NCBI GenBank assembly: GCA_034231615.1
Contig: CM067309.1
Span: 38,595,627 to 38,659,626, forward strand
Length of the DNA: 64,000 nt
Reading direction: 5' to 3'
Origin: Meghimatium bilineatum
Lineage: Eukaryota; Mollusca; Gastropoda; Stylommatophora; Philomycidae
Under the pieces are notes generated by a model. That model had not been told where the DNA came from. It saw nothing but the letters and a program-made list of their open reading frames with translations, and ran no database searches. Positions within the stretch are counted from its first letter, which is position 1, and each line of letters starts with the position of its first letter. Position numbers and translations under genes: made by a program. This document shows positions 1-64,000 of this stretch, one piece after another.

Positions 1-430
1 TCGATAAAGGCCTTATGGTTGAAACATCGATTTATGTGTGTGCCTGTGTTTCATGTTTTTAGCAAAACTTAATTACCCTGTTTCACACTTTACCTGTTGG
101 ATTTCAGTTTTACACAGTGGGTACACATTTTCAAAATAAAATTGATCACATCTGCATCTACCATGCTCCCACAATTATTGAATTGCAATTTTCAAATCAA
201 GTACCATGTATTCAACTTCACGTAGGACTATCTCTTAACTAGGCCTATCATATAATTGTAAAAATATAATTATAATTTAGCTGTAGACTAGAATTTTCAA
301 CGATATAGGTCAACATAGCCTACTCTACTAGTAACTACTATTAATTCAATGGCTGTCTTGATGTCCTCAACTTCTACTTCATTGTTTGAGTAAATTCAAG
401 TTGGAAGCAAGAGGGTAAATTAATACAAAT
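1..430. other. AT-rich Deltex intron, nothing recognised
   Basis: No coding similarity, splice-flanked exon or repeat of this window is seen here. It is presumably intron upstream of the WWE2 exon. Confidence 0.5.
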
Positions 431-690
431 TCAAGAGACTAATGGGAACCAAACCAGGTCTGTTCTAACAGCTTGTATAGGATTTTCAATGTTGTGATGG
501 TCCTTGTCTCGATTGGTCCGTTCTCAGTGACCTGAGTATATAGTTTGAATGTCTTGACAAAATCACATCTTTTATTGGAGATGCAGTTGGTCAAGTAAGG
601 AAAAAACCCATTTATTTGAGTTGCAAGATGATTCAGTGCTGTTATAATGGGCCTGGTTTGGTTCCTGTTAGTCTCTTGAATCTTCATAAT
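431..690. mobile_element. Foldback (palindromic) element, old copy
   Basis: About 40-bp inverted ends: tcaagagactaatgggaacc at the left matches the reverse complement of the right end near 682. The right half contains the same core as the palindrome at 27830-28366 (ggtccgttctcagtgac, tggagatgcagttggtcaag, a B-box-like tggtttggttcc). Diverged relative to that copy. Confidence 0.65.
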
Positions 691-1214
691 TTGAGCAATT
701 TTCACAAATCACAGAACTTGTATTCAGATTCATTAGTGTAGTAGTAAAGTTACCCATAGCATTTATTAATGCTGTAGGGGTGTGAGATGTTAGCGATCTC
801 ACATTTCAGTGACTCTGCAAATGAGGTCAGTAGCCGTCTCCTCTCCCTCGCAGTCTTTACTTCCCGGATTAATCCGGTACCCATTTAAGGCTGGGTCGCC
901 ACGGGAGCCATTGTGATCTGAAAAAAACATTTTCACCTCAACTGGGAAATGAGCCCAGGACCACTCATTGGCATTAGGGTATTGTATACTATATGGATGC
1001 CGTATCCTGCAAAACAGGTGGCCTTGAAAACTGATCCATCAGTGTAGGCCTTGATTGCTGATGATGGGCAGCTGTTTATAGTTTCTAGGGAACATGTCCT
1101 CATGATTGTTAGTAGTGTTTCTTTATTGGCTGTTTTATCTAGTAATTTTGTTTGCATAGTTGGTTGGTGCAAGTTCTCCCAAGGGGTGGTCAGAGGTATT
1201 TGTTTTCTAGTTCT

Positions 1215-1440
1215 CTCTCTTATGTTATGTTATGTTCCTCCAGGGCCATAGGCGGCGCATAGGGCAGAAACCATAGCTTTCCATTTCTGTCTTTGTGTTG
1301 CCAGGTCTTTCAATTGTTGCGTGTTGTTTAGGTTCATTGACATGCCTTCTCTATTAATGGTTCTTCGTATAGTTTCTCTAGGTCTCCCTCTTCTTCTTAC
1401 TCCAGGTGGCACCAGATGGTATTTGTCATCTTCCTTAGTT
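1215..1440 (-). mobile_element. LINE 3' end (RT C-terminal region), 5'-truncated
   Basis: Minus-strand frame gives RGRPRETIRRTINREG then WKAMVSALCAAYGPGG, the typical end of an RTE-like non-LTR reverse transcriptase and the same type as 18715-19048 and 61553-62020. Truncated by the usual 5' truncation. Confidence 0.75.
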
Positions 1441-1444
1441 AATT

Positions 1445-1530
1445 TAGTTGGATCTATGCTTTTGTCAGAAAGGCTGTGGGCTGGAACTATCTGCTCACGG
1501 CTAAAGGGATTATTTCATTATCATAGATTC
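1445..1530 (+). repeat. Dispersed repeat shared with 10495-10665
   Basis: The block with atctatgcttttgtcag, a gaaggct(a/g)tggg core and taaagggat(t/a) followed by ttcattatcat recurs at 10495-10665, where its middle is duplicated. Family unknown. Confidence 0.6.
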
Positions 1531-1641
1531 TGCTGATGAAAGTTTTTTTCTATAGTTTCAAACAATCATTTATTTAACTGTTTATAATTATTAATGACAT
1601 TTTAAGTTATTTATTTATTTTGAATTTTTTTGTGTGTTTAG

Positions 1642-1880
1642 GGTCAGTGAGAGAAATTAAAAGACATATATTTTGCCAGAAAACTCCTTTTGCGAAAGGA
1701 GTGTTGTGGGAGTTTGAGGGTGATCAACCATCTCAATGGGTGCCGTATGACTTAGATACAATGAGTGCGATTGAAGCATATTATTCTGCCCAAAATCAAC
1801 CAAACACATCAATGTTAGATCTGCAGCAGATAACTAGTGTGCGCCTGCCGTATGTGATAGACTTTGCAACAATGACACAG
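1642..1880 (+). CDS. DTX: Deltex exon a: second WWE domain
   Basis: Acceptor tgtttag|GG and donor ACACAG|gtgagt. The exon opens with two bases of a split codon and ends in phase 0. The translation has the WWE signature GVLWEFEG, a QWVPYD segment and [12 protein letters not shown], matching the end of the second WWE domain of DTX1. The domain recognises ankyrin repeats or ADP-ribose-type ligands in this family. Confidence 0.93.
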
Positions 1881-4800
1881 GTGAGTAGTGACATTGTGAA
1901 TTTATTACATGTAATGGGGTTTGTGATTTTCTGAAATGACGGAGGTATGCTCCGGGCATCCATATAGACGTTCCGTCTCTTACAGCAGATGGTGAAGGAT
2001 ATGTGTGCGCATGGTTCTCGTAGCTCATTGATTGTGTATCTTCTTCATGCCTACCCCTCAATTGTTTATCTTCCTAAGCAATTAGATTCCTTCACCGCCG
2101 AAGACGGATGTGTCGGGCCATTGGCACAAATAAAACAGCGACACAACTCATTTCCATTATCTGGACCACATCCTTCTGGAAATCTAATTGGACCATGGTC
2201 CTGCTACAAGAGATATCCAGTGGGAGTTTGAGAATGAACGCTGAAGAAGAAGAAGAAGATTCCTTCAATCTCATAATATTTATGTCCCTTCAATCTCATA
2301 ATAGTTATGCCCCTTCAATCTCATAATATGTATGTCCCTTCAATCTCATAATAGTTATGTCCCTGCAATCTCATAATAGTTGTATGATACACCACGCACA
2401 GTGTCCTCATCCAAAAAATACATACACCGGGAATTCAAAATGTCCACCTTCCTGTCCATTGTCATCTGCCCTGTGTTTTTAAAGTTAGTCTGTCATTTCA
2501 TTAGCCTGAACTCCAGCATGGCAAGTAGGAAGATCATGGCCATAGAATGCAGAACAGGGGGAGATTAAGTAGATGTGGACATGAAAACGTGGACATAGAT
2601 GGACATCAAGTGAACAGGGAGAACAAGTGCACATGGACGGACATTTTCTTTTGATGGGTATTGATAGTTCACTGTATGCATCTGTGAGCTTTGCAAATTT
2701 CTCCCAGTCTGCTCTCTTATAGTTCCAGAGGGGAAGAGGTTTCTGCTCTCTTATAGTTCCAGAGGGGAAGAGGTTTCTGCTGTTCCAGTGCATAATTGAG
2801 ATTTCTAGTAAGTTTGATTGCTTTGTGATCACTATCCCCTGGTTTGTTCATAACCATTCTTACTATTTTATGAGATAAATCGGCAGTGGCAAACGCTAAA
2901 TCGGGGGTTGATTTCCACCTCCACGAGTAGAAAGTTGGGGGATCTTCCTGTGCATTTACAAGAAGTAGGTTGTTATCAATTTCCCATTCTTCCATCTCCT
3001 CTCCTGTTGAGTCACAATGGACACAATGTACTTGGGGCTGGCGCTCATTTGGTTCTCCCAGCGTTGTGTTGTTCAATACTGGGTTATCTGTATGTTGCAC
3101 CACAAAGGGAAACAATTGTACAGATGAAATGCTATGGGGGTTTCACAAGAGGAAATTCTCATTATATAGCCATGTCATCTATTGAACTTTACTGTTGCAT
3201 GTTGATCTGATGGGTCAATAACAAATGAGATCTTCACAGCTCCCACATGTGGGTTTTTCATTATCCTACATGTGGGTTTTCGATAATAAATGGTTATAAA
3301 AAAATTGAAGGAATGAAGATTGAAAAAAACAGGAGACTGAGAGTACACTAAAGATAATTACCTCAGGATATAAAAAACAGGAGACAGGACAGTATATAAA
3401 AAACAGGAGACAGGGCAGTATATAAAAAAACAGGAGACAGGGCAGTATATAAAAAACAGGAGACAGGGCAGTATATAAAAAACAGGAGACAGGGCAGTAT
3501 ATAAAAAACAGGAGACCAGTATATAAAAAACAGGAGACAGGGCAGTATATAAAAAACAGGAGACAGGGCAGTATATAAAAACAGGAGACAGGGCAGTATA
3601 TAAAAAACAGGAGACAGGGCAGTATATAAAAAAAAACCAATGGGATAGATGGTGGCCAGAATGACACATTGAATATTTCAACAGTATGTTCAGATGTGTG
3701 CCACATGGCCGAGTGGTTAGAGTGTGGTCTCACAAATGCGAGCTCCAGGGTTTTACCAGGAGCACCTGGTAAGGAGTGGGGTATTTACATAAAAAAAAAC
3801 CTCATCCAGCAAATGACGTGGCAACATTAACCCCTTAACTGCGGAGGTATCGTTAAGGATACGATGAGGGGTTGCTGCCATTTTGCTGAGTCTTCTTCTT
3901 AGTTTCCCAGGCAAACAATTCATCTGGATGCTTTATTATCTTCTTCTTCTGCGTTCATTCTCAAACTCCTTCAGATCAGCAGGATGTAGTCCGGAGAACG
4001 GAATGCGTTGTGTCATGGTTTACAGCATTGCTGCGATATCTGCGCCTTTCGGCTTGACACATCCGACTTCAGCATGGCTTTGGGTCACTGACCCTATATG
4101 GGATGGGACAGCCAACTCCATCCCATAACCTCCTTAATCGCCTCGTACAACATGCATGGAAGGTAAACAGTGTTGCTATTCTTTGCTCCCCTTTCGGGCC
4201 CCAACAACACACAGGAGGATGCTTTATTATAAGTCTCCAGATGGATTTTTTCCAATGGAAGCTAGGAAGAGGAAAATCTCTGCAAAATAGCGGTGGTTTT
4301 TCATTGTATCCTTAAGAATACCTCCGCAGCTAAGGGATTAATGGCTTTTATCGCACAAGCCACAATATGCAGCCCCACTGAAAATTTGAAATAAGAAACA
4401 TACAGTATGTTTAGTTTATATGTTCAGGAGATGGTTTTAAGCCTGTCCTTCGCGGGGAGATGGAGTCATAGGAAAGATAGTTCTTCATTACTCAATTTTG
4501 AAAATGTCTTTATTGGGTATTTCAGATGAGAGTAGAGACTGGTAGAGTCAGACGGATACAGCGGAGATCACTAGCTCAGCCATTCACTCCTGTGACATCT
4601 CATACAGTTGGTGCAGCTTCTTTGGGGTTGCCCCTAGCGTCAACGTTTCCAGGTTTGTTTGGTGTGCTTATGTTGGTGGGAGCGTGTGTGTTTTTTGTGC
4701 TCCAGAATGTGTTTGTGTGAGAAAGGGTACCAAGTGAACGGGGGGGGGGAGATTAAGCAGATGTGGACATGAAAATTGTGGGCATGGAAGGAGAACAAAT

Positions 4801-7800
4801 GAACTTGGATGGAGAACAAGTGGACATGGAAGGAGATCAAGTAAACACGAAGAACAGGTGGGCATGAAGGGAAATCAAGTGAACATGGAGAATAGATGGG
4901 CATGAAGGGAGATCAAGTGAACATGGAAGAACTAATAAACGAGGGAACAAGATTAAGTTAACTTTCAACAGAAATGACATTTTCGACCAATTAAAAAATA
5001 ATTTTGGAGTTATTTTAGTAACAAAAATGTTTTAAAATTTGAATTAAATGATACAGGAATGTATCATACATCTATTTGTTTAGAATACAATGCTATATGT
5101 GGATCTCATTATTACATATGTGATCTTTCAATAAAGGGTTAGTCCATAGTTTAAAATTAAATTTGTAATTTTTAATACACATTTTTGCTTAAATTATATA
5201 AATTTAAATGAAAATTGTAGAATGGAATGTGTTGTGCTGTGAATGGCACAGTGACGGAGAACCCCCAAAAAATTCATATGAAATGGAAATTATATAGGTT
5301 AGTTTAGAAATGGCGTGCTTACGCAGAAGCCTAGGAATATCGCTAAGAGACAGTGAGAAATGAGGACATTAGACAAAGAACCGGCACCGCCCAAATCTTG
5401 GGGTATATTAAGAGCCAACAGATCAAATGATTTGCACACATCAGCAGACTACCACCAGACAGCATACAACAGCAAGGTATACTACACAGATACAGTGAAG
5501 GCAAACCTATTGGCCGATCTCGAAAACGATGGACCACCGAAATAAAAGAGGTGACAAATTCCACAATATACTCAGCGCACACGTGGGCCATCTCCAGAGA
5601 ACTCTTCTACCCCTGATGCTGAAAGGGAATAAAGGGTTTAGCAAATAGAAAAAAAATAGTTTGGTTCATGTTAAGCTGATGTGGCCTATTTTTTATTTTT
5701 ACAGAACAAACAATAGTCTCATAAAAAAATATAACCAACATTCGTGTACAAAACTCAGTAGAAGGTAAGATAAGTTGTGTTAACAAAAAACATTACATTT
5801 ATTGTGCCCCTTTGAGTGCAGTTGAAGAATATAGCCTGAAGTGAGACAACATGTTTTAGTTGTATTGGGAGGAGAATTAGTTAGTCATTGGGGGGGGGGG
5901 ATCAGTGTTTGATTTTTAGTTTCTGGGAGGGTGTTTAGTTGTTAGGAGGAGGAGGTTTCAGCAAAGTGGGGGGGGGGGGGTAGATGTCAACTTCTATTGT
6001 ATTTCCACTGGATGTGTCCATCATTATAGTAAGGTCATTGGGTGACCGTGACCAAATATCTTTTCTCAATATTGCAGTCCTCGAATCTGTAACAAACGTT
6101 AGCATCTTTGTAGATTTCTTTGTAGCTGGCAAGCTCAGTAAACAAAATCTGCGATTGCATTAGCCATGTTGGTTTAGTGTCAAGTCATCTGCTAATCATG
6201 TGAGATTTCTGTGATGATACGGAAGATGTACAAACTATAATAGAAATTGCATGGTTGTGTGCGTAACATTACAAAAGTTCAAAGTTAAACTGTTATCACG
6301 TGATGAGGACACATTTACCTAACATGTACCGTTAGTATTTATTGCATTTATGTAAAACATAGCAGAAAAGTACACCAGTACAGCAAGAAATGTAAGGTAC
6401 AGCATATATAAAGAATTAGGAGAGCAAACAAGAGTGGAGCAAACAATAGCAACTGTTTACCTTCCATGCATGTCGTAAGAAGTGACTAAGGAGGTTATGG
6501 TGTAGAGTTGGCTATCCCATATATGGTCAGTGACCCAAAGCCATGCTGAAGTCTGATGTGTCAGACCAAAAGGTGCAGATAACGCAGGAATACTGTAAAC
6601 CATGACACATGCATTCCGTTAACTGGACTACATCCTGCTAATCTGCAGAATGAACGCAGAAGAAGATATGTGTGATGGGATTTTTTTATTAAAATTTTTT
6701 TAATGGATAGTTTAGTTCCTTATCATTTCATTTTGAAATCAGTAGGGTCCTAGGTAGGCCTAATATTATTTAAGGATCAATTAAAACACTGCTGAGTATA
6801 TTCCTTTTACTTTTACTATTATGTTGTTGTGATTTTATTTCTTCTTCTTCTGCGATCAGTTTCCTATGCTCTTTAAGTCTATACAGGAAGGTGGGCTGCC
6901 TCCATGAATTCAGTCATCAGCAGGTGGTCCTCACTGTTGTCTCACAGCTTCACCTTCAGATCTGTTTATTTTATTTCAACCAGTTATGTTATTGTGTTTT
7001 TATTTTATTTCACCTCTGATGAATGAAATAAAGTTCAGTATAATGGTGGTTTCAAGTTGTTAGGCTCTGTGATACTCTGATAAGCAGTTTCTCTTATTAT
7101 TGGAACATAAATATGTATCACAGACTTTACATCTAACTCTACTCTTTCTTTCAATTTTTGATTTTTTTATAGCAAAGTTTACAATTTCTTAGTGGGCTTG
7201 TTAATTCTGGGTGCATTGCATGGTGCGAGAAAGTAGCCAGCTTTCCTGCGACTGAAACATCATCATATATTCCTACATTCCCTAACTAATTCCTCAGTAA
7301 AAATTTAACTAATTATATCTATTTGGTCTAGCCACATTTCCAGAATTTGCAAATTGAAAAAAATATTCTCACTTTTACAGGACAAGCAAACTGGCAACCT
7401 CAGCAGTATGTTCCCAAAATTCATTCAACAAAAAGTAAATCCAGACATCAGCCGTACCACTTCAACAATAATCCTCAACCAGTGGCTCCGCCTACTGGCA
7501 CTGGAGCTTATCTGGGTAAAACTAAACATATCTAAATGTCTGTCTCTAATTATAATACTTGGACAAAAAGCTCTCGTTTAGTTTTTCATCACCCTTTGTT
7601 ACCTGAGACCAAAATGGCGTGCAAAGAATAGCAAACGTGACCTGTCATGCATGTTGTAAGAGAAGGCTACGGAGATTTATTCGGGGTATAGATTATCCAC
7701 CCTATAGGTCACTGTGACTCAAAACCCATGCTGAGGTTGGTATGTGTCAGGTCACAGATATCACAGCCAAGCTGTAAAAGGCACAACACATTCCATTCTA

Positions 7801-10800
7801 CAGTTTTAATCTTGCTGGAACTTGAGAACTAACGCAGAAGTTGTTTCTCTTAAACAAAATGTTTGTGCTTGTAGTTTGTTTAGATAAGTTTCACATCTAA
7901 CGCAGGAGTTATTTCTCGTACTTCCTCTGTGCAAAGGGTAGTTTGTCAGAGCTTTCTTTCATACCGAGGAGACATAGACTTTGAAGAACTCTTCTACTTG
8001 ATGGGGTATACACAAAATACAATAACACATGATTAATTTACTTCATGGCTGGTTGGTGTGAAGAAAGAGCTAGTGAGATTATTAAGTTCCAACTCATGTG
8101 ACCTTGGTTGGGTTTCAGTACCCTCATAGATCCAGCCTTTTGACTTAGCTCTGGCAGGGTTAATGAAACAAATAAGTAATAAATTCAACAGTACTTGAAT
8201 GGCCGTGCCAAGTCCCTCGTCAGTTATACATTCTTGTGGACTCATTGGATTCATCCTCAAAAAAGGCTGTTGACACAAAGTATAAAATATCATCAAACCC
8301 ATATCCATGCTGAAATTGGATGTGCTAGGCCTGCATGATGCAGATTGAATGGTAACACAGCTTACTTTACGCTTCCTAACAGAAATCACATGAAATTTGT
8401 GATGATTATTTGAGAATGCAGAAGATAACCCATATCTTGTCAGAGTCTTAGGGTTGCCACTTCGGAAGCATCAACACAATAAATCTGCTATGTCTCCATT
8501 CTCAGTCCCTTGTTTAAGTGACGAGAATCTTAATCTTGTCCGGTCTTTAATATTATCAATCCATACTTTCTTTTGACCTCTTCTTCTTCCACCCTCAACT
8601 GTTCCCTGCAAGATACTTTTAGAAAAGGAATCGTGCCTTATCACTCGGCTAAACTACACAAGTTGCGATATTTCACCACTGCCAAGTTCTTGTTGACTTG
8701 CTAGAATATTTATGTTTCTCAAGTATATATTGTTTTTATGTTCTGTATAATTGATGAGCGAAATTCATCTGTAACATTTGTTTTCAAAAGCCTGTATTCT
8801 CCATTTCTGCTGTAATTGTCCAAGTCTTACATCCGTACAGAAGAATAGGAATTATTGCAGATTTATATCGGTTCATCTTCACTGCTACACTTATTCTGCT
8901 CTTCCAAATGGTATTTAACGTAGCCGGGGTTATTTCAAGTCTTGTCTTTCATTTGTTGTTGGTGCTTCCACCACTGCTCATGTAAGATCCTAAGTATTTA
9001 AAAGTATTAATTTCTTCTAGTTTGCCATTTTATTTCCTTTGTCAAAATATACACAAAGTGACCAATGAAATTCAAGGAAAAATTAGAATAGCATCATTTT
9101 TGAAGGATTATTTCAGATGTGTCCACAGGACTGTATAATTGACAAAGGACTCATCTATGGCACACTCATGTGCCATAAGCCAAAACTAGATGTGCCTCCG
9201 CCGTGTATAAATATGCAAGATACATCATATTAAGTAGTCGTTATTTTTTAATTATTATATATTATATAGTTGAAATAAGTAAATATATGTTTTATACAGA
9301 TTATGCACAACATATAAGTAACTATATGGGTACAGTTCGTATGTTATGTATATTTATCAATTTTCAAACTTTCCCCAATCTAAGGACTTGTGTCTATCAT
9401 CTGGTGGCGGGGAAAACTATTGTATGTGTGGTGGAAACCACACGCAATATCTATTGTTTCATCAATCCCTAAACTGTTTGGTGACCAGCGCATGACATAG
9501 CTACTACCCTATAGCAGATGCTACATCTGTGTTGTGTTCGAACAATGAACAGGAAATATCAGTTGTGTGGTTTGTGTTTTACAAATGTGGGTCTTTCCAG
9601 TGTCCTACCAGACAAGCCAGGTTGCTACATTTTACCTCTAGTAGATGATATGGTCCGGTTCTGTGGTGGAGGTGGAGTGGTACAGGGCCAGTCTGTGACG
9701 GCCAAGGTAGAGTTCGATCCCCGCCACAGGCAAATGTGCATCCTGACCGTTCAAAAAGCACTAGTAAACTACTGAACGTATTTATATTGCCTAGAAAATC
9801 ACTACGGCCAAAAATACTGGATTGATAGCCACGTCCTGAATAGGATATGCTACCAATTTAGATGATATGATTCAATAGAGAAACTTCCCTTACAGTGAAA
9901 AATCCCTCCAACATTCTTATTTAGTTTTATGTTTCACATTTTATTTTTGTTATTCTTTGTTCATGGGTTAAATGCATACCATCTCGTTTTCTTACTTTTG
10001 TTTTCTATCAATAAGCCCTAGGGGTGATGAAGAAATGCGGGCGAACGGATATTGCTCCTGTGTTCTTTTGTGACAGGTTCCTAGGTGGCGGTAGTGATAG
10101 GTTCCTAGGTGGTGGTAGTGATAGATTCCTAGGTGGCAGTAGTGATAGGTTCCTAGGTGGCGGTAGTGACAGGTTCCTAGGTGGCAGTAGTGACAGGTTC
10201 CTAGGTGGCGGTAGTGACAGGTTCCTAGGTGGCGGTAGTGACAGGTTCCTAGGTGGCGGGAAATGTCAGAAGTAGAAACAGCAGATGTATCAACAAACTG
10301 ACAAAAGAATAATGAAATAGCTTGCCCAGAAGTATATGCATCACTCCTGACAGGACATGATGATCCTGGGGTACCTGAATACCTTCCTTCAGGGACTAAA
10401 CCTGCATTCATAAACCTCCCTATCACAACCGTACTTTTGAGACAACAAACTTTTTAAGAGTTGTGGTATCACCTCGGTTACTCAAAATAAGCAGAATCTA
10501 TGCTTTTGTCAGGAAGGCTATGGGTTGCCAAAAGCTACCTGTTCACAGCCTTCATCATCATCATGTGTCTAGAGCTACCTACTCACAGCCTTCATCATCA
10601 TCATGTGTCTAGAGCTACCTACTCACAGATAAAGGGATAGCTTCATTATCATCAGACACCCTATTAATATTGCTGGTGACAGCGCATCTATTTGTCCGTT
10701 CTCAAGTATTAATTAATTTATCTACTTTTCAGTCTCTGGTGCTCCAGCAGGTCATTGTACGCAGCCACATGCACAACCACAGAATACAGTAAGTTGTATT

Positions 10801-13800
10801 TGTTACTCACATATGTTCTGTGTCTCTTGTAAAGTCTTTTCTTTCGATGCTGTCTCCTGGTAAGTCGGGGGGGGGGGGGGGGAACAACCAAGCACTATGT
10901 ACAAACTGATAATACATACACTATTTCATTTTCAAATAGCATCCTCCTGGGCCTCACTTATTTCCACTTAAGCATGACAAAACGTATATATTACTTATGT
11001 ACATCACAAAATTAAACAGCTTTTTTTTGTGATTTAATTTCCTCTTCATTTCTTCTCATATTCCTACTGGTTAACGAGAACATCGTGTGTCATGGTTTAC
11101 TGTTGGCTGTATGGTTTACGGTTGGCGGCATCCACATCTTTCTGATACGTCCATACTTTTAACTCTTTATCTACTACATCCATACTTTTAACTCTTTATC
11201 TACTACAAATGAATGTTTTCGTTTCTCTATCTAACTGCTGATGATGAGTTAACCCATTTTGGTTGTGTATTCCTGATTGCTAAAAATTTCTTCACTCTGA
11301 AATTTGCAATATCAAGTACATGTCGACGATCTCATTCGTGCAGTATATATTTTCTGGTGACAATAAAAAGCCAGTACAGTTGGCGCTCTCCTATTTTTGT
11401 AGGATAATAAAGGAATCAGCTCTGGGGATAGTCATTGGGGAAACAATTTCAGTTCTTTAAGATCTTTACCATAAAGTCGAAGTCCACTAAACATTTCATC
11501 ACATAGTCGAAGTCCTCTAAACATTTCACCACAAAGTCAAAATCCACTAAACATTTCACCACAAAGTCAATGTCCACTAAACATTTCACGTCAAAGTCCA
11601 CTAAACATTTCATCACAAAGTCAAAATCCACTAAACATTTCACCACAAAGTCAAAATCCACTAAACATTTCACCACAAAGTCAAAGTCCACTAAACATTT
11701 CACGTCAAAGTCCACTAAACATTTCACGTCAAAGTCCACTAAACATTTCATCACAAAGTCAAAATCCACTAAACATTTCACCACAAAGTTAAAGTACACT
11801 AAACATTTCATCACAAAGTCAAAGTCCACCAAACATTTCATCACAAAGTCAAAGTCCACCAAACATTTCATCACAAAGTCAGTCCACCAAACATTTCATC
11901 ACAAAGTTAAAGTCCACTAAACATTTCATCACAAAGTCAAAGTCCACTAAACATTTCATCACAAAGTCAAAGTCCACCAAACATTTCATCACAAAGTTAA
12001 AGTCCACTAAACATTTCATCACAAAGTCAAAGTCCACTAAACATTTCATCACAAAGTTAAAGTCCACTAAACACTGAGCTGGGTTCAGATACTGAGAACA
12101 ATTAAGAAGGTAAAGGGTTAAGCAAGGTATTTTGATCACTGACCAATGGAATGGCTGTTATTCAATCTTGTCACCTGCAAGTTCTGGAAAGAGCATGCAC
12201 AATCTGTGGTCATCTCTATTTTGACCATATATGGCTCTTGATGGAGGCTATTTTCCATCTTATGTATGACAGATCTGGAAAGCCTATTTTATATTAACTA
12301 GTGTATGCCATAAAAACTATATTTTCCATCAACTGGCATATGCCGTGCCATAAAAACTTTAAAGCGTGTTAAAAAGAAACCCGCACATGCTGCGTCAACT
12401 GCCAGCACATGATGATAGTGAAGATATCATAACTAATGTAATAAGTTCACATAGATGAACGTATGCTCTTTGTGCACCTCATGCGCTGGAATAGGTAACT
12501 TAGCACAGACAGGTTTCATTTGTATACTTTCCATCAGTTGGTGTATGCCATGCCATAAAAACTATATTTTTCCATACATTGAAGACATGTTCTGTGTTTA
12601 CGTCTAGGGTCCACTGACACGTAGGAAGCTACAACAGACAACAGGTGGTAACCATGTGGCACTGCACCAACATCCTCAGCTGCAACATGCAGCAGCGTCG
12701 CAGGTGTACAGTAGCTCTCCACAGTCATTTCTCCACCACGGTCTTCATAATCTTCACATCACGTCAGGGCCATACCAACACCTGCTTGGGCATCTCCCAG
12801 GTAGGATGTCAGTGTATCATTGATGTATCTATGTATGCGTGGCTGTGCTCAAGTATTGTTGACTGTACTCATGTATTGTTGGCTGTACTCATGTATTGTT
12901 GACTGTACTCATGTATTGTTGGCTGTACTCATGTATTGTTGGCTGTACTCATGTATTGTTGACTGTACTCATGTATTGTTGACTGTACTCATGTATTGTT
13001 GGCTGTACTCATGTATTGTTGACTGTACTCATGATTTGTTGACTGTACTCATGATTTGTTGATTGTACTCATGTATTGTTGACTGTACTCATGTATTGTT
13101 GACTGTACTCATGTATTGTTGGCTGTACTCATGTATTGTTGACTGTACTTATGATTTGTTGATTGTACTCATGTATTGTTGACTGTACTCAAGTATTGTT
13201 GACTGTACTCATGTATTGTTGACTGTACTCAAGTATTGTTGACTGTACTCATGTGTTGTTGACTTTACTTATGTGTTGTTGACGTACTCATGTGTTATTG
13301 ACTGTACTCATGTGTTGTTGACTGTACTCATGTGTTTTATTGACTGTACTCAAGTATTGTTGACTGTACTCATGTGTTGTTGACTTTACTTATGTGTTGT
13401 TGACGTACTCATGTGTTATTGACTGTACTCATGTGTTGTTGGCTGTACTCATGTGTTTTATTGACTGTACTCATGTATTCTTGTCTATGAGTATATAATG
13501 CTAACTGTTCTTGTGACTTTTTAGTTACAGGGGCACTTGCAGGTTTCCCATATTCCTCACACTCACTTGTGCAGCCATTACCAGTCAACTCTTCACATCA
13601 GCAGCCATTGACACATCAACAAATGTCCAGACCATCCTCTACTTCATCTTTGTCATCATCATCGTCAGCAATGTCCGTTGGCAGCTCACAGGGATCTGAG
13701 TCTTTACCCAGCGTTTCTAAAGTCACCATTGGGAGGAGCAAAAAAACTAAGGGTATGCGTTGATTGATTTTTTTGCTGGGCCACCAGCCCATGTGATAAT

Positions 13801-16800
13801 ATTGAGTGGAATAAAATTCAACTTTGGAAATCCAATACTTGGAAATATTTCATAAAGATTCGAAATATTTTTTTCAGTTCTGAAATTTGACATGGGTTCT
13901 TTCCTAGAACACAGGTCCCTGAAGTCACACTTTTCAATATACTGACTTCGTGTTTTTAATAATTTATATTTCAGTTTCTAGTTTTTAACACACTAGTTGC
14001 AGCAATCTGTAGCCAATTCAGCAGTTTTTCCACCCAATTGAGCCAGGTTTAGACCCTACGCATATGAAAAAACATGACCAAGCTGTAAACATGACCTGAA
14101 GTACTGATTTCATGAACTCGTTTTACGGGAAAAAAATTTGCATGCCGCAAGTGTGGCAAAATGTAAACATTAGGCCTATGTCGCGAGTGAGGCAAAACAT
14201 TATGCCTATGTTGCGAGTGCAACAAAATGTAATCATGACCAAACTGTTTACGTGACCTGTAGTATCGATTTTTCAAACAGGTTTTGTTTTTAATGACTGA
14301 TTGATGCACCGACTACTTTAATATGCTTCTGAAAAACATTGTCGAAATTCTGCATTTTAGTAGCATATGCAGTGTATTTTAGTAAAGAACTTAGTGAAAT
14401 AAGTTAGATTAGTTTATGGATTTCATGTTTTGTCAATTGAAATGCAGTAATACTGTGTCCTGTCAGAATATTGGTCATGATACTGTGCCGTGTCATAATG
14501 TTAGCAACTCCTTCAATCCACCTTCTTCTTGATCTTGCTCTGTGTCATGTTGTATGCTCTTGTCGCAGGCCAATAAAAGGTTCATTCTCATTAGGTGGCA
14601 GAAGCAATTCAATGTCTGTTTATCAATATATTTGACCACTGATGTTGTTCCAACAGTTCTTGTAATCTCCTCATTTCTCACATGATCTCTTCTTGTTCTG
14701 TTTCCTGCATTTCTTAGACATGTCATTTCACATGTAGTTAGCTTTCTCTCTTGTTCTTTAGTTAGTGTCCATGTCTGACATTGATAACACAATATTGGTA
14801 TGAAGATTGAATTTATGATTTGCCTTTTGGTTTCTTGCATAATATCTAGATCAGATGTCCACGAACACTCAAATCACCTACTGGTTTGCAGGACCCGTCG
14901 TAATTTTATCCTCGAATGAACATTTAAAATAGCAATAACAGTGATTGCTAGAAATGTATAGTTTATGGTATCAGAAACTTACAACTGGTTTTCTCGCAGC
15001 GCGTTACCGGCAGCAAAAATACAACAATTTGTACAAATGCATAAATGTCTGAGAAAAGCTGCAATGGTTACTAAACTAGATAAAATAAGAAATTAAGAAA
15101 TTAGGAAAATATTTGAATATTGGGCATATCGAAAGATAGTAAGGAAAATGGTTCGGTCACCTTATGAGAATGAACCCAAATCAAATACCAATAGGAGCAT
15201 ATAACAAAACTAATCTTGAGGTCTGTGTTACCTCTAACATTTTATGATAGTGTGTCCTGATATAACCTAATTGGACTTTGTCCGCTGGTTGAAAGGGGCA
15301 CGCCTCTCCAAAATAGAGGCAAACTCATTAACCTACCTACCAAAAAATAGCATATAACAAAAAAATATCCAGACACAAGGCCAAGAAAACGATTGATAAA
15401 AAACATCAAGATAACCTTGAACAAACATGGACGTAATCCAACCAAGGTGACACAGCTGACCTTGGAACTACAGCAGAAGCTTGCACACTACGTTTAACGG
15501 CAAGTTGAATACGATTAACCATCATTCACCTGGGGACAGACATTAGTATAAATGTAGGAGAAGATCCACTTGAAATTTTTTAAATGGTAAATATCTAGCA
15601 CCTGCCAATTACTGTCAATGGAAACTTCACTTTCAACTAGCGAAAGATGCGTAGCGCAATTGTCTATTGTTATCCCTAGGTGGACAATGGCTTTGAAATA
15701 GACCAAGATAAATGGAAAGAACTTATACAAAATATATCTGCATGGCGCTCTACAGTCAAAAGAGGCGGATCTATTGTCTGTCCCCAGGTGGATGAGTTTA
15801 TTCCCAGATCGTCCAGTTTTCTGGACGATGAATATCCACAAGACATGTGGATCAGAGTATACATAGATGGGTCAGCACAGAAAGCAGTGAGGAATGGAGG
15901 TGCAGGTGTATATATAGAATATCCACACAAGCCTAGAGATAGGATCAGAATACAAACAGGAAAATTCGGCAAAAATTCATGTAATTAGGGTGGCAACTGA
16001 AAAATAGCTGAACTCCAACGTTGGCCCACAACCCGTGGTATTCCTGACAGAGGCAAGGTCAGTGCTTCAAGCTCTCCAGTCTGGAAAACTAGAAGACTTA
16101 CAGAAACTACTTAATGAACTGTCTTATCAGTACAGATTACTATGCAGTGGATACCCTCTCACTGTGGAATACCAGAAAATTAAAAAGCAGACCAACTGGC
16201 TAAGGAAGGTGCTGATGAAGACCAACCAGATATACCAATCACCTACCATCAGAAAAAAACAGATGATCAGTTCAATCAAACAAGTTGAAATTCTACGCCT
16301 TAGAACGGGACACAACCGACTCCACAGTCACATGTACATAAAGTTCAAGATTGGCAACACAGCCATGTGGACAGGCAGAACAGAGTGCCAAACTTCTACT
16401 TCAAGAGTGTTCTGAGTATGAAACGCTGAGGCAGACATATTGGCCAGAGAAAACACCACTGGAATCAAAACTCTATGGGACACTGTATGAACTTCAAAAG
16501 ACAGTGAGTTTTATTCAGAGACAGAATTACAGATATAGACATGTTTCAAGTGAACGAAAGAAGAAGAAGAAGGTGGATTGTGGTCATTGTCCATATTTCT
16601 CATTCATTATGTTAAGACTGAAACATGATTCATGTATAACCACGGAAGCGTATCCAAATATTATCGGGGCCCGAAGGGAGAGCAAAGAATAACAACACTG
16701 TTTACCTTCCATGCATGTCATAAGAGGCGACTAAGAAGGTTATGGGATGGAGCTGGCTATCCCATATAGGGTCAGTGACCCAAAGCCATGCTGAAGTCGG

Positions 16801-19800
16801 ATGTGTCAGGCCAAAAGATGCAGATATCGCTGCAATGCTGTAAACCATGACACAATGCATTCCGTTCTCCAGACTACATCCTGCTGGAAATCTAATAGGA
16901 CCATGGTCTTGCTACAAGAGAGATCCAGCGGGAGTTTGAGAATGAACGCAGAAGGAGAAGAAAACTTAGACATAGAATGATATATTCTTCTTCTTCAGCG
17001 TTCATTCTCAAACTCCCGCTGGATCTCTCTTGTAGCAAGACCATGGTCCTATTAGATTTCCAGCAGGATGTAGTACAGAGAATAGAAATGGTTGTATCAC
17101 CATTTTATTTGCGCCAATGGCCCGACACAGACATCTTCGACAGGAATGATATATAATATTTGTTTATCTTACGAACCTCTATCTAACTGAAGTGACCTTG
17201 AATTTTTAACCTGAAGAATCTCCTAGCTGTTGAGACTTATTCTTCTCGTAGGTAAATCAGGAACAGAAGTGCTGAAAAAATACATGCGGAGTATCACCGC
17301 AAACTTGGACACAAATGATTGCTCAATCTGCTTCGATAAACTCAGTGAGGCTTCCAGCTACGGTGAGGGTGATATTGATGCACACAATGCAGTTGAGCTG
17401 ATTACGTGCGGACATCAGTTTCATAAGCTGTGTCTCCTGGCTATGTACAACAGTAATCATAAGGTAAGTTGTCCTGCTTGTTCTGGAGGTTGTTATGGGA
17501 AGGCACCTAGAATATGTTTTGATAAAGTTATTCGGGAAAATGTCCAGAGGATGTTTTTCAGAAATTGTTTATATAGGAGATGGTGTTTGAGATAATTGTC
17601 CAGAAATTGTTTAGGTAAGTTTAGAAAATGATCTTGGACAGATGTCTAGAAAATGGTCATAGGAATCTGTTCTGGATGTGGTCATCAGATATTGTTGTCC
17701 ATGAGATGGTTATAGAACGTTGTCTAGAAGATGTTCTCAGGAGGTAAAACATTTTAATTTGTTAGAGAACATTGAAATAAGGAATGCCTGTCTGGTGAAA
17801 TAAGTGTACAATGCAAATTAAAATTTTCCTTTTTTTTTAATTTCAGAGATAATAATTTGTCAAATATTTATTTGATCCGGTATTGATAGAATCTGTGGAT
17901 GTCAGAATCTGTTGAGGTTAGAATCTATGGATGATAGAATCTGTGGATGTTAAACTCTTGGGTTACATAGTATTGATGTTATATCTTGCCTTAGTATAAT
18001 TTCTTATGGCTTGTGTTCTCAGCACCCTCCTTTACTGCAGTGAAACATGGACAACCTATATATACCAGGAGAGATGACAAAACATCTTTCATATACGGTG
18101 CCTGCATATAATTTTTGAGTTAGATAGCAGGACAAAGTCACTAGCATTGATGTACTGGAAAGAACAGGCAATGCAAAATTGTTTTGTATGCCCAGTGCGC
18201 ATGGACTCAGATAGCTGAGTCACACTAGGAGGGTGGAAGATGGCAGAACACAGAAGGATCTACTTTATTGAGAATTGCAGTCAGAAAAGATCCAGAGTTG
18301 ACAATTACTTTGGTACAAAGACATATACAAATGTAATATGCATGATACAGGCATTGATATGGAATGAAATGCAAAGTGTTACCGCATTGGTCTCGGCGGA
18401 CCAAGAATTTACAGATAACCCAGATCCCAAAAGTATCTTCTCATGGTGCACCCTGGAAACAAAAATACAGATGCTCGTGCTGTTTCTGGCTAACACTTTT
18501 GGGGATCGTATCCATGAATATGGAGGCAGCACATGGAATTGCACTGCAAAAAAACAGGCAACGTCTCCGACACTTCTGTGATAACCCATGCAGCAGCACT
18601 TGTGATACACAGTGATGCTACTCAGTCCAGCCCCAGCATTGGCCTATGCAAATGCTGCGAAATGGGGACAGATGTTATGATGAATATTAAGAGTTGTGCA
18701 TTTGTCTCTGTCCCATTGGAGTGAATTCAAATCGAATGATAAAATCAGAAAAGAGACACATCAAAATTTCATTACAGATGTTATCAGAAAACACAGTTGG
18801 TCCTACATTGGGCATGTCCTACGCGCTGACACCAACAGAATACACCATCAATCTCTTGAATGGATACCTACAGGCAAAAGAGCAAGGGGTAGACCAAAAG
18901 AAATACTCAGAAGAACAATACTTAGAGAAAGTAAAACAACCAATATTCATACTATTTAAGAACTGCACAGAATAGCTTTGAACAGACAGAATTGGAGAGA
19001 ACTGACCTCTGCCCTATGCGCTAACTTCAGCACAAAAGGAAAATGAATTAATTAGTCTCTGTAAGGATAACATACTGAGTACAGTGTGAGGCTGTCTTCA
19101 CATGCAAATAGAGCGGGAAAACATTACATGGAAACCGTATCTAAAGTTTTGCTCGAGACAAGATTCTAGTTCCCTGTGCTCCAAAATATGGGTAAAGACT
19201 CGGACTTGGATGAAGGGTTCACAATATCTCTGAATAACACCTCAGCTAAGAGGGTAAACAATCCTGAGCCCAACACTACCATTGATGTTTTCCTATACCA
19301 GAACGATGCTCACGGAGAGAAAAGGTTCAGTACCTAATGGGCAGAGACACAATATGTCTAATTACGCGAGACAAGTTCACTGGCAGTAGAACAACTCATG
19401 CGAGATTAACGTAGTCGACCCAAGCCTAAATCCCTTATTATCGCCTCTTCAGAGACTGCCACCCAGGGATATATTTTGGTCTGTAAAGTCCAAGTGGGTG
19501 CGAAACCGTCATGGCGTAGAGTCAATGCTCATCCATTGTCTGGCGATAGATAGGAAGGCTTTCACAGGCTAGGGGAGCCCACCTGAAGTAAAGGCATGAT
19601 AAAAACGGATGTACTGGACCCTTTAGAGGGGCGGGCAAATAACCCAGCTCTGCTGTGCAACTGACTGTGCAAAGTACTTCACGCTCCCCAACGGAAATCA
19701 TACAAACTTTGTGTTAGTTATCTGATAGCGAACACAGAAGAAGAAGATATGGAACAGGATGCCGTGGATCGTGTTGCATGGAAGAGAAAGATCAGGAATG

Positions 19801-22800
19801 GTATAAAGATAAAGGAAATAGTAATAACAGTTAGTTCAAGGGTTGCACGTATGAAGAGACACACAACAGTACACAATAATAAAAATGGGGACTGTGATGT
19901 CCTTGTACATACTGTGGAAGAAACTTTGTGGCTCAGATTGGTCTTGTGAGTAAAATCCATCATCTGCCCGTGTGTTCCGGGGCCTGAAAGGGGGGCAAGA
20001 ATAGCAACACTGTTTACCTTCCACGCATGTCCTAAAAGGCGACTAAGGAGGTTATGGGATGGAGTTGGCTGTCCCATTCCATATAGGGTAAGTGACCCAT
20101 TGCCATGCTGAAATCGGATGTGTCTGGTCGAAAGGCGCAGATATCGCAGCAATGCTGTAATCCATGACAGAACGCACTCCGTTCTCCAGACTACATCCTG
20201 CTAATCTGCAGGAGTTTGAGAATGAACGCAGAAGAAGAAGAACATGCATCATCGACATGAATCATAGATTTCTTACAACACAACAACAATACTCTTTTCT
20301 TCCTCATTCTGCAGTCGAAGTCAGATGCTTATAGAAGTAATCAATGAATTGACTGTAGTCACAAACCCCGAGACAGGGCAGTAGAGCTTATCTTCCAGCG
20401 CTGTTTTAGTTGACCATAGTTATCTTCTTCTTGTGTCGTACAGTCAGCATTTCTGTCAAATATGTTCTGTGTTTTCTGGAGATTGTCCACATATCAGTGT
20501 CAACTCCAAACTTTCTGTACATGTATTGTTGGAGTCTTTTGTAGTCAGTTCACAATTTAAAATTGTTCCTTTCTTCCAAGCTTGCAAATAGCATCATCAT
20601 TTTGGTAGCATGGGTGAGTTGAGTTCTATTCCATGATAATGGAGCTTTTGATGATGGACTTTATTTCTGACAATAATACCATCATCTGGAAAGATGGAAA
20701 CATGCCTAATATAACTTTAGTAGTTAAAAATAAAGGACCTACAAAATGTTTGACAAGTGTCAAGTAATCAGTATTTAGTACCTAGTTAAAAAGGGTCTAC
20801 AAATTGATTGTAAAATGTCAAGTATTCAGTACTTAGTACTTAGTTAAAAAGGGTCTACAAATTGTTTGACAAGTGTAAAGTATTTAGTAAGTATTTAGAA
20901 CTTAAGAAAGGGTCTACAAATTGTTTGACAAGAAAGTTGAAAGTTTGAAGTGTAAAGTATTCAGTATGTCTTTCTGATTCTCATTCAACTCCAGGATGAC
21001 AGTCTCCAGTGCCCCAGCTGTAAGATGATCTATGGAGAGAAGACTGGAATCTGCCCACCCGGTTACATGCACTGGAGAATAGTTCATGATCTTGCTTTGT
21101 CAGGCTATGAAGGTTATGGAACAATTATTGTGTCCTACCACATCTCTTCAGGCATTCAGGTAAGGCATCCTTCTTCTTCTTCAGCGTTCATTCTCAAACT
21201 CCCGCTGAATCTAGCAGGACCATGGTCTACTAGATTTCCAGCAGGATGTAAACCAGAGAATGGAAATGCATTGTGTCGCCGTTTTATCTGAGCCAATGGC
21301 CCGACACATCCGTCTTCTGCGGAAGGTAAGGCATCCAAATGTTCTTATCAAATTACAATAGCGCTGGTGTGTTGCTAGGGCCCAAAAGGGGAGCAAAGAA
21401 TAGCAACACTGTTTATCTTCCATGCATGTCATAAAAGATGACTAAGGAGGTTATGGGATGGAGTTGGCTGTCCCATACTATATAGGGTCACTGACCCAAA
21501 GCCATGCTGAAGTCGAATGTGTCAGGCCGCTAGGCACAGATATCGCAGCAAATTTTGTAAACCAAAACACAACACATTCCGTTCTCCGGACTACATCCTG
21601 CTAATCTGCAGGAGTTTCAGAACGAAAGCAGAAGAAGAAATGACAATAGTACTTGTGTACAACACCAGTTTGATGGGTTTTATATAACGAATGCACATAC
21701 TATAAGATATTGGTATGAAAACATACAAATAACAGCATACAAGACGGTTTCAACTTTCAGGTATTTTTCAAGAAACTACAAAACAAACAATAAAAACCAT
21801 GAAAGATAATGGCACCATTATTATGTTGTATTTATTGTAGTCAAGAAGTTCCTGGCTGGTTAACAACACAAGTGTAATCTTGTTTCTTCTTAATTCCAGG
21901 GCCCGGAGCATCCTAGTCCAGGTCAAGGCTATTCTGCTCGAGGTTTCCCTCGGCAAGGGTTTATACCAGATTGTGACAAGGGAAGAAAGGTTGTTTTATT
22001 TTGTCTTGGTTATTTATTTGATTTCTTTGCTAGTTATGCAATCTCCAGGACGGATAAGTCGCTAGTTATGGGATCTCCAGGACGGTTAAGTTGTTGTTAA
22101 ATTATGGGATCTGTGATGGTTACATCATTTGCTTTTTGCTCAAGAGGTTGCAGGGTCACATCCCGCTATGCAAGTCTTTTTTTATAAAGTGGTAGCTACA
22201 GGGTTATGTGCGATGAGTAATACTCTCAGCAGGCAGTGTGACACTTTGTTGAGATAATCTCATCAGGCAGTGTGACACTTTGTTGACATAATCTCAGCAG
22301 GCAGTGTGCTACTTTGTAGAAAGGGACGGAGGACATATGGGGTAACTTGGGTACAATTAAATCATTCCTTTACATTTTTGAGCCTGTGTTAGTTCAAGGG
22401 GGGAGAAAGCAGAGCAGTTAGATGGAAGTTGACTTTCGGATCTGGTGTCTCACATCACAAGTTTGTTTCATTTATGAAGTGAATCCAAAAAAAATAATTG
22501 TCAGTGATGCACAGCTGCAGGTAGGCAGAATAGGAACAGTTAGTTACCACACGCTGAAGGACATACTCAATAGGAAATTGGAGCACCTATGGACGTGTCT
22601 GAAGTGCTGTGATGATGATCCATTGACTAACCATTCATTCATAACACTTTATATAGAAATCTATTGCAACTATGACAGAAATTATGATTTTACAATCTGG
22701 AATATGCTGTCTTTCTAGTATTCTCTACTTGATGTCTACACCGCCAGACAAGTCTTATGTTCTCTACTTGATGTCTACACCGTTAGACAAGTCTTATGTT

Positions 22801-24311
22801 CTCTACTTGATGTCTACACCGCCAGACAAGTCTTATGTTCTCTACTTGATGTCTACACCGCCAGACAAGTCTTATGTTCTCTACTTGATGTCTACACCGC
22901 CAGACAAGTCTTATGTTCTCTACTTGATGTCTACACCGTTAGACAAGTCTTATGTTCTCTACTTGATGTCTACACTGTCAGACAAGTCTTATGTTCGCTA
23001 CTTGATGTCTACACCGTCAGACAAGTCTTATGTTCACTACTTGATGTCTACACCGTTAGACAAGTCTTATGTTCACTACTTGATGTCTACACCGTTAGAC
23101 AAGTCTTATGTTCACTACTTGATGTCTACACCGTTAGACAAGTCTTATGTTCTCTAATTGATGTCTACACTGTCAGACAAGTCTTATGTTCTCTACTTGA
23201 TGTCTACACTGTCAGACAAGTCTTATGTTCTCTACTTGATGTCTACACCTTCAGACATGTCTTATGTATGAACTCCACTGTTGTCTGAAGCTTAGATTTA
23301 GTAGCCCTTTTATTTACAGGCATATGACATCATGCACTGCTTACAAGTAGAACCTAAATGGAAGTATAACTTGTTTACTTTAGAAAAAAATGTTCATGTT
23401 AGAAATGTACATTTTAAAGTTATTTACTTTAGAAAATTATCCCATGTTCAAAATATATTTTAGAAAATTATCCCATGTTCAAAATATATTTTAGAAAATT
23501 ATCCCATGTTCAAAATGTATTTTAGAAACTTATCCCATGTTCGAAATGTAATTTAGAAACTTATCCCATGTTCGAAATGTATATTAGAAAATTATTCAAT
23601 TTTCGAATGTATATTAAAAAAATTATTCCACGTTCGAAATGTATATTAGAAAATTATTCCATGTTTGAAATATTAGAAAATTATCCCATGTTCAAAATGT
23701 ATATCAGAAAATTATTCCATGTTTGAATTGTATATTAGAAAATTATTCCATGTTCAAAATGTATATTAGAAAATTATTCCATGTTTGAATTGTATATTAG
23801 AAATTTATTCCATGTTCGAAATGTATATTGGAAAATTATTCCATGTTCGAAATGTATTTTAGAAACTTATCCATGTTCGAAATGTATATTAGAAATTTAT
23901 TCAATTTTCGAAATGTATATTAGAAAATTATTCCATGTTCGAATGAATATTAGAAATTTATTCCATGTTCGAAATGCTCATTTTAAAGTTGTTAACATTA
24001 GAAAATTATTCCATGTTTGAAATGTATATTAGAAAATTATTCTATATTTAAAATGTACATTTTAAAGTTGTGTGTTTGCTTTATTTCAGGTCTTGAAACT
24101 CTTGATGGAAGCTTTCAAGCGTCGTTTGATGTTTACCATATCAACCTCGCACACAACAGGGGAGATAAACACCGTAACATGGAATGAAATACATCACAAG
24201 ACGGAACCACATGGGAATCATTCAGGACATGGGTATCCTGACCCACAGTATTTGGACAATGTCCTGATGGAGTTGGCGGCACATGGCGTGACTGAGGATT
24301 GTTTAAGATAG
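1642..24311 (+). CDS. DTX: Deltex E3 ubiquitin-protein ligase (DTX1/2/4-type), 3' ten exons, N-terminus outside window
   Basis: Deltex proteins are RING E3 ubiquitin ligases that regulate Notch; their WWE domains bind Notch ankyrin repeats and the DTC domain binds NAD+/ADP-ribose. Ten exons join in phase: 1642-1880, 4526-4652, 7381-7515, 10733-10788, 12608-12800, 13525-13752, 17252-17463, 20995-21159, 21900-21989, 24090-24311. The visible ~554 residues contain WWE2 (about 2-80), a basic stretch, a Q/H- and S/P-rich linker (about 95-326), a RING finger (about 350-406; [19 protein letters not shown]) and a DTC domain (about 407-554; [40 protein letters not shown]). Order and spacing match vertebrate DTX1. 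The first WWE domain and start codon must lie upstream. No break is seen in any exon. NAA25 lies downstream in convergent orientation. The family call is near certain; which vertebrate paralogue it matches best cannot be decided, and an invertebrate may have only one. Confidence 0.96.
2092..2268 (+). mobile_element. SINE family B copy
   Basis: Starts near cgccgaagacggatgtgtcg, contains gaccatggtcctgctacaag, ends gagtttgagaatgaacg plus a GAA-repeat tail. Other copies: 16986-17142, 21171-21323, 53576-53732. Shares its 3' end with family A, suggesting a common LINE partner for retrotransposition. Confidence 0.8.
2262..2382 (+). repeat. 25-bp minisatellite, ~5 copies
   Basis: Unit cttcaatctcataatag plus ttatgtcc. 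It begins directly at the GAA tail of the SINE B copy, so the tail or its target may have seeded it. Confidence 0.9.
2500..3115 (-). mobile_element. LINE endonuclease-domain fragment
   Basis: Minus-strand frame gives [39 protein letters not shown] and [11 protein letters not shown]. This is the C-terminal half of an APE-type LINE endonuclease, with the SDH catalytic triplet. A ~34-bp segment is tandemly duplicated at about 2713-2780, repeating [10 protein letters not shown]. 5' and 3' parts of the LINE are missing. Confidence 0.85.
3367..3632 (+). repeat. 26-bp minisatellite, ~10 copies
   Basis: Unit aacaggagacagggcagtat with an A-run of variable length. Long minus-strand open frames across it are products of the repeat. 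Confidence 0.95.
3694..3826 (+). mobile_element. tRNA-derived SINE, 5' part (interrupted)
   Basis: Begins with a tRNA-like head: A-box tggccgagtggttagag, typical of Ser/Leu tRNAs, then a decayed B-box (ccagggttttacc). A second copy lies on the minus strand at 51770-51965. This copy is split by a TTAA-flanked DNA element and resumes at 4342 with tggcttttatcgcacaagcc. Confidence 0.8.
3831..4337. mobile_element. piggyBac-like MITE with TTAA target duplication
   Basis: Flanked by TTAA at 3827-3830 and 4338-4341. Terminal inverted repeats of ~33 bp: ccccttaactgcggaggtat at the left and the reverse complement of the right end tcccttagctgcggaggtat. CCCTT-type ends plus TTAA targets are the piggyBac hallmark. 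Non-autonomous: its interior is mostly an inserted SINE A. Confidence 0.85.
3940..4216 (-). mobile_element. SINE family A, full length, inside the piggyBac-like MITE
   Basis: Runs from the GAA-type tail (cttcttcttctgcgttc) to the head near cggccc-type sequence at 4195-4216. A 14-bp target-site duplication ggatgctttattat lies at 3926-3939 and 4217-4230. Confidence 0.9.
4342..4375 (+). mobile_element. tRNA-derived SINE, 3' part (continues 3694-3826)
   Basis: tggcttttatcgcacaagcc matches the minus-strand SINE copy near 51800, where the sequence is uninterrupted. This shows that the DNA element at 3831-4337 landed in the SINE. Confidence 0.75.
4526..4652 (+). CDS. DTX: Deltex exon b: basic segment after WWE2
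   Basis: Acceptor tatttcag|ATGAGA, donor TTCCAG|gtttgt; enters in phase 0 and leaves with one base over. It encodes a basic stretch (RVRRIQRR) where DTX1 has its Arg-rich run directly after WWE2, then a Ser/Thr/Pro-rich start of the linker. The ATG at the exon edge is an internal Met, not a start. Confidence 0.88.
4745..4935 (+). repeat. Degenerate tandem repeat, ~25-bp unit
   Basis: Loose repetition of a ggacatgaagggagatcaag-like unit; related sequence occurs at 2565-2650 next to the LINE endonuclease fragment. Confidence 0.7.
5345..5625 (+). mobile_element. LINE 3' fragment
   Basis: Plus-strand frames give [20 protein letters not shown] and a PENSSTPDA-type end, matching the better preserved copy at 48140-48765 ([21 protein letters not shown]). 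RT C-terminal region, decayed. Confidence 0.65.
5640..6440. other. Intron sequence, no feature recognised
   Basis: Contains poly-G tracts near 5891 and 5969; no exon, repeat family or coding similarity seen. Confidence 0.4.
6443..6668 (+). mobile_element. SINE family A copy, 5'-truncated
   Basis: Contains ctgtttaccttccatgcatg, gtcagtgacccaaagccatg, and ends in gaatgaacgcagaagaaga. Confidence 0.85.
7381..7515 (+). CDS. DTX: Deltex exon c: linker
   Basis: Acceptor ttttacag|GACAAG, donor CTGG|gtaaaa. In the frame fixed by the previous exon it is open and encodes a Gln/Pro/Asn-rich linker (for example [19 protein letters not shown]). Low-complexity linkers between WWE and RING are normal for Deltex. 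Support is splice sites plus phase continuity, not sequence similarity. Confidence 0.8.
7605..7845 (+). mobile_element. SINE family A, strongly diverged
   Basis: Retains the order ggcgtgcaaagaatagcaa, tgcatgttgtaagag, cagatatcacagc and gagaactaacgcagaag. Much older than the other copies. Confidence 0.7.
8290..8410 (+). mobile_element. SINE family C copy
   Basis: Shares tgtgctaggcctgca-type sequence and acgcttcctaacagaaatca with copies at 19640-19746 and 54854-54978; ends tgagaatgcagaaga. Confidence 0.65.
8415..9050 (-). mobile_element. LINE 3' fragment, decayed
   Basis: Minus-strand pieces include [30 protein letters not shown] and a basic GGRRR-like end with tryptophan. These are RT thumb and C-terminal motifs of a non-LTR element. 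Several stops and shifts. Confidence 0.7.
9060..10065. other. Intron sequence with a tRNA B-box-like motif
   Basis: AT-rich. One B-box-like motif, gagttcgatcccc, lies at about 9710, with no clear A-box; possibly a decayed SINE head. Nothing else is recognised. Confidence 0.35.
10070..10260 (+). repeat. 24-bp minisatellite, ~8 copies
   Basis: Unit gacaggttcctaggtggcgg plus tagt. The in-frame DRFLGGGS repeat reflects the unit length being a multiple of three; it is not treated as protein. Confidence 0.95.
10495..10665 (+). repeat. Dispersed repeat with internal duplication
   Basis: A second copy of the block at 1445-1530; the segment cttcatcatcatcatgtgtc plus tagagctacctactcacag is duplicated inside it. 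Confidence 0.65.
10733..10788 (+). CDS. DTX: Deltex exon d: short linker exon
   Basis: A 56-nt exon with acceptor acttttcag|TCTCTG and donor AATACA|gtaagt. It enters with one base carried over, ends in phase 0 and encodes [18 protein letters not shown]. It is supported by consensus splice sites and by the frame agreeing on both sides. Confidence 0.75.
11467..12075 (+). repeat. 30-bp/21-bp minisatellite, ~21 copies
   Basis: Unit ccactaaacatttcatcaca plus aagtcaaagt, with a 21-bp deletion variant (cacgtcaaagt) near 11589-11745. Both unit lengths are multiples of three, giving open frames on both strands. Confidence 0.95.
12608..12800 (+). CDS. DTX: Deltex exon e: His/Gln-rich linker
   Basis: Acceptor acgtctag|GGTCCA, donor CTCCCAG|gtagga. 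Encodes a His/Gln-rich linker ([23 protein letters not shown]). Open in the required frame for all 64 codons. A 20-bp minisatellite begins about 33 nt into the following intron. Confidence 0.82.
12833..13485 (+). repeat. 20-bp minisatellite, ~32 copies
   Basis: Unit attgttgactgtactcatgt with G/A and A/T variants. It starts ~33 nt after a Deltex exon and ends ~40 nt before the next one, so it fills almost the whole 724-nt intron. Confidence 0.96.
13525..13752 (+). CDS. DTX: Deltex exon f: Ser-rich linker before RING
   Basis: Acceptor ctttttag|TTACAG; an alternative acceptor 6 nt downstream (ttacag) keeps frame and would drop two residues. Donor CTAAGG|gtatgc. Encodes Pro/Ser/Gln-rich sequence ending in a poly-Ser tract and a basic GRSKKTKG, the equivalent of the Lys-rich segment before the RING in DTX1. 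Confidence 0.85.
14070..14290 (+). repeat. Composite local duplication
   Basis: Two ~52-bp direct copies (catgaccaa(g/a)ctgt ... atgacctg) flank three copies of a gcgagtgtggcaaaatgtaa-like unit. Confidence 0.6.
14480..14850 (-). mobile_element. LINE RT C-terminal fragment
   Basis: Minus strand reads [36 protein letters not shown] and a QEEGG-type end. YxCQTWTLT is the conserved C-terminal RT motif. Open for ~115 codons; 5'-truncated. Confidence 0.8.
15045..15215 (+). mobile_element. LINE 3' fragment
   Basis: The plus strand includes [19 protein letters not shown], the conserved W-x-GH-x-x-RM motif of non-LTR reverse transcriptase C-termini. Decayed. Confidence 0.65.
15335..15490 (+). mobile_element. 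LINE 3' terminal fragment
   Basis: Plus strand reads [19 protein letters not shown], related to RISGRKAKGRPRKW on the minus strand at 35640-35830. Confidence 0.55.
15665..16575 (+). mobile_element. LINE with RNase H domain, 3' portion
   Basis: Plus-strand frames show RNase H motifs: [45 protein letters not shown] with [14 protein letters not shown]. These are followed by the cysteine-poor tail [15 protein letters not shown], then a GAA-type 3' end near 16575. The order RNase H plus RTGHNRL tail is typical of I-group non-LTR elements. Several frame changes; 5'-truncated. Confidence 0.85.
16668..16965 (+). mobile_element. SINE A/B chimera
   Basis: The 5' two thirds match family A (gcaaagaataacaacactg, ccatgctgaagtcggatg). 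The 3' end carries the family B segment gaccatggtcttgctacaag before the shared tail gagtttgagaatgaacg. It shows recombination or a common origin of the two families. Confidence 0.85.
16986..17142 (-). mobile_element. SINE family B, inverted to its neighbour
   Basis: Tail ttcttcttcttcagcg at low coordinates; head near ggcccgacacagacatc. With the preceding copy it forms ~95-bp inverted arms (16867-16962 and 16985-17080) with a ~22-nt loop. Confidence 0.88.
17252..17463 (+). CDS. DTX: Deltex exon g: RING finger, first part
   Basis: Acceptor tctcgtag|GTAAAT, donor CATAAG|gtaagt. Encodes EVLKKYM (the conserved helix before the RING) and zinc ligands CSIC, then [10 protein letters not shown]. Catalyses E2-dependent ubiquitin transfer in this family. 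The last RING cysteines are in the next exon. An inverted SINE pair ends about 100 nt upstream of the acceptor. Confidence 0.96.
18030..18690 (+). mobile_element. LINE C-terminal fragment (same family as 41150-41800)
   Basis: Pieces on the plus strand include [34 protein letters not shown] and [17 protein letters not shown], the C-terminal tail of a non-LTR ORF2. It gives the unexpanded version of the sequence that became two tandem arrays at 40548-41492. Confidence 0.8.
18715..19048 (+). mobile_element. RTE-like LINE 3' end
   Basis: [45 protein letters not shown], ending [14 protein letters not shown]-stop. Nearly the same as 61553-62020 but older; the target-rich end is gaatgaatt. Confidence 0.88.
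19050..19638. other. Unrecognised, less AT-rich block in intron
   Basis: Base composition is more balanced than its surroundings and no long frame is open. It may be the body of an unknown element ending at the SINE C tail (19746), but no second copy is in the window. Confidence 0.35.
19640..19746 (+). mobile_element. SINE family C copy
   Basis: cacgctccccaacggaaatc and agcgaacacagaagaagaag match the copies at 8290 and 54854. Confidence 0.7.
19748..19960 (+). mobile_element. LINE 3' end with zinc-finger-like tail
   Basis: Gives [20 protein letters not shown] and, one frame on, [20 protein letters not shown]: the C-x2-C finger that closes many non-LTR ORF2 proteins. The same tail is at 41610-41800. 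Confidence 0.78.
19962..20243 (+). mobile_element. SINE family A, full length
   Basis: Head gcccgtgtgttccggggcc through gaatgaacgcagaagaagaa. Head, body and tail agree with the copy at 39690-39971. Confidence 0.9.
20735..20940 (+). repeat. ~50-bp degenerate tandem repeat, ~4 copies
   Basis: Unit ggtctacaaattgtttgaca with agtgt(c/a)aagtattcagtac. Ends ~55 nt before a Deltex exon. Confidence 0.8.
20995..21159 (+). CDS. DTX: Deltex exon h: end of RING and start of DTC domain
   Basis: Acceptor ctccag|GATGAC, donor ATTCAG|gtaagg; exactly 55 codons. Encodes [15 protein letters not shown] (last RING Cys pair plus DTC entry) and [10 protein letters not shown]. The donor is duplicated: a SINE inserted at 21171 created a second copy of the 13 bases spanning the exon border at 21324-21336. 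Reading past the true donor runs into an in-frame stop at about 21289, inside the SINE. Confidence 0.96.
21171..21323 (-). mobile_element. SINE family B inserted at a Deltex splice donor
   Basis: 13-bp target-site duplication aggtaaggcatcc at 21158-21170 and 21324-21336. The duplicated sequence includes the exon end and 5' splice site AG|GTAAGG. Tail ttcttcttcttcagcg at low end, head at cttctgcgg. Confidence 0.93.
21365..21638 (+). mobile_element. SINE family A copy
   Basis: Head tgtgttgctagggccc to tail aacgaaagcagaagaagaa; head-to-head with the family B copy just upstream. Confidence 0.88.
21900..21989 (+). CDS. DTX: Deltex exon i: DTC domain middle
   Basis: Acceptor attccag|GGCCCG, donor AGAAAG|gttgtt; 30 codons, phase 0 on both sides. 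Encodes GPEHPSPG and [12 protein letters not shown], among the best conserved DTC motifs in animals. Confidence 0.96.
22020..22320 (+). repeat. Short local duplications around a decayed tRNA-SINE
   Basis: Two copies of an atctccaggacgg(a/t)taag unit (22037-22090) and three of a caggcagtgtg(a/c)(c/t)actttgt unit (22230-22320). Between them (22130-22225) gctcaagaggttgcagggtc and ataaagtggtagctacag resemble the SINE at 35457. Confidence 0.5.
22530..22660 (+). mobile_element. LINE 3' tail fragment
   Basis: Plus strand [20 protein letters not shown] then CDDDPLTN. The same tail is at 44270-44375 (KHLWTCPEC) and, in related form, at 54225 and 57430. Confidence 0.6.
22723..23265 (+). repeat. 39-bp minisatellite, ~14 copies
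   Basis: Unit ctctacttgatgtctacacc plus g(c/t)(c/t)agacaagtcttatgtt. Thirteen codons per unit, hence an artefactual open frame. Confidence 0.96.
23383..24063 (+). repeat. 31-bp minisatellite, ~21 copies, degenerate
   Basis: Unit agaaaattattccatgttcg plus aaatgtatatt with substitutions and small indels. More diverged than the neighbouring 39-bp array. Ends ~26 nt before the last Deltex exon, where the polypyrimidine tract is. Confidence 0.92.
24090..24311 (+). CDS. DTX: Deltex terminal coding exon: end of DTC domain and stop
   Basis: Acceptor tatttcag|GTCTTG; open to TAG at 24309-24311. Encodes [33 protein letters not shown] and GVTEDCLR, the expected C-terminus. The histidines in the EIHHKTE segment belong to the pocket implicated in NAD+/ADP-ribose binding in the family. 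The acceptor is only ~26 nt downstream of a 31-bp minisatellite; an old SINE starts ~34 nt after the stop. Confidence 0.97.
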
Positions 24312-24344
24312 CCTGTACAAAAATGTGTGATTGACTGTGATATG

Positions 24345-24568
24345 TTTTCTACTTCAGCATACATTCTCACAATTCCTGCTATCTAGCAGGATGTAATCCA
24401 GATATTATGCGATATCTGCACCTCCTTCTGCTCGAAATATCCAACTTCAGCATGACTCATGTTTCATCATTTTGATGGTACAGCCAACCCTCACCCCAAA
24501 ACCACCTTAATCTCCTCTTACGCTTAGTAGTTAATATCATTGCTATTCTCTGCTCCACTTTTGGGCTG
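24345..24568 (-). mobile_element. SINE family A, old copy in the DTX 3' flank
   Basis: Diverged but ordered: cattctcacaattcctgct, gatatctgcacctccttctg, aaccaccttaatctcctctt, attgctattctctgctcc. Begins ~34 nt after the Deltex stop, so probably inside its 3' UTR. Confidence 0.8.
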
Positions 24569-24787
24569 CATGAGTTGGATGTCTATATATCAAGAGAGAA
24601 GGATCCATTGGGTGTCGTGTATGCATAGTTCACTCTCCATGTGTACCTCTATCCTGTACCTCCTACATGTGAAAGGACTCACTATGACCTCTCAGACTAA
24701 CCATTATACAATAGTAAACTCTAAATAGTATAATATAAATAGAAAGAAAAGAAAGAAACACCAACATATATATTGAAAGCAACTTAA

Positions 24788-24850
24788 ACAAATGATAGAA
24801 TTCACATACCTAGGAAGTAATATAACAACAGATGACAAGAGCAGCAATAC
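24788..24850 (+). mobile_element. LINE RT fragment
   Basis: MIEFTYLGSNITTDDKSSN matches the YLGS/YLGH block of non-LTR reverse transcriptases. Very short. Confidence 0.5.
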
Positions 24851-25224
24851 ACTTTCAGGCCTGACAACATATGAATGGATGGATCCTCTTATGGTGCATT
24901 TATACAATTCTATTCTAGCAGCCATTAAAAACGCATCGATAACGGGATTTTTCACACTTAACATGTTTATGTATGTGAACGATTCTTCAACCCAGAACAC
25001 GTGCAAGTGCTGAAGTTCGTGCAGTTCCAATGTTTTGTTAATGTTATGTTTCGTTCATATTTTTCGTGCACCACGTGCAAAACAGCAAATAAACAAACTC
25101 TGGCTCTATTAAAAGTCAAAACAGGTTGAAATTTGACACACACGATAATAAATTTTAGGCGAGTTAAAGGCATTATCTGGTTTTTATCAAAAGGTCTGTT
25201 ACTATTTTTTTCCATGCCCCTACG

Positions 25225-25520
25225 TGAGATTATTAGAGCGATGGCAAGCTGTTGGTATGCTTGTCAGTGAAATGGCAACCAAAGAAATTGCCAGACATTT
25301 CAGTTTGACTAGTCCACTATAGTAAGGCTACACTAATGATTCCTGGCTACAGATGCCATTGATGACCGCTCCAGACCTGGTCAGTCTTGTGTAACAACAC
25401 TAGATCAAGATCGTCTTAATTGTACTTATCATCTGCGCTACCTCTTCCAAACATCAACTCGGACAGCATCGCAAACACTGTGCACAAGACACTTCACTCC
25501 TCTTGCTTGCAAAAAAGAAA
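25225..25520 (+). mobile_element. Tc1-like transposase N-terminal fragment, decayed
   Basis: Pieces read RWQAVGMLVSEMATKEIARH, then ATDAIDDRSRPGQ and VTTLDQDRLI: the paired helix-turn-helix and DDRxRxGxxRVTT block of Tc1 transposases. No catalytic domain is seen. Confidence 0.7.
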
Positions 25521-25599
25521 TCCTAACATTAGTCCTATTCTTACTAAAACTTTCCTTACTGCGTGTTTTCCTGTTATAGAGTGCAGGGAGGTTTTTAAG

Positions 25600-25745
25600 G
25601 CTGTGAGAATAAAGGCCGTGACGTGTACAGGAAGAATATTTTATTGCACCTCCGAAAGATAAAAATCCTTGTCCCAACCACGGATTGAACCCGAGACCTC
25701 AGGAATCTAAGCAGGCATTCTAGCCGTACTGTCACGCGCTCCACT
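25600..25745 (-). mobile_element. tRNA-derived SINE
   Basis: Minus-strand B-box gggttcaatcc within gtctcgggttcaatccgtgg, preceded by an A-box-like segment near 25735. A second, partial copy lies at 43905-43985. Confidence 0.75.
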
Positions 25746-25879
25746 TACTATCCTTACTAGAGATCACATAACCAACAAACTGGCTTGGTCCTATCTTTAC
25801 TAGAAGACACATAACCAACAGACTGGCTTGGGCCCAGCAAACTATTTAGCTGCTAAGGTTATCTGCTGCTGATGGTAGT

Positions 25880-26105
25880 CTGCTGATGTGTGCAAACCAT
25901 TTGATATGTTGTCTCTTAATATATTCCAAGATTGGGTTGGTACCAGTTCTTTATCTGTCTTCATTTCTCACTCTTGTCTCTTAGCGATATTCCTAGGATT
26001 CAAGCATGCCATTTCTGCTGTCACAAGTTTAGATTTATCTTGTGCTGTCATTGTCCATGTTTGGCAACGGTAACACAGCGTTGGTATAATAATCATTAGA
26101 AGAAT
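25880..26105 (-). mobile_element. LINE RT C-terminal fragment
   Basis: Minus strand gives IPTLCYRCQTWTMTAQDKSK and [13 protein letters not shown]-type text, related to 48140-48765. Several stops. Confidence 0.65.
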
Positions 26106-26699
26106 TAGCAAAAAATGGTGGCACTAGAGTTAGGTCTACACAGTTCGGCTTGCAAGCGTGAAAATGTCGAATAAATTACTACGTATTTATATCGCTGTGG
26201 AATATTAAGGGACATTCACTCTAGCACACACACTTACTATACAAGCATGATTGGGAAATAAACATGGACGATTGTTGTCCATGACTATCTCGTAGGAATT
26301 TGTCGACATTGGGTTTCTATTGCTAGATTACATTTGTAGACTTCGATTGCTACGGGTTAATTTTTAGTAGTAGAAAAATTTCATCGCGTTTTTTAATTTG
26401 ATCATGATTTATACGATAAATGGTCTGCATATTGTATATTATTATAAAGGAAAATTAATATAGTCGTAAATTGTTTGTGAAAGTATAATTACAATTTAAA
26501 ATAATATAACATTTATTAGTTGCTTATAATATTTTTAATAAAAATATCTGATTTACTTTGTCAATGCTTTGCGGTGTCCCACGTTTTCTGATAGGGTATT
26601 TAGTTGTAGTCAATATGCAATTTATTCCATGCATTTATCTCCAAAAATGTTAAAACGTATGAATATTTTTGTCAATGTCAGAACAAATTATACATCCTT

Positions 26700-26765
26700 A
26701 AAGGTAACGGTATGTCCCATGGCAGAAACCTGCCGTCGGGGATGAAGGTATAAAGTGAAAAGAAA
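26700..26765 (+). repeat. Fragment of repeat D
   Basis: gtatgtcccatggcagaaac ... cggggatgaaggta resembles the start of the block at 53752. Confidence 0.5.
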
Positions 26766-26884
26766 GAACCTTGAAAGCTGTCCTAACTAACATTTTTTTC
26801 TACACATAAGCTTTTAGAAGTAGAACTATTTGTGAGAGTTGAAATTGTGAATTTTTTTGGGTCTGTGACATAATATAAAGTCTG

Positions 26885-27075
26885 CTACTTGTTTATGAAT
26901 CAGAATAATAAGAGGCTGAGATGGTTTGGTCACCTAATAAGAATGAACCCTTTTTGACCAGCGGCAAGACCATATAACATGAAAACAGCAAGATACAGAT
27001 GAAGACCAAATATAAGGTGGATTGAAGGAATTATTAACAGATATTACTGCTTACTAAGTGACCAAATGTGACATG
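26885..27075 (+). mobile_element. LINE 3' fragment
   Basis: Plus-strand pieces RLRWFGHLIRMNPF and RPNIRWIEGIINRY: the W-x-GH-x-x-RM motif plus basic tail. Confidence 0.65.
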
Positions 27076-27829
27076 GCCAGAAAATCGATGGTCATTAAAT
27101 CCTGTGACTCCCCTCACATCAAAAGTAGAGAACAATAAATATTTGATGAAGTCTTTTCTACGTGACATGTCCTTTTGCAGAACATTGTCCCCCACTGCCA
27201 CTCTGTAAACTCCCAGTTCTGTGCAAGGAATCTAGACTCTTCCGCTATCATTCAAAAGATGCTCAATATTCTGTGTCATGGCAGTTTTGATTCCCCTCCT
27301 GTTCTCTTTCCTGGAACCATTCCCTCCATGATTAATTTTTCTAAACCATTGTCTTTTTTATGTGTCCAAAATATGTTCACTTGAATTTTATTAATAAGTT
27401 TTGAAGAGCCCATATTCTATATACATATCTTTACAGGTATTATTTTTTTCTGTCCACAATATTTGAGTCTAGACATGTCTTGACTAATTTTTGTTTAAGA
27501 TAAGCCTGCACAAACCATTGTTTATCACATGACACCATTTTCTCTAACACCTCTGTTATTGTCATACAGACATATCAGAACGGACCTGGTTCAATTCCTG
27601 TCATCTGTAAGAATTATTTTCATTTATCTTCATGCTTCCTATTTGAATTTACTTGTTTAAGCTATTATTTGAAGCAACATTGTAAGGTCTCAATGTTATT
27701 TATATTTACAAGCAGGCCTATATGTCCTTATAGTAGGAATATGGATATTCTACTTTTGTATTCCTGAGGATATATAATCAATATATTCCTCAATGCTTGT
27801 ACTTGGATGTTCATTGTTGTTGAAATAGT

Positions 27830-27924
27830 CAGTCTCGATTGGTCCGTTCTCAGTGACTTGTGTACACAGGTTAAATGTCTTCACAAGATCACATCTTCTT
27901 TTGGGGATATGGTTGGTCAAATAC
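27830..27924 (+). repeat. Partial monomer of the foldback family
   Basis: ggtccgttctcagtgacttg through ggttggtcaaatac is a third, direct-oriented partial copy of the arm sequence next to the big palindrome. Confidence 0.7.
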
Positions 27925-28366
27925 GGGAATTGAACCAGTCCGTTCAACGGCACCAAATCGCCTAGCAACTATTGAACACGCGTTCTTCCGTACTTGACTA
28001 ACCCCATCTCCATAAAAAGATGCAATTTCATCAAGCCTTTCAAACCGTGCACACAAAGTCACCAGAACGGACCGATCGAGACAAGGACTATTACAATAAC
28101 AACAAACATCCCGTACAGGTATTGAAATATCCTCAGTAACAACAAACATATAACATAATACGGATATTTCAATACCTGTACGGGATGTTTGTTGTTGTAA
28201 TAGTCCTTGTCTCGATCGGTCCGTTCTGGTGACTTTGTGTGCACGGTTTGAAAGGCTTGATGAAATCGCATCTTTTATTGGAGATGCGGTTAGTCAAGTA
28301 CGGAAGAACGCGTGTTCAATAGTTGCTAGGCGATTTGGTGCCGTCAAACGGACTGGTTCAATTCCC
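27925..28366. mobile_element. Foldback element: ~205-bp inverted arms, 29-bp spacer
   Basis: Left arm 27925-28132 and right arm 28162-28366 are nearly exact reverse complements. The outer ends contain a tRNA B-box-like ggttcaattcc; the inner ends are ggatatttcaatacctgtac. Related copies at 431-690, 34151-34278 and fragments at 27560-27610 and 28420-28505. No transposase. Class unclear: a foldback DNA element or an inverted SINE dimer. Confidence 0.88.
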
Positions 28367-28419
28367 GTTAGTCTCAAAAAAATTTTAAAATTGTCCTCTG
28401 GCTTCCTACTTATATTTAC

Positions 28420-28505
28420 TTGGTCAAATACGGAAAACCTGTTTGAGTTGCAAGGCGATTCAGTGCCGCTAGAACGGACCTGGTTCAACTCCCATCGGCC
28501 GTAAG
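28420..28505 (+). repeat. Foldback-family fragment
   Basis: ttggtcaaatacggaaaacc ... gacctggttcaactccc resembles the right half of the copy at 431-690. Confidence 0.65.
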
Positions 28506-29139
28506 AATCATGTTAATGTCATATCTGCTCTAAAATAACATATCATGCTATCCTCCTTATACAAATTTATATGCACATGCTGCACCAATAGCAGTTTGGG
28601 AAGCTACAAAAGCACATAAATTTCACTTTTTAAAAACTCTGCACTAAATTTGTATCAAATTCCATATGTAGCAAACATTCACAAAGTTAACATATAAATA
28701 ATCAACGTATCGACTTTATTGTTATTTATTATTGTTTTATATCGATAGCTATTCACAGTAAACTGTTCACTTTATTTAAGATTTACAAGGTGAGTAGGTT
28801 AGAAGGAACATCTGTGCCATGTAGTTTTCTTACCTTTACAGAAAATTTCTTTCTATATGTGTGTGTGTGTGCGACCAGTTCTTTGACCAGATTTTAGAAA
28901 AAAGGAAACTAATCCCTTTCAACGTTCTTAATACTCAAACGTGGGAGACAGATTATGAAGTTCGACGACTGACACACTATCACAGGATATAATCATACAA
29001 ATGACAATGCACATGACAGAATCGACTTTTCGAACCAAAAGGCCTTTGTCAAGATATGCACAGAACATAAAAAGACGAGTAGAAATGACTACACCACAAC
29101 AAATGTGTCCAAGGGAAATATGGTGATATCAAGTGATTT

Positions 29140-29480
29140 AAGCTAGAGAGCGTGAAGTACGTTGTGTTGCTAATTCTAGTGTGATACGTTATTTATGCCT
29201 TTCGGCCCAGCTTGCTTACTTATCCAATCCCTGGGGGTTGCAAGCTTTCACTCTCTCTTCACTGGGCCTGGTGGTGGTAGGTGCATGTCTTCTTCAACTG
29301 TGTGTTGTCTGTATAAAGGGTGTTAGTGATAGAGGAGTTTGGTGGTAACAGTTGTTTTCGTAGGTCGTTAGTGCAGAGCATTCAATAAGGTGGTGTTTTA
29401 CGGTTTCCTCTTCTTGTCTGTTGCAGTATGGTGCATGGTCTGCGGTAATTCTTTGTGTTTAAGTTGTACGTGTGTTGTTC
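29140..29480 (-). mobile_element. LINE 3' tail with zinc-knuckle-like motif
   Basis: Minus strand reads PYCNRQEETVKHHLIECSAL, the C-x-H-type knuckle that follows RNase H in I-group LINEs, then decayed sequence. Confidence 0.7.
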
Positions 29481-29603
29481 ACAGCCTAAATATTGAGGTT
29501 TGATCGTTGTGGTGTAGCCTGTTTATGCTGTCGTGTGAATTTTCGGCTCAGCACAGTTGATTTCTGCATTGTTTGATAGTCAATCTGTGAAGAGTTTCTC
29601 TTT

Positions 29604-29850
29604 GTCCAACCATTATCTAAATGATATTCAACATTTGTGTCGACATCTTGAGAATGTTCAACCATTATCTAAGTGATATTCAACATTCGTGTTGACATCT
29701 TGAGAATGTCCAACCATTATCTAAGTGATATTCAACATTCGTGTCGACATCTTGAGAATGTCCAACCATTATCTAAATGATATTCAACATTCGTGTCGAC
29801 ATCTTGAGAATGTCCAACCATTATCTAAGTGATATTCAACATTCGTACAA
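29604..29850 (+). repeat. 52-bp minisatellite, ~4.7 copies
   Basis: Unit ccaaccattatctaagtgat, attcaacattcgtgtcgaca, tcttgagaatgt with few substitutions. Confidence 0.95.
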
Positions 29851-30322
29851 ACATGAGATTGTAGTTTTCAAAACAAAAAAGGAACTGAAAAAGGTGTGTG
29901 GAAAAGCACTCATACATTTTTCTTTAATTATATGCATCGTCATCCAGACATAATAAAAGTTATATTGTATGTACATTACACAATTGACAGTTTAAAAAAA
30001 ATGTATGTACATGAGAACACACAATCAATTAAAAATGCATGCCAATGGCATATCATTCGTTCAAGACGGAGATTGATTCATTGTATGACTGATGCATGAA
30101 TATCATTTTAGTGCACACACGACATGTACCTCTCAAACATATCAAATTTTACAATTACTATACAGCCATGAACTCATTCAACAGATGACCTTTCAGACAT
30201 ATTCTGTGATTCCGTGAAGTCTTTCTTGTGTAGAATAAATAAGTGAAATACATGATCGTATTTGTAACAATTAAAATAAAATACAACACTCAAGAATTGT
30301 GGCTAAACAGACAAACACACGT

Positions 30323-30545
30323 TTCTTCTGCGTTCATTCTCAAACTTCTATAGATCAGCCTGATATAGTCCAGAAACAGAATGCATTGTGTCATGCATTA
30401 TAGCTCTGATGTGATATCTGTGCCTTTCAGCCTAGCACATCCGACTTCATTGTGGCTTCTGTGTCGCTTTATGAGTCCTCCCCATATTCTTAGTAGTGGC
30501 CTCTTACGCCATGCTTGGCAGGTAAGTCCCGTTATCCTTTGATTT
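30323..30545 (-). mobile_element. SINE family A copy
   Basis: ttcttctgcgttcattctca through atgcttggcaggtaagtcc; diverged. Faces the copy at 30700-30945 in opposite orientation. Confidence 0.8.
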
Positions 30546-30699
30546 CCCCCCCATCTCCCTTTCCAGGCGATGGCAACACACATTTGACTTGAATAGAAAG
30601 GGTGACTTGAGATGAGAACTATGCAAACACCAATAACACATGAACCATGAGAACTGTCATATTTTTCATAAATTTTCATATCTATCAAATCACTAGTGT

Positions 30700-30945
30700 T
30701 GAGGGCCCAAAAGGGAAGCAAAGAATAGTGACACTGTTACCTGCAATTCACATCATAAGAGGTGACTAAAGAGGTTTTTGGGGTGGGTTTGGCTGTTTCA
30801 TTCTACAGATTGTCAAAGTGACCCTAGAAGCCATGTTAAAGTTGGATGTCTCGCAGCAAAGCTGTAAACCATGATAACACCTTCTTTCTGGACTACATCC
30901 TGCAAATCTGCAGGAGTTTGAGAATGACAGCAGAAGATATCTATC
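30700..30945 (+). mobile_element. SINE family A copy
   Basis: ggcccaaaagggaagcaaag to gtttgagaatgacagcaga; diverged in the middle. Confidence 0.82.
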
Positions 30946-31059
30946 AAACCAGAAGTCATACAAGTTTAGTGAGAGGATATTTGGGAATGTGGGCAGAAAA
31001 AGAATGGCTCCTCACAGCTATCAGAAAACATTAGTAGTGTAACAGGAAAAAAGAATGGC

Positions 31060-31262
31060 TCCTCACAGCTATCAGAAAACATAAGCTAACATATTTTACA
31101 CATATAAAAAGACAAAATGGTTTGGAAAGATTAATCATGGAAGGAAGGATTCCGGGAAAGAGAACAAGAGGCTGGCCAAGTCTATGATTGGCACACACAT
31201 AGAAGACCTGAACATGAGACGGGGGGACAGAACTGAGGCAGTGAAGCTCAAAAGGTATAGAG
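31060..31262 (+). mobile_element. LINE 3' fragment
   Basis: Plus strand HIKRQNGLERLIMEGRIPGK then RTRGWPS, the basic C-terminal tail of a non-LTR ORF2. Confidence 0.72.
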
Positions 31263-31269
31263 AATTGAT

Positions 31270-31492
31270 TTTATCGCACCTGGGTTACCCTAAATGTACT
31301 CCATCCCTTTCGCTCCCTGCAGAGAGTGTACACACTCATAGCATGTGATTCCGTAGCTTCAAGCGATAACTCCCAGGAATCTCCAAAAATAAATCTACTT
31401 TATATACAAAATATTAACAGGATTCCAACTTGCGACCTATAGAGCACAAAGTGAACGACTTAAGCACTGTTCCAGGGAGATCCCACAAAGTG
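31270..31492 (-). mobile_element. tRNA-derived SINE
   Basis: On the minus strand, A-box-like tggaacagtgcttaagtcg, B-box-like gcaagttggaatcc, then a body (gattcctgggagttatcgc, cacatgctatgagtgtgta) shared with the plus-strand copy at 35457-35640. Confidence 0.8.
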
Positions 31493-31564
31493 AGGACCTC
31501 CTGTAAATGAATTAAAATTGCCTACCAGCTATGATGTGACAACAACATTCACTGTCTTGATAAC

Positions 31565-31745
31565 TGACTCACAGAACATAACACACAATCATTTCTCTCA
31601 TGATAGTACTCACAGAGCATAACAATCATTTCTCTCTTGATAACAGACTCACCAAACATAAGACAATTATTTCTCTCTTAAAAACAGACACTCATTTCTC
31701 TCTTAAAAACAGACTCGCAGAACATAACACACAATCATTTCTGAG
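31565..31745 (+). repeat. ~40-bp degenerate tandem repeat, ~5 copies
   Basis: Repeats of acaatcatttctctct with gactcacagaacataacac-like spacers. Confidence 0.75.
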
Positions 31746-32064
31746 AGACTCGAACGGATGTCAACCACATAGCCACCCTAACTACAACAGCCTGGCAGGA
31801 TTCCCAGTTTGTTTAACCATCCTACGGTCACTCTCCGACATGTAAAAATAGTTGAATATCCTCACTTCATTATCTATGGAATAATCTTCAATGAGAGCAT
31901 GTGCCATCTCCAGTAATCTTTCTATTAATCTCATTGTCCATAACTGGCTTCAATGTGAGAAGATTGATTCAAGGTAACACTGGATAACTCTCGATAAAAA
32001 CCGTTGTTTACGGACTGGAAACAGAACAGATTTCCCTGTGCAGATTTTACACACACACACACAA

Positions 32065-32187
32065 TCAGAGAATCAGGCTGTTGAGATAAAACTGTTTATG
32101 ATGCAGAACTTCACACATTTCCCGTGAAGATTGTTGTATACTCCGCTCTACTTTACTCCATACCAATCTTTCTGCTTCTCTCTCAAG
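32065..32187 (-). CDS. NAA25: NAA25 terminal coding exon with stop
   Basis: Acceptor gttttaag|CTTGAG; 40 codons then TGA (complement of 32065-32067). Encodes ERLVWSKVERSIQQSSREM and CEVLHH, aligning with the human C-terminus around GKVQSSYLHSLLEMGELL at nearly the same distance from the stop. Confidence 0.85.
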   Translation of the reverse strand, partial: LEREAERLVWSKVERSIQQSSREMCEVLHHKQFYLNSLIL

Positions 32188-35100
32188 CTTAAAACAAGAT
32201 GGAAACAAATCATGATATTACAAGATATAATTTATTATACAATCAGTCGTGTCTACTAGATGTGTGAGTGATTATACAATCAGCTGTGTCTACTAGATGT
32301 GTGAGTGATTATACATACAATCAGTCGTGTCTACTAGATGTGTGAGTGATTATACATACAATCAGTCGTGTCTACTAGATGTGTGAGTGATTATACATAC
32401 AATCAGTCGTGTCTACTAGATGTGCGAGTGATTATACATACAATCAGTTGTGTCTACTAGATGTGTGAGTGATTATACATACAATCAGTCGTGTCTACTA
32501 GATGTGTGAGTGATTATACAATCAGTCGTGTCTACTAGATGTGTGAGTGATTATACATACAATCAGTCGTGTCTACTAGATGTGTGAGTGATTATACATA
32601 CAATCAGTTGTGTCTACTAGATGTGTGAGTGATTATACATACAATCAGTTGTGTCTACTAGATGTGTGAGTGATTATACATACAATCAGTTGTGTCTACT
32701 AGATGTGTGAGTGATTATACAATCAGTCGTGTCTACTAGATGTGTGAGTGATTATACATACAATCAGTTGTGTCTACTAGATGTGTGAGTGATTATACAT
32801 ACAATCAGTTGTGTCTACTAGATGTGTGAGTGATTATACATACAATCAGTTGTGTCTACTAGATGTGTGAGTGATTATACAATCAGTCGTGTCTACTAGA
32901 TGTGTGAGTGATTATACAATCAGTCGTGTCTACTAGATGTGTGAGTGATTATACATACAATCAGTTGTGTCTACTAGATGTGTGAGTGATTATACATACA
33001 ATCAGTTGTGTCTACTAGATGTATGAGTGATTATACATACAATCAGTTGTGTCTACTAGATGTGTGAGTGATTATACATACAATCAGTTGTGTCTACTAG
33101 ATGTGTGAGTGATTATACATACAATCAGTCATGTCTACTAGATGTGTGAGTGATTATACAATCAGTTGTGTCTACTAGATGTGTGAGTGATTATACAATC
33201 AATCGTGTCTACTAGATGTGTGAGTGATTATACATACAATCAGTCATGTCTACTAGATGTGTGAGTGATTATACAATCAGTTGTGTCTACTAGATGTGTG
33301 AGTGATTATACAATCAATCGTGTCTACTAGATGTGTGAGTGATTACACATACAATCAGCTGTGTCTACTAGATGTGTGATTATACATACAATCAGTTGTG
33401 TCTGCTAGATGTGTGAGTGATTATACAATCAGTTGCGCCCTATAATGTGCTTACCTCATGCTCCTCTGGGATATCAGCCAGACGCAAGGAAGCTATGTCT
33501 ATTGATGAGAAAACTGGGTCCAAGCTGGAAGCTGTCTGATGCAATTCTTTAGTCACTGCTGACAGTTCTATAATCAGGTTATTAAAGTTGTCAAATGTTT
33601 CAGGCTAGAAATAGAAAATAAACATGGACAGGTCAGAGGTGAGTCTCACTTGATCAGTCATGGTCATAAAATTTTGTGCATGGAGGGACTGCAGTACCTC
33701 AGTAATTTGTGAACTTGCTTCCTAGACAGTGACCTACGGTTCGATTCCCAGTTCCTACTGGAAATATTTTAGATCGCCAATGGTTACTAGGCTAACTTAG
33801 CCTAAATAAATGGATATCAGATCAAGCTCAGTTGGTGTTCAGATATTAGGCTAACCGAGCCTAAAGAAATGGGTACAGATGAAGCTCAGTTGGTGGTCCA
33901 GATACTAGGCCATCCTAGCCTAATGAAATGGGTACCAGATCAAGCTCGGTGGTCCAGATACAAGTGATACTATTCCTAGATATACTGTTGGTCAATGGAA
34001 AAAAAAACTGGACAATCATATTCTTCTAAACAATTTAATCCCCAGGAATTACGAGCAATTAGCTCTTACTTCCTATATGCAATGGGGTGATTTCTTCAGA
34101 GCTTTACTACATATCCAGATAAATTAAAGAAGGAAGACAGAGGATAAATTAAAAATTCTTGAGTCTAACGGGAATTGAACCAGTCCGTTCAACGGCACCA
34201 AATCGCCTAGCAAAATTGCTAGGCGATTTGGTGCTGTTGAACTGACTGGTTCAATTCCCGTTAGACTCAAGAATTTTTACATATCCAGAAGGTTCTCAGC
34301 AATGTGCAATGTTTAGAGAATAACTCTCCTATTTGGGTTGAGAGGAGGGGGTGTGTGTAAATTCTATTAGTTTAACATGTACAATTGGAGTCATGAGCTT
34401 CATCTCCCCCAGGCAATACTTTACCAACTCCACCTGCACATCGAAACTCATTGTGTACAGAGCAACTTGAAGCAGAGGTAAAACAACTCGAGTCCAGAGA
34501 GAATTGAAGCAGAGGTAAGAACAACTTATGAGATTGAGCTAATAGGACAGATTTATTAATGTTCATTCTCAAACTCCTACAGAAATGCCCTGTCAGCAGG
34601 ATGTAGTCCTGAGATGTGCTATGTCGCAGTATTAGTTGTGTTAAGTTAAACAGCTTTGAACACAAGTCACCAAAAACTGTTGTACATAAAATGGAGCGAT
34701 TTCATCACAAATAGTGACCTAAGAAATAAAACACACCAAGGATATATTTCAAATGTTATAAGAAAACGCAGATAACAATATATGGGACACATTCTTAGAC
34801 TAAATCAAAACAGACTGAATCAGCAAGCCCGTATGTGGACATTTGAGGGGAAAAGAAAAAGTGGAAGACAAAATAAGGAGAAATAATAGGTTGCTAGTCC
34901 ATACAAGAACTAAAAGTACAGACAGTGGACCGCAACGCACGGAGAATCAAAACCTCTGCCTTATGTCCTACCTGTGGCATGAAAGGAACAAGCTAACCAA
35001 CCAATTTTATTGTTTTTTAAATATTCAAGTTCAACGCTGATATTATTTTCATATTGTTCTACCAATTCCACTGAAAGATTTGACATCAACAGCCATGTTG

Positions 35101-38100
35101 CTAGTAAGTCATCCTATGCACAAGCATCTCTCACACAGTAAGCTAACCTTTTTTTGTCACTATCTAAATTGTGGCCACTGTCATCATTGTTTGACCTTTC
35201 TTCTGCTGTCAATGCTAACTTTCACTCAAATGAAACAGATAAAACCAACTAATGAAATATGTCATACCTGTGGCAAGGACGGTCCTTTGTGTTTCTTGGA
35301 TTTCTTGGACCAGCTAGCTTTGAGAGACTTGAGCCCTCTACTGCACACTCCTGCTAGAATGCTGAGGTAGGATACTGTCTGTTCCACAAAACATAAGCTA
35401 CTTTAGAATTATATGACATTTTCAAATGTTATAATTTATTGTCATGACACTTAGGAATATCCCTGGCGCAGTGGTTGAGCCAATCGCTTTGTGATCAAGA
35501 GGTCGGGAGTTTGAATCTCGTTCACCGTGTTTTGTTCATAAAGTGGAATTTTACGGAGATTTCCAGGATTATCCTATGAAGGTACAGGTACATGCTATGA
35601 GTGGAGCTCCTGGAAGGCGGATTGTCTTTCCCCAGGTGAATAATTGTTGATCGCATTCACACTTGTCGTTAAGCGTAGGGGTGGGAGCTTAAGCTGTCGT
35701 TTCAAGGCCAGATGTGTCGCCGAGGTTGCATTTAGTCCATATTTGTTCAAGGCTATCTTGATGTTTTCTATTCACCATTTTCTTGGTCTACCTTTGGCCT
35801 TACGTCCGGATATTCTTTTATATATATCGGATATATGGAGTAACCAGAGTACAATAAGGTCAATCCTCACCGCCTTTATAGCCCTTTTCTCACGACATAG
35901 GCCAGTTGTGATATCGTTCTAAAACAACTTCCCACAAACCAGAGCTGGTTGTTAGACGTATAGACTAAATTTAGTGTCTAGCTATGACATCAACCAAGAT
36001 CACTATGACGCTTACTCAATACTAGACGTGACACTGACTCAAGAATAGATGTGTCACTGACTCAAGACTAAATGCCAGACAATGCCTCTTGACTAGATAT
36101 GACACTATGACACTGAGTAGACTAGACGCGACAGAGACTCAAAATTATATGTGATACTCACCCGTGTGCAGTGCATTTAGCATAATCACTCAGATTTCTT
36201 AGTCTTTATCCCTTCAGCTGACATTGTGCTGCAATATCTGTGCCTTTCAGTGTTGTACATACATTTTACGAAAAGTCATTCAAATCCTTCAAAGTAGAAA
36301 GTCTGAATTCTGAAACAGTTCACAATGCCATCTTCTGTCACAGGAAAATAATGGTGGATATCATCTTCTGTCACAGGAAAATAATGGTGGATATCATCTT
36401 CTGTCACAGGAAAATAATGGTGGATATCATCTTCTGTCACAGGAAAATAATGGTGGATATCATCTTCTGTCACAGGAAAATAATGGTGGATATCATCTTC
36501 TGTCACAGGAAAATAATGGTGGATATCATCTTCTGTCACAGGAAAATAATGGTGGATATCATCTTCTGTCACAGGAAAATAATGGTGGATATCATCTTCT
36601 GTCACAGGAAAATAATGGTGGATATCATCTTCTGTCACAGGAAAATAATGGTGGATATCATCTTCTGTCACAGGAAAATAATGGTGGATATCATCTTCTG
36701 TCACAGGAAAATAATGGTGGATATCATCTTCTGTCACAGGAAAATAATGGTGGATATCATCTTCTGTCACAGGAAAATAATGGTGGATATCATCTTCTGT
36801 CACAGGGAAATAATGGTGGATATCATCTTCTGTCACAGGAAAATAATGGTGGATATCATCTTCTGTCACAGGAAAATAATGGTGGATATCATCTTCTGTC
36901 ACAGGAAAATAATGGTGGATATCATCTTCTGTCACAGGAAAATAATGGTGGATATCATCTTCTGTCACAGGAAAATAATGGTGGATATCATCTTCTGTCA
37001 CAGGAAAATAATGGTGGATATCATCTTCTGTCACAGGAAAATAATGGTGGATATCATCTTCTGTCACAGGAAAATAATGGTGGATATCATCTTCTGTCAC
37101 AGGAAAATAATGGTGGATATCATCTTCTGTCAGGAAAATCAGATCAGAGTGGATATAATCAGTCTCTCTCCCTGTCTACCGTTAAATTGTTGTAACAGCA
37201 TCATCCTCGCTTCCATCCATTGCACTACTGATGGAGCAATTTTTGAAAGATCGGACAATCATCTTGGACAGAACATCTGACGATTCTTTGACCCACTTAG
37301 CGGTGTCAGCTTTTTTGACATTGCAACCCTTCGTCACAGCTTAATCCAAAAACGCTGTTCACTCATTCAATTTTGATCAAGTCTGTCCTTACATGGTTAC
37401 GTTAAAAGAGACATCTAGTGGATGCAGGAAGGACGGCTCCAAGAATTACAGATACAGACAGCTCCATCTCATGGCATCATTTTTCCACTTTCTCTGTGAG
37501 ATGTGCCCGAAAACGAATCCCAGACTAGCACGGTTTTCTGGTTTTCTTTTATAGTGCCCTACCTCTGCATCTCCCCCCCCCCCCCCCACACACTTTATCT
37601 GACCATTCCGAGTGCGACTTTCGTCCATCAAACATTTGATGTGGGCACGCACAAAAGCACAACTTGGAAATTTCACCCCCTTAGACAGTCTTGAGTTTAA
37701 AATAATCACAGGAGAAGGGAGAGCAACCATGTCCCATCTGCCATGCAACCTAAACCAACTGTGAAATGCGTCTTCTCATTTCCAGTCGTCTTTACAAAAA
37801 CTGTCTTCACACCTTTTCTTTCCACCATACGATTTGAAGGCAAATCTAAGCTGACAGGGGTTCTGTCTATGTTAGGCCTTTACAATCAGGTGTTATTTTG
37901 AGTACAACCTTATCACAAAAGCTGACAAAACTACACATCCATTATAATGACTCTTCACCAATCAGTTTGAGGAATGTCCTTTAAATGTCAAGGCTGGTGC
38001 TATTTGACACTTGCCAAGTGAAAAGTTGACATGATCCATTCATTGAATAGACTTTAATTTAGCGTAATGGCTAATGCTATCGTTGCAAGCCAACATTTTA

Positions 38101-41100
38101 TGCAGAGATAACATTGAATGAATGAATCAGATATCTCGGAACAATCAGGTACCTGGTGGTCGCAGGTTTTATTAGGATGGTACACCTGCAGACAAAGGTC
38201 ACACTGTATTATTCTTAATGTTGTATTTTATGTTAATACCGGTAGGGTGGGGCAAATGGAATAAATTACTATGCGTCTTACTATTGTTGAAGTGTTATTT
38301 TCCTTTCTAGCAATATTTCACTTGTCCCTACTTGTTATAATAATGTGATTCCACTATAGTAATACCGGTATTATTTTTTTTATACTTCGGCTTATACACA
38401 GATTTCCAAATTTGGTCACATTTTTGACATGAAAGTTACATTCTCGATTTATAAACGGATAGGCATATATTCGGAAATATACTGTAATCATTTTTATCAG
38501 TCTGGCTGTCAGTAACAATGGCTTAAGGAGTCAAATTTGGCCCGCAGCCCTTATTTTGTACACCCTGAAAATATATGCTGTGTTGTGGCTAGTATCTTAA
38601 AGATTGATACAAACCTCTACTGATGCCACCAATTTTTCCAATGATGACGAGTCCAGCTGACGTTTACCACCAACGTCCTTTACTAGACCTCCCACATCCG
38701 TGATTAAAAGTTCTGTCCGAGGGGAAAAAAAGCATCTCAGAATTTATGATGATTATAAATATATGTGCTATAAAGAGGCTTCCACTGTAATAAGGATGGA
38801 TAGAAAAGTCAAGATACATGTTGAAAAATACAACCAAGAAACGTAATATGATGGATAGAACAATCAAGAAACATATAATAGAAAGGATACAACACTCAAG
38901 GAACATGTTATAGGAAAGATAGAACAATCACAGAACATGTTATAGGAAAGATAGAACAATCAAGGAACATGTTATAGGGAGAACAGAACATTAAAAAAAC
39001 ATGGTACAGGAAGGACAGAACACTCATGGTACATTTAATGAGAAGGATAGAACACACAAGGTATGTTTAATAGAAAGGATAGAACAATCAAGAAGCATGT
39101 AATAATAGGTAAGAGATTAAGAAACATGCAATAGAAATGATATAACAATCAAGAAACATTAACATTATAACATTAGGAAGGATAAAGGAGTCAAGTAACA
39201 AATAAGAGGCAGAGAGACAGGTTGAGTAACAAAGAGGTAAACAGAAGGTCAAGTAACAAAGAGGCAGATCAACAGATGAAGTAACAAATCAGATGCAGAC
39301 AGCAGAAGACTACACAAAACAGCATAAGAAACACTAGACAGAAGACACTCATACACACAAACTGCAGCATTCTGTCTGTGCATGTAAACAAATTGAATAA
39401 ACAAAGAAAATATAACCAGATTAAAAAAAATACATAAATAAAACAATACACGGATACGAGATGAGATTAAATACTAACTTGATGCACTCTTTTTAACTGT
39501 GTTCCACGATGATTCCTTCTCTGAATTTGCAGAATCTAGACCCAAAAAAATATTGAAAAAATATTGATGTATCATGTGCCACATTTTCACAACTATTTCA
39601 AGAAATTTGTCTTCAGATAAAAGTTCACTTGTATTAGACATTCTCTTCTAAGTATAGTTCATATTTGTTAACTATTCTATTTATCCACTTCTTCTTCTTC
39701 TTCTGCGTTTGTTCTCAAACTCCTGCAGATTAGCAGGATGTAATCCGGAGAACGGAATGCGTTGTGTCATGGTTTACAGCATTGCTGCGATATCTGCGCC
39801 TATCGGTCTGACACATCCGACTTCAGCATGGCTTTGGGTCACTGACCCTATATGGGATGGGACAGTCAACTCCATCCCATAACCTCCTTAGTCGCCTTTT
39901 ACGACATGCGTGGAAGGTAAACAGTGTTGCTATTCTTTGCTCCCCTTTCGGGCCCCGGCAACACACGGGCGTATTTATCCACTGACTGTAAACAAAAAAA
40001 TTCAAAACTAACTGGAGGCTACAGAGATGTGGTTTCTGAGAAGAATGATGAAAATACTATGGACAGCTAAGAAAACTAAATGCAGGGGTTCTCATTGATG
40101 CTGGCGTAACAAATTCAATTATATCAAACATTAGGAGCAGACAGTCAAGATTTCTAGGGCATGTGCTGAGAAGAACACAGTTTAAACACTTAATAACCAC
40201 TGGAAAGATCAAGGGAAGAAGAGACGGGATGACAAAGAGAGAAGTTGCTAGATGGACTAGTATTGTGGCATGGTAGAAGTTCACCAACCGAGCTTATTGA
40301 CAACACAAGAGATTGTCGTGGAGAAACATGATCGCCTACGCCATTCAACATGGCACTTGATTGATATGTTGATTAATTGATCCATTGAGGGCAACAGAAA
40401 TGTGCTTCATATAGAAGAATGTCCAGAGTACCTTGAACACCTAGAAAATTAACAATGAAAATGAAATTAACAAAATGTTAACTTAGTAGATTGTTACCAA
40501 TTTCAGATATGGACATTAACAAAAGAACAAGAGAGAAAGCTTACTATATGCCAGGACAAAGTCACAAACACTGATGTATGCCAGGACAAAGTCACAAACA
40601 CTGATGTATGCCAGGACAAAGTCACTAACACTGATGTATGCCAGGACAAAGTCACTAACACTGATGTATGCCAGGACAAAGTCACTAACACTGATGTATG
40701 CCAGGACAAAGTCACTAACACTGATGTATTACAGGACAAAGTCACAAACACTGATGTATTACAGGACAAAGTCACAAACACTGATGTATGCCAGGACAAA
40801 GTCACAAACACTGATGTATGCCAGGACAAAGTCACTAACACTGATGTATTACAGGACAAAGTCACTAACACTGATGTATGCCAGGACAAAGTCACTAACA
40901 CTGATGTATGCCAGGACAAAGTCCCTAACACTGATGTATTACAGGACAAAGTCACTAACACTGATGTATTACAGGACAAAGTCACAAACACTGATGTATG
41001 CCAGGACAAAGTCACAAACACTGATGTATGCCAGGACAAAGTCACAAACACTGATGTATGCCAGGACAAAGTCACTAACACTGATGTATGCCAGGACAAA

Positions 41101-44100
41101 GTCACAAACACTGATGTATTACAGGACAAAGTCACTAACACTGATGTATTGGGAAGAACAGGCAATACAGTTTTTTCTAAACTCAGTCTGAACAGACTAT
41201 GATGGCTAGGACACACTAAGAGGATGGAGATGACTAGGACACACTAAGAGGATGGAAGATGGCTAGGACACACTAAGAGGATGGAAGATGGCTAGGACAC
41301 ACTAAGAGGATGGAAGATGGCTAGGACACACTAAGAGGATGGAAGATGGCTAGGACACACTAAGAGGATGGAAGATGGCTAGGACACACTAAGAGGATGG
41401 AAGATGGCTAGGACACACTAAGAGGATGGAAGATGGCTAGGACACACTAAGAGGATCGAGATGGCTAGGACACACTAAGAGGATGGAAGATAGCTAATAC
41501 CGAGATATCTACTTTATGGAGAATTAGTCTGGGCAAAGATCTCGAGGTTTATAGCTACTTCAGCACGAGGATGAACGCAAATGTGATATGTATGATACAG
41601 GCATTGTATGGAATCATGGGAACAAGATGCAATCGATCATGTTGCATGCAGGGGAAAGATTCAGAATGGTAACAAAACAAAAGGAGGAAGTGATTGCAGA
41701 TATCAAAGATGACACACGATGGTACAGATGGGCTTGTGATACCTTGCACATAAACTGTGCAAGTTGAAAAACTGTGGCTCAGATTGGTTTTATCCTTGTC
41801 ATCACGGATTATAGATTATATTTTTTATAACATAACAATAATGTATCTATATCTATAAACCCGTAACCCATCAGGGTTGTAGGGGGTACCACATTGGATA
41901 CTTCACCACACAGAGTCCTCCTGCAATCTCTATCTTCAGCGATGCGGATGAATGAGGAAAAATCTTGTCCTGTACACTCATTGATGTTGTCTGTCCATGG
42001 CTTTATTTGCACTCCTCTGCTCTCTTCCTTTAAATGGTTCCCTGCAGTATTGTTTTTGACAAGGAATCATATGTTTGCATACATGTCCAAACCATGCTAG
42101 TTTTCGTCATTTCACTATTGAAAGCAATGGTTCTTGTACACTTGCATACATCTCTACGTATAAATTTGTCTATATACGCACAACAATAATACTATCGTCC
42201 GGAAAGACGGAAAGGTTCCTATTAATAACCAGTGAACGTATTATTGACCACTTACCTACACCTTGTGTGTTCAGGATATGTACATAATCTACGCAATCTA
42301 CCATATGGGCCATTAGGGAAATGTGGGGACCCTGTAGAAGTTCAGAGATTCTTGTTCTGAATGGACCTTGCACCAGATGGTACTGCAGACAGAATATAAA
42401 TAATATTACATGTAACAGAAAAAACATTTGGCCTCTAAAGAGAAACTATGAGATGGTATTTTATACATAGTAATTGTTTGAAATTATTATAAAGATTGAA
42501 TTATATAGAAATCATGAAATTATTACATAGATTGTAATTATGACAGGTTGTATTATCACAGTTAGTTAGTTATTCCTCTAGGGCCAAAGACGGCACATAG
42601 GGCGGATGTCATAGATTTCCATGTCTCTCGTTTCATTGCGATTTGCTTTAGATCTTTATTGTTTCTGATACCGATGGTGACACGTTCCCTTGCAATAGTT
42701 CTACATAAAGTTTCTTTTGGTCTTCCTCATTTTCTCTTGCCTTTTGGTGACCACATCAAAGATTGACAGGGGAGTCTTTCAGTATCCATTCGTAGTGTGT
42801 GTCCGATGTAATTCCAGCGACGCTTTCTAATATAGGTGGATACATATTCTTGTTTTGATTCTTGTCTGCCAACTGTGTTTGATTTGAAGTCTGACCAACG
42901 TATGTTCTGTAGCCTTCTAAGACATTTATTTTCAAAGGTGTTTAGTCTTTGCTCTAATTTTGATGTAATATTATTATTATAATTATTACATAGGCTGAAT
43001 TATTATTTTGGTTCAATCATTATATAGGTTGAATGGAATAATGCTGAAAATATATATCTGTTGCAGTGAATATAAACAAAGAATAAAAGGGTTTGGTCAT
43101 CACATGAGGATTATCCCACAAGTCTGACTAAGAACAATCAATACTAACGAGGACCCAAGCATCAAGGTAGGATATCTGCACAAAGTTACAAAAGTGTCCT
43201 CAACAAGACCTGCCTGTAACGAGTTTTTGTAAGTATTAAATAACAACGAATATGTAATAGATCAGAAAATGTTGAACAATTTTAACCGACTTCGTAAAAC
43301 TAATGTGTTGACACCATGTCATAAACAAATGAAACACGTCTACTTCACTAACATTATCAACTAGACCGGTCCAGCAACTTCAGAAAAGTCGCGAAGATAG
43401 CCATGACTATAACCTGAAGGTCAGTCATCACTATATTCTCGCTCAGAAATGTCATCTACGGCTGTAAATTCCAAGAATTCATCATCATCAGAATCCGAAT
43501 CCATAAAATCGTAAGAAAAGATGACTTTCAGAATTACAGATTTCGTTCCATTGGATCAGACCTAGTGAAACTGAAACTGTTGCTCTGTATTACACCCTAA
43601 CATAAAAATAAATTAACAAGAAAAATGTGACATATTCCCAGCCAAGATTGCGTACATTCCCAGTCAAGATTGCGTACATTCCCAGCCAAGATTGCGTACA
43701 TTCCCAGCCAAGATTTGCGTACATTCCCAGCCAAGATTTGTGTACATTCCCAGCCACTTTACATTAACAATCATATGATCCCACACTGCCAAATACGTTC
43801 AAAGCAACGGTCGAGTGTTCCAACGACCAGCTGTTCGCAAATAGAAAACCATTGACGGACACATCTGTCATGGGCGTGGCTACAGATTATTAAACAATTT
43901 TTTATTTCACCCCTGAAAGACAAAAATTCTTATCCCAACCATGAATTGAACTTGGGACCTCAGGGTTCTGAGACCTGCACTATAGATTATATAATCAGGC
44001 TAAATACCCAGTTATATATTATTCTGACAGTTATTGACCGGACTTCCGGTCAAAATGGTGGACATATCGACGTGTGTTTTTGTGTGACACCGTCAACATC

Positions 44101-47100
44101 ACTTGAAAGATGGATTCATTCATTATTTCGTCTAGGATGTGGTGTTATTTTGGCAAGGGAGTCCAATTATCAAGATCTTTGCCGGTGCGACGGAGTACAT
44201 GCATCAGAGCTGACATTTTCATGAGTGTAGCCGTTATTCCATGTAATTACAAGGCCTAGTACACAACGACATATTAGGACTGTGAGACAGCGTGTAATGG
44301 CGGATACACTCAAGGAAAGATCTAAGCACCTATGGACTTGTCCAGAGTGCAATGACGATGATCCAACGACTAACTAACTAACTGTATTATATAATCAGAC
44401 CTAATACCCAGTCATAGATTAGAAACCCATCATACCTCAAATCTAATCGTGGATTCTTAAGTCAAAGTCAAACCTTAAAAAAGTCATACATTATCAAATC
44501 AGACCTCAAATATAAGATTCTGGAGTCTAATATAAAACGTAGTCTTAGAATCTGAAATCTGACAACAGTTTTGGCCCATACCTGCCTGGGCTGTTTAAAT
44601 TCCTCACATTGGATTGCAAATTCCTGCAGTTCTAACATTCGAAATTTCATCGTATCTACTGGTTTATGTTTGATCTTGTCATTGTTGCTGTCATCATTCT
44701 GGTTGTTGTCGTTACCATTGAGGACAGATGTTCCGACCAGGTCTCTGCCAGACAGCACAGCCAGTAACAGAATGTGAAGCTGATGCCAACGGACAACCAG
44801 CCATACTTCCTGTGTGACATGGACAAAATATTTATTCAGTCAACATTGTTACAGATTTCATGAATATATTATGTTAATACAAGGGATAGTAAAAAAAAAA
44901 AGTAATGCCTCCAAACTTTTAATCTAATTAAACAGACACAAAAAAACATAAAACTCACATTAAATTGTGGTCTTATGTCTGTGCTTCAAAAATGTATTGC
45001 TCAATTTAGTCTCTGTTATATGCTACAGTTTTTTATCCATCTTCGCACAAGGGCATTTCCGCACGATAACAATTTTTCTATCTTTCTTAAACCAATTGCA
45101 ACCGGCGTGTTTTGATGTCCTTAAAGTGATATCTGCTTAGGTCTTCTTTTAGTGGTCCAAACAGATGGAACTCTGAAGATGCAAACTGTAAGGGAATGTG
45201 GTAATACTGTCTAGTCAAATTCTCCAACTGTAAGGGAATGTGGTAATACTGTCTAGTCAAATTCTCCAACTGTAAGGGAATGTGGTAATACTGTCTAGTC
45301 AAATTCTCCAACTGTAAGGGAATGTGGTAATACTGTCAAATTCTCCAACTGTAAGGGAATGTGGTAATACTGTCAAATTCTCCAACTGTAAGGGAATGTG
45401 GTAATACTGTCTAGTCAAATTCTCCAACTGTAAGGGAATGTGGTAATACCGTCTAGTCAAATTCTCCAACTGCATCAATGGTGTATTTAGCGGTGTGTGG
45501 TGTGACATTACCGTGAACAGTAGTGCAGTTCTGTGATCTTTTACTGGGTATAGTAGCCGAAGATGCCCTCTAAGCTTCTTCAAAGTTTCAATATAACAGT
45601 CTGCATTCACTGTGTTCCTTTGTTATTACACCCGTCTCATGCCAAAACATGGAGGTCATAACTTCCCCTACAGATGGTGAACTTTTGAAGTTCCTTCTTG
45701 TCAGCGATGTTGTGTGGAATGCCTCTTGGATTCTGGTTTTAAAAATAACAACTCAGGTCTCATCGCCTGTCACGATATTCGATAAAAACTCATCTCCTTT
45801 AGTTTCGCAGCGGTGCAGAATGTTAATGGCTATTGTTTCCTTGTCTGTCTGAGAATCAAACTTGTACAAACCTTTGAACCATCATCATCAAGTGCCGTCT
45901 CCGCAACGAAGGTTGGCTGCAACGTATCTCCAACATCTCCTGTCTCTTGTCTTGGTGGTGCACTCTGCTAGACTGTAACCTGTCCATCGTGTAATGTTAC
46001 TTTCCCACGTGTATCTCTGCCTAACTCTTGCTCGCTTCCCTTTGACTTTACCCTCAAGTAAGGTCTTCAATAGGGTGTCATGTCTTTTAATGTGTCCAAA
46101 GTATTTTATTTGCCTGATCTTTATTTCTCTTAGTAGTTCTTTCTTCATATTAAGTGTCTTTAGCACCTCTTTATTTGTTTTCTTATCTTTCCAAGATGTT
46201 CTCCCTATTCTTCTATATACCCACATCTCAAAGGCATCAATAAACCTTTGAATAACCCAGATCTTTAACGTAACGATGTTCTGGACACTACCTTTACTAA
46301 TGGACAACATGGCATGCAATTCATCCAGTGTTACCCAACGGTCACCACAAATGATATCAGCTCGATGAATGTTGTGTAGTGTCACTGCCGTAGATAGACA
46401 TCCAGTCCGCTTCGCGTCATCCATTGAGGATTGACCTATTTCAGCTTTGTTACAATGATGAACAGTGAAAAAATCCACTGTTGAACCTCATAATCATTCT
46501 TCAAACGTTCATGAATGCGAATTGGAGTCTGACATTCAGCACTAAAAAATTCTATGACATATTGCTTTAACCGTACTTCTTTGACAACTATTTTTAAATG
46601 GTTACTGTGTTGCAATCTGTTAATAAAACAGGTTGCTTATGCTACACAGTGCAGAAGAGTGTGTGGAGATTCTCACAAAATTAACAAATTGCACACAGAT
46701 GAAGTATTTACTTAAATAACAATTAGGAGGCATTACTTTTTGACCATCCCTCGTATAAACAGTATTGTTACTCATTGACATCACAGCTACAGATACAGCA
46801 CAGTATGCCTACTGACACAGGCAGTATGGCTACTGAGACAGACAGTACAGCCACAAGACAGTACAACTGCTGAAAGACGGTACAGCTACTGATACTAGAT
46901 ACGGTACAGCTACTGATACTAGATAGTACAGCTACCTTGCAAGTGTTCAACACATCACCATTACTAGATGTGTCAACCTTGAAAGTGTTCAACACATCAC
47001 CATTACTAGATGTGTCAACCTTGAAAGTGTTCAACACATCACCATTACTAGATGAGTCAAACCTTGCAAGTGTTCAACACATCACCATTACTAGATGTGT

Positions 47101-50100
47101 CAACCTTGAGTGTGTTCAACACATCACCATTACTAGATGAGTCAAACCTTGCAAGTGTTCAACACATCACCATTACTAGATGTGTCAAACCTTGCAAGTG
47201 TTCAACACATCACCATTACTAGATGTGTCAACCTTGAAAGTGTTCAACACATCACAATTACTAGATGTGTCAAACCTTGCAAGTGTTCAACACATCACCA
47301 TTACTAGATGTGTCAACCTTGAAAGTGTTCAACACATCACAATTACTAGATGACAGTACTAGCAGACAGTGCGGCTACTAACAGACTAAAGCCACTGATA
47401 CAAGACAGTACAGCTACTAACAGACTAAAGCTACTGAGACAAGACAGTACATCCACTAACACAAGACAGTGCAGCTACTGACAGACAATCTTACAAGCAG
47501 TCATGAGCTCACCAACCTCCTCTTTTCTTGATCTTGATCTAATATCTTCAGACTGTAACCTGCAATGTTGCCAATGTAATCATGTAAATTCTAACCTCAT
47601 GGAGTGTGTAAACATCATATCAAACCCATAACCAATCAGGGTTGTAGGGATTTGTCATCCCTACATTATTGGAAACAACAGAAAAACCCTGCTGTTACTC
47701 TCTGCTTTCAGCGCTTCATTTGAGTATGGAGAAATTAAATCCTGTCTGGTCATTGATATCATCAATCGACAACTTTCCCTTGGCATCCTCTCTTCTTCAT
47801 CCGCCCTCAACTATTCAATTATTCAATGGCAGGACAGTCTTAGAAAGGGAATCATGACTTATCATATACTCAAACCTTGCAAGTGTTCAACACATCACCA
47901 TTACTAGATGTGTCCAACCTTGCAAGTGTTCAACACATCACCATTACTAGATGTGTCCAACCTTGCAAGTGTTCAACACATCACCATTACTAGATGTGTC
48001 AAACCTTGCAAGTGTTCAACACATCACCATTACTAGATGTGTCAAACCTTACAAGTGTTCAACACATCACCATTACTAGATGTGTCAAACCTTACAAGTG
48101 TTCAGCACATCACCATTACTAGTTGTGTCAAATCTCTATCAATAATAAACACCGTAAACAAGTTAAGTTCACTTACTTAGGAAGCATTATAACAAGTGAA
48201 GGGAAAAACAGTAAAGAAATACAAAATAGATGCAACAAAACATACCAGATACTAGGACAGATGACACGTATTTTTAAGAATTAAAAATATTGAGAACAAG
48301 ACACTAAAGTTGCATTATACAAGATTTTATTATCTCATCAATTTGCTACCAGTGCCAAACCTGGACAATGACGGCACAAGACAAAAGACAAATAGTGACA
48401 ACAGAAATTACATGTCTACGAGAATACTCGGAGTTATAATACTCCTAATTCATTAGGAGATAGAATTAGAAACGATAACATCAGACAGATAACCGAAACA
48501 ATACCAGTATTGGAACACATCAAAAGACAACAGATCAAGTGGTTTTCGCACACTTCCAGACTACCAACAGACAGCATGCCACAGATGGCCATGACGCATA
48601 GACATAACGGTTATAAAACCAGAGGCAGACCATGTAAAAGATGGATCACAAAAATCAAAGAAGTCACAGGAAGAAGTTTACAAACAGCATACAGGAAGGC
48701 CATCTCCAGAGAACTCTTCTACCCCTGACGTCGCAAGGCAAACAAGGGATACAACGTATAGATAAAATAGATAATCTTTATTTCCTTTAATAATTCTTTC
48801 TTCATATTAGGTGTTGATAGAACCTTCATATTAGGTGTTGATAGTTTTCTTCTCTTTCCAGAATGTTCTCCCTCTTCTTCTACATACCCACATCTCAAAA
48901 GCATCAATTAAGTCTTCCAATTGTTTGTTTATTGTCCATGTTTCTGAGACATACATTCATATAGAATAGATGTAGAATTTTATAATTCTCATTTTTAACT
49001 TGTTTGTAATTTGTTTAGATGCTACTATTTTCCTCATGTCATTGAAGGTACTTTTAGCCATTCCTATTCTCCATGTAACTTCTGTTTCATATCTGCCGTC
49101 TTTTGTGATTATGCGTCCAAAACAAAGATAATGTTCTACTTGTAGTTTCTCTCCATGTATGTTTATGTTTACCTCCTGTTATTTAGTGACTTTGTTGAGT
49201 ATAATGGTTTTTGTTTTTTGGATGTTTATATCCAGTCTACATTGTTTACTTGATTTATCGACATAATCTATTAATTTTTAAACATAAACAACACGTAAAG
49301 TCAAAAAAAGAATGCACTAACAGGGAAAAAGAACTCATTTTTAGAGTACTAAAGGTTAAAATGTGTCTATTTCTAGACAGAAGTAGTGGACTGACAAAAT
49401 ACTTACAAACTTGGTGGGTCCCAGCACAGTGCAATAGTTAAATCTCGATTATCATACAGGTTTTCTAGATCTAAACCTGCAGACATTGTAATCATGACAA
49501 TGTGAGATATTACAGGAAGTAAACATGACATGTCTTGGTTTATTAGCCAAAGATACACAGACGAAGCAGAAATATGGGACAAACAGTCAGATAGACAGAG
49601 AAATGGTAGTCAGACAAGCAGACAGAGAAATGGTAGTCAGAGAAGCAGACAGAGAAATGGTAGTCAGACAAGCAGACAGAGAAATGGTAGTCAGAGAAGC
49701 AGACAGAGAAATGGTAGTCAGACAAGCAGATAAAAAAAAGACATGGATATATGGATGTGTATAAAATGGAACAAATAGACAAGCAGGCAGAAAAATATCA
49801 CAATAATTTGGTTTTCAAAGCATGAAAAGGGAGCTAATAATCGCAACAATATGATGTTCCATGCATGTCCTAAGAGGGGACCAAGGAGTTTGAGAGTAGA
49901 GTTGCCTATCCCACCCCATAGATCAAAGTTACTCAAATGAAATTCTGAACATAGATATGTTGAATCGAACGTAGCAGATATCGCAGCTAAGCTGTAAACC
50001 ATGACAACTCATGTCATTATCTGGACTACACCCTGCTAACCAGCAGGATCTTGAGAATGAACTTAGAAAAGCAATTTGACATGTCAATAATTTCTGGAGT

Positions 50101-53100
50101 GACTTGATGACTTGTTTTGATGTAAAAGATATAGATGTTTTGACTTGTGTTGATGTAACAGATGTACTTCAGATATATCATCCCAAAAACTTCAAGAATA
50201 TGCTGAACTCTTGTTGTTTTCCAGTCCCTAAATCTGAAGCAAGCTATGAACACCCGGCACATTACTGTCTCATGTCAAACGTCTGTCGGCAGATCTGATA
50301 AATCTTCCATGATGAAATAATAGTTACTGTGTCAATGAAAAGCTCAGCTATCGCAACCGAGATCATGTCTGTGTGGCTATATCCTGATCAAATGCAGGAG
50401 TTTGAGGACACATGTAGGAGAAGGATCTTGGTAAAGGACGTTCAATTATTCTTCATTGATTAACTGTCAATTTTTGGATCACAGGATATGAGAGATCTGA
50501 TGTCCTAGCAGAAGAGAAATGAGAGAGCTGTTGCCCTGGCAGAAGTAAGAGAAATGAGACTGCTGATTCCCCTGCAGAAGTAGGAGAAATTAGAGCATGC
50601 TCTGACAGAAGTAGGAGAAATGAGAGCATGCTCTGACAGAAGTGGGAGAAATGAGAGCATGCTCTGACAGAAGTGGGAGAAATAGAGCTGATGCCCTGGC
50701 AGAAGTGGCAGAAAAATGGAACTAATCACTTATCCACTACTGCACAGTGCTGCCAACAAAAATGCTAATCATCATCATCAGGTGACATATTCTTTCCAGA
50801 ACGTAGTCTTTCCTATGGATCTCTTGAATTCCCGTTCTTGAGCAAGTTGTCCTACATCTCCCAGTGACATGCGCAGGCATTCTTGAATGTCTTTTGTCCA
50901 ACAGCGTCATGGTCGGCCTTTGCCCCTGTTGCAAATGCTAATCTACAACCATTAAATATAAGTAAAATAAAAATATGGATATTGATCAAAAACCAGAACC
51001 TATATACCAACTGCATAAGCAACAGATAACTATTGTAATTCCAATTTCTTTGAAACGTTTTCCATTTTTTGTACTTGGCTCCACCCTCTGGTGCTGTGCT
51101 GCCCTTTTCACTGTACTCAGTATGTTTTCTTTTTATCTCTTGCTGTGCATCTACCTTTTTGTCTCTCGTCATGCATCTACCTTTTCGTGTCGTTTTCATT
51201 GGCCGCCCCTCCAATGCTCAAACTGGACTGACTAACATTACTGTGTGTCGACAGTGCCACTGCATGTGTTGGCGCAGTGGTGTCGGATATCTTGGCTGTC
51301 TCTTTTGCAGTCAATTCTCTTTCCATGTGCTGCCTCCACATTCAGACTACAAAAGGTTTAGCCAGAATCAGCACAAGTAGCTGTATTTCTGTTTCCAGGG
51401 TGTACAACAAGAAGGTATTTTTTTGGGATCTTGGTTATCTGCTAACCCTGGGTCCGCCGAAAGTAATGCTGTGCCCTTTGCACCTCATCTTCCAACTTTG
51501 AAATGGCCAATGAAAACTATAGGGTCACCTGTACCTGTTTCGGGTGACCCATGTAAATGAATGTCCATATAGAACAAGACTACAGACTCATGAAGACACT
51601 TCAAGAATCCCCAGAGTTCATTGAACTGTGAGGCAAATCATCGCCACGTTGGACCGAGCTGGAGAATACTGGGAGCTAAAGATCTAGCAAGACCAAATGA
51701 ATCCTGGATGCAGAAGATGTCTTGGTGGTAATGTCAACAACAAAAAAGTAACTATTGAATTTTTCCAGTTAGGTAATTGCAGGGAGATTTCAAGTGGCTT
51801 GTGTGATAAAGGCCATGTGATTGTTGTGACCACGTCATGTTTGAGGTGAGTTTTTTTTTAATTTACTCCAACAGAGAAAAAAAAACCAGTCCTTATTGGG
51901 TTTGAATGCTGGACCTCACAGGTGTGAGACCAAAGCTCTAACCATTCAGTCATGTGCAACATAGTAGTCAGGGAACAATAATTAGCAGATTTCACTACGT
52001 TCATTCTCAAACTCCTGCAGATAGGTAGAAGGTAGTCCAGAGAATGTAATATTAAAGCTTACATTAGCTCGATGTCAACACCTTTTGGCCTGACACATCC
52101 GACTTTAGCATGGCCGATGGATAACTTTTGACTCTTTATGGGATAGCCAACTCCATCCCCCAAACCTTCTTAGTTTCCTCTTACAACATGCCTGGCAGGT
52201 AACAGGTTCCGACAACACACCTGCGGCGGTTAACTAAATGTTGATAACTTACGTTTGTCTGTGAGCGGATGAACAGCCATACATCTGACCGTCTCCTCGG
52301 TTGAGTCGTGGCTATCAGTGTGCATAACCAGGTCAAGAAGAAGCTTCTCTGTATTCGCGTTATGAAACTGGAGGGAATTGTTCAGCCTGTTTTGAAATTC
52401 TACAAACTCTTGAATCTGTAGACAGATTAAGATTTGCTAGTGCAAACTGTAAAGACAAAGCATAGCATGAAAACATATATATATATGATATATTAAATAT
52501 GAATATCTTGCATCCACAATTTCATTGTATTCTTTCAGCTTCTGGCAAATGACATGCACATTCTTGGTTTGGACATGTAACGAGGCACGATTCATTTTCT
52601 AAAATTATTTTGCAAGGAATAAGCGAAGGTTGAAGGAGAAAAGATCGTAAAGAAAATCTTGGATTGACAGCATCAAGTTATTTGTAGCATAGAAACAAAT
52701 TAGTTTCTCTTTGTTATTATCTAACATAAAAACCCATTATTTATTATAAACAAATTATCTAACTGTTTGATCTAACATAAAAACCCATTATTTTTTCTCA
52801 TTATTAATAACATAAAAACCCATTATTTTTTCTCATTATTAATAACATAAAAACCCATTATTTTTTCTCATTATTAATAACATAAAACCCATTATTTTTT
52901 CTCATTATTAATAACATAAAAACCCATTATTTTTTCTCATTATTAATAACATAAAAACCCATTGTTTTTTCTCATTATTAATAACATAAAAACCCATTAT
53001 TTTTTCTCATTATTAATAACATAAAAACCCATTATTTTTTCTCATTATTAATAACATAAAAACCCATTATTTTTTCTCATTATTAATAACATAAAAACCC

Positions 53101-56100
53101 ATTATTTTTTCTCATTATTAATAACATAAAAAATCATTATTTTTTTCTCATTATTAATAACATAAAAACCCATTATTTTTTCTCATTATTAATAACATAA
53201 AAACCCATTATTTTTTCTCATTATTAATAACATAAAAACCCATTATTTTTTCTCATTATTAATAACATAAAAACAACCATTTTCAATCACTGTTATTAAT
53301 AGCATAGAAACATGCTATATTCACAATGATTATTTTTTTATACATTTCAGAGCATACTGCCATGTTTTCTACAATTGACACAACTTTGAAAATGTGGTAA
53401 TCTCAACCTAGTCATCACAAGCACCACTTTTAAATGTCGTCACAAGCACCACTTTTCTCTACTTACCCGACCAAATGATCCAAATTTGTATGATGACATT
53501 AAATGCTCCGATGACTGAAACAGAGAAAGTGATAGCCATGATATGCCAATGTCACAGTTTTTATCTCTAGGATATCTTCTTTTTACACCATTCTCAAACT
53601 CCCGCTACATCTCTCTTGCAGCAGGACAATGGTTATATTAGATTTATAACAGGATGTAGTCTAGAGAATGGAAATGCATTGTGTCGGGGTTTTATTTACG
53701 GCAATGATCTGACACATCCATCTTCTGCGGATTCTAGGATATAAAAATCTAAAGGTGTGTCCCATGGCAACAGCTTGCTGTCAGGGATGAAGATAACTCC
53801 TCATGCACTATCCCCACAACAACTATTAGGTGGGGGTGGTCAGTTCCCTTTCTTCTCTCATGCGTCAAGTACCCATTTACAGCTGGATGCATGGTCTTGT
53901 CAGGTGATAAATCATGAACTGGATTTTTTCGCGCATGCGGTTGCATCTGTGGGTCTCACCAATGGCTCACTAGACAAACCACCCATGCCACAGAAAACCT
54001 TAGATGACATGCCGTTATATTGAGGTCATCTATACAATCCCATAGTCATGACCTTCGATAAGTCCGTTACCATGTTGTTCTGACAGACCGACGTTGTGCT
54101 TGAACTAGTTATGGGCACGGCGTGGATGGGCAGAACAACAAAGAAACCTGTCACAGGGGCCAAAGTTGTGCCCTAATGTCGACGTCTGTTTCTGTAGCAT
54201 TAGACTCGAAACACCATTGAGTCTAATGGCTGCTGGAACAGAGGGCGGAGCACTTATGGGAATGCCCCACATGCTGTGAGGCCAGTTTCTAATCAAGAAT
54301 CAAGAAGAACTGGATTTTTTAATATCTGAATGTCATTTCAAACCTGGCATGCTGTGATCCGGTGATTGTGAGCAAGCTAGGTTACCACGCTCCTCTTTAG
54401 AGGATATAATGGCACAATATAATACCAGCGATCTTCGTGTATATCAGGGGTTTCCAAACTTGGAGGCTCACAACCCTGGAGTGAGGGGACAGCGCTTGAG
54501 GGAGCTGATATTGTGAGGTGCAAAACGATGTAGATCCATATTGTATGTTAGAATATATCTTGAGAATACATATTAGGTGTATCATTGTTTATTAGAAATC
54601 AAGAAAAGCAATCAAAATTAAAGCAGATATGACATGAGGCTAGAACTAAAAACATGAATGATGCAACTCTTCCCGACTTTAAACAAAGTTCAATGCTAGT
54701 GACAATTATGAGGAAAATATTAACATCTAAACAAATTACAACCATACAAACAAGTTAAAAATGAGAATTATAAAATGCTGTATCTATTCTATATTACGCA
54801 TGTGGTTGCGTCTGTGGGTCTCACCAATGGCCTACTAGACATACCACCCATGCCATGCCGAAATCAGATGTGCTAGGCCTACAAGGCGCATAACGGTGGC
54901 ACAACGTAATCACGCTCCCGGCGGAAATCGCACGGATATCCGTGATGGTTACAATGGAGCGAACGAAAAACAAACAAACATACCACCCATGCAACAGAAA
55001 TCCTTAGTGGATGAAATGCCGTTATATTGAGGTTATCTTCTTATAGAAGCTTCATGGCACGTCATCTATACAATTATGCTTTTATTTTGTTGAAATGTGT
55101 TTCATGTTTACCTAAATAAATATGCATGCACCCTCTGTGGTTGTGAGGGAGACAGAGATGTACTGTGCAGCAATGGGGAGGAGGAAACTGATATCACTGT
55201 TTTTTCCTATGGCTGAGGCCCATCACAGAGGCACAATGACTCAGGACGTGACAATCCTTTTGACTTGAACATTTGGTTGCATGCCTGAAGCAATAGAGAA
55301 GTTCGGTATAACCAGTAGTCAATTGGTGGCTGTGAATGAGCACAGTGAACCCTATCTTGGCTACAGTGGCTGGGAGCAGTGCATAGGTTGAAACCTACCT
55401 TCCTGGAGGTGTGATAGTTATTCTCTGGCTCTGTCCCGGTGTGGGCCGAAAATCCACAGACTTCCCAGCAATATAATGGCATTAGGTCAAAGGGCATGAG
55501 CCCATGGACCTCTGAATCAGCAACCAACCAACCATTCTATATTAATGTATGGCTCAGAAACAACTAAATAAACTAAATAATTAGAAGACAGAATTGATGC
55601 CTTTGAGATGTGGGTATATAGAAGAATAGAGAGAACATCATGGAAAGATAAGAAAACAAATAAAGAGGTGCTAAAGACACCAACACATAGCTCAGTTATT
55701 TAATTTCAATTTTTAGATACTCACTGCACATGATAATTTTACGGAACATGGCTGCTAACACTGTGAAAATTTTACGGAACATGGCTGCTAACACTGTGAA
55801 AATTTTACGGAACATGGCTGCTAACACTGTGAAAATTTTACGGAACATGGCTGCTAACACTGTCAGTCTCCCCAGAAACCAGCAGGAAGCAGTTGTATTT
55901 CTACAAAGCAGAGAAATACTACATGTTCATAAATTCTGTAGTCTAGATCATTACCAGCAATGGAAATGTAGGTATGGGAGGGGGGGGGGGGCCAAAGGCC
56001 TCTAAGTGTGTTGCGAGCAGAAGGAATGATTGGCTCTTTTTTTTTTATCTACTTGTTACAGAAGCACAATGAAATCAACGACACTCAGAATATTAATCGA

Positions 56101-58756
56101 CTTTGTGCTAGCGTGAAATGGAGAACAAGATAAGTTGTGGCACATCTCTACACAATCTTGAAAGCTATCATGCAGAATTTATGCGGAGATCAAAGCTAAC
56201 AGCAACAGAAACCACATTTGACGCTATTCTCGTTGTTTTGAAAGATTATTTATCCCGATAAAAACATGTCCAACTATTTCAGATTGTGTCCCTTGTATTA
56301 TTTGGTGTTATGTCCCTTTTTACGCTAGTTATGGGAAAGCTTCATTTCGTTCAGGTTTGTTTCGTTAATAATGTATTGTCATCTACTTGTACGGTATCCA
56401 AATAACAATTAAACCAAAGCTGGGACAAACTCAAAACTATTTTTCCAATCCAGACACTTTGACAGATACACGTTAATCGTAGTACATTTCAACATAAATT
56501 TAATTCGCTTAAACATGATGTATTGAGTTCCTATCACACACATATAACATACCTCTCTTTGATTGAGAAAAAAGAAACGTGCCATTGCATTGTACATAGT
56601 TCCAGCCTCCATGAAGTGACCCAGACGGATAACATGGTTGGTAACTATATATCTGAGGAATACCAGCAATCAAAGCTGAAATATCTCACTTAAAAATCTG
56701 CTATATTACATTTCAAACATTCACAGATGTTTAACTTAAGAAACACAATGTCGTTACATGAGGATAAAATAATCCCTTTAGGCGTGATCAGGCAATTCTT
56801 AAAAGCTTGTAGCCTTTCTGAAAAAAACACACGCTCTTGCCAGGGTCATCCAAGAGGGGGTCTCTCAGTGCGCAGCAAGCAGATAGTTGGTCCCACTGCA
56901 GATCTCTTGCCAGGGTCATCCAAGAGGGGGGGTCTCTCAGTGCGCAGGAAGCAGATAGTTGGATCCCACTGCAGATCTCTTGCCAGGGTCATCCAAGAGG
57001 GGGTCTCTCAGTGCGCAGCACGCAGATAGTTGGATCCCACTGCAGTCTTAGCTACCATAAAATTAAACTTTATCAAGATTTCGTTTAAAATGCATCGTTA
57101 TCAATATTGCGAAGAGCATTACATGGATCTACTTCCAGGTCATGCTGGGGTCAGGGGAAACAAAAGAACCAATGTGTTGGCTGGTAAAGCCTTGGTGAAC
57201 GGCACCAAGATAAGAAGAGACAGGATTCCATTGATTAGAGCAGTCATGGATGCCCTTACGAGAAGATGAGGTCAAACGAGACAATGTAGATATTCAGAGA
57301 ATGGTAGAAATGGGAGTGACTAGAAGATATGGGAGAAAGTGCTTCCTCTCCAAAAGAATATCTGAAGAACGCGTAATCAGCAACTGACTGGGACACTGAG
57401 CGTATACACTTTTAGATGGCTTACGGAACGACAAGCAGAGCATATATGGAAATTCCCCCAGTGCTGTGACACTTGTTCCTAATTAAGAATCAATATTTCT
57501 TTTCGCTACATAATGTAGGATCAGTTTGTTTCAAGCCTAAGGTTTTTCCCCGTTAAAATGTAGGTACTTCTTCCAGTATTGTACCCAAAATGTAGACCAA
57601 TATATGTAGTAATCAATTATTTATTTACATGTACAAAAATTATTTTCTAATCTCTAATTACAAAAAAAGTTATTGCATTTTCCAAACACCTATGTTTATT
57701 AATTTTTTGCAAAAAAGTCTTGACCCCTTCCTCACACCTCTCGCATCACACATACAAAAAACAACAAATTACACATATTTGCAGTATGCAACTCTTTATT
57801 TAAATGTGCAAAAGAATATACCAAAATCTATCAAAACAAAAGTTATTGCATTTTTCAAACAACCAACAAAAATAACACAATTTTTCAAAAATATAATTTA
57901 ATGGCTGGGGAAAGATTGTGTTATTTTCATCCGGCTTGCGAAAGGTAAAACATCCAGCAACGGAAACAGGAATAAATAAACACAACTAGATATCTACTTT
58001 CACAGTCACAAATGTATACATACCCTAATGTGTCATTCATAATATGTTTGATCTCAATACCATCATAGAGGGTAGGACATGGGCCAAACACACCTGACAA
58101 ATATATACATCAAACATTCAATCTAAACTTATTACAGACACACATTAAATTCAATCTTAATCTGTTCAAGACACTCAGTAAATTAATTTGTAACTTGATA
58201 AAGACAAACTGAATTCAACATTAGCTTGTTAGACCAATTTGAGTTGAATTCAATTTTAACTTGTTACAGATACCTACTAAATCAGTCTTAACTGATTAGA
58301 CTCCCACTGAATCCAATCTTAACTGATTAGACTCCCACTGAATTCAATCTTAACTGAATTTAATCTTTACAGACTCCCATTGAATTCAATTTTAAATTGT
58401 TAGATACCCACTGAACTTGTTACAGACACCCACTGAATTCAACCTCAGCTTGTTACAGAAATTCAACCTCAGCTTGTTACAGACACCCACTGAATTCAAC
58501 TGTAGCTTGTTACAGACACCCACTGAATTCAACCTCAGCTTGTTACAGAAATTCAACCTCAGCTTGTTACAGACACCCACTGAAGTAGCTACTATCTTGC
58601 CACAGACATATACTATGATCAATGTTAATTACAAAATTGATTCACCTTTGAGACAGTACAATCTAATGAGCAATAGTTTCAGCTGGTAGTTGGAGGAACT
58701 CTCTCTCATGCCCAGCTCCAAGTGAACAATTGCACGCCAAATGTGAACATCATCTC
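32065..58756 (-). CDS. NAA25: N-alpha-acetyltransferase 25, NatB auxiliary subunit (MDM20), 3' fourteen exons
   Basis: NAA25 is the ribosome-anchoring scaffold of NatB, which acetylates nascent proteins starting Met-Asp/Glu/Asn/Gln; NAA20 is the catalytic partner. Fourteen exons on the - strand join in phase: 58756-58646, 58093-58024, 56652-56553, 53514-53467, 52415-52253, 49476-49407, 47559-47517, 44809-44582, 42382-42256, 39535-39479, 38712-38615, 35378-35268, 33604-33455, 32187-32065. They give ~498 residues ending in TGA. Recognisable blocks are YQLKLLLIRLYCLKG, FQNRLNNSLQF, LYDNRDL and a C-terminal helix KVERSIQQSSREMCEVL. Human NAA25 has ~970 residues, so about half is here; the TPR-rich N-terminal half lies right of the window. 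Most introns contain a minisatellite. No broken exon is seen. The assignment rests on block similarity recalled from the human protein. Confidence 0.93.
32218..33436 (+). repeat. 41/37-bp minisatellite, ~30 copies, filling the last NAA25 intron
   Basis: Unit gattatacatacaatcagtt plus gtgtctactagatgtgtgagt (41 bp); the 37-bp form lacks acat. C/T variants at ca(g/a)t(c/t)(g/a)tg. Lies between the last two NAA25 exons (intron 32188-33454). Confidence 0.97.
33455..33604 (-). CDS. NAA25: NAA25 exon 13 of those visible
   Basis: Acceptor tttctag|CCTGAA, donor CATGAG|gtaagc; 50 codons. Encodes FDNFNNLIIELSAVTKELHQ, the counterpart of the vertebrate FQDYVTGLQTLISNVVDHI segment. Its donor is about 20 nt from the edge of a 1.2-kb minisatellite that fills the next intron. 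Confidence 0.9.
33787..33962 (+). repeat. ~57-bp tandem repeat, ~3 copies
   Basis: Unit with aggctaac(t/c)(t/g)agcctaa, atggatatcagatcaagctc and gttggtgttcagata. Just before it, cggttcgattcccag (33735) is a lone B-box-like motif. Confidence 0.75.
34151..34278. mobile_element. Compact foldback element: 63-bp arms, 2-bp spacer
   Basis: Left arm aaaaattcttgagtctaacg ... gcctagcaa, then AA, then the reverse complement to 34278. Same B-box-like end (ggttcaattcccgttag) and gctaggcgatttggtgc core as 27925-28366. Confidence 0.9.
34557..34630 (-). mobile_element. SINE family A fragment
   Basis: gttcattctcaaactcctac ... cagcaggatgtagtcc; 3' end only. Confidence 0.7.
34645..34990 (+). mobile_element. 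RTE-like LINE 3' fragment
   Basis: Pieces KWSDFITNSDLRNKTHQGYI, YMGHILRLNQNRLNQQARMW and LMSYLWHERNKL-type end, related to 61553-62020 but decayed. Confidence 0.72.
35268..35378 (-). CDS. NAA25: NAA25 exon 12 of those visible
   Basis: Acceptor tggaacag|ACAGTA, donor CCACAG|gtatga; 37 codons. Encodes TVSYLSILAGVCSRGLKSLK then a Lys-rich SKKSKKHKG, matching the vertebrate TISVILWVSSYCESVLRP followed by a poly-Lys tract. Confidence 0.88.
35457..35640 (+). mobile_element. tRNA-derived SINE
   Basis: A-box ctggcgcagtggttgagc and B-box gagtttgaatctcg with tRNA-like spacing. The body gagatttccaggattatcc and catgctatgagtggagctc is shared with 31270-31492. Not a tRNA gene: acceptor pairing and length do not fit. 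Confidence 0.83.
35640..35830 (-). mobile_element. LINE 3' terminal fragment
   Basis: Minus strand RISGRKAKGRPRKW, ENIKIALNKYGLNATSATHL, ALKRQLKLPP; the short basic C-terminus of a non-LTR ORF. Confidence 0.7.
35990..36150 (+). repeat. Degenerate short tandem repeat
   Basis: About six loose copies of a gactcaagactagatgtgacac-type unit. Confidence 0.6.
36330..37133 (+). repeat. 33-bp minisatellite, ~24 nearly identical copies
   Basis: Unit catcttctgtcacaggaaaa plus taatggtggatat. All but one copy are identical in my reading (one gggaaat variant near 36806), implying very recent amplification or strong homogenisation. Open frames on both strands result from the 33-bp unit. Confidence 0.97.
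37190..37880 (-). mobile_element. pogo/Tigger-type DNA transposon fragment
   Basis: Minus-strand pieces in order: IDRTPVSLDLPSNRMVERKG, TGNEKTHFTVGLGCMADGT, GVKFPSCAFVRAH, then WVKESSDVLSKMIVRSFKNC and SAMDGSEDD. These match the DDE transposase core and conserved C-terminus of Tigger/pogo elements. Several frame changes and an internal deletion; inactive. Confidence 0.82.
37881..38600. other. NAA25 intron, nothing firm
   Basis: May include the rest of the pogo-like element (the complement of gtataagccgaagtata near 38385 resembles element ends), but no boundary is provable. Confidence 0.35.
38615..38712 (-). CDS. NAA25: NAA25 exon 11 of those visible
   Basis: Acceptor cggacag|AACTTT, donor GTAGAG|gtttgt. 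Encodes LLITDVGGLVKDVGGKRQLD and SLEKLVASVE, open in frame and consistent with the helical region that precedes the C-terminal domain. Confidence 0.82.
38800..39295 (+). repeat. Degenerate 30-33-bp tandem repeats
   Basis: Many loose copies of a ggatagaacaatcaag(a/g)aacatg(t/c)aata-type unit to 39180, then a gtcaagtaacaaagaggcag unit to 39295. Confidence 0.8.
39479..39535 (-). CDS. NAA25: NAA25 exon 10 of those visible (57 nt)
   Basis: Acceptor ggtctag|ATTCTG, donor CATCAA|gttagt. Encodes SANSEKESSWNTVKKSAS in the required frame. Weak primary similarity; supported by splice sites and phase on both sides. Confidence 0.78.
39690..39971 (-). mobile_element. SINE family A, full-length reference copy
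   Basis: 282 bp, flanked by a 12-bp target-site duplication tatttatccact (39678-39689 and 39972-39983). Minus-strand head cgcccgtgtgttgccggggc, tail gaacaaacgcagaagaagaa. No clear tRNA A/B boxes, so the origin of the head is unknown. Confidence 0.93.
40025..40345 (+). mobile_element. LINE RT C-terminal fragment
   Basis: MWFLRRMMKILWTAKKTK, SRQSRFLGHVLRRTQFKHL, TTGKIKGRRDGMTKREVARW; typical non-LTR C-terminal region with one or two frame changes. Confidence 0.8.
40548..41150 (+). repeat. 30-bp minisatellite derived from LINE coding sequence, 20 copies
   Basis: Unit aggacaaagtcac(t/a)aacac plus tgatgtat(gc/ta)c. It flows without a break into LINE sequence at 41150, and a single unexpanded copy of the unit is in the related LINE at ~18132. 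Confidence 0.95.
41150..41800 (+). mobile_element. LINE C-terminal fragment carrying two arrays
   Basis: Pieces VLGRTGNTVFSKLSLNRL, LGHTKRMED (repeated), WEQDAIDHVACRGKIQNGNK and a terminal Cys/His-like tail. The gene order matches 18030-18420 plus 19748-19960. Confidence 0.8.
41190..41492 (+). repeat. 29-bp minisatellite derived from LINE coding sequence, ~10 copies
   Basis: Unit aggacacactaagaggatgg plus aagatggct, expanding the LGHTKRMED motif of the LINE. Confidence 0.95.
41830..42110 (-). mobile_element. LINE-related repeat E1
   Basis: The block acccatcagggttgtagggg ... ccctgcagtattgtttttga recurs at 47615-47868 and, in part, at 8575-8650. On the minus strand its inner part resembles a LINE C-terminal tail. 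Confidence 0.6.
42256..42382 (-). CDS. NAA25: NAA25 exon 9 of those visible
   Basis: Acceptor tctgcag|TACCAT, donor GTGTAG|gtaagt. Encodes YHLVQGPFRTRISELLQ and MAHMVDCVDYVHIL, aligning with the vertebrate block around YPFLGPVPTRMGGFF and FYLVNDIYEL. Confidence 0.92.
42565..42960 (-). mobile_element. RTE-like LINE 3' end
   Basis: Minus strand RRWNYIGHTLRMDTERLPCQ, GRPKETLCRTIARERV, TWKSMTSALCAVFGPRG. Same type as 61553-62020; a frame change near the basic stretch. Confidence 0.82.
43075..43230 (+). mobile_element. Possible LINE 3' fragment
   Basis: Plus strand KGFGHHMRIIPQ resembles the W-x-GH-x-x-RM motif. Short and weak. Confidence 0.4.
43628..43757 (+). repeat. 22-bp minisatellite, ~6 copies
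   Basis: Unit gtacattcccagccaagatt plus gc. Confidence 0.93.
43905..43985 (-). mobile_element. tRNA-derived SINE fragment
   Basis: Minus strand gaggtcccaagttcaattca and gggataagaatttttgtc match 25600-25745. Confidence 0.6.
44270..44375 (+). mobile_element. LINE 3' tail fragment
   Basis: KHLWTCPEC then NDDDPTTN; same tail as 22530-22660. Confidence 0.6.
44582..44809 (-). CDS. NAA25: NAA25 exon 8 of those visible
   Basis: Acceptor tcacacag|GAAGTA, donor AGGCAG|gtatgg; 76 codons. Begins EVWLVVRWHQLHILLL (vertebrate TLWLRIRSLTLRLI), then an Asn/Asp-rich low-complexity stretch, then a helix MKFRMLELQEFAIQCEEF. Its upstream intron carries the mariner element. Confidence 0.92.
45182..45475 (+). 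repeat. 41-bp minisatellite inside the mariner, ~7 copies
   Basis: Unit caactgtaagggaatgtggt plus aatactgtctagtcaaattct; two copies lack ctag and adjacent bases. It expands transposase-coding sequence between the YIETLKKLR block and the FHLFGPLK block. Confidence 0.93.
45879..46241 (-). mobile_element. LINE 3' end inserted in the mariner
   Basis: 11-bp target-site duplication aaacctttgaa at 45868-45878 and 46242-46252. Encodes IDAFEMWVYRRIGRTSW through RCWRYVAANLRCGDGT with a gatgatgatgg tail; nearly identical to the 3' end of the element at 58990-60300. Confidence 0.93.
46795..46925 (+). repeat. Degenerate ~18-bp repeat
   Basis: Loose copies of a acagtacagctactgataca-type unit; similar sequence at 47355-47490. 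Confidence 0.65.
46925..47352 (+). repeat. 42-bp minisatellite, first block, ~10 copies
   Basis: Unit aagtgttcaacacatcacca plus ttactagatgtgtcaaccttga/gc. The same unit resumes at 47868. Confidence 0.95.
47517..47559 (-). CDS. NAA25: NAA25 exon 7 of those visible (43-nt microexon)
   Basis: Acceptor attgcag|GTTACA, donor GAGGAG|gttggt. Encodes LQSEDIRSRSRKEE, which fits the charged linker following the DNRDL block. The exon lies between two blocks of the same 42-bp minisatellite. Confidence 0.82.
47615..47868 (-). mobile_element. LINE-related repeat E1, second copy
   Basis: accaatcagggttgtaggga ... aagggaatcatgacttat matches 41830-42110. It abuts the second 42-bp block exactly. Confidence 0.6.
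47868..48132 (+). repeat. 42-bp minisatellite, second block, ~6 copies
   Basis: Same unit and orientation as 46925-47352, on the other side of an NAA25 microexon. Confidence 0.95.
48140..48768 (+). mobile_element. LINE RT C-terminal region
   Basis: Plus-strand pieces KLHYTRFYYLINLLPVPN, QIKWFSHTSRLPTDSMPQMA, YKTRGRPCKRWITKIKEVTG, ending in a RELFYP stop. 5'-truncated with a few frame changes. Confidence 0.82.
48778..49272 (-). mobile_element. LINE fragment, same family as 58990-60300
   Basis: Minus strand DINIQKTKTIILNKVTK, RRIGMAKSTFNDMRKIV, MRIIKFYIYSI, DAFEMWVCRRRGRTFW. Lacks the extreme 3' end; decayed. Confidence 0.85.
49407..49476 (-). CDS. NAA25: NAA25 exon 6 of those visible
   Basis: Acceptor gtctgcag|GTTTAG, donor AAGTTT|gtaagt. 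Encodes DLENLYDNRDLTIALCWDPP, the counterpart of the WKDLRDNRDLNVFFSWDP block of vertebrate NAA25. Confidence 0.94.
49593..49732 (+). repeat. 27-bp minisatellite, ~5 copies
   Basis: Unit acagagaaatggtagtcaga plus (c/g)aagcag, alternating c and g forms. Confidence 0.95.
49825..50070 (+). mobile_element. SINE family A, old copy
   Basis: agggagctaataatcgcaac, ccatgcatgtcctaagag, agatatcgcagctaagctg, cttgagaatgaacttaga; diverged. Confidence 0.72.
50494..50715 (+). repeat. ~30-bp minisatellite, ~7 copies
   Basis: Unit agaagt(a/g)ggagaaatgaga plus gcatgctctgac. Confidence 0.9.
50765..50935 (-). mobile_element. LINE 3' tail fragment
   Basis: Minus-strand text DIQECLRMSLGDVGQLAQER and GKTTFWKEYVT plus a gatgatgatgat tail. 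Confidence 0.6.
51250..51500 (-). mobile_element. LINE C-terminal fragment
   Basis: Reverse complement resembles 18390-18600 (motifs around aaacaaaaatacag-like and gtatccgaatgtggaggca). Confidence 0.5.
51770..51965 (-). mobile_element. tRNA-derived SINE, uninterrupted copy
   Basis: Minus-strand A-box-like tgactgaatggttagagc, B-box-like gcattcaaaccc, poly-T/A tract, then atgacgtggtcacaac and gcctttatcacacaagcc. It is the empty-site counterpart of the SINE split at 3826/4342. Confidence 0.82.
51998..52225 (-). mobile_element. SINE family A copy
   Basis: cgttcattctcaaactcctg to ccgacaacacacctgcgg; complete but diverged. Ends ~28 nt from an NAA25 exon. Confidence 0.82.
52253..52415 (-). CDS. 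NAA25: NAA25 exon 5 of those visible
   Basis: Acceptor tctacag|ATTCAA, donor GACAAAC|gtaagt. Encodes EFVEFQNRLNNSLQFHNANT followed by EKLLLDLVMHTD; the FxNRLNNSLxF block is the clearest NAA25 match in the window. Confidence 0.95.
52720..53275 (+). repeat. 35-bp AT-rich minisatellite, ~15 copies
   Basis: Unit aacataaaaacccattattt plus tttctcattattaat, very homogeneous. Confidence 0.96.
53467..53514 (-). CDS. NAA25: NAA25 exon 4 of those visible (48 nt)
   Basis: Acceptor gtttcag|TCATCG, donor GGTCGG|gtaagt. Sixteen codons encoding SSEHLMSSYKFGSFGR, the counterpart of SEYIIQAYKYGAFEK in the human protein. A small exon, identified by both flanking phases and similarity. Confidence 0.9.
53576..53732 (-). 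mobile_element. SINE family B copy
   Basis: 10-bp target-site duplication tctaggatat at 53566-53575 and 53733-53742. ctcaaactcccgctacatct at the tail side, catccatcttctgcgg at the head. Confidence 0.9.
53752..54040 (+). repeat. Repeat D/E, unclassified interspersed element
   Basis: The part from gcggttgcatctgtgggtc through gccgttatattgaggtcatc is shared with 54797-55060. The first half resembles 26700-26765 and loosely 820-905. Confidence 0.65.
54225..54305 (+). mobile_element. LINE 3' tail fragment
   Basis: agcacttatgggaatgcccc ... ttctaatcaagaatcaag parallels 57430-57490 (EHIWKFPQCCDTC). Confidence 0.5.
54708..54796 (+). mobile_element. LINE fragment, left of an insertion (58990-60300 family)
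   Basis: Text KLKMRIIKCCIYSI, decayed, ends at target attctatatta (54786-54796); resumes at 55534. Confidence 0.78.
54797..55533 (+). mobile_element. Unclassified 737-bp retroposon-like element E
   Basis: Flanked by an 11-bp duplication attctatatta (54786-54796, 55534-55544) and ends in a caaccaaccaacc tail. Its head is shared with 53925-54040. No coding frame recognised. It contains a SINE C. Confidence 0.8.
54854..54978 (+). mobile_element. SINE family C inside element E
   Basis: 14-bp duplication cataccacccatgc at 54840-54853 and 54979-54992. Body ccgaaatcagatgtgctagg, tcacgctcccggcggaaatc, tail gcgaacgaaaaacaaac. Confidence 0.9.
55534..55685 (+). mobile_element. LINE fragment, right of the insertion
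   Basis: Continues 54708-54796: atgtatggctcagaaac, then DAFEMWVYRRIERTSW and KDKKTNKEVLKTP. 5'- and 3'-truncated. Confidence 0.82.
55728..55866 (+). repeat. 33-bp minisatellite, 4 copies
   Basis: Unit attttacggaacatggctgc plus taacactgtgaaa. Confidence 0.95.
55867..56550. other. NAA25 intron, unassigned
   Basis: Includes a poly-G tract at 55981. No repeat family or exon recognised. Confidence 0.4.
56553..56652 (-). CDS. NAA25: NAA25 exon 3 of those visible
   Basis: Acceptor attcctcag|ATATAT, donor AGAGAG|gtatgt. Encodes a helical repeat segment (RLGHFMEAGTMYNAMARFF, then LNQRE), aligning with the vertebrate NFALRFFHSNQKD region. Confidence 0.92.
56834..57046 (+). repeat. ~71-bp tandem repeat, 3 copies
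   Basis: Unit cttgccagggtcatccaaga, gggggtctctcagtgcgcag, cagatagttggatcccactgc. Confidence 0.95.
57100..57490 (+). mobile_element. LINE RNase H-tail fragment
   Basis: LLPGHAGVRGNKRTNVLAGK matches the last RNase H motif (W-x-PGHxGxxGNExAD-type), followed after ~270 nt by RQAEHIWKFPQCCDTC. Decayed, 5'-truncated. Confidence 0.72.
57491..58023. other. NAA25 intron, AT-rich, with a loose duplication
   Basis: aaaagttattgcatttt(c/t)caaac occurs twice (57667 and 57838) in otherwise unrecognised sequence. Confidence 0.45.
58024..58093 (-). CDS. NAA25: NAA25 exon 2 of those visible
   Basis: Acceptor tttgtcag|GTGTGT, donor ATTAGG|gtatgt. Encodes VFGPCPTLYDGIEIKHIMND, aligning with the vertebrate segment of the form AFEPVVDLYSSLDAKHIQHD. 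Confidence 0.93.
58200..58595 (+). repeat. Mixed 21/33-bp tandem repeat
   Basis: Copies of gacacccactgaattcaacc plus tcagcttgttaca, with a shorter form (gaaattcaacctcag), grading left into ttaactgattagactcccac units. Confidence 0.88.
58646..58756 (-). CDS. NAA25: NAA25 exon 1 of those visible
   Basis: Minus-strand acceptor tctttcag|GAGATG, donor CTCAAAG|gtgaat. Encodes HIWRAIVHLELGM and NYQLKLLLIRLYCLK, the TPR-like block that matches the KLLLIRIYC segment of vertebrate NAA25. It opens with two bases of a split codon, so another exon must exist further right. Confidence 0.94.
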
Positions 58757-58784
58757 CTGAAAGACAACAGAGTATCCATATCAC

Positions 58785-58957
58785 TCCCTATAAACTATCC
58801 GGTTTACACTCCCTATAAACTATCCGGTTTACACTCCCTATAAACTATCCGGTTTACACTCCCTATAAACTATCCGGTTTACACTCCCTATAGACTATCC
58901 GGTTTACACTCCCTATAAACTATCCGGTTTACACTCCCTATAAACTATCCGGTTTAA
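58785..58957 (+). repeat. 23-bp minisatellite, ~7.5 copies
   Basis: Unit actccctataaactatccgg plus ttt. Begins ~29 nt upstream of an NAA25 exon (in transcript sense), close to its branch-point region. Confidence 0.95.
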
Positions 58958-58989
58958 GTGTACAAATATGTATGCAGGTTTTTTAGAGC

Positions 58990-60300
58990 AGTGCCTCCAT
59001 CTCGTCATCAAGTGCCGTCTCCGCAACGAAGGTTGGCTGCAACGTATCTCCAACATCTCCTGTCTCTTGTCTTGGTGGTGCACTCTGCTAGACTGTAACC
59101 TGTCCATCGTGTAATGTTACTCTCCCACTTGTATCTCTGCCTACCTCTTGCTCGCTTCCCTTTGACTTTACCCTCAAGTAAGGTCTTCAATAGGGTGTCA
59201 TGTCTTTTAATGTGTCCAAAGTATTTTATTTGCCTGATCTTTATTTCTCTTAGTAGTTCTTTCTTCATATTAAGTGTTTTTAGCACCTCTTTATTTGTTT
59301 TCTTCTCTTTCCATGATGTTCTCCCTATTCTTCTATATACCCACATCTCAAAGGCATCAATTTTGTCTTCTAATTGTTTATTTAGTGTCCATGTTTCTGA
59401 GCCATACATTAATATGGAATAGATGTAGCATTTTATAATTCTCATTTTTAACTTGTTTGTAATTTGTTTAGATATTAATAATTTCCTCATGTCATTGAAG
59501 GTACTTTTAGCCATTCCTATTCTCCTTTTAACTTCTGTTTCACATCTGCCATCATTTGTGACTATGTGTCCAAGATATTGATACTGTTTTACTTGTTGTA
59601 GTTTCTCTCCCTGTATGTTTATGTTTACCTCCTGTTCTTCTGTGTTTTTGCTGATTATCATGGTTTTTGTTTTTTGAATGTTTATATCCAGTCCATATTC
59701 ATTACTTGATTTATTGACTTGATCTATTAGTCTTTGTAACTCATGTTCACTTTCTGCTAAAAGAACAGTGTCATCTGCATATCTAATGTTGTTTATTATT
59801 TTCCCATTGATCTTGAGTCCTGGTATTTCTTCTATATTTTTAAAGATATTCTCTGTGTAGATATTAAATAGGCTTGGTGATAAAATGCATCCTTGTCTTA
59901 CCCCTCTTCTTATTTCTATGTACGGTGAGTAGCTGTTTTCACACCTTATTGATGCAGTTTGTTCCCAATATATATTTCTAATCAGCCTGATGTCTTTTCC
60001 ATCTATGCCTATTTCTTGAAGACATTTGATTAATTTTTCATGTTGGACTCTGTCAAAGGCCTTGCTGTAGTCTATGAAGCAAATATAGATACTTTTTTGG
60101 ACTTCTATATATTTATCTATCACTAGCCGGATACTCAGTATAGCTTCTCTGGTTCCTTTGTTTTTCCTAAAACCGAATTGTTCTTCACCGACCTCCATGT
60201 CTATCTTGTTCTTAATTCTTTCATGTATTATCTTGAGAAGTATTTTAGTTAGATGGCTCATTAGACTTATTGTTCTATAATCTGTACAGTCCACAGCCCT
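58990..60300 (-). mobile_element. Non-LTR retrotransposon (LINE), 5'-truncated, open RT frame
   Basis: A single uninterrupted minus-strand frame of ~430 codons ends at a stop by 59008. RT motifs in order: CTDYRTISLMSHLTKILLKI, GFRKNKGTREAI, CFIDYSKAFDRVQHEKLI, GVRQGCILSPSLFN, the catalytic box RYADDTVLLAES, then YQYLGHIVTNDGR, MYGSETWTLN, IKYFGHIKRHDTLL, and the tail YVAANLRCGDGT with a gatgacgag-type 3' end. Endonuclease and N-terminal RT parts are missing. The family resembles RTE/Proto2-like LINEs; the clade is not certain. Other copies: 45879, 48778, 54708/55534. The lack of any stop suggests a young insertion. Confidence 0.93.
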
Positions 60301-60349
60301 GGGCTGGGTGGAGGCTAATAGGACCATCACGAGGGTAGGGGGAGACGAC

Positions 60350-60510
60350 ACTATCACACATTCCCCAATAGCATTGTGACAATATCACATATTCCCCAAT
60401 AGCATTGTGACACTATCACACATTCCCCAATAGCATTGTGACAGTATCACATATTCCCCAAAAGCATTGCGACATTACTACATATTCCCCAATAGCATTG
60501 CGACAGTACC
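60350..60510 (+). repeat. 29-bp minisatellite, ~5.5 copies
   Basis: Unit cacattccccaatagcattg plus tgacaatat; abuts the truncated 5' end of the LINE. Confidence 0.93.
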
Positions 60511-60574
60511 ACATCATCTCAATATTTCAGACTCTGTACAATAGAACTTTGCTATTCTGGATAACAACAAAATT

Positions 60575-60915
60575 TCACCAGCTTTGGATATCTCAATCAC
60601 CACTAGCATTGGATATCTCAATCTTCATTAGCTCCGGATATCTCAAACTTCACTAGCCCTGGATATCTCCTTTTACTAGCCCTGGATATCCCAAACTTCA
60701 CTAGCCGTGGATATATAAAATGTCTCTAGCCCTGAATATCTTAATATTCACTAGCCGTGGGGTTATCTCAGATTTAACTAGCCAAAGATATCTCACTTTA
60801 CTAGCCCTGGATATCTCAAACTTCGCTTGTCTTGAATATCTAAACTTCACTAGCCTTGGATATCTCTAACTTCACTAGTCCTGGATACCTCAGACTTCGC
60901 TATCCTTGGATATGT
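60575..60915 (+). repeat. ~25-bp degenerate tandem repeat, ~13 copies
   Basis: Loose copies of ggatatctcaaacttcacta plus gccct. Confidence 0.88.
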
Positions 60916-61012
60916 GATTCTTGGATAGATGAACTTGGGTGAAAGTTCATTAACTTTAATAATATTTCAACTTCACTAATATGGATATAGAAATCTTGTA
61001 GCAATGTTGAAT

Positions 61013-61195
61013 AGCCATATTGCTAGTAGACCGGCACTGCACTACAACCTGTTTATCAGCTGATCTCTTTTATAGTTTGAATGCTACCCAGTCATTGTTG
61101 CTGTCCTTTTACTGTCTATCGCTTTTACTGAGATAAGTGAGTGCAGTGCTGATAAACAGGTTTTAGTGCAGTGCCTGTCCACTAGTAATATGGCT
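61013..61195. mobile_element. MITE with 47-bp terminal inverted repeats
   Basis: Left end 61013-61059 (agccatattgctagtagacc ... gtttatcag) is the imperfect reverse complement of 61149-61195. About 183 bp in all, no coding capacity; superfamily not determinable. Confidence 0.82.
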
Positions 61196-61479
61196 CTGTA
61201 TATTTACTGTTCATTGGATTTGGTAAAAACACTGAACATATTAGATACGCTTCCAAAGTCAAAACTGACACAACTCATCTCTGCATTACACTCGCTGGAA
61301 ATCAAATAGCACCAAGACGGAAACAATTTTTGGTACTATGATCGCAGTCCAACCCCCATTTTCATTCTTGTTTCCCATTAGTGCGTACCAACATATTTTG
61401 TGATTCATTGATCTAAAAATTATATCGATAAATTATCAATAATTAATTGAAATATTCATTTTTAGGGTTATGGCTAATT

Positions 61480-61530
61480 ATGTTATATATATATATATAT
61501 ATACACACACATACATACATACATACATGT
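61480..61530 (+). repeat. Microsatellite (TA)n / (CATA)n
   Basis: tatatatatatatatataca run followed by cacacacatacatacatac. Confidence 0.95.
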
Positions 61531-61552
61531 ATTCAAGTCAATCAGCACACGC

Positions 61553-62022
61553 ATGAAAATGCGCTTATTTAATTCCTGCGTTATTCCGGTGCTATCATAT
61601 GTATGTGAGAGCTGGAAAAGCTCTTTATCTTCAGAAAAGAAATTACTGAGTTTCGAGAACGAATGTCTACGTAGGATAACTAACACCCATTGGAGTGAAT
61701 TCAAATCGAATGATAAAATCAGAGAAGAGACACATCAAAATTTCATGACAGATGTTATCAGAAAACGCCGTTGGTCCTACATCGGGTATGTCCTACGCGC
61801 AGACACCAACAGAATACACCACCAATCTCTTGAATGGATACCAACAGGAAAAAGAGCAAGGGGTAGACCAAAAGAAACACTCAGAAGAACAATACTTAGA
61901 GAAAGTAAAACAATAAATATTCATACTATTCAAGAACTGCACAGAATAGCTTTGAACAGACAGAATTGGAGAGATCTGACCTCTGCCCTATGCTCTAACT
62001 TCAGTGCAAAAGGAAAATGAAT
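61553..62022 (+). mobile_element. RTE-like LINE 3' end, well preserved
   Basis: Open for 155 codons: [87 protein letters not shown]-stop, then a gaatgaatgaat tail. 5'-truncated next to the microsatellite. Confidence 0.92.
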
Positions 62023-62069
62023 GAATGAATATATACATTTATAAATGATAAACATAAACTAATAAACAT

Positions 62070-64000
62070 AGAATTTACCCACCACTAGTCTAGATGGATA
62101 ACCGAATACTTCAAGCTTTACAATCTTGGACATTTCCATATCTGATTGACCCACCACTAGTCTAGATGGATAACCGAATACTTCAAGCTTTACAATCTTG
62201 GACATTTCCATATCTGATTGACCCACCACTAGTCTAGATGGATAACCGAATACTTCAAGCTTTACAATCTTGGACATTTCCATATCTGATTTACCCACCA
62301 CTAGTCTAGATGGATAACCGAATACTTCAAGCTTTACAATCTTGGACATTTCCATATCTGATTGACCCACCACTAGTCTAGATGGATAACCGAATACTTC
62401 AAGCTTTACAATCTTGGACATTTCCATATCTGATTGACCCACCACTAGTCTAGATGGATAACCGAATACTTCAAGCTTTACAATCTTGGACATTTCCATA
62501 TCTGATTGACCCACCACTAGTCTAGATGGATAACCGAATACTTCAAGCTTTACAATCTTGGACATTTCCATATCTGATTGACCCACCACTAGTCTAGATG
62601 GATAACCGAATACTTCAAGCTTTACAATCTTGGACATTTCCATATCTGATTGACCCACCACTAGTCTAGATGGATAACCGAATACTTCAAGCTTTACAAT
62701 CTTGGACATTTCCATATCTGATTGACCCACCACTAGTCTAGATGGATAACCGAATACTTCAAGCTTTACAATCTTGGACATTTCCATATCTGATTGACCC
62801 ACCACTAGTCTAGATGGATAACCGAATACTTCAAGCTTTACAATCTTGGACATTTCCATATCTGATTGACCCACCACTAGTCTAGATGGATAACCGAATA
62901 CTTCAAGCTTTACAATCTTGGACATTTCCATATCTGATTGACCCACCACTAGTCTAGATGGATAACCGAATACTTCAAGCTTTACAATCTTGGACATTTC
63001 CATATCTGATTGACCCACCACTAGTCTAGATGGATAACCGAATACTTCAAGCTTTACAATCTTGGACATTTCCATATCTGATTGACCCACCACTAGTCTA
63101 GATGGATAACCGAATACTTCAAGCTTTACAATCTTGGACATTTCCATATCTGATTGACCCACCACTAGTCTAGATGGATAACCGAATACTTCAAGCTTTA
63201 CAATCTTGGACATTTCCATATCTGATTTACCCACCACTAGTCTAGATGGATAACCGAATACTTCAAGCTTTACAATCTTGGACATTTCCATATCTGATTG
63301 ACCCACCACTAGTCTAGATGGATAACCGAATACTTCAAGCTTTACAATCTTGGACATTTCCATATCTGATTTACCCACCACTAGTCTAGATGGATAACCG
63401 AATACTTCAAGCTTTACAATCTTGGACATTTCCATATCTGATTTACCCACCACTAGTCTAGATGGATAACCGAATACTTCAAGCTTTACAATCTTGGACA
63501 TTTCCATATCTGATTTACCCACCACTAGTCTAGATGGATAACCGAATACTTCAAGCTTTACAATCTTGGACATTTCCATATCTGATTTACCCACCACTAG
63601 TCTAGATGGATAACCGAATACTTCAAGCTTTACAATCTTGGACATTTTCCATATCTGATTTACCCACCACTAGTCTAGATGGATAACCGAATACTTCAAG
63701 CTTTACAATCTTGGACATTTCCATATCTGATTTACCCACCACTAGTCTAGATGGATAACCGAATACTTCAAGCTTTACAATCTTGGACATTTCCATATCT
63801 GATTTACCCACCACTAGTCTAGATGGATAACCGAATACTTCAAGCTTTACAATCTTGGACATTTCCATATCTGATTTACCCACCACTAGTCTAGATGGAT
63901 AACCGAATACTTCAAGCTTTACAATCTTGGACATTTCCATATCTGATTTACCCACCACTAGTCTAGATGGATAACCGAATACTTCAAGCTTTACAATCTT
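62070..64000 (+). repeat. 72-bp satellite array, ~27 copies, continuing past the window
   Basis: Unit acccaccactagtctagatg, gataaccgaatacttcaagc, tttacaatcttggacatttc, catatctgattt. Copies are almost identical; the main variant is gattt(acccacc) versus gattg(acccacc). One copy near 63645 has an extra t. Seventy-two is a multiple of three, so minus-strand frames of over 500 codons arise. No host function assigned. Confidence 0.97.

Follow-up and report, generated by a model that had tools for sequence, protein, structure and literature searches.

A young SINE at a Deltex exon border appears to have duplicated the exon's 5' splice site in Meghimatium bilineatum

In the gastropod Meghimatium bilineatum, a 153-bp antisense SINE adjoins the 3' border of a Deltex exon, and each of the two copies of a 13-bp repeat on its flanks contains the splice donor AG|GTAAGG. 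The sequence of the repeat and the ends of related elements identify it as the target-site duplication of the SINE. The pre-mRNA would thus carry the same 5' splice site twice, as D1 at the exon end and as D2 beyond the SINE. The anatomy of the locus, the insertion, the reading frames and the predicted fold can be seen directly in this DNA.

RESULTS

A SINE is bounded by two copies of a splice donor

We analyzed 64,000 nucleotides of contig CM067309.1 (assembly GCA_034231615.1, positions 38,595,627 to 38,659,626, forward strand), referred to below as the window; the features discussed are collected in Table 1. The exon that ends at 21159 closes with ...TCAGGCATTCAG and is directly followed by GTAAGGCATCC. 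The 13-mer AGGTAAGGCATCC, which spans this border, occurs exactly twice in the window, the copies being 166 bp apart. The bases bordering them are unlike (C versus A before, T versus A after), and the repeat is therefore exactly 13 bp long. When up to two mismatches were allowed, the window held 3 sites compared with 1.06 expected, the third being at 57943 with two mismatches, and 10 of 100 shuffles held as many; the site count by itself is not significant. What goes beyond chance is the pairing of two exact 13-mers 166 bp apart that bound one complete repeat element. The original prediction had described both the 13-bp duplication with the exon end and donor and the 153-bp SINE between the two donors, and in both it was right to the base.

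Table 1. Features of the Deltex locus in the window (positions count from the first base of the window)
Feature	Position	Strand	Basis
Deltex exon that encodes most of the RING finger; its donor is AAG|GTAAGT	17252-17463	+	Sequence, Pfam RING models, DTX2 alignment
Deltex exon of 165 nt, RING end and DTC start; ends in phase 0 (SSGIQ|)	20995-21159	+	Sequence, domain search, alignment
Copy 1 of the target-site duplication; contains the original donor D1, CAG|GTAAGG (21159/21160)	21158-21170	+	Sequence
Full-length 153-bp SINE (SINE B), antisense to the gene; GAA tail adjoins copy 1	21171-21323	-	Sequence and family copies
Predicted pre-mRNA hairpin of 89 pairs between 21174-21317 and 21509-21639	21174-21639	+	In 3 of 4 folds, those containing SINE A
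In-frame TGA reached upon use of D2	21289-21291	+	Translation
Copy 2 of the target-site duplication; contains the second donor D2, AAG|GTAAGG (21325/21326)	21324-21336	+	Sequence
Local stem predicted to cover D2; 10 base pairs with a bulge, between 21325-21334 and 21339-21349	21325-21349	+	In 4 of 4 folds
ATTACAATAG, left target-site duplication of SINE A; 9/10 versus right copy	21352-21361	+	Sequence
Longer related SINE (SINE A) in sense orientation, opposite to SINE B	21362-21639	+	Sequence, blastn
ATGACAATAG, right target-site duplication of SINE A	21640-21649	+	Sequence
Next Deltex exon (GPEHP...GRK), 90 nt; weak donor AAG|GTTGTT	21900-21989	+	Sequence, alignment
Last coding exon, remainder of DTC; stop TAG at 24309-24311	24090-24311	+	Domain search, alignment

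SINE B is one of many similar copies. A genome search with it returned 39 matches besides the focal copy at 90-97% identity, 28 of which span positions 1-153 (40 scored among 2413 first-look candidates). In the 20 copies that we compared, the heads are closely alike and are accompanied by a GAA tail. The flanks of 19 of the 20 have at least 7 bp in common, with a longest shared stretch of 13, compared with 15 of 380 mismatched control pairs; this comparison included the focal copy and took in 3 bp of the element at each end. Because the other copies have similar ends and target-site duplications of their own, the focal locus is a true insertion. It is extremely unlikely that the repeat is instead an assembly error or a segmental duplication: the locus is known from one assembly, but the borders of the repeat are the ends that the SINE has in other copies, and the bases outside the 13 bp differ.

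SINE B has several features of its class, being short and non-coding, with many dispersed copies, variable-length duplications and a 3' tail of GAA simple repeats. As regards an RNA polymerase III promoter derived from tRNA, 5S or 7SL RNA, ARAGORN predicted no tRNA in the window, and a search of 21100-21700 against Rfam gave three matches only, all far below the cut-off. In six of the 20 copies (L002, L003, L004, L008, L009 and L020), the shared target stretch of at least 9 bp starts with GAA like the SINE tail, which suggests that the tail may anneal to its target. The focal target stretch starts with GGA, not GAA.

SINE B departs from a consensus of 19 similar copies at 4 of its 153 bases, and 3 of these 4 differences fall at CpG, although these copies are its best matches and its age is hence understated. 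It looks like a young copy of an abundant SINE, and the insertion looks recent. As we reconstruct the mechanism, target-primed reverse transcription would have put SINE B antisense on the exon-intron border of the Deltex gene, and the 13-bp staggered cut would have happened to cover the 5' splice site, copying the donor. The exon would have retained D1 after the insertion, with the exact copy D2 now lying beyond the SINE. The two donors are the same from -2 to +11, and since the insertion the old exon context has accompanied D1 and the old intron context D2.

The interrupted gene encodes a predicted Deltex E3 ligase

The four exons in Table 1, when joined, matched the DTC domain at 167.5 bits and the RING at 34 bits. 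The open frame 1578-1934 gave one WWE match, at 44.1 bits, and is probably part of the same gene, which by its domains appears to encode a Deltex E3 ligase with a RING followed by a DTC domain and a WWE upstream. Residues 6-228 of a 229-residue joined query aligned to DTX2 (PDB 6y22) with an E value of 4.9e-80; human DTX2 and DTX1 (PDB 6y22 and 6y5n) were aligned over 223 and 225 of the 229 residues, respectively. The GIQ|GPEHP junction that results from D1 is gap-free at this point against both. Since the D1 junction aligns to DTX2 without a gap, it is the one that yields the conserved protein, and the assignment of the exon to the DTC domain in the original prediction was well founded. The donor of the following exon (21987-21995) is weak, with a U1 duplex of -4.1 kcal/mol, and this exon end is nonetheless fixed by the DTX2 alignment.

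We searched the genome with a 158-residue query covering the last three coding exons and obtained 6 matches with E values of at most 0.01. Three lie in the window, and three weaker ones, 41-46% identical, lie on contig 1; apart from the latter, this search found the last three coding exons once in the genome. The raw translations of the three contig 1 loci held nothing usable at the exon junction, and there was no spliced retrocopy of Deltex, from which donor use might have been read, among the matches to the 158-residue query. Two fragments of the longer SINE at 24346-24566, just 3' of the Deltex stop, are probably within the 3' untranslated region. The window also contains two long open frames (36222-37280 and 62059-63669; 352 and 536 aa) that consist mostly of short tandem repeats, and a 458-aa open frame on the minus strand (59008-60384) that reads like a non-LTR reverse transcriptase, with YADD recognized by eye.

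A second, inverted SINE is predicted to place D2 in a hairpin loop

According to the original prediction, only a short context difference separates the two donors. This view proved too narrow, as it had missed SINE A, an inverted element 38 bp downstream. The two SINEs have their 3' parts in common. Given that the duplication of SINE B is identical at 13 of 13 positions and that of SINE A at 9 of 10, SINE A is probably the older element. Transcripts that carry the new SINE B and the nearby older, inverted SINE A should fold into a long hairpin, with D2 in the predicted loop and D1 just outside, 14 nt before the base. The fold of 21140-21660 had a free energy of -187.7 kcal/mol, compared with a shuffled mean of -136.81 (standard deviation 6.45; z = -7.89), and 0 of 100 shuffles were as stable. 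The expected number of pairs between the two SINEs was 89-90 in the native sequence and 0.1-25.7 when SINE A was shuffled (n = 20).

We also compared the predicted accessibility of the donors. The mean unpaired value of D2 was 0.19 in the native sequence and 0.13-0.35 with SINE A shuffled, which indicates that in these models the pairing of D2 scarcely depends on the hairpin; a local 10-pair stem covers it. The second half of this stem is old intron sequence, so the uninterrupted gene, with its single donor, could have formed the stem as well, and that donor presumably functioned despite it; for this reason we do not count the stem against D2. D1 is predicted to be partly paired too (0.36-0.45), and in the shortest fold snapshot, which ends at 21345, D2 is the more open of the two (0.56 versus 0.37 for D1).

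The locus holds a further arrangement of this kind. Two SINE-like stretches at 16848-16962 and 16985-17099 form an inverted repeat (115 nt, 90% complementary, 22-nt spacer) some 150 nt upstream of the RING exon acceptor (17252). This makes the RING exon the second one in the gene to have an inverted SINE pair at its border.

D1 is likely to dominate, and D2 would yield an unproductive message

Use of D2 adds 166 nt and shifts the frame, which leads to the in-frame stop that had been placed near 21289. The TGA found there lies 34 nt upstream of the D2 junction. Once the 90-nt exon is counted as well, its distance to the last coding junction is 124 nt. The protein anticipated from such a message was one that keeps the RING and loses most of the DTC domain. 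As regards the reading frame, this was borne out: the RING match is retained, while of the 133 DTC profile positions only 1-48 are still matched. A stable product is less to be expected than decay. Under the 50-nt rule for nonsense-mediated decay, a stop this far upstream of the last coding junction makes degradation likelier than a stable RING-only protein. D1 would give the normal protein, and the D2 message with its added 166 nt and stop should be removed.

With regard to donor preference, we consider it likely that D1 dominates, that D2 accounts for a small unproductive fraction and that the insertion is close to neutral. The calculated U1 duplex is stronger for D1 (-11.5 kcal/mol) than for D2 (-10.0 kcal/mol), the C at -3 of D1 pairing with U1. 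This pairing and the predicted looping of D2 both lean to D1, and an insertion this recent would be difficult to retain if it abolished most of the Deltex message. It is possible that the sequenced individual carries a deleterious or unfixed allele.

Work cited in PMC5585400 describes SRSF1 as favoring the intron-proximal donor, and hnRNP A1 the intron-distal one, when donors compete. As the intron-proximal site is D2 here, D2 could win, and SR-rich cells would favor it. If D2 were used often, the unproductive message could serve as dosage control, with the balance of splicing factors or hairpin formation setting the amount of surviving Deltex message. The likeness of the two donors, the old intron context that stays with D2 and the position of the stop relative to the last coding junction are all consistent with this reading. 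Against it, an insertion that looks so recent would cost Deltex output at once, and U1 pairing favors D1; we therefore regard regulated use of D2 as unlikely, with no more than an outside chance. A specific form of it, in which the older SINE A acts as a structural guard, is a long shot: pairing of the SINEs, possibly modulated by editing or by proteins that bind double-stranded RNA, would switch between D1 and D2 and set Deltex output through the unproductive message. If this were true, one transposon would have given the duplicate donor and a second its control, over the output of a Notch pathway component.

Two other fates of the transcript are less probable still. Very doubtful is a functional isoform in which the D2 message yields a stable RING-only protein and the DTC domain is cut off; the reading frame stays open as far as 21291, and the corresponding domain matches are kept, but the stop should trigger decay, and the tail of the protein would be translated antisense SINE. 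We give almost no credence to the SINE being removed as an intron of its own, by splicing from D1 to the AG of copy 2, restoration of AG|GTAAGG and splicing onward to 21900. Such recursive splicing would leave the final message unchanged, and copy 2 does present a juxtaposed AG|GT after the SINE, the layout of a ratchet point (PMC8605326). However, the acceptor ...TCTTCTGCGGAAG is poor by eye, with an A at -3 and purines just before, unlike the acceptors of the gene at 20994, 21899 and 24089, which end in CCAG or TCAG. Predominant use of D1, together with decay of the D2 message and near-neutrality of the insertion, is what we infer overall.

Donor-bearing duplications are expected without donor targeting

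The original prediction regarded a transposon that clones a splice site this exactly as rare, a judgment that our genome-wide counts do not sustain. AGGTRAG occurred within 14 nt of a SINE tail 11 times, its reverse complement 14 times and the reversed motif 32 times, and thus the donor motif is not enriched beside the SINE tail in the genome relative to matched controls. On these counts, we rejected targeting of donors by the SINE. A looser donor pattern gave 24 sites near the tail versus 4 in its built-in control, which points the other way, but this control is unmatched, since it reverses the tail along with the motif and mainly measures how common the TTC tail is.

Among the 24 looser-pattern sites, the motif is repeated with at least 11 bp, besides the focal copy, in L027 (within a tandem repeat) and L043. 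AGGTRAG lies near the tail in 10 other copies, and it is repeated intact at the other end of the element, outside tandem repeats, in L053 and L060; no exon was recognized by eye in three frames upstream of either. Three further candidates were not accepted as intact donor-bearing duplications: L054 is the same place as L027 and a tandem repeat, L052 lies in a tandem repeat, and in L058 AGGTAAG is repeated 340 bp on and does not adjoin the tail.

For an estimate of how often such events should arise, we approximated the copy number of the SINE. A 33-bp stretch of its tail has 2812 exact matches in the genome, and blastn gave 5 matches of at least 100 bp for the window and 12 for flanking sequence totalling 121,000 bases. 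Six of the 61 flank loci were left out as they lie inside the window, and one place was fetched twice (L027 and L054). Nearly all of the remaining loci had been fetched for holding such elements or the tail motif, and the figure of roughly 126,000-160,000 copies, which derives from this biased density, is crude. With this crude copy number and an assumed 100,000-200,000 donors per genome, 47-119 insertions whose 13-bp duplication covers an 8-base donor are expected before selection. An insertion that covers a donor is rare per insertion and expected per genome. Among the open-licence papers listed, none described a SINE with a splice donor inside its duplication, as judged from the title and the opening of the abstract; this is weak evidence of absence.

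DISCUSSION

Classical duplicated-donor constructs placed competing 5' splice sites in one transcript. The Deltex locus is a natural version of this experiment, with one donor present twice in one pre-mRNA, once in exon and once in intron context, and with two SINEs able to pair around the second copy. Such a locus could reveal which factor settles the choice between equal donors, be it the exon context, the intron context or the structure of the RNA. It could also reveal how a host gene copes with a retrotransposon that sits precisely on the border of an exon. Compared with the RING-DTC proteins DTX2 and DTX1, the domain order is the same, and the joined exons show nothing else unusual.

Both elements of the arrangement, a transposon duplication that holds a splice site and an intronic inverted SINE pair, belong to kinds of event that are already known; here they occur in a clean natural form, and the locus is a well-defined case rather than a discovery. 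Introner transposons recruit splice sites from their target-site duplication (PMC9860276), and they share with SINE B the presence of splice-site sequence within the duplication made by the inserted element. Most Introners, however, are regarded as DNA elements that create new introns, whereas in the Deltex gene an existing donor was copied by a SINE and nothing points to a new intron. Alus that are inverted to each other within one intron can pair and alter the splicing of a neighboring exon (PMC2533698), and in the Deltex gene, too, two SINEs of opposite orientation that are able to pair lie in one intron beside an exon. Editing and minigenes served to test the Alu pair, which altered skipping of a downstream exon; in the Deltex gene, it is the loop of a predicted fold that holds a duplicate donor. 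In DOK7 intron 4 (PMC5585400), as in the Deltex gene, two donors face one acceptor, and one choice shifts the frame. The DOK7 donors are of unequal strength and 11 nt apart, whereas those of the Deltex gene are identical over 13 nt, lie 166 nt apart and appear to have been made by a retrotransposon.
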